Shown here one piece after another: positions 1 to 40,564 of a stretch of 40,564 bases of DNA. Source of the DNA: Methanobacteriales archaeon HGW-Methanobacteriales-1 (GTDB lineage: Archaea > Methanobacteriota > Methanobacteria > Methanobacteriales > Methanobacteriaceae). Where the stretch lies: NCBI GenBank assembly GCA_002839705.1, contig PGYO01000015.1:1-40564 (forward strand), in the 5' to 3' direction. The notes beneath the pieces are model-generated. The model did not search any database, had not been told where the DNA came from, and saw only the letters and a program-made list of their open reading frames with translations. Every line of letters begins with the position of its first letter. Positions within the stretch are counted from its first letter, which is position 1. The position numbers and the translations under genes are program-made.

Positions 1-157
1 AAGTAAAGTCCTCCTGCGTTTTTTGTTGTACTGTGGGTGTTCCTATGGGAAGCTTTTGACGTTGCCGGCCATTTCTTATAATCACATAATAAAATTAAAT
101 AAAAATTGACATTCTATTTTTAATAGTTTGAAATATTTAATTTCAGAAATTTTAACA

Positions 158-177
158 AAGTAGAGTATTCTCTACTT
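158..177. repeat. Perfect 8-bp hairpin
   Basis: AAGTAGAG and CTCTACTT pair perfectly around a 4-base loop (TATT), followed by a short T-rich run. It lies 18 bases before a second, GC-richer hairpin. The pair may form a transcription-termination or 3'-end processing region for a gene left of the window. Its role is inferred. Confidence 0.5.
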
Positions 178-194
178 ATTTTCACCCCTTTTTA

Positions 195-230
195 TTGGGC
201 GAATTTATATTCGCCCAAACCCCCTTTTAT
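195..230. terminator. Candidate terminator hairpin (9-bp stem)
   Basis: TTGGGCGAA (195-203) and TTCGCCCAA (210-218) are perfect complements around the loop TTTATA. A C-run and a TTTTATT tract follow, and a T-run also precedes the stem. Such a GC-rich stem in otherwise A/T-rich DNA suggests a terminator or a stable RNA 3' end. The strand it serves is not decided. Confidence 0.45.
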
Positions 231-339
231 TAATTCATCATAACTTTTTTTATAGAATTATAATCTAAAAATATCTTCTAATATTAAATTTTACTTTAAT
301 TAACTCATTATTAACAACTTTTTAATAAAAAAACAATAG

Positions 340-348
340 TTAAATACT
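340..348 (+). promoter_or_regulatory. Putative TATA box for the RNA candidate
   Basis: The sequence GTTAAATACTTAA around 338-350 resembles an archaeal box A. It lies about 25-30 bases before the sharp rise in GC content near 370, which is the expected TATA-to-start distance. No clear BRE was identified. Confidence 0.4.
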
Positions 349-369
349 TAATTAAACAATATCTTATTG

Positions 370-570
370 TCATATCTTTAACGACTGATGCCTATGGTCC
401 TTTTAAGACAGGGCGATAGCCTAGTATGAATAGAAGAAACCCAGCATTAGACAGACTGCCTGCTTCGAGGGTTGCTCGGGGAGGGAAGGGTTATCTACCG
501 ATGAACCAGACGAGTTAGTATGCAGGCAAAATCCTATATAAAATTCAATAATTTGAATTAATATTTTTTT
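370..570 (+). ncRNA. Candidate structured non-coding RNA, family unknown
   Basis: A GC-rich island (about 375-535) sits between very A/T-rich flanks, and no frame gives a plausible protein. It contains a perfect 7-bp long-range stem (TGCCTGC 457-463 with GCAGGCA 522-528), a compact GGC-GATA-GCC hairpin near 412-421, and a possible inner CTCG/CGAG pairing (475-478 with 511-514). A TATA-like box lies about 25-30 bases upstream. A hairpin plus T-run closes it (542-570). GC-rich islands in A/T-rich archaeal genomes are known to mark structured RNAs. I could not match it with confidence to SRP RNA, RNase P RNA, a C/D guide or a riboswitch. It could also be a long leader of the gene at 810, although the terminator-like end argues against that. 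Confidence 0.5.
542..570 (+). terminator. Hairpin plus T-run terminator
   Basis: AATTCAA (542-548) pairs with TTGAATT (553-559) around a 4-base loop. A run of seven T follows at 564-570. It lies just after the GC-rich RNA candidate and would end its transcript before the gene at 810. Confidence 0.45.
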
Positions 571-809
571 AATTCGTAAATCTCTAAAATAAATTCTTTT
601 TTAAATTAATCATATATTTTTACTATTTTATTATATTAACACATATATTAATCAAAACATAAATTGCTTGTTTCATGTATGTGGATTATTAATTATCTTA
701 CTATTTATTAATTTTTAGCTAAATTATTATAGGTATTTTTTTAAAAATATTAAATACAATTATAACTTGTTAGTTGAATCTGCTTTTAAAGAATAAAGGA
801 GAGTTTTTA

Positions 810-1226
810 ATGAAAGACTATAATAAAATATTTAATCCTGATGGAATCAAGGAATCTGATGAAAATCTGATTTCTGGTGCAATTAAATGCCTTGATGATT
901 TTGGTTATCAATTCAATTTGGAAAATCTGAAAGGAATGGATGATTTTCTTCACTTTCCACATTATTTATTAAGTGGGAATGAAGTGATTGTGTGGAATAC
1001 TCGCGGTCAATTACCCGAAAATTTTTTTCATGATTTAAAAAAACAAGGATGGAGCAAAACTGTAACTCAAAAGAGAGAGTTAATTCTGGTATCGTCAAAT
1101 AAAGTCCATTTCAAGGTGAAATATACTCGTGAAAAGGAAGATGGAACCATAATTTCTGAACATGAAAATATCTGGATTGTAATTCATAAAAATAATAAAT
1201 GGGGAATATTCTTACGTTCTTATTAA
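810..1226 (+). CDS. Hypothetical protein, 138 aa
   Basis: I do not recognise this protein. It is soluble, with no membrane segment, and mixes charged and aromatic residues in an alternating pattern (for example the HFKVKYTREKEDGT stretch followed by HENIWIVIH), which suggests a mainly beta-rich small domain. I chose the ATG at 810 because GGAGAG lies six bases before it. The frame stays open to a TTG at 774, but that start has no ribosome binding site. The gene stands alone between the RNA candidate upstream and the convergent MutS-family gene downstream. Nothing around it points to a function. Confidence 0.75.
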   Translation: MKDYNKIFNPDGIKESDENLISGAIKCLDDFGYQFNLENLKGMDDFLHFPHYLLSGNEVIVWNTRGQLPENFFHDLKKQGWSKTVTQKRELILVSSNKVHFKVKYTREKEDGTIISEHENIWIVIHKNNKWGIFLRSY

Positions 1227-1319
1227 TATTAATGGATGAATACCTGATATTTACGAAATTTATAACTGGTATTCTTTAAAAATTAAAATTAATTAATATG
1301 ATAACTAAAATTTCTCTAA

Positions 1320-3242
1320 CTAAAATTTCTCTAATATCTTACCATAAATATTCTTTAATTTCCCATCAGATCGTTCATATATCATTTTTAATATCAACTC
1401 GGGAGTACTCCGGGCCAAATAATTCATTTTAGGAGTTCTATCAACTAATAGGTTATAATTATCATCTAAACCTTTAGCTTCAATTCCATCTACTCTTATT
1501 GGAGCGTATTTGATGATTTCACGTGCCATGTGGGTTACTATTATTGCAAATGAATTTGAATCATTTATTAATTCTATAAAACTGGATATAATTTTCACTG
1601 CTGCTTCTAATTCGGTTATGGCTTCTAATTCGTCCAATAAAATGAGTTTCTGGTTATCAGTAGTCACAATTGGCATAAAAGTTCTTAAAAATGATTCAAA
1701 TGCTCCAGCATCTAGTGATCTTTGTTTAGAGAAGAAATAAACTTCATCAAGTAACTTTACTTCTGCTTTTTCAGCACAAACTGGCAAACCCATATGGGTC
1801 ATAATTGAAATCTGGGCTAAAGTTTCAAGCAATGTGGTTTTCCCTCCACTATTAGCTCCGGTGAGCAAGGCCACATTGTCCGGGTAAAAAAGGGAGTAAT
1901 CTATTCTCTGAATGTCTTCAGAAGAATTAGTGGATTCATTTTCATGAGCTAAATTCAGATGCAGTGCACCCTCTAGATGGAAAGCCTCTCCTATTTCAGG
2001 AGCTTTTAACTGGTAATAATAGGCAAAACATCCCAGGGCAAATTGATAATCAAATTCTAATGCTTCTTTGATTTCTTGATCAACATTTATCTTGATTTGT
2101 GAGAGTCTTTTAGCAGCTTTCACTTTTTTATCAAAAATTTCAATCTGTCTTTTTGATAGGTCCTGTTTTTTCACTCTTTCTAATTCTGCATCGTCAATTT
2201 CCAGAGGATATGTTCTGAGAAATGGATCAAATTCAGTACCAGTATCTAACTTAATGTCGGCACGTGCTTTACTGATTACTTCATCAAATATTTTCTCTAT
2301 TTTGTCAGTCATACCCTGATTTAAAAGGGCCAGAACTTCATCTCCTTTGAGGTCCACATTTTTGACCGAGGATTTTATTTCATCATCTGCCCTCTTCTTA
2401 GCAGAATTGACTGACTTGTCAAAATCAACTTCTTTGTATTTCAATTCTTCCAATTCATTCAATATTTCAATGGTTTCATTTAGAACAGTTTCCTTTTGTA
2501 ATAGATTTCTTAATTCTAAAACCTGAGTTAAAATTGATTTGTTGTGTGTAAAATAATTTAAAACAGATTCTGGAATAATTTCCAGAATTTCAGAATCTTT
2601 ACTAACCATCACTACATTTTCCTGTTCATCTAAGGCTAAATTACCATGGGAATACACATAAATGACAAATTCATATTCTTGAATTTCCCCGGATTCCTGG
2701 GCACTTATTATTGGAAAATGACGATTAAGGCCCAAATCAACTAGATAACCGTAATCTTCACTACTTTCAACAAGGATAGCAACTGATGGATCATAGTTTG
2801 GCTTAACTTCATGAGGTAAACTCAAATTGTTCAATAAGCCACGAACGTGTTTAATTGGGAGTGAGGAAACACTTCTTTTAGCTTCCATAACAAAATCAAT
2901 TGAAGATTTTATCTTTTCAGGATCTTGTAATGGTGAAAGGAGTAATATCTTATTTTTAGCATGGGAACTATGGGCATAAGATAAAATTTTTTCTAAAATT
3001 TCTTCATATAATTGCAGAGCCCTTTCAGTTTTTAGAAATTCTTCTGTGGAATTTCCAGAGAGATCATTTATGATTTCAATTGCTTTTCTTTGGCTCACGC
3101 CTTCAATACTTGAAATACGGTCTATTTCGAAGTTTTCAACCGCATTTACAAGTTCCTGTTCACCACCAAGTTGTTGTACAATTTTTTGGGCCATGCGTTC
3201 CCCCACACCCTTTACTTTAGTTAGATCTAGTTTTTTTCCCAT
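1320..3242 (-). CDS. MutS-family ATPase with N-terminal helix-hairpin-helix repeats
   Basis: This 640-residue protein is an archaeal MutS-related DNA-binding ATPase. Residues about 7-62 hold two helix-hairpin-helix motifs (KGVGERMAQKI and EGVSQRKAIEI), a non-specific DNA-binding module. The middle is largely helical, like the MutS core and lever. The C-terminus has the ABC-type ATPase: Walker A TGANSGGKTT (462-471), a signature-like SLDAGAFESF segment (about 509-518), Walker B LILLDELEA (533-541) and an H-loop VTH (about 569-571). There is no recognisable mismatch-recognition domain I and no C-terminal Smr nuclease domain, so it is closer to MutS2-like proteins than to repair MutS. Its role may be in recombination or branched-DNA handling rather than classical mismatch repair; that is inference. 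The next gene on the same strand is the U32 protein, with a 186-base gap. Confidence 0.88.
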   Translation of the reverse strand: MGKKLDLTKVKGVGERMAQKIVQQLGGEQELVNAVENFEIDRISSIEGVSQRKAIEIINDLSGNSTEEFLKTERALQLYEEILEKILSYAHSSHAKNKILLLSPLQDPEKIKSSIDFVMEAKRSVSSLPIKHVRGLLNNLSLPHEVKPNYDPSVAILVESSEDYGYLVDLGLNRHFPIISAQESGEIQEYEFVIYVYSHGNLALDEQENVVMVSKDSEILEIIPESVLNYFTHNKSILTQVLELRNLLQKETVLNETIEILNELEELKYKEVDFDKSVNSAKKRADDEIKSSVKNVDLKGDEVLALLNQGMTDKIEKIFDEVISKARADIKLDTGTEFDPFLRTYPLEIDDAELERVKKQDLSKRQIEIFDKKVKAAKRLSQIKINVDQEIKEALEFDYQFALGCFAYYYQLKAPEIGEAFHLEGALHLNLAHENESTNSSEDIQRIDYSLFYPDNVALLTGANSGGKTTLLETLAQISIMTHMGLPVCAEKAEVKLLDEVYFFSKQRSLDAGAFESFLRTFMPIVTTDNQKLILLDELEAITELEAAVKIISSFIELINDSNSFAIIVTHMAREIIKYAPIRVDGIEAKGLDDNYNLLVDRTPKMNYLARSTPELILKMIYERSDGKLKNIYGKILEKF

Positions 3243-3428
3243 CCTATTCCCTTTACCTTCGTTTTTTTATTAAATTGAGTTAATTAGAGATTATAATAAT
3301 TATTCACTTTTATATGATTATTCTTAAATGGAATATTTATAAGAATGGTGAGCGTGTGAAAAGAAATATCTTACATTTATTAGGATTTCATGATAGCATT
3401 ATAACTTTGAGGTAAGTTTTAGCTATAA

Positions 3429-6161
3429 CTAAACTAAATCTGCTTTATTCAAGCCTTGAAGGAAATTTCCAGCAGTAATTCCTCCTGTTGAAACTTTTTT
3501 TATCTTACTCTTAAGCTTATCAATTTGTAAATTAGAAGGATTTAAAGAATCAGCTAATGCTTCAGCATAATAATGTCCCATTTTTTCTAAATATAATGGT
3601 CCTTTAGCTCGAGCATCTATAGAAAAGTTGTAACAACCCAATTTCCTAAGTAATGGTAAATAATCAACTAGACAAACTTCTGCGGAGTTTTGAATTATAC
3701 TTTGACAGTCTGCAGATATTTTCAAAGGGAAAATCTGGTTTTTAACATCTTTAAGCCCTACAAAGAAATTATCTTTATTATTTTCTTTTATCAAATTGAA
3801 CTGAGAATTTGATAACAAATTAGATGATAAAATACATTCCTGACTAACAATAGATTCCAGGCTGCCTTGCACTATTATTTCTAAATCAATTGGATTTAAA
3901 TTAGTTTGCCTAGGTTTATCCGACCTAGAATTATTAGAAACTATTAAATCTTTATTCAATAGTGGTTTAATGTCATTTATTGATAACTCTGGAGATAAGG
4001 TTAATAGAGAAAATAATGGAGAAACATGGGAAATACTTTGATTATTCCAGATATTTAATGCTGAAGAACCATAAACTTTCCATTGTGGATGATTTTTGTG
4101 TAAATAACTGGCTAATCCAGGACTACCGACCATAATGCCCATATTTAATTGAGAAATCTCTGAAGATATGGATTTTAAAAGATCCAGGATATGTAATCTG
4201 CTTATATCTGGCCATTTCCAAACCATTTCAATATCTTTATTTTGGCATATATCATTCGATTCAATCAATATATTTACAAATTCATCAAATAATCCCTTTT
4301 CTTGGAAAGCATTTTTATCCTTTAAAATATTTTTGTTTGGATTAAAACAGTTTCCATAGATTTCAGATTCCAGCAATAGTGTGGGTTCTAAATATAATCT
4401 GTTAAAATTAGACTCATTAGCTGTTTTTAAAGTTTTAATATCACTTACATAAGCTGAAAGTGAAGTATTCATGGAATCATTCTTTTTAAACTTTTTAATA
4501 ATTTTTAATTCTTCTTTTACAATATTATATTCTTCCAGTGAGGATTTTAATTCTTCTTTTATAATATTATATTCTTCCAGTGAGGATTTTAATTCATCAG
4601 GAGATGGCAAATAACTTTGAATAAGTTTTTTTTCTACAGAATCAATTAAATCTCTTCGCAACTGGTTTATTTCTCGCAAAGGCATAAAAAGATTTCCAGA
4701 ATAGTTTAAATTTTCAAAAATAACATTAAATGGCTTTTTTCCCACTTTAATGATTTGTTTTTTTATTTCATCTGCACTGACAGGCCTATTTATGGCCTCT
4801 TCCATGGGCATACTTGCCTTGATTTTAGTAGCTATCTTTCCATTAGGACCTACTAATTCTGCCTTCAGCTCGGGATAATTATTTTCAAGAACCTTAAACT
4901 CAATTTTCAAATTTAAAAATCTTTTTTTAGGTTCAAACGATGGTATTAATTTTTTTAGATCATTTTTGCGTGTTAAATAAACTTTAGAATTTATTTGCAC
5001 GGTTTTTTTTGCTTGCACTATCAGGTTTTTCCCATTGAGAGCGGGTTCAACATCCAGATCAAATCCAGTACTTTTCAATTCGTTATCTATATCAAAAAAC
5101 AACCCATCTCCTTTTTGAGGAATGGTAAGGGTTCTTAAAGAAATAATCACTTTTTTATTTTTCCCTTTGATTTTTTTCACATCACCAAGATAAAGACCTC
5201 TATGGCCTGGTTTTTTCCGAGCCATAATATTGTTTTCAGGACCCGGCAACAGATGTCCAGATGTAAATTCTCTGTTAAATGCTAGTTTCAGAGTTTCCAT
5301 ATCCTCTTGCAGTGGTTTCCAATCACCTTTAGCTATTTTATCAAGAGCCCTTCGATATATTCCTACCACAATACCCACATATTCTGGAGATCTCATGCGG
5401 CCTTCAATTTTTAGACTTTTAATCCCAGATTTTACTAATATGTCTAGATGTGGATAATGGGCCAAGTCCCTAGTTGATAGCAAAAAATTTTCAGGTAAAT
5501 CAACTTTATTCAGGTCATGGGGCCGACCATAATTATCCTTTTGACCATAAACTAAAGAATAGGGTTTTCTACAGGGCTGGGCACACATACCTCTATTTCC
5601 ACTCCTCCCACCTATGAATGAAGAGAGAAGACACTGGCCAGAGTAACCATAGCATAAAGCACCATGAATGAATATTTCCAGATCCAGACCGCTGGATTTT
5701 GCAAATGATTTGATTTCATCAATTGAGAGTTCACGAGAGAGTACGGCTCTTTTAAAACCATTTTCCTCCAACCATTTCAGATTTTCTCCATTATGTATGG
5801 TCATTTGAGTAGATGCATGAAGATTTAGATTAGGAACCACTCTTTGGGATAAATTTACTACTCCCAAATCTTGCACCAATATGGCATCTACTCCTATTTG
5901 ATAAAGCTTTAAGAGGTACTGGGCAATAGATGGCAGCTCTGAATCTTTAATTAGGGTATTAACTGTCACATAAACTTTTACTCCGTTTAAATGGGCATAG
6001 TTAACAACCTCTGAGATTTCTTTTTCAGAAAAATTTTCAGCAAACTGTCTGGCTCCAAAATTTTTTCCAGATAAGTACACTGCGTCCGCTCCTGAGTTTA
6101 CAGCTGCTTTCATAGATTCAATAGACCCTGCGGGCGCTAAAAGTTCAGGAATATTTCTCAA
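3429..6161 (-). CDS. U32 peptidase-family protein (910 aa)
   Basis: The N-terminal half is a U32 family (PF01136) domain, starting with the PELLAPAG motif and containing the family signature at about 162-181 (EIFIHGALCYGYSGQC). Cysteines at about 170, 177, 193 and 197 are the likely iron-sulfur ligands. The family was first described as collagenase-like peptidases, but several members (RlhA, TrhP) act in RNA hydroxylation, so a tRNA or rRNA modification role is as likely as proteolysis. The C-terminal half is long and includes regions like those of other long U32 proteins. Around residues 525-553 a 14-residue unit, ELKSSLEEYNIIKE, is repeated in tandem with one substitution, apparently a recent 42-bp duplication in a coiled-coil linker. 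The ATG at 6161 sits behind GGAGGAGA on the minus strand. Confidence 0.9.
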   Translation of the reverse strand: MRNIPELLAPAGSIESMKAAVNSGADAVYLSGKNFGARQFAENFSEKEISEVVNYAHLNGVKVYVTVNTLIKDSELPSIAQYLLKLYQIGVDAILVQDLGVVNLSQRVVPNLNLHASTQMTIHNGENLKWLEENGFKRAVLSRELSIDEIKSFAKSSGLDLEIFIHGALCYGYSGQCLLSSFIGGRSGNRGMCAQPCRKPYSLVYGQKDNYGRPHDLNKVDLPENFLLSTRDLAHYPHLDILVKSGIKSLKIEGRMRSPEYVGIVVGIYRRALDKIAKGDWKPLQEDMETLKLAFNREFTSGHLLPGPENNIMARKKPGHRGLYLGDVKKIKGKNKKVIISLRTLTIPQKGDGLFFDIDNELKSTGFDLDVEPALNGKNLIVQAKKTVQINSKVYLTRKNDLKKLIPSFEPKKRFLNLKIEFKVLENNYPELKAELVGPNGKIATKIKASMPMEEAINRPVSADEIKKQIIKVGKKPFNVIFENLNYSGNLFMPLREINQLRRDLIDSVEKKLIQSYLPSPDELKSSLEEYNIIKEELKSSLEEYNIVKEELKIIKKFKKNDSMNTSLSAYVSDIKTLKTANESNFNRLYLEPTLLLESEIYGNCFNPNKNILKDKNAFQEKGLFDEFVNILIESNDICQNKDIEMVWKWPDISRLHILDLLKSISSEISQLNMGIMVGSPGLASYLHKNHPQWKVYGSSALNIWNNQSISHVSPLFSLLTLSPELSINDIKPLLNKDLIVSNNSRSDKPRQTNLNPIDLEIIVQGSLESIVSQECILSSNLLSNSQFNLIKENNKDNFFVGLKDVKNQIFPLKISADCQSIIQNSAEVCLVDYLPLLRKLGCYNFSIDARAKGPLYLEKMGHYYAEALADSLNPSNLQIDKLKSKIKKVSTGGITAGNFLQGLNKADLV
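4503..4586. repeat. 42-bp tandem duplication inside the U32 gene
   Basis: Bases 4503-4544 and 4545-4586 are adjacent copies differing at one position (C at 4520, T at 4562). A third partial copy of nine bases follows. The unit is exactly 14 codons, so the reading frame is kept and a predicted coiled-coil linker is lengthened. Near identity suggests a recent slippage or duplication event, and copy number may vary between strains. Confidence 0.9.
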
Positions 6162-6404
6162 GAGATCTCCTCCAAAATAATAATTAGCTGGTAATGTGTA
6201 TGGTTAAGTTATAAGTTATAATAAGACGGAAAATCTTTTTCAATTTGTTAACCTTACTAAATAGTCGTAATTAATTAAATTCATCAATAAGAAGTATTTT
6301 TTTAAATTATTAAACATTATTAAACAAAAATAAAATTATTAATAGATTAATCATAGAAATTAATAGTGAATCATATTCTTGGAAACTTGGGTGGTTGATT
6401 ATTA

Positions 6405-7760
6405 TCATCTAATTTCTATCATCATTTCTGAAACAATTTTAAGGAATTTTTCAACAATAACTCTGTTCTTCTCTTCGCTTTCTCTTAGCTTTTCCTCAGA
6501 AAGCTTTCGATGAATGGCTAAGGCATAAAGGTCTGCTAATTGTTGAACTACGATTAAATCGTTTTCAGTGTAATTTTCTTCACTATTAGATAGTGCTATC
6601 ATTCCTATTCTTTTATCATTTAACATGGCCGGAACGCCAATGAAATTTTTAATAGGAATATGTCCTTCTGGTGTTCCCACAGATATTTCTTCTTCAGATG
6701 GGTTATTGGTAAGTATGGCTTCTTTATTGTCAAGAACCCAGCCCCATAATCCCCCCACATCATTAAAAGAAAATTCGCTTTCAAAAACATTATCTATATG
6801 ACATTTTTCCCATACTTTTTTAGTAAGGCTGAAATTTTTAAGGTTCCTTGTGCCTGGCTCTACATAACCCACAAAACAAAATTCGCTTTTAGTAAGGTCT
6901 TTAGCATATTTTAACACTTGATTGGATATATATTCAATATCTGTAGGATTCAATAGTTTTTTTCCCAGCTTAGCCAGAGCCGTATTAATTTCTGTTTCAT
7001 GTGAAAGTGCATCTTCTGCCTTTTTTAAATCAGATATGTCTCTTAAAATTCCAGTAATTCCAATTAACTCACCTTCAGAGTTTTTTAGAGGAGAAAGTGA
7101 TGTTTGGAAGTAAACTGGTTTATGAGCAATATCTCCGGACCAATTATAAACAATGCTTTCACCACCTAAAACTCTTTTATTGGCTTCTTGGTGTATTTTC
7201 TTATCTTCTCCAAACATTTCAGCTGTCGTTTTGCCAATAAAATCTTCAGCACGCACACCATATCGTTTAATTTGATTTTCAGAAATCATGGTGCAGCGTT
7301 CATCTAAATCCAGTGTGAAAAGTATGTCCTGCATTGAATTAACTATTATTCTATATTTTTCTTCACTTTCTTTAAGCCGAGTATCCATTTCGTTTTTATA
7401 AAGAGCTACTTCAATGACGCTATGCAATTCTCGGTCTTCAAAAGGTTTTATTATGTAACCAAAGGGCCCGGTATACTTAGCTCTTTTGAGAGTTTTCTCA
7501 TCAGAATAGGCAGTGAGGTATACTATTGGTATCTTAAACTTTTCTCCAATTACTTCTGCTGCTTCAATACCATCAATTTTTCCTTTTAATACAATATCCA
7601 TTAAAATAATATCTGGTTTGGTTTTTTCAGCCATTTCAATAGCCTTCTCACCAGAAGAAACTGTGGCACTGACTTCATATCCTAAACTATCAAGCCTCTG
7701 ACTAATGTCAATTGCTACAATGCTTTCATCTTCCACTACCATGACTTTAGTTTTAGACAT
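6405..7760 (-). CDS. Response regulator with PAS and GAF domains
   Basis: The protein has an N-terminal receiver domain (1-120) with acidic residues E10 and D11, phosphoacceptor D55, T83 and K105, all expected for a working CheY-like fold. A PAS domain follows (about 132-248, with a GITGILRDIS end typical of PAS-PAC), then a GAF domain (about 262-418) containing GLWGWVL and a NFIGVPAML strand. It ends after a short coiled segment with no histidine kinase, DNA-binding or GGDEF output domain. It is therefore likely an intermediate in a phosphorelay or a protein-interaction switch. Multi-domain regulators of this kind are common in Methanobacterium. The partner kinase is not in the window, although a decayed kinase fragment lies at 17582-17875. 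The start is the ATG at 7760, preceded by a purine-rich AGGGGTGAA site. Confidence 0.88.
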   Translation of the reverse strand: MSKTKVMVVEDESIVAIDISQRLDSLGYEVSATVSSGEKAIEMAEKTKPDIILMDIVLKGKIDGIEAAEVIGEKFKIPIVYLTAYSDEKTLKRAKYTGPFGYIIKPFEDRELHSVIEVALYKNEMDTRLKESEEKYRIIVNSMQDILFTLDLDERCTMISENQIKRYGVRAEDFIGKTTAEMFGEDKKIHQEANKRVLGGESIVYNWSGDIAHKPVYFQTSLSPLKNSEGELIGITGILRDISDLKKAEDALSHETEINTALAKLGKKLLNPTDIEYISNQVLKYAKDLTKSEFCFVGYVEPGTRNLKNFSLTKKVWEKCHIDNVFESEFSFNDVGGLWGWVLDNKEAILTNNPSEEEISVGTPEGHIPIKNFIGVPAMLNDKRIGMIALSNSEENYTENDLIVVQQLADLYALAIHRKLSEEKLRESEEKNRVIVEKFLKIVSEMMIEIR

Positions 7761-8009
7761 AATTCACCCCTAGAATTAATACAAAAAGGTTAGTTTTAAT
7801 AAATTATAGTTTTTGATTAATTATTTGGAAGAGATTCTTATTATAAATATCTACTAAAATTAGGTGAAAATTATATTTTAAAAAACATTGTGGCTTGAAA
7901 ATAATATTCCCATTATTCCTTTATAATAATCTAAATCATATTTTTTTCCATTATTAAAATTCTATTTTAAAATATTCCCATTAAATGTTTGGTTGGATTC
8001 ACTTTAAGA

Positions 8010-8020
8010 AAATATATTAA
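8010..8020 (+). promoter_or_regulatory. TATA-like box of tmk
   Basis: AAATATATTAA lies about 26-36 bases before the tmk ATG at 8046, so transcription would begin at or just before the start codon. No Shine-Dalgarno-type motif is seen, which suggests a leaderless or nearly leaderless mRNA. Confidence 0.4.
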
Positions 8021-8045
8021 GATATAAATTATATAATGAAATTCT

Positions 8046-8669
8046 ATGTACATTTGTTTGGAAGGTATTGATGGTGCAGGGAAGTCTACTCAGGTAAAAC
8101 TACTGGAAAAATGGCTTGAAGAAAATGGATATGATGTAGAAATGATTGTGGAACCTACCTCATCTCCTGTGGGTGTTTTAATTCGTGAAATGCTTCAAGA
8201 CCCTCGGGCCACAAAACCTGAATTTCAAAAGATGTTGGGACTTCTTTTTGCAGCTGATAGGCTTGCTTTAAAAGATAAACTTCTGGAAAATGAAGAAAAT
8301 ATCGATAATGATAATAAAATAATGCTTAGTGACCGTTGTTTTTATTCCAGTCTGGCCTATCAAAGCCCTTTTGAATGGATTAGTGAGATAAATAAATATG
8401 CTAAAAGACCAGATTTAGTGATTTTCTTGGATATCGATGTTAAAACTGCAGTTTCTAGATGTCAGGGAATTGATAAATTCGAAAATGAGTCTTTTTTAAA
8501 GAAAGTAAGTGATAATTATAGGAAAATAGGGGAAAATTCTTTGAAAGAACATAAAAAAGAAAATTTTCTGGTTATTAATGCTAATAATGGCTCAAATCTG
8601 GTGCACCATGACATAAAAAAAGCATTAGCTCCTTATTTAGGAATTTGTGTTGATGGAATAGTAGATTAA
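8046..8669 (+). CDS. tmk: Thymidylate kinase
   Basis: This is dTMP kinase, which phosphorylates dTMP to dTDP with ATP for DNA synthesis. The 207 residues match the usual family length. The P-loop is GIDGAGKST (7-15), followed by the EPTSSPVG substrate motif, the DR pair of the SDRCFYSSLAYQ motif (96-97), and an LDID segment before the LID region. The ATG at 8046 is the only start that leaves the P-loop intact, with just six residues before it. The gene is transcribed divergently from the REC-PAS-GAF gene, and a TATA-like box is so close that the mRNA is probably leaderless. A long hairpin lies downstream at 8745-8779. Confidence 0.95.
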   Translation: MYICLEGIDGAGKSTQVKLLEKWLEENGYDVEMIVEPTSSPVGVLIREMLQDPRATKPEFQKMLGLLFAADRLALKDKLLENEENIDNDNKIMLSDRCFYSSLAYQSPFEWISEINKYAKRPDLVIFLDIDVKTAVSRCQGIDKFENESFLKKVSDNYRKIGENSLKEHKKENFLVINANNGSNLVHHDIKKALAPYLGICVDGIVD

Positions 8670-8744
8670 TTAAATAAAATTAAACCAAGATTAGAAATAA
8701 TATAATATTAGAATAAACAATCGCTTAAAAATAATTTTTTTGAA

Positions 8745-8779
8745 AAAATAGTTTTATAAAAATTTTATAAAACTATTTT
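8745..8779. terminator. Bidirectional hairpin terminator, 16-bp perfect stem
   Basis: Bases 8745-8760 and 8764-8779 are perfect reverse complements with a 3-base loop. The left arm starts with A-runs and the right arm ends TATTTT, so it can read as stem plus U-tract in both directions. It lies between the convergent tmk and the small gene at 8773-8988, and overlaps the last two codons and stop of the latter. Confidence 0.65.
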
Positions 8780-8988
8780 GTTTGGGATGGCTTCTTTTGC
8801 TCTTCAAATAATTCAATTCTTTCATTTAGTGACTTAACCATATATTCCCTAACTTTTTCCAACTCTTCCATTTCTCCTTTTAGCACAGGTCCGTGGTCGG
8901 TGTGGGCCAAATCAACCTCATAATTGGTAATTATTTCAGCCATGTTCCTTTCTGTTACTCCTGGCGGAATTCTCATTTCATATAGCAT
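8773..8988 (-). CDS. Small conserved hypothetical protein, 71 aa
   Basis: I do not recognise a named family. The sequence is compact and charged: MLYEMRIPPGVTE at the start, a central DLAHTDHGPVLKGEMEE segment, then an amphipathic helix and a lysine-rich tail. No membrane or secretion signal is seen. I start at the ATG at 8988 because AGGTGAT, the site used across this window, lies just upstream. The GTG at 8997 is part of that site, so the longer reading beginning there is unlikely. The gene follows tyrS on the same strand after 144 bases and converges with tmk. Its compact conserved look suggests a real gene, perhaps methanogen-specific. Confidence 0.75.
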   Translation of the reverse strand: MLYEMRIPPGVTERNMAEIITNYEVDLAHTDHGPVLKGEMEELEKVREYMVKSLNERIELFEEQKKPSQTK

Positions 8989-9141
8989 TATTATCACCTG
9001 ATGAATTTAAATTTAAAAAAATTAAAATATGTTTTTCAATTTTTTTATTTAAATTTGTCTATTAATGGATTTATCTAATTAAATGATTATATGTTTTATT
9101 AACCATTATTTAGTAAATTATAATTTTAATAATTTGATTTA

Positions 9142-10104
9142 TTAATTTTCAGCCATATACTCTCGCACTGGATTTAAAAATTCGATTAAATAATCAGTAA
9201 CTGCATTTTTAAGATCTAATGGATGTAATTTCTCCTGAGAGTACATATCAATCAGTTCAGAATAATCCAATTCCAGATTTCCCCCGAATTTTTCAGGCCT
9301 TTTAATTATCAGTTTCTCAGTAAATGGGAAAATAAAGTGATTGGCCATTTCAATAACGGGATTTCCTTCTACCTCTCCTGCAGGACAGTAGCCTTTTTTC
9401 ATCTTTTTCTTTATATCTTCTGGGGAATCATCAATGGCAATGAAATTGCCTTTACTAGAAGACATTTTCTCAGATCCATCAGTTCCATGGAGTAATGGTG
9501 TGTGCAAACATACAGGAGCGGTTTTTCCAATACGGGGCAGGTTTTCCCGGGCCAGCATATGTATTTTTCTCTGTTCCATTCCACCCATGGCCAGATCAGT
9601 TTCTAAAAATACCATATCAATAACTTGCATGAGGGGATAAATTACTTCGGCCACTTTATGGTCATCGGCATCCCTTGTAATCTGCGCCATACTTCTTTTG
9701 GCTCTTACTAATGTAGTAAGAAGTGCTAATTGATACACTTGTGTGGTATATTCTTCTTTGGTTTGGAAACTTGATCCTAGAATGAATTCTGTCTCAGATG
9801 ATAGTCCTAAGGCCAAAAAACATTTTTTATTGTATTCTGCCACTTCTTTTATTTCGTCTAAACTTCCTTTACCATTTAAAAAAGCATGATAATCTGCTAA
9901 GAGTATTTTTATTTTAAATCCTGCTTTTTGCAGATCTATCATTTTCATTACAGTTATAGTGTGGCCTAAATGGACTTTCCCAGATGGTTCATAACCAATA
10001 TATGCTATTGGTCGCTCTTTTTTGAGCTTTTCTTCCAGTTCCCCTTCGGTAATTACTTCCAGTGTTCCCTGTGTAATTAACTCTATTTTTGATTTTAAGT
10101 CCAT
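9142..10104 (-). CDS. tyrS: Tyrosyl-tRNA synthetase
   Basis: This is a class I aminoacyl-tRNA synthetase charging tRNA-Tyr with tyrosine. The 320-residue length fits the short archaeal/eukaryotic type without the bacterial S4-like tail. The HIGH-type motif is HLGH (45-48, within [10 protein letters not shown]) and the KMSKS-type motif is KMSSS (213-217). The segment [20 protein letters not shown] is characteristic of the TyrRS/TrpRS family and carries tyrosine-binding residues; MGGMEQRK points to TyrRS. The gene lies 72 bases downstream of NMD3 on the same strand, within a run of translation and replication genes reading leftward. Confidence 0.95.
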
Positions 10105-10176
10105 TTTTTCACCATGATAAAAATATTGAAATATTTTGTAAATTTATATTATAGTTTAAATATTGTAGATTAGTTA

Positions 10177-11232
10177 TTATTCAGTGATTGGGGAAAGTAT
10201 ATATATTTCTCCATGGATTTGAATAACAAAAACTTCTTGACCGATTTTAAAATCAGTTAAATTTTCAGTAAGGCTTAAATCAATAGGCTGAAACGTTTCA
10301 GGGTGTAAAATCTGAATTTCCGTAGGTGATTTTGAAGTTATGCTTGTTATTTTAATTTCACTGGCTTTGGCTGGAGATTTTATTTTTTCATATTCCTTCC
10401 AGAGTACACTGAAACTTTTTAAATTCTTCAAGTTATCTGCAATAACTTTTCTAGAATCAAATGACTTCACTTGACCTATTTGGTCTTCATATTCAATGAA
10501 GTCGCCTACTTGAAATTCTGGAAGGCGTAGAGAAATCCATGTCCGATAAAGACCCTTTCCTGTAGATTTGTCTTGACTTATAAGTCGCGGAGATTCTTTG
10601 GTGATTCCTCCCAAAACTTCTTTTAAAGCAGATATAACTTTACGGGCCGATTTTTGGGATCCGATATAATAATCAATCCCTTCCTTCATTTCTACCCTCT
10701 GGGCAAGATAGGCCATACGGCTTTTTTCCCACATACGGGTCAGCGTTTCATTAACTACATTATCTGCAGATTCAATTTCTGCTTTATTTAACTGGCGTTT
10801 GTCGGCTCTTAATTGAATAACTGTTTCATAATAACCCGAATTGAATTTACTGCAGTCTGGGCAGACACTTTTATTAAGTCGAACATTTGCATGATATTTT
10901 TGGCTTACTGCATCATCCATAACGGATCCTTTAACTTGAATCAAGCATTCTGCAATGGAACCTCTCATTTTGAGTATTTCTAGATCTATTTCTGGATTTT
11001 CAACTATTTCTTTAATTTCAATAGCTGCTTCCAGGGTCTGATAAATAATTTCTTCTTCAGGAAGTCCTAATTCTTTCCATTTACCTTCTTTGAGATTTGA
11101 ATGACAGTGAGCACACATCACAACTTCTATTTCATCGGGGAGTGAAATTAATTGAAAATCCTTTAAAAAACAGTCTTTACAAATACCTTCAATCATTTCT
11201 TTATCGGTGCTACCGCATTGTGGACAAAACAT
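10177..11232 (-). CDS. NMD3-family ribosome biogenesis protein
   Basis: This is the archaeal homologue of eukaryotic NMD3, the 60S export adaptor. Without a nucleus, the archaeal protein probably acts in late large-subunit assembly or quality control. The N-terminus carries zinc-binding Cys pairs: C3-x2-C6 and C18-x2-C21, then a VVMCAHC pair and a VCPDC pair further on. The middle contains the NMD3 core with the YYETVIQLR motif. The C-terminal 80 residues look like a small beta-barrel. The 351-residue length is typical of archaeal members. It lies between aIF2-beta and TyrRS on the same strand, which fits a translation-linked unit. Confidence 0.9.
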   Translation of the reverse strand: MFCPQCGSTDKEMIEGICKDCFLKDFQLISLPDEIEVVMCAHCHSNLKEGKWKELGLPEEEIIYQTLEAAIEIKEIVENPEIDLEILKMRGSIAECLIQVKGSVMDDAVSQKYHANVRLNKSVCPDCSKFNSGYYETVIQLRADKRQLNKAEIESADNVVNETLTRMWEKSRMAYLAQRVEMKEGIDYYIGSQKSARKVISALKEVLGGITKESPRLISQDKSTGKGLYRTWISLRLPEFQVGDFIEYEDQIGQVKSFDSRKVIADNLKNLKSFSVLWKEYEKIKSPAKASEIKITSITSKSPTEIQILHPETFQPIDLSLTENLTDFKIGQEVFVIQIHGEIYILSPITE

Positions 11233-11449
11233 AAATAATTACCTTCAAAATTCGTATTTAAATTTAATATCAATATTTTAATTAATATCAATACCTTCTA
11301 AAATTATTCAATCAATAAAAAAGGACTCAATTAAAGATTTAATACTAAAAACTTTAGTCTAATAGAGAAATTATAATTTAAATTATTAATTAAAAAAATA
11401 CAATGATTTAAAAATAATTTAATTATAATTTTTTTTAAATAATACTCGA

Positions 11450-11857
11450 TTAGAGAGTTTTTAGAGGGGCTTTAGCACCACAGGCCGCGCACTTGAGTAA
11501 AAATATACGATCTTCTCTGATGATTTTGGTATCTGGCCTATTACACTCATGGCACATTACGAATTTTTGAACATAATCTTCTAATCGCTCATTTATTAAA
11601 AAGTGAGTGAATTTTCCCTGCATGATGGCCCTTCCACCTTCCAGGTTTCCAGCAGTACCTAATTCTCGCAGTAAGAACTTTAATAAGTGTTGAGGGTCTC
11701 GGTTCATGGCATCTGCTATTTCTCTGAAATTCTGGATGAAAGTTCTGTTTCCTTGAATTACAGAATAAGCTTTAGGAACGCTGAAACGTTTAGTTTCAAA
11801 TACTTCTGGGGGCAGTTGTTCAATGGCCCGGTCTAATAATTTATCATAATCACTCAT
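11450..11857 (-). CDS. Translation initiation factor 2 beta subunit (aIF2-beta)
   Basis: This is the beta subunit of the archaeal eIF2-like heterotrimer that brings Met-tRNAi to the ribosome. The N-terminal part is the helix that binds gamma, followed by the alpha/beta core (about 25-100, including [18 protein letters not shown]) and a C-terminal zinc ribbon with ligands C102, C105, C123 and C126. The 135-residue length is standard. The ATG at 11857 is preceded by TTGGAGGTATT, a good ribosome binding site. It lies 95 bases after mcm on the same strand, and a clustering of mcm, aIF2-beta, NMD3 and TyrRS supports shared expression. Confidence 0.95.
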
Positions 11858-11952
11858 AATAATACCTCCAAATAGGGTAAATAAAATTTAATAGGAATTT
11901 GGCGGAAAAATAAAATTTAATTGAAAAATTAAATTTCAAAAATCAAAAAGGA

Positions 11953-13950
11953 TTATACAACCTTGAGGTAACCTCTGGAAGGTTCAAATATTACTCCTTT
12001 GTGTTTGAGGTTTCTTACAAACTCTTCCACCTTTTCTTCGCTTACATTATATCTATCTGCCATCTCAGATATAAGAATATTGGTAGGAGCACGTCCACCA
12101 TATTCCTCCTCTAGTTCCTGTATTACGTCCAGAAGTATTCTTAATTTATCCCTTTCAGATTTAGGTGGTCTTCCTTCTACTTTGTCAATATCAATTTTTC
12201 CGGTTTCAGGATCCATTCCCACTTGTTTTAAACAGGCCTTAGTTAATTTAATGGCCTGATGAGCATCTTCTGCATCTACTTCGGGTTTAAGTTTTATTTT
12301 AGCACTGGCTTCAGATAACCGGATAATTGCTTCTAACTGCCGGGCAGTAATAGGTACTGGTGAATCATCATCAATGGAATTATTTCTCATGGAAACGTAG
12401 AATTCTTCTAATACGTCCATGGCCTTGTCTGTAAGAACTGGGTGAATATTACGCCTTGCATAAGCAATATATTTTCTTAGAAGTTCTGGGTCAATCTCAA
12501 AATGCATATTGTCTTCTTTGTGAGTATTTAAAATGTGACGTGCCAAACTTCTATCCTTTTCCTCTTCTGGTTTATCTTCCACCACAAAAGTCAAATCAAA
12601 ACGAGAAAGAATGGTAGAAGGTAAATCTATCTGTTCGGCAAGGGATTTATAACTGTCAAAACGGCCGAATTTAGGGTTGGCCGCCGCTAGTACTGAACAC
12701 CTTGAGTTTAAGGTGGCCATAATTCCTGCTTTAGCAATACTTATAGTTTGCTGTTCCAAGGCCTCGTGAATGGCTGAACGATCTTCATCTCTCATCTTAT
12801 CCAGTTCGTCCACACAAACGTTTCCTTTGTCCCCTAATACCAAAGCACCGGCTTCTAGGGACCATCCTCCAAATTCATCTCGAACAGCTGCTGCAGTAAG
12901 ACCCACTCCACTGGTACCTTTACCGCTGGTGTAAATACCTCTTGGAGCCAGTTTTGAGACATATTTGAGCATTTGGGATTTACCAATACCTGGATCTCCC
13001 ACAATAAGAACGTGAATATCTCCTCTTAGACGAGTTTTATCATCCAGTTCTTTTCCAGCTCCACCAAATAGTTGCAATGCAATGGCCTCTTTAACATCCC
13101 TATAACCATGGATGGATGGGGCAGTGGATTTTATAATTTTGTCATAGACATTAGGATCTGCAGCTAGTTCTTTAATCTTCTCTTCGTCTTCTGGAGAAAC
13201 TAGGAGCTCTTCAAACTCTTGTTCTATATGTTCAGTGTAATTACCATAAATAAAATTATTAAATCTTTTTGTTTTATCATCTCGAACTGTTCTCAGAGTT
13301 CCAGTTATTCTTACAATATCTCCAGGGGTTAGTGTATCTACCAAATCGTCTTCTAATACAATTAGTATTTGTCGTGGTTGATCTCCACCAGAAAGATTTT
13401 CCAGTGGTTCTTGAACCTTAACTGTTTGAGTATCCATAAATTCAGATTCTTCCTGCAGTAAACGGAAAGAACGGCCACCACAGTCAGAACAAAGGGATGG
13501 TTCAGTTATCATATTGCTACTTTGGGTAACTTCATGTAAGCGCATGCATCCCCTGCATTCAAAGGTGGCAGTAACAATTCTGGGGCGTATTTCATCAGTT
13601 TTACGGACAATACCGTCCACTGAAATGAATTTACCTATAAATTTACTTCTAAGAAATCTTAAAGGTATGTTGTTAGTTACATTTTCAAGTCGAATATTCA
13701 AATCTGCATTTTTTCTTAAAGGATCAATATTTTTAATGGCTTTTCTTGAAGCTTTAATCACTTCTTCTGGTTTTTCAATTAAAAGATCAGCTAAATCTGG
13801 ATCAAACATTTCTAAATCCAAGTAATCAACTACTATGGACCTCTGGTCTGGATATTTTTCTAATGCTTCAAAAACATTATCTTTGTACTTTGTTGAGAAA
13901 AATTCCTCGAATTTGGCCAGTGATGTTTTGGTTTTATCGGAAGTTGTCAT
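11953..13950 (-). CDS. mcm: Replicative helicase MCM
   Basis: This is the minichromosome maintenance helicase, the hexameric 3'-5' DNA helicase of archaeal replication. The N-terminal region holds a zinc motif with C132, C135, C154 and C157. The AAA+ module has Walker A GDPGIGKS (318-325), Walker B VDELDKM (380-386), sensor 1 with the AANPKFGRF segment, and the arginine finger SRF (R450). The C-terminal 70 residues form a winged helix, with [23 protein letters not shown] near the end. The 665 residues are full length with no sign of an intein. A single start at 13950 is supported by the conserved N-terminus. Confidence 0.97.
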
Positions 13951-14175
13951 TGGTCATATTATATTATGCTTAGATTATAAATCATTTACTAGATAGCAAA
14001 AAAATACTAAAATTAAATACCAGAAAATTTTTATTATAAAATGAATTAATAGGACTATTGATGTATTAATATATTTATTATTCTATTAAATTAATTATTA
14101 AATCTTAAAAATAGTTTAAAATAACCCTTATTCATTAAGGAATGGAATTGTACATATTATGGCTTAGGTGATTAA

Positions 14176-14610
14176 ATGAAAAAATCAAGATTAAACTTAT
14201 TTAGAGTTACATCCATGACCATTTCTATTTTAGGAGTTATCATGATTGTGGCCACAGTACTTCTATTTGCATATTTAGGATTTGACAAAATTTCGCAAGG
14301 AATTTCATCGGGAGTAGATAGTGGATCCGCCTATGATGATCTTGCAGCACTAAATTCGGATTATTCTACTCTTAAAATACAATATGATTCGATTAAAAAG
14401 GATATAAATCAGGGTAGTAGTGATAAACTGAAAAAAGCTTATATAGCTGCAGAATTAGAATTAGTGAAAACTAAATCGGCCATTGATGATGTTGATAGTG
14501 CATTATCCACTGGAAAATCAGATTCAATTGTTAATGAACGAATTAATATTGCTAAAGATCAACTACAGGTTGCTAAACAGAGTTTAAGTGATTTAAGAAG
14601 TCAAATGTAA
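14176..14610 (+). CDS. Membrane-anchored coiled-coil protein, 144 aa
   Basis: No family is recognised. The N-terminus (KKSRLNLFR) is positively charged and is followed by one transmembrane helix (about residues 13-34). The rest is a serine-rich, heptad-like helical domain (about 52-144). The topology should be N-in with the coiled coil outside, by the positive-inside rule. The ATG at 14176 follows TTAGGTGATTAA, matching the ribosome binding site used across this window. The gene is divergent from mcm and convergent with rlmE. Similar small anchored coiled-coil proteins are common in methanogens but mostly uncharacterised. Confidence 0.8.
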   Translation: MKKSRLNLFRVTSMTISILGVIMIVATVLLFAYLGFDKISQGISSGVDSGSAYDDLAALNSDYSTLKIQYDSIKKDINQGSSDKLKKAYIAAELELVKTKSAIDDVDSALSTGKSDSIVNERINIAKDQLQVAKQSLSDLRSQM

Positions 14611-14686
14611 TTATTATTTCACTCAAAAATTATTTTTTTACAAATTATTTCTTAAGATTATTCTTTTAATTTTAAATATTGATAAT

Positions 14687-15328
14687 TTAATCTTGGTCAA
14701 ATTTTTCATTAAGCCGTTTAACCCCTTTAAATCCTCTTCCAATAATGTACATTTCAGAACTAAGTTTTCGCGAGGAAGCGGGTTTAGTAGTTTTGACCAC
14801 ATTAAATTCATTTTTCAGTTTTTTTAGCAGTTCTGGAAATTCAGGGCCTTGAAATGTTTTCATTATAAGTGCTCCTTTGGGTTGAAGAAGATTAGCTGCT
14901 ATTTTATTCACATTATCTGCTAGATCCATGATTCTTATTCGGTCAATGTCTTTAATTCCAGAAAGGGAAGGTGCGGCATCAGATATAATTACTTCAGCTT
15001 TTCCATTTAGAGATCCATATATTTCTTTTTGAATTTCAGATGATGTAAAATCGCCCTGAATGAAAATGAAATTTTCTTCGTCAAATGGTTTTATTTTTTG
15101 TAAATCAACACCAAGAACGGTTCCGGTTTCCCCTACCTTTTCCAGGGCTACTTGTGACCATCCTCCAGGTGCAGCTCCTAAATCAACAACATGATCTCCA
15201 TCTTTGATAACTCTAAATTTTTTATTGAGTTGAATTAATTTATAAGATGCTCTAGAACGGTAATTTTCTTTCTTAGCACTTTTATAATAATGTTCTTTTT
15301 TCTTTTCTACTTGCCAGCGTTTTCCCAT
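14687..15328 (-). CDS. rlmE: 23S rRNA 2'-O-methyltransferase (RlmE/FtsJ family)
   Basis: This protein transfers a methyl group from S-adenosylmethionine to a ribose 2'-OH of 23S rRNA, by homology with E. coli RlmE (U2552). The SAM-binding motif is [10 protein letters not shown] (48-57). The catalytic K-D-K-E tetrad is present as K30, D117, K157 and E192. The 213-residue length fits the family, and no TRAM extension, seen in some archaeal members, is present. The start is the ATG at 15328. The target nucleotide in this archaeon is inferred. Confidence 0.93.
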
Positions 15329-15464
15329 GTTATTTAACCTACTATGTTATTTTTTATTTATTCCGGTGGTATGTGTTCCTTGTTTGAATTAATACTATAA
15401 TTTTAAATTAAGAGATTAATTAATTAGAGTAATAAGATTAAATTCATTTTCAACTATAACTAAA

Positions 15465-15998
15465 CTATTCAATAATTGGATTGCCTTTAAAATTCAGTGC
15501 TTTACACATGGGATCCCCTATTTTAACGATTTTAGCATTAACTTGCCCATTTTTAATATCTAAAACCATCACTGTTGGATCAGTAAGTCGGGGAGCAGTT
15601 GGGCTGCCTGGGTTTAAAAGTAAAATGTCTCCAATTTCTTTTATAAAAGCCTGATGTGTATGGCCAGTAATTAAAACTTTAACACCTAGTTCCATAGCAA
15701 TGTATTTTAATTGCTGAGTATCTCCCCGAGGAAAAACTTCGCCATGGTTCAGGCCGATTTTAATGCCTTCAAAATCCATTATTTTATTTTTAGGAAGATT
15801 AAGGCCATCATATAGATCCATATTACCTTGAACACAGTATGTTGGTGCTATTTTTTCTAAATCATTCTTTATATGGGGTGAAGTTAAGTCCCCTAGATGA
15901 AAAATCATTTCAACATTTTTAAATATGTTGAAAACTACTTCAGGAATTTCCGAAGCCCGATCGGGTATGTGTGTATCTGATATAACTCCAATTAACAT
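15465..15998 (-). CDS. YfcE/MJ0936-type metallophosphoesterase
   Basis: This is a calcineurin-like phosphodiesterase of the small archaeal type. Metal-binding motifs are in order: [33 protein letters not shown] and ITGHTHQ. Family members hydrolyse artificial phosphodiesters, and their natural substrate is mostly unknown. I choose the ATG at 15998, giving 177 residues, because GGAGAT lies just before it; a TTG at 16010 would include that site inside the coding region. It follows the broken membrane gene at 16218-16560 on the same strand but is separated from it by 219 bases. Confidence 0.9.
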
Positions 15999-16217
15999 TT
16001 TTATCTCCAAATCTTTAATATTTAGCTAATTAATTATATTTATGGTATTAATAAATATTTTAAGTAAATTTTTTATAATTATTGATTATGACTAAAATTA
16101 TTATAAAATGAAATACTTAATCTCAAGCTAAAATCAATTAATTAAAGAAATACTATCCACTTAATTGTGTTTAAGTAAGAATTAAATTTATTAGTCATGC
16201 AATCTAGAAATTTTAAA

Positions 16218-16560
16218 TTAAACACTATTTCTTGAAAAATATAATGTTTTAATAACCTTATTTAGTCCTGCAATTGCAGCTCCAATAGCTCCTCCAATTT
16301 CCATGAAAATCATTGATGCTAAAAGTGATACTATCACTAAAATAATTCCAGTGAATGCTCCAACGGCCATTCCTGCAAGAGCAGTACCAAATATGGTTAT
16401 TAAAATGGCAGATACTATTCCTCCAAATGCTCCGGCAACAGTGGCATTCCAGAAGCCATTAAATGTTCCTATCACCCACCATTATTCCAACAACAAAACA
16501 TGCTATAAACAAGCCTAATATGCCACCCCATAGTGGAAAATAAATTCGCTTGATAAAATT
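16218..16560 (-). pseudogene. Frameshifted small hydrophobic membrane protein (DUF5518-like)
   Basis: Two adjacent frames together give a glycine-rich membrane protein. The first frame (16560 to 16459) reads KRIYFPLWGGILGLFIACF and continues to VVGIMVGD but has no ATG. The second (from a GTG at 16475 to 16218) continues with GFWNATVAGAFGGIVSAIL and further hydrophobic helices. The pattern of Gly-rich helices joined by a short GD...NGFWNA loop resembles the DUF5518-type proteins of methanogens, so I read it as one gene with a frameshift near 16470 and a lost start. Alternatively, the 85-residue second part is expressed on its own. It lies 20 bases after the gene at 16581-17270. Confidence 0.5.
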
Positions 16561-16580
16561 TTAATAATGAGGAGATTAAT

Positions 16581-17270
16581 TTATTTGTAATCTAAATCTC
16601 CTAGATTATAAAGCTTCTGTAGGCTAGAAGCGTGACTTATTTCGTAAAGAGCGTAAGGATTGTTGAAATAAGGATCTATAAGGCCTTTAGCAATATAGTA
16701 ATAAGCTGCAAAACGCCCATATTCTTTCCAAACAATCTGTACATATAATGGGAATCCACAGCCAGGATTTATGAAAATTCCACCGGTTCTCACATTACCA
16801 TGGTTTACCATAGGAATAGGTCCTTCCTGGCCGTGTTTTTTCCCCACCTTGTTTACATAAGCCAGTGCATCATCCAAATTATCAAATTCAATACCATCCG
16901 CACGGTAATGGTATTTGCTGTAATCGGGCCCAAATATGAATGTGCTGACTACTTCGCTCCAGCTAATATCTGTACGTAGGCCATTCGGATCTACCATGGC
17001 CAGCTCGATTATAGTAACATTGCCTTGCTTAAACTGACGATAATTAGAATCACCTGCAAAATGAACCACCAGTGCACATTTAGAGCCTCTTTTTTCCGCG
17101 TACTGAGCTAACAATTCTGCATGGGGGTGGTTAGGGTACATGTCTGGATTAGCCAGTTTAACCAGGGCTAAACGCCCCACTGGCTCCACAAGCCCAGTTT
17201 GAGTTGATATAAAGAAGTAGGAACCAAAAATTAGGACAACGACCATAGTTACTAGCAAAAATTTTGACAT
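16581..17270 (-). CDS. Hypothetical exported or anchored protein, 229 aa
   Basis: I do not recognise the family. The N-terminus (about 4-22) is a hydrophobic helix after MSKF, fitting a signal peptide or membrane anchor; the rest is soluble and should face outside. It holds WSEVVSTFIFGPDYSKYHYR, a HGQEGPIPMVNHGN loop rich in His and Gly, then GGIFINPGCGFPLYV, which together look like a compact enzyme-like or binding domain. The base composition is somewhat less A/T-rich than its neighbours, a possible sign of transfer. The ATG at 17270 is preceded by a GAGGAT-type site. The broken small membrane gene follows 20 bases downstream and may have been a partner. Confidence 0.75.
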   Translation of the reverse strand: MSKFLLVTMVVVLIFGSYFFISTQTGLVEPVGRLALVKLANPDMYPNHPHAELLAQYAEKRGSKCALVVHFAGDSNYRQFKQGNVTIIELAMVDPNGLRTDISWSEVVSTFIFGPDYSKYHYRADGIEFDNLDDALAYVNKVGKKHGQEGPIPMVNHGNVRTGGIFINPGCGFPLYVQIVWKEYGRFAAYYYIAKGLIDPYFNNPYALYEISHASSLQKLYNLGDLDYK

Positions 17271-17581
17271 TAAAATCCTCGAAAAAATTTATTATTATTA
17301 TTTATTTTTATTTTTAATTGGTATTTGGGTTAATTTCTTTTAATAAATACTAAAATATTATTTCCAGTTTATATTGAAATAATGAATATTAGAATATACA
17401 TTATAAACTATTTTTTATATACATTTTTCTGAATATTTTATAAATGTCATGATATTAAAGTATTTGGTGAAATTTTATATTAATTTTCTATTTTTTAAAA
17501 TTCATTTCATAAGTTTTCTAAGGAATTAAAAATTAATCTGACTAAATTTTGATTCTAAACCTAATAATTTCAAAAATCAGA
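17271..17581. other. A/T-rich gap of 311 bases
   Basis: This stretch lies between the start of the exported-protein gene and the end of the decayed kinase fragment. It is almost purely A/T-rich. It should contain the promoter of the 17270 gene on the minus strand, but I cannot single out one TATA box. I found no reading frame or clear hairpin. Confidence 0.5.
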
Positions 17582-17875
17582 TTATTTAAATTCAAATTCT
17601 TTTTTATATCTTAATTCCAGTAATTCAAATTTCAAAAGGTTTTATATGAGTTTTATATATTTTATAGTTCCATCTAAGTGACTTAAGAGAGTATTTACTA
17701 GTTTAAGGCCTAATTTTTCGGGCTTTTCAATATCTATATTTTCATCATCCCTACACCATTATTTTGAGGACTATGTTTTGTTTTATTTGATGAACTAACA
17801 CTTATGGAGATTATAACTGTTGTCCTTGGAGGAAATGCATGTTCATTGTCTTTCAATTCTGGAGGTACATTATCA
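17582..17875 (-). pseudogene. Decayed C-terminus of a sensor histidine kinase
   Basis: On the minus strand, pieces of a HATPase domain are readable in two frames. The upstream piece has HAFPPRTTVIISISVSSS and ends QNNGVG, matching the usual NSLKHAFP and DNGVG boxes. After a frame change near 17748 the other frame gives DIEKPEKLGLKLVNTLLSHL then DGTI, matching the G2 region (LGLxLVxxLxxQLxG) of methanogen PAS/HisKA_2-type kinases. An in-frame stop at 17642-17644 is followed by KFELLELRYKKEFEFK up to the final stop at 17582. The N-terminal sensor and dimerisation regions are gone. Both the frameshift and the internal stop show it is not functional. Confidence 0.72.
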
Positions 17876-17889
17876 TTACCCGGGATAAG

Positions 17890-17907
17890 CTAATGATCAC
17901 TCATTAG
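17890..17907. repeat. 7-bp inverted repeat upstream of the MFS gene
   Basis: CTAATGA (17890-17896) and TCATTAG (17901-17907) are perfect complements around TCAC. This resembles operators of TetR/MarR-type regulators, but it lies about 115 bases before the TATA-like box of the transporter and could be chance. No regulator gene is adjacent. Confidence 0.3.
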
Positions 17908-18021
17908 TTTGTGGCGTGCATGTAAGGTGCATTCTCTAAAAGAAGCAAGGGATTATTATTTCATGTATTGTTTTTACTCTTAAAATCTTCAAATAAAAAA
18001 TTTTGCAATTAAAACGCAATT

Positions 18022-18029
18022 TTTATATT
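18022..18029 (+). promoter_or_regulatory. TATA box of the MFS transporter gene
   Basis: TTTATATT lies about 37-44 bases before the chosen ATG at 18066, placing the transcript start near 18050 and leaving just enough leader for the GAGGAT ribosome binding site. This also argues against the upstream TTG start at 18003, which would be untranscribed. Confidence 0.45.
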
Positions 18030-18065
18030 CAAAAGAATTATAATAAGTTAATTAGAGGATGTTTC

Positions 18066-19598
18066 ATGGAAGAAAAAGTACAAATTGGTTGGATTACCTT
18101 AATTGTTGTCTCACTGTCAGCTTTTGTAATTGCTTTAGATACTACATTTATGAATGTGGCCATAACTACTCTGGTTAAAGATCTAAACACAACTGTGGGA
18201 ACTATTCAGTTTATAATTGCTATCTATGCACTCACCATGGCAGCACTAATGTTAATCGGCGGAAAACTCCAGGATGTAATGGGTAAAAAGCGCACATTTC
18301 TTATTGGGGCTGCTATTTATGGTATTGGAACTACTATTGCTGCTTTGAGCTTTAACCCATTCATGTTACTTATTGGATGGTCTATTTTAGAAGGCATTGG
18401 TGCCGCTTTAATGACTCCGGCCACAGCATCTATTATCAGTGGAACCTATCATGGTAATGACCGTACATTTGCCCTGGCCATATGGACTGCAATGGCCGGA
18501 GTGGCTGCAGCGATTGGGCCATTATTTGGGGGATTTTTAACTACATTCTTTAGTTGGAGGTGGGGGTTTGGTCTGGAATTGCTTATTATATTAACCATTC
18601 TTGCTTATTCTGGTCATATTAAATACTTCAAACCAATTATGGAACGTTCAGATATCGATGTTTTGGGAGCCATACTTTCTGCGGTAGGTATAGTGGTCCT
18701 GGTATTGGGCGTTTTATTACTTAACTCATTTAAAACATGGGGCTATGCTCCTTACTGTATGGGGGCTGGAATTTTAATTCTTATTGTATTTTATTTCTAT
18801 GAAAAAAGTAGAATTGCTCAGAATAAAATACCCCTATTTGATGTTCATTTACTTAAAAATAGGGATTTCACGTTAGGAACCAGCACACGTCTCCTAATGA
18901 ATCTAGCTCTAGCAGGAACAGTATTTGTAATGCCAGTGTTCTTGCAGGCAGTATCTGGTGCGGATGCATTCACTACGGGGCTGATTTTAATGCCGCTTAC
19001 AGTAGGATTACTTGTATTCTCCATTATCGCCTCAAAGATTTCTGGAAGGCTTCCCCATAGAACTATAATTGCTATGGGATTCGCTGTTGCATTATTGGGA
19101 GCAATTATTCTCAGATCTCAGTTCAGTTTATATACTCAACTTATTGATTTAGTTCCGGGCATGTTCTGTTTGGGTGTGGGCCTGGGATTGTCCATTCCAC
19201 TAACGGCGGATGTGATACTTACTAGTGCCGGTGATAAAAAACAGGCGGATGCTTCAGGATTCATGTCAACTGGTGCTAATTTGGGTTCTTCCATGGGAAC
19301 TGCAGTTATAGGAGTTATATTAATTCTGGGAGCCATTAGTGGAATGTACACAGCTATAGATGCTAATTATCCAGATCAAATAACCAAGCAGCAGTATAAA
19401 GAAAACATAGGCTTTTATTTTGAAAAATTAAAGACAGCTAATATAGAACAATTAAAAAATCAAAAGTCTGTAGCGTCTAATATGGTAAATACTACTATAA
19501 CAACGGCTATGAAATATGCTATGGATGCAGTATCTCTTTTCATGCTTTTAGGCCTAATATTGGCTTTATTTTTGAGGCCTATCAGTAAAGAGGGATGA
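18066..19598 (+). CDS. MFS drug-efflux transporter, DHA2 type
   Basis: This is a major facilitator superfamily exporter of the 14-helix DHA2 (EmrB/QacA) type, driving efflux of toxic compounds by proton antiport. Helix 1 carries ALDTTFMNVAITTL, the classical DHA2 motif with the acidic residue in TM1. Loop 2-3 has GGKLQDVMGKKRTFLIG (motif A). TM5 contains the GPLFGGFL motif C, typical of antiporters. The 510-residue length fits 14 helices. I start at the ATG at 18066, with GAGGAT seven bases upstream, instead of a TTG 63 bases earlier with no ribosome binding site. The substrate cannot be told from sequence. Confidence 0.9.
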   Translation: MEEKVQIGWITLIVVSLSAFVIALDTTFMNVAITTLVKDLNTTVGTIQFIIAIYALTMAALMLIGGKLQDVMGKKRTFLIGAAIYGIGTTIAALSFNPFMLLIGWSILEGIGAALMTPATASIISGTYHGNDRTFALAIWTAMAGVAAAIGPLFGGFLTTFFSWRWGFGLELLIILTILAYSGHIKYFKPIMERSDIDVLGAILSAVGIVVLVLGVLLLNSFKTWGYAPYCMGAGILILIVFYFYEKSRIAQNKIPLFDVHLLKNRDFTLGTSTRLLMNLALAGTVFVMPVFLQAVSGADAFTTGLILMPLTVGLLVFSIIASKISGRLPHRTIIAMGFAVALLGAIILRSQFSLYTQLIDLVPGMFCLGVGLGLSIPLTADVILTSAGDKKQADASGFMSTGANLGSSMGTAVIGVILILGAISGMYTAIDANYPDQITKQQYKENIGFYFEKLKTANIEQLKNQKSVASNMVNTTITTAMKYAMDAVSLFMLLGLILALFLRPISKEG

Positions 19599-19671
19599 AT
19601 AATTATTCTTTTTCCAATTAATTAAATTATTTTCAAAAAATTATTTATAAAACTCAGTGATATTTTAATCA

Positions 19672-19926
19672 ATGACGATTAGAAATTCATATCTAGATAA
19701 CCAAATATATTGGACCAAGGGTGAAAGAGGATGGTCTATGGTTATAATGCCTGAAAGTATACGTATAGATAATTTTCATGGATATTGTCATATCCACCTC
19801 CACGAAAAAAAGAATTATCATACTATAAAAGATGATACCTTTGATAATATTTACAATCTACTTGTGGAACATCTGGAAAGAAATAAAGGAATTGATGTGT
19901 CAGAACTAGAAAAGGAGCTTGAATAA
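19672..19926 (+). CDS. Small hypothetical protein, 84 aa
   Basis: No family is recognised. The protein is soluble, with a GWSMVIMPESIRI strand segment, a His-rich HGYCHIHLHEKKNYH stretch (about 39-53) that could bind a metal or nucleic acid, and a C-terminal acidic helix. There is no clear ribosome binding site, but a TTTATAAA box lies about 26-33 bases before the ATG, so the mRNA may be leaderless. It follows the MFS gene by 73 bases. A short 18-codon frame overlaps its stop codon but does not look like a gene. Confidence 0.68.
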   Translation: MTIRNSYLDNQIYWTKGERGWSMVIMPESIRIDNFHGYCHIHLHEKKNYHTIKDDTFDNIYNLLVEHLERNKGIDVSELEKELE

Positions 19927-20184
19927 TGAAAATAACTTTATCAAGAAATATAAATGGCCTTGATTTAATTAAAGGTTTTTAAAATACATGGGTGGTAGAA
20001 CTATAATTCCCTGAAAATTTAATCATAAGAATTCAAGTTTTTAGGAACTATGATAGAATCACTGATTAATAAAAAGAATTCTTTTTTAGAATCTCTATCT
20101 ATAATGTTTGTATTGCGTTTAACTTTAATTATAACAAATTGCTATTTAGTTGATATTAATTTTTATTATTATAATAAAATAAAC

Positions 20185-20192
20185 TATATAAG
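20185..20192 (+). promoter_or_regulatory. TATA box of the beta-helix gene
   Basis: TATATAAG is a near-consensus archaeal box A, 23-30 bases before the ATG at 20215. The transcript should begin at about the start codon, giving a leaderless mRNA. This places the true start at 20215 and not at the earlier in-frame ATG at 20050. Confidence 0.55.
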
Positions 20193-20214
20193 AATCTTTA
20201 TAAAACTATCTATT

Positions 20215-21531
20215 ATGATTGATTTGAAAATAGAATCAAAAATTCTAATATTATTACTTCTTATCTTAACTATTGCTAGTGTGCCGGTTTATGCACAGGA
20301 TTCAATATCTATAAATAATTCAACTTATGGGATAGATTATACACAAAAAACACCTCAGGTAAATACATCTAGCCAAAGGACATATTATATCACTCCATAC
20401 ACCAAACCATGTAATAAGAAGATTTTGAAGTATAATACGTACAATAAATACACTAAAAACTATTATACTATGCTTTCTTACATGCAAAAGTTTGAAAAGT
20501 ATGGTGGCGGAACACTAATTCTAAAAAGAGGAACTTATTACATTTCTAATGCAGTTACTATTCCGTCTAATGTGAATTTAATATTTGAAGATGGGGTTGT
20601 GATTAATAAGGGTACTAAGACCGGAACTAGAAAATATAAAGCGGCTCAGTCCATGTTTCAATTAGTACAACCCAGTAAACTAAAAAAGAAAAATGCTTAT
20701 TCTGGATATAATGGTGTAAAGAATGTCAATATTATTGGCCGGGGTAATGTGGTCATTAATATGAGATATATTAATAAAAGCACGGCGATTATCTGTGGTC
20801 ATGCCAAAAATATCCAAATACAAGGTATCACTTTTAGAAACATGTACACTGGCCATTTCATCGAGGTAGATGCAATCAATGGGATGAAAATTAGTAATTG
20901 TAAATTCATAAGCTCTAAACGTTCAGCTGTGCTTAATGGCGAGGCTATTAACCTGGATATTCCTGACAAGAATACTCAAGGATTTAATAACATCTGGTCT
21001 CGGGCAGATAAGACGCCTAATAATAATATTCTGATAGAGAATAATTTATTTTATGGCCTTGATAGAGCAATAGGGTCTCACAAATACTCTCAATGGTCCA
21101 TAAATGGGAAATATGTCACTAATAAAGGCCAAGTTTATCATAAATGGATTACTATTAGAAATAATAGAATTATCAATATGAGAAGTGATCCAATACATGT
21201 ACTTAACTGGAGAAACGTGGTAATCACCAATAACTACATAGCAAATGTGGTCAAAAACTCTCATTATTACCGGGGAATACTTGCTGGTGGTGCAGTTAAC
21301 TTAACCATTAAGAATAATTACTTTGAGAATATGTATAGACCATTAGAAGTAATGGTTACCAAAAATAATGGTGTAGGCTCCATGTATTCTATTACCTACA
21401 ATTCTCTTACTCGTGAAAATTATGCAGACATAGCCAACAACTATTGCTACAATGTTGTGGAAAGCTATGCTAGGATTTCTTTTGGGTATCGCTATTATGT
21501 TAATATGGTAAAATTAAATCTTTTAACATAA
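20215..21531 (+). CDS. Secreted right-handed beta-helix (pectate lyase-like) protein
   Basis: The N-terminus is a signal peptide: a charged start (MIDLKIESK), a long leucine/isoleucine helix and an SVPVYAQD cleavage-like site near residue 28. The mature part begins with a domain like those before parallel beta-helices (YGGGTLILKRGTYYISNAV, then NVNLIFEDGVVINKG), followed by PbH1-type turns such as NVNIIGRGNVVIN, NIQIQGITFRN and MKISNCKFISS. This fold is usual in polysaccharide lyases, epimerases and methanogen surface proteins. I see no catalytic set clear enough to name a substrate. I start at 20215, not at the in-frame ATG at 20050, because a TATA box lies between them and the signal peptide begins here. 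It is next to the teichoic-acid-like cluster, so it may modify or bind a surface polymer; that is inference. Confidence 0.8.
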   Translation: MIDLKIESKILILLLLILTIASVPVYAQDSISINNSTYGIDYTQKTPQVNTSSQRTYYITPYTKPCNKKILKYNTYNKYTKNYYTMLSYMQKFEKYGGGTLILKRGTYYISNAVTIPSNVNLIFEDGVVINKGTKTGTRKYKAAQSMFQLVQPSKLKKKNAYSGYNGVKNVNIIGRGNVVINMRYINKSTAIICGHAKNIQIQGITFRNMYTGHFIEVDAINGMKISNCKFISSKRSAVLNGEAINLDIPDKNTQGFNNIWSRADKTPNNNILIENNLFYGLDRAIGSHKYSQWSINGKYVTNKGQVYHKWITIRNNRIINMRSDPIHVLNWRNVVITNNYIANVVKNSHYYRGILAGGAVNLTIKNNYFENMYRPLEVMVTKNNGVGSMYSITYNSLTRENYADIANNYCYNVVESYARISFGYRYYVNMVKLNLLT

Positions 21532-21766
21532 CTAATTCTTTTTTTATCTATTTTTTAAATTCATTATTGTATTAATTAAAGATAGCTGAATTTTTTATTT
21601 AAGCATTATATTCTTAACTTAATAGATTACAAAATGTATATTGTGAAGAAGCATAGGCCTAGAATATTCTATTTAAAAAATATTTAACTTAGATTAATTA
21701 ATAGAGATTATTAAGTGAGTTAATTTATTATCATGAATTTATTTATTAATTGTTTGAGGCGATTTA

Positions 21767-22738
21767 ATGAGTTTAAAAGTTTCTGTTATTGGGGCGGGCG
21801 GATTAGGAACCGCCATTGCTCAACTTATTTCAGTTAATGTGGATTATGTTTATTTGTATGCTAGACGCAAAGAAGTTGCAGAAGAAATATCTAAAACTGG
21901 ATATAACAGTGAATATTATCCTAATTTAAAATTAGCTAGTAATATTATTCCCATAACTGATTTTAATTCTATAAGGTCCTGTGATATTGTATTTTTATGT
22001 GTTCCATCATCTGGAATTAGATCCACTTTAAAAGAAGTATCTAAACACATAAATGATGATTGTATATTGGTAAGCACAGCTAAAGGGATAGAATATCCTT
22101 CATTAAAGACTATGAGTGGAATAATAGCCGAATATTTTGATAGATCCCCTGTAGTTTTTTCTGGACCTAATTTTGCTTTTGAAATTGCCCTTTCACTATT
22201 TACTGCAGCAAACATATCTTCTAATAATTCAAAGAATTTAGATTTAGTAAAAAAAGTTTTAAACACAGATAAGTTTAATGTTAAAATTAATGAGGATATC
22301 ATTGGAACTGAATGCTGTGGAGTAATTAAAAATATAAATGCTATTGCTTATGGTATTTGTGAGGGGATGAATATCAATGATAATGCTCGTTATGCTGTTT
22401 TAACTAAAGGATTCAATGAAACTAAGGATATAATTGGGGCCATGGGTGGTAAACGACTGACGGTGGACGATTATTGTGGATTTGGTGATCTGGTATTAAC
22501 TTCCACATCACGTGAAAGTAGAAATCATACTCTGGGAATGTTATATGGTCAGAGAATAGTTGTTGATGAAAAGGCATCCGGAATACTATTTGAAGGTAAG
22601 AACTCCATAATGGCTATCAAAGAGCTTTGTGATAAGAATTCCGTAAACAGTGTCATTGTTAATTTTGTATATGATGTTATGGTAAACCTTATACCTCCTA
22701 AAATAGCATTTAAAAAATTATGGAATGAAATGGATTAA
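21767..22738 (+). CDS. gpsA: GpsA-like NAD(P)-dependent glycerol-3-phosphate dehydrogenase
   Basis: This enzyme should interconvert dihydroxyacetone phosphate and sn-glycerol-3-phosphate. The N-terminal Rossmann motif is GAGGLGTA (9-16). Further family hallmarks are STAKGIE (K106), SGPNFAFE (132-139), the catalytic lysine region GVIKNINAIAYG (K188), and GDLVLTSTSRESRNHTLG (240-257), close to the GDLxLTCTxxxSRN box of bacterial GpsA. The 323 residues fit the family. Archaeal lipids use the opposite enantiomer made by G1P dehydrogenase, so this gene is unlikely to serve lipid synthesis. Its place directly before a nucleotidyltransferase (52-base gap) and glycerophosphotransferases suggests it supplies CDP-glycerol synthesis. 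A good GAGGCGATTTA site precedes the ATG. A related dehydrogenase with a different substrate is possible. Confidence 0.82.
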   Translation: MSLKVSVIGAGGLGTAIAQLISVNVDYVYLYARRKEVAEEISKTGYNSEYYPNLKLASNIIPITDFNSIRSCDIVFLCVPSSGIRSTLKEVSKHINDDCILVSTAKGIEYPSLKTMSGIIAEYFDRSPVVFSGPNFAFEIALSLFTAANISSNNSKNLDLVKKVLNTDKFNVKINEDIIGTECCGVIKNINAIAYGICEGMNINDNARYAVLTKGFNETKDIIGAMGGKRLTVDDYCGFGDLVLTSTSRESRNHTLGMLYGQRIVVDEKASGILFEGKNSIMAIKELCDKNSVNSVIVNFVYDVMVNLIPPKIAFKKLWNEMD

Positions 22739-22790
22739 TTTATAGTATTAAACTTATTTAAATAATATAACATTTTTATCAGGTGATTTA

Positions 22791-23513
22791 ATGATAGCAA
22801 TAATATTAGCCGCAGGAACAGGCACTAGATTAATGCCACTAACTAAAGATATTCCTAAGCCGTTACTTGAACTTGGTGATATAACTTTACTGGAACGTAT
22901 GGTGGTAAATTGCATATCTGGGGGAATTAGTGAGTTTATCATAGTTGTAGGACACAAAAAAGAAAGAGTAATGGAAAAAATTGATTATTTAGAAGATAAG
23001 TATTCTGTTAAAATATCTACGGTAGAAAATAAGAGATATTCTGAAACGAACACGTCTTGTTCTGTAAAATTAGCATCTAGTGATCTTGATGATGATATAA
23101 TGATCATTAATGGAGATAATGTGGTTGATGAATTAATAATTTCTGGATTAATTTCCATCAATAAAACAGCTCTGGTAGTAGATAACTATAAAGAACTAAA
23201 TGACGAGTCTTTCAAGTTAAGAATTGAAGACAATGAAATAATGGAAATTGGAAAGAATATTAATATCAAAACATCTTCTGGAGAGTTTATAGGAATATCC
23301 AAAGTATCTAAAGATGATTTACCTTTGTTTAATTCTATTTTAGAGGAATTGGTGGCCGAAGATGTTCAAAACTACTATGATTTGGCTTATAAGAATTTGA
23401 GTAAAAAATCTAATATTGATTATTTCTATACCAATGGATTAAAATGGACAGAAATAGATGATAAAATTGATTGGGAGTATGCTCATACTCTTATTGAAGA
23501 ATTTGATGGCTAG
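22791..23513 (+). CDS. LicC-like nucleotidyltransferase, probable CTP:glycerol-phosphate cytidylyltransferase
   Basis: This is a sugar/alcohol-phosphate nucleotidyltransferase of the GT-A-like NTP transferase fold. The N-terminal signature is LAAGTGTRLMPLTKDIPKPL (6-25), which binds the nucleotide and pyrophosphate leaving group, with K23 conserved. The metal-binding aspartate lies in IINGDNVVDE (D109), and a WTEIDDKIDWEYA segment near the end carries the second acidic site typical of LicC-like enzymes. The closest functional class by pattern is choline-phosphate or glycerol-phosphate cytidylyltransferase. Given its position behind gpsA and ahead of TagF-like genes, activation of sn-glycerol-3-phosphate to CDP-glycerol is the best guess, replacing the unrelated TagD family. 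The ATG at 22791 follows CAGGTGATTTA. Confidence 0.78.
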   Translation: MIAIILAAGTGTRLMPLTKDIPKPLLELGDITLLERMVVNCISGGISEFIIVVGHKKERVMEKIDYLEDKYSVKISTVENKRYSETNTSCSVKLASSDLDDDIMIINGDNVVDELIISGLISINKTALVVDNYKELNDESFKLRIEDNEIMEIGKNINIKTSSGEFIGISKVSKDDLPLFNSILEELVAEDVQNYYDLAYKNLSKKSNIDYFYTNGLKWTEIDDKIDWEYAHTLIEEFDG

Positions 23514-23599
23514 ATATAATTATATTCAATTTAAACTGTTAATATTGCCTTAATGTTGATTTCATTATAGATATATTATTAAATAATCAAGTTAGTGGA

Positions 23600-25105
23600 T
23601 TATAGACTTTCAAACAAATCTATCCATTGTTTTTTTACTTTTTCACTGGAAACATCTAAAACAGTATCTCGGATATTACTAAATTCTCCTTTTTTTAACT
23701 TTTTTTTACATTCAATTATTTTATCTGCAAATTCTTCAATATTTCTTGGTGCAATTAAATACCCATTTTTTCCATTAATAATCATATTTTTTGGTCCATA
23801 TTTCATATCAAAGGATATGCAAGGCACATTGAGGGCAATGCTTTCCATTATGGTTAATGGAAATGCTTCAGTGTCACTGGTTAATATGCTCATTCCAGAT
23901 TTTTGAATTTCTTGATTTACATTGTAGGTAAATCCTTTAAAATTAAAATTTTTAAGGCCATATTCTTCAACTTTAGCATATACATCTTCTTCCAATTGAT
24001 CATTGTATCCAAATCCATAAAAATCTAGATACAAATCCGGATCTTTATCCGAGATTATTTTCATAATTTCAATGGCCATATCCACTCTTTTTTTAGCATC
24101 AATACGTGAGATCATGATTATTCTATTGATATCTTTTTCAATATTCTCATTCAAAGCTGAAAAATCATGGAAATTAGGGATTACTTCTATCTCCAAATCA
24201 AATACACTTTCAATATCCTCTTTTTGTTGGCCAGTTAAGACCACTATCTTATCAAATTTTAATTTTTGAAACAAATCCTTAAAATTAGGTTGAATTTCAT
24301 TTTTATCATTATATGGTTCGGATAAATGAGTGTTGTGGAGTGATGCTATTTTTTTTATGTTGGGATCTAAATTTGAAATTATATAATCTAAACTTTTCCC
24401 CTTTTCAGGGATATTTTTTAGATTTTCACTAAATAAACTGAAAATAATCGGATTTTCAAATTTTTGCACTATTTGGTTTATTATATCTATGTAAAATTCG
24501 CTCATGCCCCTATATTCTTTCTCTGTGTTGAAATTAATAACACGCAACCAATTTCCAGTGTTTTCATCAATCCATACAGTTAAAAAGCATTTTTTATTTT
24601 TATCCACATGTCGATGCATGGTGGCATTGTTGTTTCTATATTCCACATATCTAGCTAAATTTCCTTTAAAGTCGTATTCTTCTCTAAGATATAATATTCT
24701 GCCCTTTTTCAGATAATCAATAAATTCAAGCCGGCCATTGTTGCGATTCATATTTTTGGCCATTACATAGGTACCATTGTCATAAAACCTGTAATTTTTC
24801 CCAGCTTTGATTTTTACTAATTTCTTTTCTTTAACTATTTCTTTAATTCCCAATTTCTTTTTTTTAAATGAAGGATTTGGATTTAAGTATTGGATAACAT
24901 TTATAACTTCGACTTCTTTGGCTAGTTTTCCAGCATTTTTCATATTTATTACTACTTCCGCCAAATGTTTTTGATAAGATAATACTAAAATAACTATTTT
25001 ATAGGTTTTTTCCTGACTCAAAAGGTTGGCCTTTTGAACAGCCGCTTTTACTAATCCCCCGCGCTTCTCAGCCAGAGTATTAACTGGAATAATTATTGTT
25101 TTCAT
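23600..25105 (-). CDS. TagE/GtfA-like glycosyltransferase (GT4)
   Basis: This 501-residue protein matches the TagE/GtfA group, which adds glucose or other sugars to poly(glycerol-phosphate) chains or to serine-rich proteins. The N-terminal GT-B half begins TIIIPVNTLAEKRGGLVKA with the GG loop. It is interrupted by a beta-meander insert at about 95-190 (YRFYDNGTYVMAKN, then FIDYLKKGRILYLREEYDF), the mark of this subgroup. The C-terminal half has RIDAKKR (about 334-340), contacting the donor phosphate, and the E-x7-E motif EAFPLTIME (413-421). It follows the 1039-residue glycerophosphotransferase on the same strand with a 105-base gap, so the two are probably co-transcribed. Sugar and acceptor cannot be read from the sequence. 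Confidence 0.85.
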   Translation of the reverse strand: MKTIIIPVNTLAEKRGGLVKAAVQKANLLSQEKTYKIVILVLSYQKHLAEVVINMKNAGKLAKEVEVINVIQYLNPNPSFKKKKLGIKEIVKEKKLVKIKAGKNYRFYDNGTYVMAKNMNRNNGRLEFIDYLKKGRILYLREEYDFKGNLARYVEYRNNNATMHRHVDKNKKCFLTVWIDENTGNWLRVINFNTEKEYRGMSEFYIDIINQIVQKFENPIIFSLFSENLKNIPEKGKSLDYIISNLDPNIKKIASLHNTHLSEPYNDKNEIQPNFKDLFQKLKFDKIVVLTGQQKEDIESVFDLEIEVIPNFHDFSALNENIEKDINRIIMISRIDAKKRVDMAIEIMKIISDKDPDLYLDFYGFGYNDQLEEDVYAKVEEYGLKNFNFKGFTYNVNQEIQKSGMSILTSDTEAFPLTIMESIALNVPCISFDMKYGPKNMIINGKNGYLIAPRNIEEFADKIIECKKKLKKGEFSNIRDTVLDVSSEKVKKQWIDLFESL

Positions 25106-25210
25106 AGTATCATTCTTTAATTTTTCATATTATCCAATCAAATCTGAATTAGAAATATTTAGGCTATCTATTAAGAATTTAAATACTTTTTATATTAAAT
25201 GGTACTTTTA

Positions 25211-28200
25211 TTAGTCTAAAAGGACCTTTTCTACAATTCTTTTTGCTGCATTACCATCGTCTAGTGGAGCATATTTTTGCTTGAAATTGGATAATTTTGA
25301 TTTATACTTTATTTCAATATCTTCAATATTGTCTATGCTTTCAAATAGATCTTTTTGATTTTTAACAATCGCGCCGGGAACTTCTTTTTCATAATCTAAG
25401 TATGATCCCCGAATATCATTTTGATATTCCTCTAAATCATAAGCATAAAATAATATGGGCCGTTCTAAAACAGCATAATCAAACATTACGGATGAATAAT
25501 CTGTGATTAGTATGTCTGTCATTAGAAATAGATCTTGTATATCTGGATATGCAGATACATTTATCACGCTTTTTTTGTATTCTTCAGGTATTTCAATATT
25601 AGAATTCATAGTAACGTGCATACGCATTAAAAGAACATATTCTTCACCAAATCTTTTATTAAATTCTGCAAAATCTATTTTTATATCTGACTCAAATTTA
25701 TTCTCAACTTTCTTGGTGTCTCGAAATGTGGGTGCATATAAAATTATTTTTTTAGAACTAGGTATAGAATAGTTATTTCTAATTTTACTAATTATTAAGT
25801 CTTTTTCAGGATTATTAACCAAAATATCATTACGAGGATATCCTTCTTCTAAAATAGGGCCATCATATCTAAATGCAGTTCGGAAATGCTTTGTGGCGTA
25901 ACTATTTTGTGAAATCAAATAGTTCCATTGGTTTTTTGCTTTCTCAACCCGCTTTATGTAACCTTTTTCTCGGCCGTATATCTCTTTAAGATCAAATAAC
26001 ATCTTTTTTAGGGGAGTACCATGCCATGTTTGTAGATAACTTGTTTTCTTTCTTTTGCTGAGATATGTGGGGAAATTTTGGTTATTTACCCAGTACTTTG
26101 ATGTGGCTAAATAATAATAATACTCTGGTGATAACCGCTTAACGACTTTAGTGGTCAGTGGATGAATGAAAGAAGTTTTATCATAGGACCATATACATTC
26201 TGCATCTGGTTTAATTTTTAATAATTTTTCATATATCACTCGAGGAGAATCAGAATATTGTACTCCCACCCCACTTTCGAAAACGTATCTTTCTTTTAAA
26301 GGTAATATCTTGAATATTTTATAAAGCACCTTCATTGTGGGGAAATAAAAATTACTTCTTCTAAAGAAGTTGTAACCTTTCCTATATTTCTCTGCAGACC
26401 TAATTTTTTGAGCTATTGACAGTTTAACTTTGTAATTCTGGGCTGCATTATAAATACGCTCGCAATTTTTAGCATCTTTATATTTTAATAATTTATTAAC
26501 TCTTTTTTGATTTTCAGAAGATATTTGGAAATTATTCTGGGTAATATCCTGGAATTTTTTAATCAAATCCTCTTCATTGCTGACTATATCTCCAGGCAAT
26601 TCCCTTTCTAAATCCAGATGCGAACCTTCTTTTCCCAGAAACCTTTCTTGATCAAATTGATAATAAATCACGGGTTTATCTAAAAAAGCAAAATCAAAAG
26701 CAACACTGGAGTAATCTGTAATCATTACCCTACTTTCTTTTATTAGTTTTTGAACATCAATTTCACCCTGCAAGACCATTTTAACATCATGATTGCTGAA
26801 AAATGAACTGTATTGCTGCATGTTAGGGTGCAAATAAAAGACTATTTCTATTTCATTTTCTTTGCAATGATCTAAAAATGTTTTATTAGAAATTAAATTT
26901 TGATATTTTTTGAAATACTCTGATTCTAAAAATAGATCTATGTTTTGGAGCCAGTCCCGCCAGGTGGGAATGATAAGTACTTGTTTTTTCAGCTTAAGGT
27001 CATTGGCAAATAATGAATCAAATCTAGACAAACCAGTTAATTTAACCTGTTCTTCTGGAAACTCTAAATCTTCCATAACGATTTGCTTTTCTCTTTCTGT
27101 ACTTACAATAAATATATCTGTATCAAATTGTTCTTTCTGGTTCAAATATATTTTATTAAGGTTTTTTACTCCTAAAACGCCGTGCTGTAGGAAGATTTTT
27201 TTGGCCTTAATTTTAGACAGGAATTCTTTGTTCCGGAGAGGGTACAAGTAATCAATATGGTGTGAACCAAAGAAATGGGTGGCTTTTAAACATGTTTCAA
27301 AGTGCTCTTTTGTTTTAAAATTTATAACATTTCCGAGATGTTTTACATTTTCATATTCTGGGGAATCAAAATCGATTATATAATATGCGTCCTTTTCAGG
27401 ATGGTTCTTTCGAACATATTCAAAAAATGCCTTTCCAGTATCCTGTGCCTTATATGGTCGCTCTCCAATTACCCAAATTTCTTTGTTTTTATCTGGTTTA
27501 ACATGTTTAATGCTTTGGAGAATGTTATTATCAATTCTTTCAATGCGCAATGATATATTTGTCCCGGAAAAAGTAAGATATGGTGAAATAAATAAGGTTT
27601 CTTTGTCATATTTGAGAACGTGATCTTTCATACCTCTTCTTTTTATAAATCTGGTTTTACCAAACCGCATTTTAACTGGCTCTGGAAATCCATCAATATG
27701 GATATATATGAAGAAATCATAAACATCATCTTTTATTTTAGAATCAATTACCAGCTCTGATGTGAGATTAAATGTATCATGATACTTGCCTATTTTTTTA
27801 TAATTTACTGGAAAAATAAATTTTGAGAATTCTCTTCCTTCTAGGCCCATTTCCAATTTTTTAACTGGTAGCAAGTAAGTCATTAGTTTCCCGCTCAGGG
27901 TCACTATTTGACCTTGATAATTAATAGACGATAAATCATTATCAATGTTTAGCTTGTAATCTTTTAAATTCGGGCTTACAACTAGAATAAAGTTTCTATT
28001 ATTTGTTTGATGTGTAATAATATAATTGTCTGCAATTTTTTTCACAGGACTACTTAAAATCCGGAATCTTTTAAATTTAGCAAAATTAGTAAGTTCTTGC
28101 TGCCCTTTTTTATTAATAAAAGAAAAAAAGAAGCTAATTATCCCAGTTTTACCTTCTTTAAATACAGAATTAGGTAAATTAAATGTATAATATTCATCCT

Positions 28201-28330
28201 TTTTGATCACATCAAAGGATTTTTTTTCTCCAAAAATATCAACAATTATATCTTGGACTTTAATCTCTTTGGCAACCTTGAATTTGAGCAATAAATCATC
28301 AGTATAATCAATAATTAATTCATCTTTCAT
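25211..28330 (-). CDS. Double-domain CDP-glycerol glycerophosphotransferase (TagF-like)
   Basis: The protein carries two complete glycerophosphotransferase (PF04464-type) modules in one chain. An N-terminal beta-rich region (1-280) has no clear family. Module A (about 285-620) has QHGVLGVKNL (His about 383), LHPNM (His 501) and ITDYSSVAFDFA (about 537-548). Module B (about 670-1039) has TWHGTPLKK (His about 770), RMHVTM (His about 905) and ITDYSSVMFDYA (about 943-954). The paired histidines and the DYSS box match the catalytic and CDP-binding sites known from bacterial TagF. Bacterial TagF normally has one such module with a helical N-terminus, so this looks like a fusion that might add two kinds of unit or do priming and elongation. 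No signal or membrane helix is seen. A TTTATAAA box lies about 60 bases upstream on the minus strand. Confidence 0.85.
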   Translation of the reverse strand: MKDELIIDYTDDLLLKFKVAKEIKVQDIIVDIFGEKKSFDVIKKDEYYTFNLPNSVFKEGKTGIISFFFSFINKKGQQELTNFAKFKRFRILSSPVKKIADNYIITHQTNNRNFILVVSPNLKDYKLNIDNDLSSINYQGQIVTLSGKLMTYLLPVKKLEMGLEGREFSKFIFPVNYKKIGKYHDTFNLTSELVIDSKIKDDVYDFFIYIHIDGFPEPVKMRFGKTRFIKRRGMKDHVLKYDKETLFISPYLTFSGTNISLRIERIDNNILQSIKHVKPDKNKEIWVIGERPYKAQDTGKAFFEYVRKNHPEKDAYYIIDFDSPEYENVKHLGNVINFKTKEHFETCLKATHFFGSHHIDYLYPLRNKEFLSKIKAKKIFLQHGVLGVKNLNKIYLNQKEQFDTDIFIVSTEREKQIVMEDLEFPEEQVKLTGLSRFDSLFANDLKLKKQVLIIPTWRDWLQNIDLFLESEYFKKYQNLISNKTFLDHCKENEIEIVFYLHPNMQQYSSFFSNHDVKMVLQGEIDVQKLIKESRVMITDYSSVAFDFAFLDKPVIYYQFDQERFLGKEGSHLDLERELPGDIVSNEEDLIKKFQDITQNNFQISSENQKRVNKLLKYKDAKNCERIYNAAQNYKVKLSIAQKIRSAEKYRKGYNFFRRSNFYFPTMKVLYKIFKILPLKERYVFESGVGVQYSDSPRVIYEKLLKIKPDAECIWSYDKTSFIHPLTTKVVKRLSPEYYYYLATSKYWVNNQNFPTYLSKRKKTSYLQTWHGTPLKKMLFDLKEIYGREKGYIKRVEKAKNQWNYLISQNSYATKHFRTAFRYDGPILEEGYPRNDILVNNPEKDLIISKIRNNYSIPSSKKIILYAPTFRDTKKVENKFESDIKIDFAEFNKRFGEEYVLLMRMHVTMNSNIEIPEEYKKSVINVSAYPDIQDLFLMTDILITDYSSVMFDYAVLERPILFYAYDLEEYQNDIRGSYLDYEKEVPGAIVKNQKDLFESIDNIEDIEIKYKSKLSNFKQKYAPLDDGNAAKRIVEKVLLD

Positions 28331-28606
28331 TTTTTATCCCTTTTTATAGTTTGGAGCGTATTTTTGAATTATTAATTAGTTAGAGTTTTATAAATAGTTA
28401 TTTAATAATTAATATTATCTGATGATAACATCTTTATAGATTATGATTCAAGACTTAATAAAATAACTCAAAATATATTTTATAACTTAGTTAATATATT
28501 TAAGTGGGTGTTTTTAATCTATATTTCAAGTAGTTTAGTACTTTAAATGAGTTTTATTTATCTATACCCAGTTAATTCTAATATTTTAATCAGATCAAGT
28601 GGTAAT

Positions 28607-29860
28607 ATGAATGGGAATGTTAAAGAATTTATTAAAAATTATATTATTTTACCAGGATATGCTTTTTTCAGGAAATTACCCATAAAAAAGGATTTAATTA
28701 TCTTTGAAAGTAACATGGGCCGAAATTACAGTGGAAATCCCAAACACATTTATGAAGAGATGATAAGAATTGGTTTGGACACGGAATTGGAATGTATTTG
28801 GGTACTGGAAGATACTAATACTGAAATCCCTGGAAATGCTAAAAAAATAAAAAGGAGCAGATTATCTTACTATTATAATATGGCCAGGGCCAAAATATGG
28901 GTATTTGATACAAGGGACCCACCATCTATCCAAAAAAGAGATCAAGGTTATTATATACAAACTTGGCATGGAACACCTCTTAAAAAGCTGGGAATGGATA
29001 TGGATGATGTTTTCATGGCAGGTAATATGGATATAATTGATTACAAGCGTAATTTATATAATGATACTCAAAAATGGGATTTTTTGCTTTCCCAAAATGA
29101 ATTCTCTACAGAGATATTTAAAAGGGCCTTTGCCTTTGCTGATGAGGGGTCTAAATTCCAGGAGATATGGACTTATGGATACCCTCGAAATGATGTTCTA
29201 AGCAATAATAATAACGAAAAGGACATAAAAAAATTAAAAGAAGATTTGGGTATTCCTAAAGATAAAAAAGTATTGCTTTATGCTCCTACTTGGAGAGACA
29301 ATGAGTTTCACCGTCAAAGCATATATAAATTTGCCACAGCACTAGATTTTGACTTATTAAAGGAAAAACTGGCTGATAATTATGCTATAATTGTCAAATA
29401 TCACTATCTGGTGGTAGAAAATATCGATTGGTCTGATTATGAAGGTTTTATTTATACGTTTGAAGCAGATCAAGATATATCCAATCTTTATCTGGTTTCA
29501 GATATGCTAATCACCGATTATTCATCAGTTATGTTTGATTACTGTATTTTAGATAGGCCCATGTTCTTTTTCATGTATGATTTAGAATCATATCGAGATG
29601 AATTAAGAGGATTCTACTTTGATGTGTTAGAAGAGATACCCGGACCAATTTCCAAAAAAACGGAAGAACTAATTGAAGATATAAAAAATCATGATTTTGA
29701 AATTTATCAATCTAAATACCGAGCTTTTAAGGACAAATACGTCAAATATGATGATGGTAAAGCTTCTAATAGAGTAATTGATAAGATTTTGGAACTTAAA
29801 GACACAGATAAAAATGTAGCTCGCAAAGAACTGGATAAAAATCTATCAAATGAGAATTAG
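28607..29860 (+). CDS. CDP-glycerol glycerophosphotransferase, single domain (copy 1)
   Basis: This is a TagF/TagB-family enzyme, expected to move glycerol-phosphate (or a related polyol-phosphate) from the CDP-activated form to a growing polymer. Key motifs are YIQTWHGTPLKKLGMDMD, IVKYHYLV and ITDYSSVMFDYCILDRPM. I start at the ATG at 28607 because it aligns with the start of the paralogue at 30024 (both 22-23 residues before the LP[IV] segment) and GTGGTAAT precedes it. An in-frame ATG at 28547 would add 20 residues. The N-terminal hydrophobic helix (about 9-22) may touch the membrane, as the bacterial enzymes do. It is divergent from the double-domain gene and first of three paralogues in a row. 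Confidence 0.85.
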   Translation: MNGNVKEFIKNYIILPGYAFFRKLPIKKDLIIFESNMGRNYSGNPKHIYEEMIRIGLDTELECIWVLEDTNTEIPGNAKKIKRSRLSYYYNMARAKIWVFDTRDPPSIQKRDQGYYIQTWHGTPLKKLGMDMDDVFMAGNMDIIDYKRNLYNDTQKWDFLLSQNEFSTEIFKRAFAFADEGSKFQEIWTYGYPRNDVLSNNNNEKDIKKLKEDLGIPKDKKVLLYAPTWRDNEFHRQSIYKFATALDFDLLKEKLADNYAIIVKYHYLVVENIDWSDYEGFIYTFEADQDISNLYLVSDMLITDYSSVMFDYCILDRPMFFFMYDLESYRDELRGFYFDVLEEIPGPISKKTEELIEDIKNHDFEIYQSKYRAFKDKYVKYDDGKASNRVIDKILELKDTDKNVARKELDKNLSNEN

Positions 29861-30023
29861 AATAAAATGAGTGGCCTTAATGTTGAATTGAATATATTTC
29901 CTCCAGTTAAACCATATAGTATTTTAATTCAACAAACTATATTTAAAAATAAAGAACTTATTTAAACTAACTATTAAGTAAATTTATTTTATTAAAAAGG
30001 CATATTTTAATTAAGGAGTTACT

Positions 30024-31253
30024 ATGAAGGCCCGAGAGATCACTAAAAAAGCTATTATTTTTATATATCATATTTTTTTAAAAGTTTTACCGGTGAATAA
30101 TAAGGTGATCTTCTTTGAGAGTAATGTAGGGAGGAATTATTCCAGTAATCCGAAGTATGTTTATGAAGAAATGGTTAAACAGGGATTGGATAAAAAGTTT
30201 AAATGCATATGGTCTGTGGAGGATTTGAGTTTAGAAATCCCTGGGAATGCTAAAAAGGTTAAACGGGCTAGATTATGGTATTTATATTACTTGGCTATAG
30301 CTAAAGTATGGGTATGTGATACGAGACAACCTTCTTTCCTAGTTAAAAGGCTAGAAACTACTTATATTCAACTATGGCACGGCACTCCTCTCAAGAGACT
30401 GGCCATGGATATGGATGTTCTTTCTATGAGTGAAGGAATGGAATTATCAGAATATAAAAAATTATTTCTTGAAAATACTAAAACCTGGGACTATCTAATT
30501 TCACAGAGTGAATACACCACTAAGAAATTCCAGTCTTGCTTTGCATTCGAAAAGGAAATATTAGAAACTGGTTTTCCAAGAAATGACATTTTATTTGATA
30601 AAAATAATGAAGAATCAATAGAATCACTTAAAAAAAATTATAATCTTCCTCTGGATAAGAAAATCATATTATATGCACCCACATGGAGGGATGATGAGTT
30701 TTATGAGAATGGAATATACAAGTTCTCTTTACAAATAGGCCTGGACCTTTTACAAAAAGAACTAGCTGATACTTATATTATCCTAATTAAACTGCATTAT
30801 CTGGTTAAAGACTCACTAGATTGGAGTAAATATGCCGGATTTGTATATGAATGCGATCATTTAGGAGACATACAGGAGCTGTATTTAATCTCTAACTATT
30901 TAATAACAGACTATTCTTCAGTTATGTTTGATTATGCTTTACTCAGAAGGCCTATGCTAATTTATGCCTATGACTATGAAAATTACCGTGATAATCTGAG
31001 AGGGTTCTATTTCGATATATTTGAAGAATTTCCAGGCCCTATAGTTACAGATAGTTATGATTTAATTGAATCTATTAAAAATTATGATTATGTTGAATAT
31101 GAAGAAAAATACAATAAATTCTTAGATAAGTTCACAAGCTTTGATAAGGGCCATGCTTCAGGTTTGATAGTGGATTTGATTTTAGAAAAGGCTAAAGATT
31201 CATCAAAAGGCCTTAAAGAAGATAAAAAATATAAAGAGGCTAATCATGGATAA
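30024..31253 (+). CDS. CDP-glycerol glycerophosphotransferase, single domain (copy 2)
   Basis: This is a close paralogue of the gene at 28607, with the same order of motifs: FFESNVGRNYSSNPKYVYEE, YIQLWHGTPLKRLAMDMD, ILIKLHYLV, and ITDYSSVMFDYALLRRPM. Both proteins share a YxYDxExYRDxLRGFYFD-type segment after the DYSS box, so they come from a tandem duplication. The amphipathic or hydrophobic N-terminus (about 9-22) probably docks at the membrane. The ATG at 30024 has an AAGGAGTTACT site. The gene ends inside the start of the next one (ATGGATAA overlap), implying translational coupling. Confidence 0.87.
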   Translation: MKAREITKKAIIFIYHIFLKVLPVNNKVIFFESNVGRNYSSNPKYVYEEMVKQGLDKKFKCIWSVEDLSLEIPGNAKKVKRARLWYLYYLAIAKVWVCDTRQPSFLVKRLETTYIQLWHGTPLKRLAMDMDVLSMSEGMELSEYKKLFLENTKTWDYLISQSEYTTKKFQSCFAFEKEILETGFPRNDILFDKNNEESIESLKKNYNLPLDKKIILYAPTWRDDEFYENGIYKFSLQIGLDLLQKELADTYIILIKLHYLVKDSLDWSKYAGFVYECDHLGDIQELYLISNYLITDYSSVMFDYALLRRPMLIYAYDYENYRDNLRGFYFDIFEEFPGPIVTDSYDLIESIKNYDYVEYEEKYNKFLDKFTSFDKGHASGLIVDLILEKAKDSSKGLKEDKKYKEANHG

Positions 31254-32412
31254 AGGCGCTTTTTTTAAGATTATTGCCTATGATATAATGGCTCTTTTCT
31301 TTTATTTTAGTTACTTGTTCCCTATAAATTCACAAAAGATACTCCTAATCATGACTCACGATGAAAGCGACGAGGGAAATGTGGGATCAGCAGCCAATTA
31401 TTTTAAGGAAAAAGAGGGTAATTTAATTTTTAAAAGAGTTACTAAAGAAAATTACAACTTTAAAAAGAATAAAAACCTTTTTAAAAATTTATTTCACATG
31501 TTTATTGGTGTACCCTACCACATGGCCACATCTGGGACTATATTCATGGATAATGTTTTTTTACCTTTTTCTTCGGTAAGATTGAAAAAAAATACTCGCC
31601 TGATTCAACTATGGCACGGAACTGGAGCTTTAAAGAAGTTTGGACTGGATAGTGAGGAAGGATGGATACGCGACCGGGCAATAAAAGTTAATGACAATAC
31701 CACCCATTTCATTGTAGCTTCTAAATGGATGAAGGAAGTTTATAAAACTGCATTTGGAGTTACTTATGGAGTAACTGATATCGGATGTCCTAGAACTGAT
31801 TTATTTTTCCATGAAGATCTTCTTAGTGAAAAAAGAGCAGAATTTTTTAGTAGTTTTCCTGCTTTGTCGTCTAAAAAAATTATACTTTATGCTCCGACAT
31901 TTAGAGATGATGAAACTGTGGATGATATAAGTATTAATCTGGATATTCCTGAATTAATGTCCAAACTGGATGATAACCATGTTTTAGGCCTTAGGCTCCA
32001 CCCTCATGTATCAAATAAAGTAGATTTGGATAATATATGTTTACAAGGGCCATATGGGGATAGGATTTTTGATTTCTCACATTATGGCCAATTAAATACC
32101 TTGCTGGTTTGCAGTGATATTTTAATAACGGATTACTCATCTATTATCTACGAATATGCTCTGCTGGGAAAGCAGATGATATTTTACAGCTACGACTTGA
32201 CCAAATTTGAAAAATTAGGCCGAGGATTCTATGATGATTATGAATCCATGGTTCCCGGCCCAGTTGTTTTTAAAACTCAAGAAATTGTGGATGAAATTAA
32301 TAATCCCACGGAATATGACTTAGATGAATTTTTGGCCAAATATTTGGAAAATTGTGATGGGCATGCTAGAGCGAGATTGTATGATTTATTGGCTTTGGAT
32401 GGATGGGGATAA
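31246..32412 (+). CDS. Divergent CDP-glycerol/ribitol glycerophosphotransferase (copy 3)
   Basis: This is a third TagF/TagB-type protein, less similar to the previous two. The N-terminus has a strong hydrophobic helix (about 5-25) and then KILLIMTHDESDEGNVGSA. The first motif is LWHGTGALKKFGLDSEEGW, lacking the proline of WHGTPLKK; the second is LRLHPHVSN, a canonical HP; the third is ITDYSSIIYEYALLGKQM. These changes resemble priming or alternative-polyol transferases more than main-chain TagF. It overlaps copy 2 by eight bases, so both are surely made together. The exact donor is unknown. Confidence 0.84.
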   Translation: MDKGAFFKIIAYDIMALFFYFSYLFPINSQKILLIMTHDESDEGNVGSAANYFKEKEGNLIFKRVTKENYNFKKNKNLFKNLFHMFIGVPYHMATSGTIFMDNVFLPFSSVRLKKNTRLIQLWHGTGALKKFGLDSEEGWIRDRAIKVNDNTTHFIVASKWMKEVYKTAFGVTYGVTDIGCPRTDLFFHEDLLSEKRAEFFSSFPALSSKKIILYAPTFRDDETVDDISINLDIPELMSKLDDNHVLGLRLHPHVSNKVDLDNICLQGPYGDRIFDFSHYGQLNTLLVCSDILITDYSSIIYEYALLGKQMIFYSYDLTKFEKLGRGFYDDYESMVPGPVVFKTQEIVDEINNPTEYDLDEFLAKYLENCDGHARARLYDLLALDGWG

Positions 32413-32583
32413 TGAATTAGCTATTTTTTGCTATTAAATTAATTCTTTTTTTCTTGTTTATTTCATGATTTTAATTTAATTTCGTTATAGGCTGGTTTGA
32501 CGAAGATTAAATATTATTTTTTAAAGTAAAATTAACACTATTAAAATACAAATCAGGTTATATACATTACTGGGCGGATTATT

Positions 32584-32784
32584 GTGGTTAAAAAATGCAG
32601 AAAACTATGCAATGAGTTCACTTTTCCATCAGATCTAGAAGATGGTAAAACTAAACTAACCGGGACTTCACTTTTTGAAAATGTTCCAGATAATGATGAA
32701 ATACTCATTTCTGGAATGTAAAACGGGGCCACTGAAAGCTGAGATCAGTTTTTAAAGTTATGGATTAAAGAAATAATTGATTGA
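32584..32784 (+). pseudogene. Possible decayed small zinc-type protein
   Basis: From a GTG at 32584 the frame reads VVKKCRKLCNEFTFPSDLED and ends at 32721 after 45 codons. The same frame continues with a second stop at 32740-32742 and then DQFLKLWIKEIID to 32784, which also looks coding. The C-x4-C near the start resembles a damaged zinc knuckle. I read this as an eroded gene of about 66 residues, but a short expressed protein from the first part cannot be excluded. Confidence 0.35.
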
Positions 32785-32864
32785 TAAATTATATTTAATT
32801 GTAACTATAACATATTATTTTAAATGGATATAAAAATAAATTTTAATTAAATCATGTGATCATT

Positions 32865-33224
32865 ATGCCAGAAATAACTCCAGAAGTCATATTTAAAAAA
32901 GAAAGTGGGGAAACTGTTTCTCTACTGGAAAAATTCGTAAGATTACAATCTAGGGCAGGTGGATTATTAACTGTTAATTTCCGGGCCCCTGAAGAGGAAA
33001 TGATAAACATAAAAGAATTTTTCAAATTATTCCAGAATGATGAATTAGTTAAAATTGATATTGGGGGAACTGGTGATATTAACTGTTCTTTCAAAGGAAT
33101 TTCACCCATACTGGAGCATAAGGATGAAACTGGATTTCCTTACTTTTCACTTTCAGTCACCCTCCAGGATCAGGCTAAATTGAATCAACCTGATGACGAA
33201 CCCCCGTCCTGTGGATGTGGCTAA
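32865..33224 (+). CDS. Conserved hypothetical protein with C-terminal Cys tail, 119 aa
   Basis: I do not recognise a named family. The protein is small and soluble, with a beta-alpha pattern (LLTVNFRAPEEEMINIKEFF) and a KIDIGGTGDINCSFKGISPI core. The chain ends DDEPPSCGCG, a Cys-Gly-Cys tail that could bind a metal or carry a thiol function. I use the ATG at 32865 because GTGAT (32856-32860), matching the common site in this window, lies four bases upstream; the GTG at 32856 would put that site inside the gene. It stands alone, followed by other small Cys-rich genes. Confidence 0.72.
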   Translation: MPEITPEVIFKKESGETVSLLEKFVRLQSRAGGLLTVNFRAPEEEMINIKEFFKLFQNDELVKIDIGGTGDINCSFKGISPILEHKDETGFPYFSLSVTLQDQAKLNQPDDEPPSCGCG

Positions 33225-33410
33225 ATAGTCATATAATATTTTTTTAATTTATTTTTTTTAATTTTAAATTAATTCTCCTTTTAAATACCTCAAATCACTA
33301 AAATTTTACACTTAATAAAATAAATAAATCGTAGTGCAATTTTAATAGAATAATAAAAATGCATATCTAATTTTTTAAATGCCAAATATTCATTTAAATT
33401 GGTGAAAAAA

Positions 33411-33722
33411 ATGTCAATTGATTTTAGTATGGAGAATATAAAAAAATGTCTTTGTATGAGATGTCCGGTGCAGATGGAGAGCCAGTGCGTTAATGATAAA
33501 GAGAAAATTATGATTCTAATGACTCAGCAAGATCTGGACAGCCCTATGAGGATGGATGAAGAAAGAGTTCCAGGTCTTTATTGTTCCACGGGAAAGGCCA
33601 TTTGCAAGGATACAAATGCTTATCAGATTTGCAGGTGCAATGAGTGCTCTGTCTGGATGGGGAACAGATTGGATAAAAAAGAGATATCTAAATACTTTTG
33701 TATCAATGGAAAGGCCAAATAA
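33411..33722 (+). CDS. Cys-rich DUF2769-type protein, 103 aa
   Basis: The protein has the Cys pattern of the DUF2769 family of methanogens: CLCMRCPVQMESQCV near the N-terminus, then GLYCSTGKAICKD, a CRCNECSVW cluster and YFCINGKA at the end. At least ten cysteines suggest two zinc sites or an iron-sulfur cluster. The family function is unknown. I start at the ATG at 33411, with GGTGA six bases upstream at 33400; the GTG at 33399-33403 forms part of that site. Its neighbours are other small Cys-rich proteins, but no operon is obvious. Confidence 0.82.
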   Translation: MSIDFSMENIKKCLCMRCPVQMESQCVNDKEKIMILMTQQDLDSPMRMDEERVPGLYCSTGKAICKDTNAYQICRCNECSVWMGNRLDKKEISKYFCINGKAK

Positions 33723-33835
33723 TCTTCTAATTCTAAATTTAAACACTGATAAATAACTATAATGAGAATTATGCTGTAAATCTGCGAGCGATCTAACTAA
33801 TAAAACTTTAAACGAAAAAGAAAACCATTTATTAC

Positions 33836-33955
33836 CTATTTGCCAGGATAGTATTCTAATTCGCCTCGACACTGGCATCGTTCAAAGTCGTCAGGACTTT
33901 CTCCTTCAGCTAGTTCGTAGTACCCACCACATAATTTACATAATAAGTAACTCAT
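33836..33955 (-). CDS. Zinc-ribbon microprotein, 39 aa
   Basis: The minus strand encodes [20 protein letters not shown], then [19 protein letters not shown]. Two C-x-x-C or C-x-C knuckles (CKLC and CQC), spaced about 20 residues apart with a GGYYEL turn, make a plausible complete zinc ribbon. Similar one-ribbon proteins are widespread in Methanobacteriales. The ATG at 33955 is preceded by a weak TTGGGGAAAAA site. It is divergent from the gene at 34158 and convergent with the DUF2769 gene. Its function is unknown. Confidence 0.7.
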
Positions 33956-34157
33956 AGTTTTTCCCCAATTATACCTATAATTAACTTCTATTCTTACAAT
34001 AGATAATTGTTTTGTTTTGATTTTTAATTAACTAATGGTATTGATTTTTTTTATTAAAAAACCTATAATAATAACTTTTTTTCAATTTGGAGTAAAATAT
34101 TAATACAATTTCTACAATAAATATAATATAATACATAAAATGGAATGAGGTGAATCA

Positions 34158-34532
34158 ATGGATAGAAATTTAATCATAGTTGCAGCCATAGTTATAATAA
34201 TTGTGGCAGTTGCTGGTGCTTGGTATGTTATGCAACCGGCTTCTGTAAACAATACGGCTAATAATACTACCAATGGCACTATTTACACCAATATATCTAA
34301 TGATACTAATAATACTATAAAAAACAATACTACCAACTCTACAAATATAACTAAGGTTCAGGCCAATAAGCTGGCCAGTAAATACATTGGAATGGGTGTT
34401 TACTTGGGAAATAATACGACTTTAACCACCTATAAAAAAGTTAAAGTGTGGAATGTCTCGGTATACACCACTCAGGGCCTTTACTCAAGTTCTATTTATA
34501 TAAATGTGAGAACGGGTAAAAGAGTTCAATGA
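34158..34532 (+). CDS. Exported Asn/Thr-rich protein with PepSY-like end, 124 aa
   Basis: A hydrophobic segment at about 5-25 after MDRN forms a signal anchor. It is followed by a low-complexity Asn/Thr linker (about 29-64) full of N-x-[ST] sequons, so it is probably heavily N-glycosylated outside the cell. The C-terminal 60 residues (VQANKLASKYIG, then KVWNVSVYTTQG and IYINVRTGKRVQ) look like a PepSY-type domain, thought to bind or inhibit proteins at the surface. The ATG at 34158 follows ATGAGGTGAATCA. The protein should sit in or outside the membrane near the pseudomurein wall. Confidence 0.78.
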   Translation: MDRNLIIVAAIVIIIVAVAGAWYVMQPASVNNTANNTTNGTIYTNISNDTNNTIKNNTTNSTNITKVQANKLASKYIGMGVYLGNNTTLTTYKKVKVWNVSVYTTQGLYSSSIYINVRTGKRVQ

Positions 34533-34680
34533 TTGGATTTAGTTATAATCCAATTATTTTATTTATTTTATTTTTAGTCAATTCTTAAAAATATTATTTT
34601 AATAGTTCTTTATAAAAATATAAATATTATTTTTAATTCTATTATTAATTTACACTCAAAAATATGAGGTCTGAATAAAA

Positions 34681-35250
34681 ATGAAAATAACCTGTATCAA
34701 GGGAAGCCCCCGTAAAAATGCTAACAGTTCCATAATTGCTGATAAACTATTAAATCAATTAGAAAGTCCTGAAAATGAAATAAAAACCTTTGAATTGAAT
34801 AAATTAAATTACAAGGGATGTCAAGGGTGTCGAGGATGCTTTACTCGTGTTGAAAAATGCACCATCAATGATGACCTGCAGGATGTTTTAGAATCTGTCA
34901 GAGAATCTGATGTTATGGTGCTGGCCTCTCCGGTGTATTATGGTGATATAACTTCCCAGGCCAAAGCATTTGTGGATAGAACATATTCTTATTATGTACC
35001 TGATTTTTTAACTAATCCTAATCCAAGCAGATTAAACCCCGGAAAGAAGATGGTAATGATTTTATCTCAGGGAAATCCTGACGAAGAAGCTTTTAATGAT
35101 ATTTTTCCTAGATACAGCTACTTCTTCCAGAGACATGCCTTTAATGATAGGTTTTTAATTAGATCTTGTGGTGTGAGGGAAGAAGGAGAAGTTTTAAAAA
35201 GGGAAGATGTACTGCAAAAGGTCAAGAAAGTTGCCGAAGATCTTTTATAA
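34681..35250 (+). CDS. NADPH-dependent FMN reductase / iron-sulfur flavoprotein-like
   Basis: This has the flavodoxin-like fold of the NADPH-dependent FMN reductase family. The N-terminal phosphate loop is KGSPRKNANSS (8-18), binding FMN. It continues to YKGCQGCRGCF (about 48-58), with several cysteines like the cluster-binding region of archaeal iron-sulfur flavoproteins, and then ASPVYYGDITSQAKAFVDR, a family hallmark. The 189-residue length fits. The cysteine spacing (C-x2-C-x2-C plus a later C) suggests a [4Fe-4S] cluster may be held, but this is not certain. It is followed 27 bases later by a flavin reductase-domain gene, so they probably form an operon acting in redox balance or oxygen detoxification. 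Confidence 0.82.
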   Translation: MKITCIKGSPRKNANSSIIADKLLNQLESPENEIKTFELNKLNYKGCQGCRGCFTRVEKCTINDDLQDVLESVRESDVMVLASPVYYGDITSQAKAFVDRTYSYYVPDFLTNPNPSRLNPGKKMVMILSQGNPDEEAFNDIFPRYSYFFQRHAFNDRFLIRSCGVREEGEVLKREDVLQKVKKVAEDLL

Positions 35251-35277
35251 GTTTACAATGGATTTGGAATGATTATT

Positions 35278-35877
35278 ATGAAAAAAAGTCTAGGCCCTAA
35301 GGTATTTGGTTTCCCAGCCCCTGTTTTTATGGTGGGTTCTTATAATGAAAATGCCCAGGCCAATGTAATGAATGCTGCCGCAGCAGGGGCTTGCTGTCTT
35401 TCACCACCTTGTGTTTATGTTTCCCTTAGGGAGGCCACTCGCACTTATCATAATATTATGCGAAATAAAGCTTTTACCATTAGTATACCTTCCCAAGAGC
35501 AAGTTGTTGAAGCGGATTATTTTGGTATGGCTTCGGGTAAGAATGTGGATAAATTTGAAGCAACTGGTTTAACTCCTGTAAACAGTGATTTGGTATATTC
35601 GCCATATGTTAATGAATTTTCAGTGGTCATGGAATGTTTGCTGAAGGAAACGGTTAATTTAGGCTCACACACCATGTTCATTGGAGAAGTTATTGATTTA
35701 AAGGCTGATGAGGATGTAACCACGAAAATCAATGTTAAATCTGATCTGGAGCTTGTTAAAGTAGATTTGGAAAAATCTAAACCATTTATTTATGATTTAT
35801 CTTTAAGGGGTTACTATAAATTGGGTGAAAAGATAGGTAATGGGTTTTCAGATGGTTTGAAATATTTTAAGAAATAA
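35278..35877 (+). CDS. Flavin reductase-domain (FMN-binding) protein
   Basis: This is a flavoredoxin-type protein of the flavin reductase-like domain family. Typical parts are VFGFPAPVFMVGSYNENAQA near the N-terminus, the NAAAAGACCLSPPCVYVSL strand, and the RNKAFTISIPSQEQV and ADYFGMASGKNVDKF segments that surround FMN. The 199 residues match the family. It likely reduces or binds FMN for redox reactions. I start at the ATG at 35278, since GGAATGATT before it resembles the ribosome binding site; an in-frame ATG at 35269 would add three residues. The gene lies 27 bases after the FMN reductase-like gene. Confidence 0.82.
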   Translation: MKKSLGPKVFGFPAPVFMVGSYNENAQANVMNAAAAGACCLSPPCVYVSLREATRTYHNIMRNKAFTISIPSQEQVVEADYFGMASGKNVDKFEATGLTPVNSDLVYSPYVNEFSVVMECLLKETVNLGSHTMFIGEVIDLKADEDVTTKINVKSDLELVKVDLEKSKPFIYDLSLRGYYKLGEKIGNGFSDGLKYFKK

Positions 35878-35947
35878 TTTCAAGACAATACTCTTTATGA
35901 AATTTATAAATAAAAAATAGTGGGATATTGAAAATTGGGTGATTAAT

Positions 35948-36289
35948 ATGCAGGATTCAGAAATTATAATTACAGAAAACGATGTTATTGAGACTCTGGA
36001 CTTATTTACTAAAGTTCCATCTATTTTACTTCGTAGATGGGTCTCTAAAAACTCTAACATGGTTAAATCATTTTCAAATCAGATTGAATCCTATAAAAAT
36101 AAACTATCTCCTCGAGATATGGCCCGTGCAGAAAAAGTAATGGAAATGCCGGTGGAGGAACTTCAAGAAATTTTAAAAAAGGCTTATGTTCGGACGGGTA
36201 AAAACCAGCTAAAAATTCTTGCTGATCCTAAAGCTAGATCATTCATTGATTTAAATCTTCAGGAGGCCAGAAAAGTACTTTTTAATTAA
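35948..36289 (+). CDS. Hypothetical helical protein, 113 aa
   Basis: I do not recognise this protein. It is entirely soluble and mostly helical, with a VIETLDLFTKVPSILLRRWV segment and a basic C-terminal half (RARSFIDL-type ending preceded by KNQLKILADPKA). No metal site is evident. The ATG at 35948 is chosen because GGTGATT, the site most used in this window, lies four bases upstream; the GTG at 35939 is part of that site. It lies between the flavin reductase gene and the HemG-like gene, but has its own ribosome site and a gap of about 70 bases to the former. Confidence 0.72.
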   Translation: MQDSEIIITENDVIETLDLFTKVPSILLRRWVSKNSNMVKSFSNQIESYKNKLSPRDMARAEKVMEMPVEELQEILKKAYVRTGKNQLKILADPKARSFIDLNLQEARKVLFN

Positions 36290-36403
36290 TTTAATATTAA
36301 AATTCAAATTTTGGTAACTTTTTAAAATAGTGATTAATCTATTTTTATTTTAATTATTTTCACTTTATTTTATAATTTTATTAAAACCCCATCCATAAAA
36401 AAC

Positions 36404-36411
36404 TTTATATA
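36404..36411 (+). promoter_or_regulatory. TATA box for the HemG-like gene
   Basis: TTTATATA is a near-consensus archaeal box A. Transcription should begin about 24-28 bases later, near 36430-36438, directly inside the first of the two palindromes at 36429-36462. Confidence 0.55.
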
Positions 36412-36428
36412 TCAAAATAGATCATTAT

Positions 36429-36462
36429 GTAATATATTACTTAAACAGGTAATATATTACCT
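36429..36462. promoter_or_regulatory. Tandem palindromic operator (two GTAATATATTAC sites)
   Basis: The perfect palindrome GTAATATATTAC occurs at 36429-36440 and again at 36449-36460, 20 bases apart (two helical turns, same face). The second extends to AGGTAATATATTACCT (36447-36462). The pair overlaps the expected start of transcription, so bound protein would block initiation. The likely ligand is the MarR regulator encoded at 37786, whose own upstream region holds a related repeat. Confidence 0.65.
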
Positions 36463-36519
36463 ATTTAAATTCTAATTTTAATTTAAAATAAATATCAAAA
36501 TATTAATGAGGAAAATAAA

Positions 36520-37053
36520 ATGAAAGCACTAGTAGTTTATGGAACAAGATATGGTACGGCCACAGAAATTGCTGAAGAAATAACCCGCACCTTAAAAGAA
36601 GAGGGTGTTGAAACAGATTTATTAGACTCACGGGGACTGAAAGAATGGGATGTCACTCCTTATGACTTGGTAATTGTAGGAAGTGGAATAAAGATTGGTA
36701 AGTGGACGAAGGGCGCTAGGAAGTTTCTGGACAAAAATAAATCTGCTTTAGCTGATAGGACTGTGGCGCTTTTTGTTTCATGTGGTGCGGCTAACAAGGA
36801 AGAATCTCGTGCAGAAGGACAGGAAAAATATCTGGATGATGTGGCCAAAAAACATCTAATTAATAAGCCGGTGGCCACAGGACTATTTGGAAGCACTTTT
36901 GATCCTGATTCCAAGCAAGGTTTATTATACAAACAGGTAATGAAGTCCATTAAAAAAGATCTGGAAAAACAAGGTATTGATGTGAGCAAACCTATTGATT
37001 ACCGTGACTGGGATGAAATAAGGGCCTGGACTCGGTCTCTGATTAATCAATAA
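36520..37053 (+). CDS. HemG-like flavodoxin (protoporphyrinogen-oxidase type)
   Basis: This is a flavodoxin-domain protein of the type annotated as menaquinone-dependent protoporphyrinogen oxidase. The FMN phosphate loop is YGTRYGTATEIAEEI (6-20), followed by YDLVIVGSGIKIGKWTKGA and a VALFVSCGAANKEE strand-loop; near the end lies the DYRDWDEIRAWTRSL helix. The 177-residue length fits HemG. Most methanogens make no protoheme by this route, so a general redox role with FMN is more likely than a heme role; that is inference. Two palindromes in its promoter suggest repression by MarR. A membrane-anchored relative follows 81 bases later. Confidence 0.82.
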   Translation: MKALVVYGTRYGTATEIAEEITRTLKEEGVETDLLDSRGLKEWDVTPYDLVIVGSGIKIGKWTKGARKFLDKNKSALADRTVALFVSCGAANKEESRAEGQEKYLDDVAKKHLINKPVATGLFGSTFDPDSKQGLLYKQVMKSIKKDLEKQGIDVSKPIDYRDWDEIRAWTRSLINQ

Positions 37054-37134
37054 TTAATATTTATCCAATCAAAAAATAAGCTCATCTTTAAATTTTAGAC
37101 ATTTATTTTAAATTAAAAAATCCTGGAGATAAAA

Positions 37135-37704
37135 ATGAATACTAAAAAAATAGCTAAAATAGCTGGCATAAGTTTGGCAATAATATTAATATCTCTTTTT
37201 TCAGTAATGGGAGTTATTATCTATGATGTTATGAGCTACACGGCCAATGGCTTTGAAACTTTCAGTGCTGAAGGAAATGTGACCGGAAACGCTTTAGTTG
37301 TTTATGCTCCGGGTATTTCAGGCCAATCTTCTAATGCTGCTTTGAATATTGCTAAGGAACTACAGAATAAAGGTTATAATGTGGATTTGGTGGGCATAAA
37401 CAATGCAAAAGCAAAAAATACTTCAATTTACGAGTTAATTATAGTCGGTGGCCCTATTTATGCTGGAAAAGCCAGTAGTTCAGTTCAAGCATATTTAAAT
37501 AATCTTAAGCCCTCTAAGGGGACTAAAATCGCAGTTTTTGCCACGGGTTCAGACAAAGATGTAATGAAAAATTCCAAATTGCTAAGAAGTGAAGTAGCTC
37601 CTTTAAATAATAGCAACTCGTTTAAAATAGATGCTGTAGGGAAATTTGTTTCTGGAGAAAATAATAATCATGGCATTGTGGCATTTGTGGGATCTTTTAT
37701 TTAA
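37135..37704 (+). CDS. Membrane-anchored flavodoxin-domain protein
   Basis: A positive N-terminus (MNTKKIAKIAG) is followed by one transmembrane helix (about 10-31), then a flavodoxin fold beginning GNALVVYAPGISGQSSNAAL, with YELIIVGGPIYAGKASSSVQ in the middle. By the positive-inside rule the flavodoxin domain should face outside, which is unusual for an FMN protein. The phosphate loop APGISGQSSN departs from the canonical T/S-x-T-G-x-T, so FMN binding is not assured. It follows the HemG-like gene and precedes marR, and may be in the same transcript and regulation. Confidence 0.78.
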   Translation: MNTKKIAKIAGISLAIILISLFSVMGVIIYDVMSYTANGFETFSAEGNVTGNALVVYAPGISGQSSNAALNIAKELQNKGYNVDLVGINNAKAKNTSIYELIIVGGPIYAGKASSSVQAYLNNLKPSKGTKIAVFATGSDKDVMKNSKLLRSEVAPLNNSNSFKIDAVGKFVSGENNNHGIVAFVGSFI

Positions 37705-37736
37705 GTTAAATACTAATAAAATCCCATATTTTTGAT

Positions 37737-37755
37737 TCATGTAATTTTTACATGA
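37737..37755. promoter_or_regulatory. Inverted repeat before marR, possible autoregulatory operator
   Basis: TCATGTAA (37737-37744) and TTACATGA (37748-37755) are perfect complements with a 3-base spacer. The GTAA...TTAC core matches the half-sites of the tandem palindromes at 36429-36462. It sits about 30 bases before the marR ATG. It could also be a weak terminator of the preceding gene, but no T-run follows. Confidence 0.45.
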
Positions 37756-37785
37756 GCAAAAACTTTAATGTAAAAGGGTAGTTTG

Positions 37786-38286
37786 ATGAAAGATATTGAC
37801 AAAGTAACATCTAATCCACCGTTTGGTGAAAGGTTAAAGATGGAAAAATACATACTAGTAATTTTATTTCTAATCCAGCAACGATGGGGCTATATCATAA
37901 ACAAAGAATTTGCCAAAGATAATATAACTACCAAACAATGGTTAATGCTGGTAATATTGGGCAATGTTTTTGATCATGATCCATCCCTGCAAGAAATGGC
38001 GGAGGCCATGAGCACCACTCACCAGAATGTTAAGCAACTGGCCACCCGCTTGCAGGATAGTGGTTTTCTAAAAATAGAACGAGATTCTAATAATAAAAGG
38101 ATTTTGCGTCTGAAATTCACTGAACAATGTAATAAATACTGGAAAAAACGAGATGAAGAGGATATTGAATCTATCACGGCTTTATTCAATGTTTTGGATG
38201 ATGAAGAGGTAATTTCCTTATTTGATATAATGAATAAACTGGAAAAATTATCGCAAACACAATATGATGACTCTAAAATTAATTAA
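37786..38286 (+). CDS. MarR-family transcriptional regulator
   Basis: This is a winged-helix repressor of the MarR type, acting as a dimer. The DNA-binding part includes TTKQWLMLVILGNVFDHDPS (helices 2-3), LQEMAEAMSTTHQNVKQLAT as the recognition helix region, and DSNNKRILRLKFTEQ as the wing. N- and C-terminal helices form the dimer interface. The 166 residues fit the family. I use the ATG at 37786; a TTG just before it is in frame but lacks merit. Its position after the flavin-protein genes, with a shared GTAA-N3/4-TTAC motif upstream of itself and of the HemG-like gene, suggests it represses them, perhaps responding to redox-active compounds. Confidence 0.87.
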   Translation: MKDIDKVTSNPPFGERLKMEKYILVILFLIQQRWGYIINKEFAKDNITTKQWLMLVILGNVFDHDPSLQEMAEAMSTTHQNVKQLATRLQDSGFLKIERDSNNKRILRLKFTEQCNKYWKKRDEEDIESITALFNVLDDEEVISLFDIMNKLEKLSQTQYDDSKIN

Positions 38287-38426
38287 TTTTTGCTATTGTT
38301 TTTTATAAAATAACTATTAATTGAGGAATATTTAAAAATAGAATAATAAATTATTTTCATAATCTAATTGTTTTAATTTTAATGATCTAGAACATATTAT
38401 ATATTGGATATAATTCATGAACTGGC

Positions 38427-39830
38427 CTAATAAGCATTTTGATCAGTAAAACCATTGGTAAATGTAAGGAAAAATATTTTTACATCTAAACTAAGAGTCC
38501 AGTTTTCCACATAATATAAATCATATTCTATTCTCTTCTTTATTGAGGTATCTCCTCTCCAGCCATGAACTTGGGCCCATCCAGTCATGCCTGGTCGAAC
38601 GTGATGTTTAATCATGTAATGGGGTATTTCTTCTCTGAATTTTTCCACAAAAAGAGGACGTTCTGGTCTTGGACCAATAAGACTCATATCTCCTTTTAAT
38701 ATATTAAATAACTGTGGTAATTCATCTATACTAGTTTTTCTTATAAAAGAACCAAATTTAGTTTTCCGCGGGTCGTCTTCCGTGGTCCATTGGGATAATT
38801 CTTCTTTATCAGCCTGTACTTTCATGCTACGAAATTTATACATCTCGAATGTTGCTCTATGTAATCCAACACGTTCCTGTTTGAATATAATTGGTCCCGG
38901 CGAACTTTTTTTAACCATAATTGTGGTGAAAATTAGGAGTGGTGAAAATATTATTATGCCCACTATTGCAAATATAATGTCTGAAAGTCGCTTCAGAGCT
39001 TTATTAAAAGAATTGTCTAGAGGCACGTATCGGATGTTAATAAGTGGGATATTATCGATCATATCTATATATGGTCGTGCAGGGAAATAACGATAGTAGT
39101 CCGGAACAATTTCGGCCTTAACCCCATATTTTTCACAAGTATCAATTATATGTTCCAACAATTTAGAATGGCGAGGAGAAATGGTTATTACGATTCTATC
39201 AACTTGTTTGGTGAGAATAATCTCTTCTAAATCTTCAATTTTTCCTATTACTGGAGAACCGGCTATTTCAGTATTTTTTTCTATTTTATCATCTAAAAAT
39301 CCAATTAATTTGTACCCTACATATTCATTTAGCTTTATTTTACGGGTGAACTTCTCACCAAGATCTCCGGCCCCAACTACTAAAATATATTTAATATTAT
39401 ATCCTTTACTTCGGGCAAATCGCAATGATTTCCTTATAATGACTCTTTCTATTATAGAAAGTATGGTAGAGAATATCGCGAAAATGGCAAGTAGATAACG
39501 GGAATAGTCTGAAAGATCCACTACAAATAATATGGTTACCAGTAGCAATAATCCAATAAAATTGACTTTAATGATGTTAAAAGTTTCAGAACTTATACTT
39601 TTAGTTCTTTGGGGATCATATAATCCAAAAACATAATACAGAATTAGATAATTCGGTAAAATAAAGACTATGGGTAAAACATATATAGAAAATCCCCACC
39701 TATTACCATCAAATCCTAATATGCCTAATTTAAATCGGATAAAATATGCAAAAATCAGTGCTAAGGTGATTACTAGTATATCCATGATAACCAGTATCAT
39801 ATTAAATATTTTCTGGTTTTGTTTAATCAT
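38427..39830 (-). CDS. Polyprenyl-phosphate sugar-1-phosphate transferase (WbaP/WcaJ type)
   Basis: This enzyme starts a surface glycan by moving a sugar-1-phosphate from its nucleotide form to a polyprenyl phosphate in the membrane. The N-terminal third has four transmembrane helices, followed by a Rossmann-like soluble domain (YILVVGAGDLGEKFTRKI, about 148-165). A fifth hydrophobic segment (IIFAIVGIIIFSPLLIFTTI, about 288-307) leads to the catalytic PF02397 domain with FKQERVGLHRATFEMYKFRS, then TSIDELPQLFNILKGDMSLI and GPRPERP. The 467-residue length is typical. The ATG at 39830 has an AAGGTGATTTA site. It may start the polymer of the teichoic-acid-like cluster 6 kb away or another glycan. 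Confidence 0.9.
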   Translation of the reverse strand: MIKQNQKIFNMILVIMDILVITLALIFAYFIRFKLGILGFDGNRWGFSIYVLPIVFILPNYLILYYVFGLYDPQRTKSISSETFNIIKVNFIGLLLLVTILFVVDLSDYSRYLLAIFAIFSTILSIIERVIIRKSLRFARSKGYNIKYILVVGAGDLGEKFTRKIKLNEYVGYKLIGFLDDKIEKNTEIAGSPVIGKIEDLEEIILTKQVDRIVITISPRHSKLLEHIIDTCEKYGVKAEIVPDYYRYFPARPYIDMIDNIPLINIRYVPLDNSFNKALKRLSDIIFAIVGIIIFSPLLIFTTIMVKKSSPGPIIFKQERVGLHRATFEMYKFRSMKVQADKEELSQWTTEDDPRKTKFGSFIRKTSIDELPQLFNILKGDMSLIGPRPERPLFVEKFREEIPHYMIKHHVRPGMTGWAQVHGWRGDTSIKKRIEYDLYYVENWTLSLDVKIFFLTFTNGFTDQNAY

Positions 39831-39969
39831 TAAATCACCTTAAACATTAAATAAATTTAGCTTTATTCTTTTGATTATCTTTAATAAAATACATTATAAT
39901 CTATTTATACCATAATCACTATTTTAATATTGTTAATAGGATTTTATTTATATATTTTTTGGGCCGATA

Positions 39970-40370
39970 GGGGTTGTAAAGTTTAGGGGGGTTGGGACTT
40001 TCGTAAAAAAATATTTGAAAATTTTATTTTTCTCGATGTTCTGATTCATAATTCAAAATTAGCCTAGTCAAATATTATTATTTGGTGAAAGTAGATATAT
40101 TATCATGCCAAATCAAATTATAATTACTCTCAATTGTTGTATTGGCTCCATACAACTTAAACTTTCCGATTTTTTCACAGGAAAACAAGATTTTGAAACC
40201 ATTCTACAGGATCGACTAAAACCTGTAAATAACACTCAGAATATCAATCAAAAACTTTATCGACATTAAAATATTCATTTCGAATACATGTTGTTTAAAA
40301 TGATTGGTGACAAAGCATACAAGAAATTACGCAGTAAAAAAATTACAACACCCACAAACTTTACAACCCC
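39970..40370. mobile_element. 401-bp element with 25-bp terminal inverted repeats
   Basis: The left end begins GGGGTTGTAAAGTTT (39970-39984) and the right end finishes with its exact reverse complement (40356-40370). Over 25 bases the ends match at about 22 positions. ATA flanks both sides and may be a 3-bp target duplication. The interior holds a broken reading frame. This fits a transposon internally deleted or decayed to MITE size; the family is not identified. Confidence 0.62.
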
Positions 40371-40374
40371 ATAA
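40063..40374 (+). pseudogene. Broken reading frame in the inverted-repeat element, probable transposase remnant
   Basis: One frame runs from about 40063 through an ATG at 40105 to a stop at 40372-40374, with an in-frame TAA at 40267-40269. It reads IQLKLSDFFTGKQDFETILQ before the stop and HFEYMLFKMIGDKAYKKL after it, and the last codons run through the right inverted repeat. Earlier stops in the same frame at 40042 and 40060 suggest further erosion upstream. The transposase idea rests on the flanking inverted repeats, not on a recognised catalytic motif. Confidence 0.45.
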
Positions 40375-40525
40375 AGAGCATAATTTAAATATTAATGTTG
40401 TATAATTAAGATAGTAGACTTTGATAAATTCATAATAATTCATAATTAAATTCTATATTTTTATTAACTAAATGATTATATATTTTAAATATTATTCAAT
40501 ATTATTTAGGTCATGAGGGATCATA

Positions 40526-40564
40526 ATGAAGTATGATATGTATTACGAGCTTTTGGAACAGCCC
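40526..40564 (+). CDS. Partial gene at the right edge
   Basis: An ATG at 40526 starts MKYDMYYELLEQP and runs out of the window. GAGGGA lies five bases upstream, a fair ribosome binding site. Thirteen residues are too few to name a family. It follows the inverted-repeat element by about 150 bases. Confidence 0.5.
   Translation, partial: MKYDMYYELLEQP

What the first reader, a model, noticed from the sequence alone, without database searches (positions are those of the whole stretch)
21767..32412. Teichoic-acid-like polymer synthesis cluster in an archaeon
Seen: GpsA-like dehydrogenase, LicC-like nucleotidyltransferase, TagE/GtfA-like glycosyltransferase and five glycerophosphotransferase modules in four proteins, all contiguous. 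Known: in Gram-positive bacteria GpsA, TagD, TagF and TagE make and decorate poly(glycerol-phosphate) wall teichoic acid. Inferred: this methanogen, which likely has a pseudomurein wall, builds an analogous anionic glycerol-phosphate polymer. Polyprenyl-linked start and ABC export genes (TagGH-type) are not in the window, apart from a possible initiator at 38427-39830.
Basis: partly seen in the sequence, partly recalled or inferred. Interest (0 to 1): 0.88.

Follow-up and report, generated by a model that had tools for sequence, protein, structure and literature searches.

The report
Archaeal teichoic-acid-like polymer gene cluster
A methane-producing archaeon carries a compact set of genes that, judged by sequence, makes an activated form of the bacterial mirror-image of glycerol phosphate and links it into a teichoic-acid-like surface polymer; related genes were noted in 2010, but the chemistry has never been shown and can be tested by comparing two ordinary laboratory strains.

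Summary
Window 21767-32412 encodes GpsA, a LicC-fold cytidylyltransferase (NTP), a TarM/SdgB-type GT4 and five PF04464 (TagF) modules in four proteins, all keeping TagF's two catalytic histidines. The genome is archaeal (Methanobacteriales) and also encodes G1P dehydrogenase for lipids.

What is added here:
- NTP and GpsA travel together: 57 of 57 NTPs whose contig carries a GpsA, 49 directly adjacent.
- Of 83 GpsA copies examined in 151 genomes, 80 lie near one of three alternative cytidylyltransferases (LicC-like, TarI-like, TagD fusion); the other three are at contig edges.
- In the two other families of the order, GpsA, NTP and TagF are all present (9 genomes) or all absent (3). M. thermautotrophicus Delta H has them; M. 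marburgensis lacks them.
- TagD, TagA and LCP are missing. A TagGH-like exporter lies elsewhere in the genome, and beside TagF in a sister species.

Best reading: a variant pathway DHAP -> sn-G3P -> CDP-glycerol -> glycerol-phosphate polymer. The NTP's substrate and the polymer's structure and anchor are inferred.

The parts
21767..22738 (+). GpsA: NAD(P)-dependent sn-glycerol-3-phosphate dehydrogenase (323 aa)
   Evidence: PF01210/PF07479; NF000942 262 bits > cut-off 257; best PDB 3k96 8e-42; motifs SxxKG, SGPxxA, KN, GFGD, SRN conserved in relatives
22791..23513 (+). LicC-fold cytidylyltransferase, proposed CTP:glycerol-3-phosphate cytidylyltransferase (240 aa)
   Evidence: PF00483; phmmer PntC, LicC, IPCT; AlphaFold pLDDT 94.7, nearest folds PntC/LicC/IPCT; adjacent to GpsA across the order
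23600..25105 (-). GT4 glycosyltransferase of TarM/SdgB type, proposed to glycosylate the polymer (501 aa)
   Evidence: PF00534; PDB SdgB 1.6e-28, TarM 9e-25 over the full length
25211..28330 (-). Double TagF-type protein (1039 aa): TarS_C1-like domain (residues 132-263), then two PF04464 modules
   Evidence: PF04464 9e-159 with two stretches, PF18674 2e-14; both catalytic His in both modules
28547..29860 (+). TagF1: PF04464 glycerophosphotransferase (437 aa)
   Evidence: PF04464 1e-117; SeTagF 3l7i 1e-91
30024..31253 (+). TagF2: PF04464 glycerophosphotransferase (409 aa)
   Evidence: PF04464 7e-110; same clade as TagF1 and the NTP-linked TagFs of Methanobrevibacter
31246..32412 (+). TagF3: PF04464 glycerophosphotransferase (388 aa), start overlaps the TagF2 stop
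   Evidence: PF04464 1e-67; separate orthologous clade in Methanobacteriaceae, SH-aLRT 100
38427..39830 (-). WcaJ-type polyprenyl-phosphate hexose-1-phosphate transferase, possible initiator (467 aa); link to the cluster unproven
   Evidence: TIGR03023 501 bits > cut-off 410.75; a 64%-identical homologue lies about 0.9 kb from a TagF3-NTP pair in G005 (L115)

Best explanation
The cluster makes and decorates an anionic cell-surface polymer built from sn-glycerol-3-phosphate. (1) GpsA reduces DHAP to sn-glycerol-3-phosphate, the enantiomer that archaeal lipids do not use. (2) The LicC-fold NTP joins it to CTP, giving CDP-glycerol; it replaces TagD. (3) Five PF04464 modules in four proteins transfer glycerol-phosphate as primers, polymerases or alternating transferases. 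(4) The TarM-type GT4 adds sugar, either as side chain or as part of the repeat. (5) The chain probably starts on a polyprenyl-linked sugar (WcaJ type or a PF00953 enzyme) and leaves by an ABC-2 exporter of TagGH type coded elsewhere; in thermophilic relatives a Wzx flippase is the candidate. Shown by sequence: families, active-site residues, linkage, co-occurrence. Inferred: donor, polymer structure, initiation, export, anchoring to the wall.
For: Families and cut-offs. TagF H444/H584 equivalents and TDYSS invariant in all five modules. NTP-GpsA: 57 of 57 NTPs on a contig with GpsA lie within 12 kb, 49 within 300 bp on the same strand; genome co-occurrence 58 both / 2 NTP only / 9 GpsA only / 82 neither, Fisher 2e-29 (genomes not independent). 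All 60 NTP genomes have PF04464 vs 69/91 others. Families f2+f3: 9 genomes with all three, 3 with none. GpsA otherwise lies by TarI-like (19 copies) or TagD-Gfo (4) cytidylyltransferases, so the shared input is most simply glycerol-3-P. No TagD over cut-off in the own genome. Bacterial NTP relatives adjoin PF04464 in 14 loci, with GpsA, Fe-ADH and HAD-IIA neighbours or fusions. EgsA is present separately (519.9 bits > 413). TagH-like ATPase 201 bits and ABC2 permease on C16; TagGH beside three TagF in sister species G140. High wall phosphate in M. ruminantium is reported (PMC2812497).
Against: No biochemistry. The NTP's nearest solved relatives act on AEP, phosphocholine and inositol-1-P, not glycerol-P. 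In Clostridium sulfidigenes (L147) a true TagD and the NTP share one TagF cluster, and some Methanobrevibacter clusters hold a TagD-Gfo fusion as well as NTP, so NTP may make a second donor there. No TagA, no LCP, no TagD. No PF04464 protein reaches an NCBIfam Tag/Tar equivalog cut-off. In some Methanobrevibacter the GpsA-NTP pair is not beside TagF (L106, L107).
Confidence: 0.7

Rival explanations
1. The NTP activates a different phosphorylated alcohol (phosphocholine, aminoethylphosphonate, glycerol-2-phosphate or inositol-phosphate) and the PF04464 enzymes transfer that; GpsA serves another need.
For: Closest solved relatives are PntC, LicC and IPCT. TagD coexists with NTP in Clostridium sulfidigenes and TagD-Gfo with NTP in some Methanobrevibacter. 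NTP-HAD fusions and Fe-ADH neighbours resemble the pneumococcal gtp1-3 (glycerol-2-phosphate) genes.
Against: Tight GpsA-NTP coupling through three archaeal families, including joint absence. No phosphonate- or choline-making family is among the commonest neighbours of the bacterial NTP relatives (only the top 25 families are listed). The own genome has no other candidate found for CDP-glycerol.
Confidence: 0.17
2. The PF04464 enzymes add single or few glycerol-phosphate groups to a glycan or glycoprotein (substitution) rather than building a polymer.
For: Several PF04464 proteins instead of one clear polymerase; the modules fall in several separate places of the tree; none passes a polymerase model cut-off. 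Many adhesin-like surface proteins exist in the group (PMC2812497).
Against: A tandem two-module protein and an adjacent TarM-type GT4 recall chain-building systems such as Campylobacter HS1.09, where a TagF-like and a TarM-like domain alternate (PMC11924219). M. ruminantium wall phosphate is reported as high as in teichoic-acid walls.
Confidence: 0.1
3. The polymer is a capsule-type poly(glycosyl-glycerol-phosphate) exported by an ABC or Wzx route and held by lipid, not covalently wall-linked like teichoic acid (a sub-case of the main explanation).
For: WcaJ-type initiator in the window, Wzx in the thermophile operon, no LCP or TagA in the own genome, GT4 of TarM type as in HS1.09.
Against: The TagH-like ATPase of the sister species scores about equally to TagH and galactan-Wzt models, so it does not discriminate; the wall ligase of archaea is unknown and could be a non-LCP enzyme.
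Confidence: 0.4
4. The genes are recent passengers or relics from bacteria without a role.
For: TagF1 is about 40% identical to Firmicutes TagF/TarF, and Clostridium sulfidigenes TagF lies next to the archaeal clade.
Against: All frames are open with catalytic residues intact. The archaeal NTP-linked TagFs form a clade (SH-aLRT 98). A PF04464 gene of M. ruminantium is transcribed and raised by lauric acid (PMC5816558).
Confidence: 0.03

Closest known systems
Poly(glycerol-phosphate) wall teichoic acid pathway (GpsA-TagD-TagB/F-TagE-TagGH, Bacillus/Staphylococcus)
   Same: GpsA, PF04464 transferases with conserved catalytic histidines, a polymer-type GT4, and a TagGH-like ABC pair elsewhere in the genome
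   Different: No TagD (LicC-like NTP instead), no TagA, no LCP ligase; archaeal host with G1P lipids; several TagF paralogues; exporter not linked
TagF-like capsule polymerases of Gram-negative bacteria (Cps3D, HS1.09; PMC5974469, PMC11924219)
   Same: TagF-like module together with a TarM-like GT4; CDP-glycerol donor in HS:1
   Different: There the two activities sit in one polypeptide and CDP-glycerol comes from GCT (HS1.11); here they are separate genes and the cytidylyltransferase is LicC-like
Pneumococcal gtp1-gtp2-gtp3 (glycerol-2-phosphate activation; biochemistry recalled from memory, gene annotation PMC3493582)
   Same: A nucleotidyltransferase (gtp2) activates a glycerol phosphate for a glycerol-phosphotransferase
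   Different: Partner here is GpsA (sn-G3P), not a gtp1/gtp3-type dehydrogenase and phosphotransferase; direct homology of gtp2 to this NTP was not tested
Teichoic-acid gene homologues of Methanobrevibacter ruminantium M1 (PMC2812497)
   Same: Same order; its chromosome carries the GpsA-NTP-TagF group (L098, L099)
   Different: The 2010 paper lists homologues and reports wall phosphate; no pathway, cytidylyltransferase or linkage was discussed in the passages read here

Membership tests
PF04464 glycerophosphotransferases (TagF type) | Pfam domain over the gathering score | tested here: met
   Five modules, 165-394 bits per module vs 22.1
PF04464 glycerophosphotransferases (TagF type) | Catalytic His444 and His584 of S. 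epidermidis TagF and the TDYSS motif | tested here: met
   Invariant in all modules
PF04464 glycerophosphotransferases (TagF type) | Uses CDP-glycerol | not testable with these tools
   Needs an enzyme assay
NCBIfam TarF/TarL/TarB equivalogs | Score over the equivalog cut-off | tested here: not met
   Best TarF 372.9 vs 550; TarL and TarB also below
GpsA (NAD(P)-dependent G3P dehydrogenase) | N- and C-terminal domains over cut-off, substrate/catalytic motifs | tested here: met
TagD glycerol-3-phosphate cytidylyltransferase | TIGR01518 over cut-off 165.4 in this genome | tested here: not met
   Own best 35.5 bits; 1 of 151 genomes over the cut-off
LicC/PntC/IPCT group of CTP-using nucleotidyltransferases | Fold and sequence nearest to this group | tested here: met
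LicC/PntC/IPCT group of CTP-using nucleotidyltransferases | Acceptor substrate (phosphocholine, AEP or inositol-P) | not testable with these tools
   Needs an enzyme assay; neighbours argue for glycerol-3-P
Wall teichoic acid pathway | TagO-type polyprenyl-P GlcNAc-1-P transferase | tested here: inconclusive
   Two PF00953 proteins elsewhere in the genome, roles unknown
Wall teichoic acid pathway | TagA (PF03808) | tested here: not met
   No match in the own genome
Wall teichoic acid pathway | TagGH ABC exporter | tested here: inconclusive
   TagH-like 201 bits (cut-off 320) with ABC2 permease on contig C16, unlinked
Wall teichoic acid pathway | LCP ligase (PF03816) | tested here: not met
   None in own genome; 8 of 151 in the order over cut-off
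Wall teichoic acid pathway | Covalent attachment to the wall polymer | not testable with these tools
   Needs wall chemistry
TagE/TarM/GtfA-type GT4 | Full-length similarity to TarM/SdgB | tested here: met
   SdgB 1.6e-28, TarM 9e-25
TagE/TarM/GtfA-type GT4 | GtfA equivalog (TIGR02918) cut-off | tested here: not met
   49 vs 574.6 bits

The most novel reading that the evidence does not exclude
In Methanobacteriales the bacterial-type GpsA is dedicated to surface polymers: these archaea make both mirror-image glycerol phosphates, sn-G1P for lipids and sn-G3P only for CDP-glycerol, which one of three alternative cytidylyltransferases (LicC-like, TarI-like, TagD fusion) activates for TagF- or LicD-type transferases. 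The LicC-like enzyme would be a new kind of glycerol-3-phosphate cytidylyltransferase and the product the first defined teichoic-acid-like polymer of an archaeon.
Probability: 0.5. Interest if true: 0.8.

Novelty: new variant of a known kind. Interest (0 to 1): 0.6.

Why it matters
Anionic glycerol-phosphate polymers are treated as a hallmark of Gram-positive bacteria. If archaea with pseudomurein walls make one, two unrelated wall types have converged on the same polymer, probably through gene transfer. It would give the puzzling archaeal GpsA genes a job, show sn-glycerol-3-phosphate in use beside G1P lipids, and offer a surface target in gut and rumen methanogens (phage receptor, immune recognition, methane control). 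The Delta H versus Marburg pair makes it directly testable.

Tried and rejected
Bacterial contamination of the contig: rejected, archaeal informational genes are on the same contig and base composition is even. TagD hidden elsewhere: only a weak 35-bit match in the own genome, of the kind seen in nearly every genome of the order. LCP ligase: absent. Locating export in the window: none; found on C16 instead. Searching bacterial classes by locus handle is not possible; a plasmid search supplied Firmicutes TagFs. The phylum search added only one genome outside the order, so spread in other archaea stays open. The exact species could not be named: the window is a whole 40,564-bp contig of an unnamed 2.57-Mb Methanobacteriales genome.
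Full report
OBSERVATION. The listed genes exist at the stated coordinates. Pfam and NCBIfam assign GpsA, an NTP_transferase, a GT4 and five PF04464 modules in four proteins. GpsA passes an NCBIfam subfamily cut-off. The best solved match of TagF1 is S. epidermidis TagF at 1e-91. Aligning all five modules with relatives shows that the residues equal to TagF His444 and His584, and the TDYSS motif, are invariant (the His444 position is recognisable because 3l7j carries Asn there). The first stretch of the 1039-aa protein holds a TarS_C1-like domain. Gene spacing is tight, with an 8-bp overlap of TagF2 and TagF3, but the strands alternate in three blocks.

HOST. The contig, which is the whole window, carries MCM, NMD3, an aIF2/5-type factor and a tRNA synthetase, and GC content is even at 29-32%. 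The genome is placed with 150 others of one order. Contig lengths identify three of these as M. ruminantium M1 (2,937,203 bp), M. smithii PS (1,853,160) and M. thermautotrophicus Delta H (1,751,377), by the table in PMC2812497. Another (1,634,695 bp plus a 4,440-bp plasmid) fits M. marburgensis with its 4,439-bp plasmid (PMC3087415). It also has a true glycerol-1-phosphate dehydrogenase on contig C1 (NF002022, 519.9 bits over cut-off 413), so both glycerol-phosphate enantiomers should be made.

THE CYTIDYLYLTRANSFERASE. TagD is absent: the TIGR01518 model finds only a 35-bit match in this genome, as in nearly every genome of the order. The NTP fills the place. Its nearest solved relatives by sequence and by fold (AlphaFold pLDDT 94.7) are CTP enzymes for aminoethylphosphonate (PntC), phosphocholine (LicC) and inositol-1-phosphate. 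This supports CTP use but not which alcohol phosphate.

LINKAGE. I listed GpsA and NTP family members over 151 genomes. Of 65 NTP genes, 57 lie on a contig that also has a GpsA; all 57 are within 12 kb and 49 are within 300 bp on the same strand. Genomes have both (58), NTP only (2), GpsA only (9) or neither (82), Fisher 2e-29 (related genomes make this p-value too strong). All 60 NTP genomes have PF04464 against 69 of 91 others. In the two other families of the order, 9 genomes have GpsA, NTP and PF04464 and 3 have none. M. thermautotrophicus Delta H has all three; M. marburgensis has none.

WHAT GpsA DOES IN THIS ORDER. GpsA copies without a nearby NTP were followed up. Of the 27, 19 lie by a TarI-like (IspD-family) cytidylyltransferase, most with LicD-type transferases nearby; one of these (L222) was checked and passes the NCBIfam D-ribitol-5-phosphate cytidylyltransferase cut-off (285 vs 166 bits). 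Four lie within about 3 kb of a TagD-domain protein fused to a Gfo/Idh oxidoreductase. One (G051:C118) was not fetched. In the remaining three, two GpsA genes stop within about 350 bp of a contig end (G088, G009) and one begins at base 3 of its contig (G030). So 80 of 83 examined copies sit beside or near a CDP-alcohol-forming enzyme. Three different cytidylyltransferase families sharing one partner point to sn-glycerol-3-phosphate as the common substrate. This is the strongest argument found for CDP-glycerol, and it is inference.

BACTERIAL RELATIVES OF NTP. A genome scan found relatives, most at 25-37% identity, in many phyla. In 14 loci one lies by a PF04464 gene: Thermotogaceae, Acetomicrobium, Clostridia, Flavobacteriales, Planctomycetota, Pseudomonas and others. 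Neighbours include Wzx flippases, GTs, Fe-ADH (3), GpsA (2) and HAD-IIA hydrolases (2); NTP-HAD fusions occur. These recall the pneumococcal gtp1-3 genes for glycerol-2-phosphate (annotation in PMC3493582; their biochemistry I know from memory only). A caution: in Clostridium sulfidigenes TagD and NTP sit in one TagF cluster, so NTP may supply a second donor there.

TagF HISTORY. In a tree of 70 modules TagF1 and TagF2 fall with the NTP-linked TagFs of Methanobacteriaceae (SH-aLRT 98), near Clostridium and Bacilli proteins. TagF3 forms another clade shared in the family (100). Thermophile TagFs form a third clade (100), grouped with Thermotogaceae, Bacillota and Acetomicrobium proteins that also lie by NTP genes. 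Acquisition from bacteria more than once is likely; the tree used a quick method and several branches are long.

START, EXPORT, ANCHOR. The window's WcaJ-type enzyme (38427-39830) passes its equivalog cut-off, and a 64% homologue lies about 0.9 kb from a TagF3-NTP pair in G005. In thermophiles NTP and GpsA are followed by a Wzx-type flippase. In this genome a TagH-like ATPase (201 bits, next best 69) with an ABC-2 permease lies on contig C16 among glycosyl- and acyltransferases. In same-genus species G140 a TagGH-type pair adjoins three TagFs and a GT4. TagA and LCP are missing; PF00953 enzymes exist but their roles are unknown.

COMPARISON WITH WHAT IS KNOWN. PMC2812497 reported homologues of teichoic-acid genes in M. 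ruminantium and, citing older chemistry, wall phosphate as high as in teichoic-acid walls. A PF04464 gene of that species is raised by lauric acid (PMC5816558). Phylogenetic work found archaeal GpsA only in Archaeoglobi and Methanobacteria and judged it likely acquired by horizontal transfer (PMC5059525). PMC3087415 suggests that surface-polysaccharide genes may explain wall-sugar and phage-susceptibility differences between Delta H and Marburg. In Campylobacter HS:1 one protein combines a TagF-like and a TarM-like domain (PMC11924219), a good functional parallel to TagF plus GT4 here. In the library searched no paper demonstrating such a polymer in an archaeon turned up.

VERDICT. Real, well supported as a polymer pathway, not new in outline, but a distinct variant with a sharp test at hand.

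Noticed in passing
L222:5776-9200, L246-L260, L112:8058-13173: In many Methanobrevibacter genomes, including M. smithii PS, a second GpsA clade is paired with a TarI-like (D-ribitol-5-P) cytidylyltransferase and LicD/Mf1-type transferases: probably a different CDP-alcohol decoration, in M. smithii beside NeuB-type nonulosonate genes.
   Followed up: partly
L213:8348-13633, L216, L221, L222:10135-13391: TagD domain fused to a Gfo/Idh oxidoreductase, next to LicD and PLP aminotransferase genes and often GpsA: looks like a module for a CDP-activated, possibly amino-polyol, phosphate.
   Followed up: partly
G143 against G148 (L101): M. marburgensis lacks GpsA, NTP and PF04464 while M. thermautotrophicus Delta H has all three: a natural pair for wall chemistry and phage-receptor work.
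   Followed up: partly
L226 (own genome, contig C10 62000-80000): A second surface-glycan locus with a Wzx-like flippase (HfsF-like), a 635-aa protein weakly like PF04464 (45 bits) and several polysaccharide genes.
   Followed up: no
L232 (G140 contig 16): Same-genus species with TagGH-type ABC genes directly beside three TagF proteins and a TarM-like GT4, without GpsA or NTP in the stretch.
   Followed up: partly
L144, L151, L188: LicC-like NTP fused to a HAD-IIA phosphatase-family domain in bacteria, in L151 followed by GpsA: candidate bifunctional glycerol-phosphate activating enzymes.
   Followed up: partly
window 20050-21531: 493-aa protein with a right-handed beta-helix region just upstream of gpsA, possibly a surface protein; link to the cluster unknown.
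   Followed up: no
window 34681-37704: Flavin reductase, FMN-reductase-like and flavodoxin genes followed by a MarR-type regulator, downstream of the cluster; probably unrelated redox genes.
   Followed up: no
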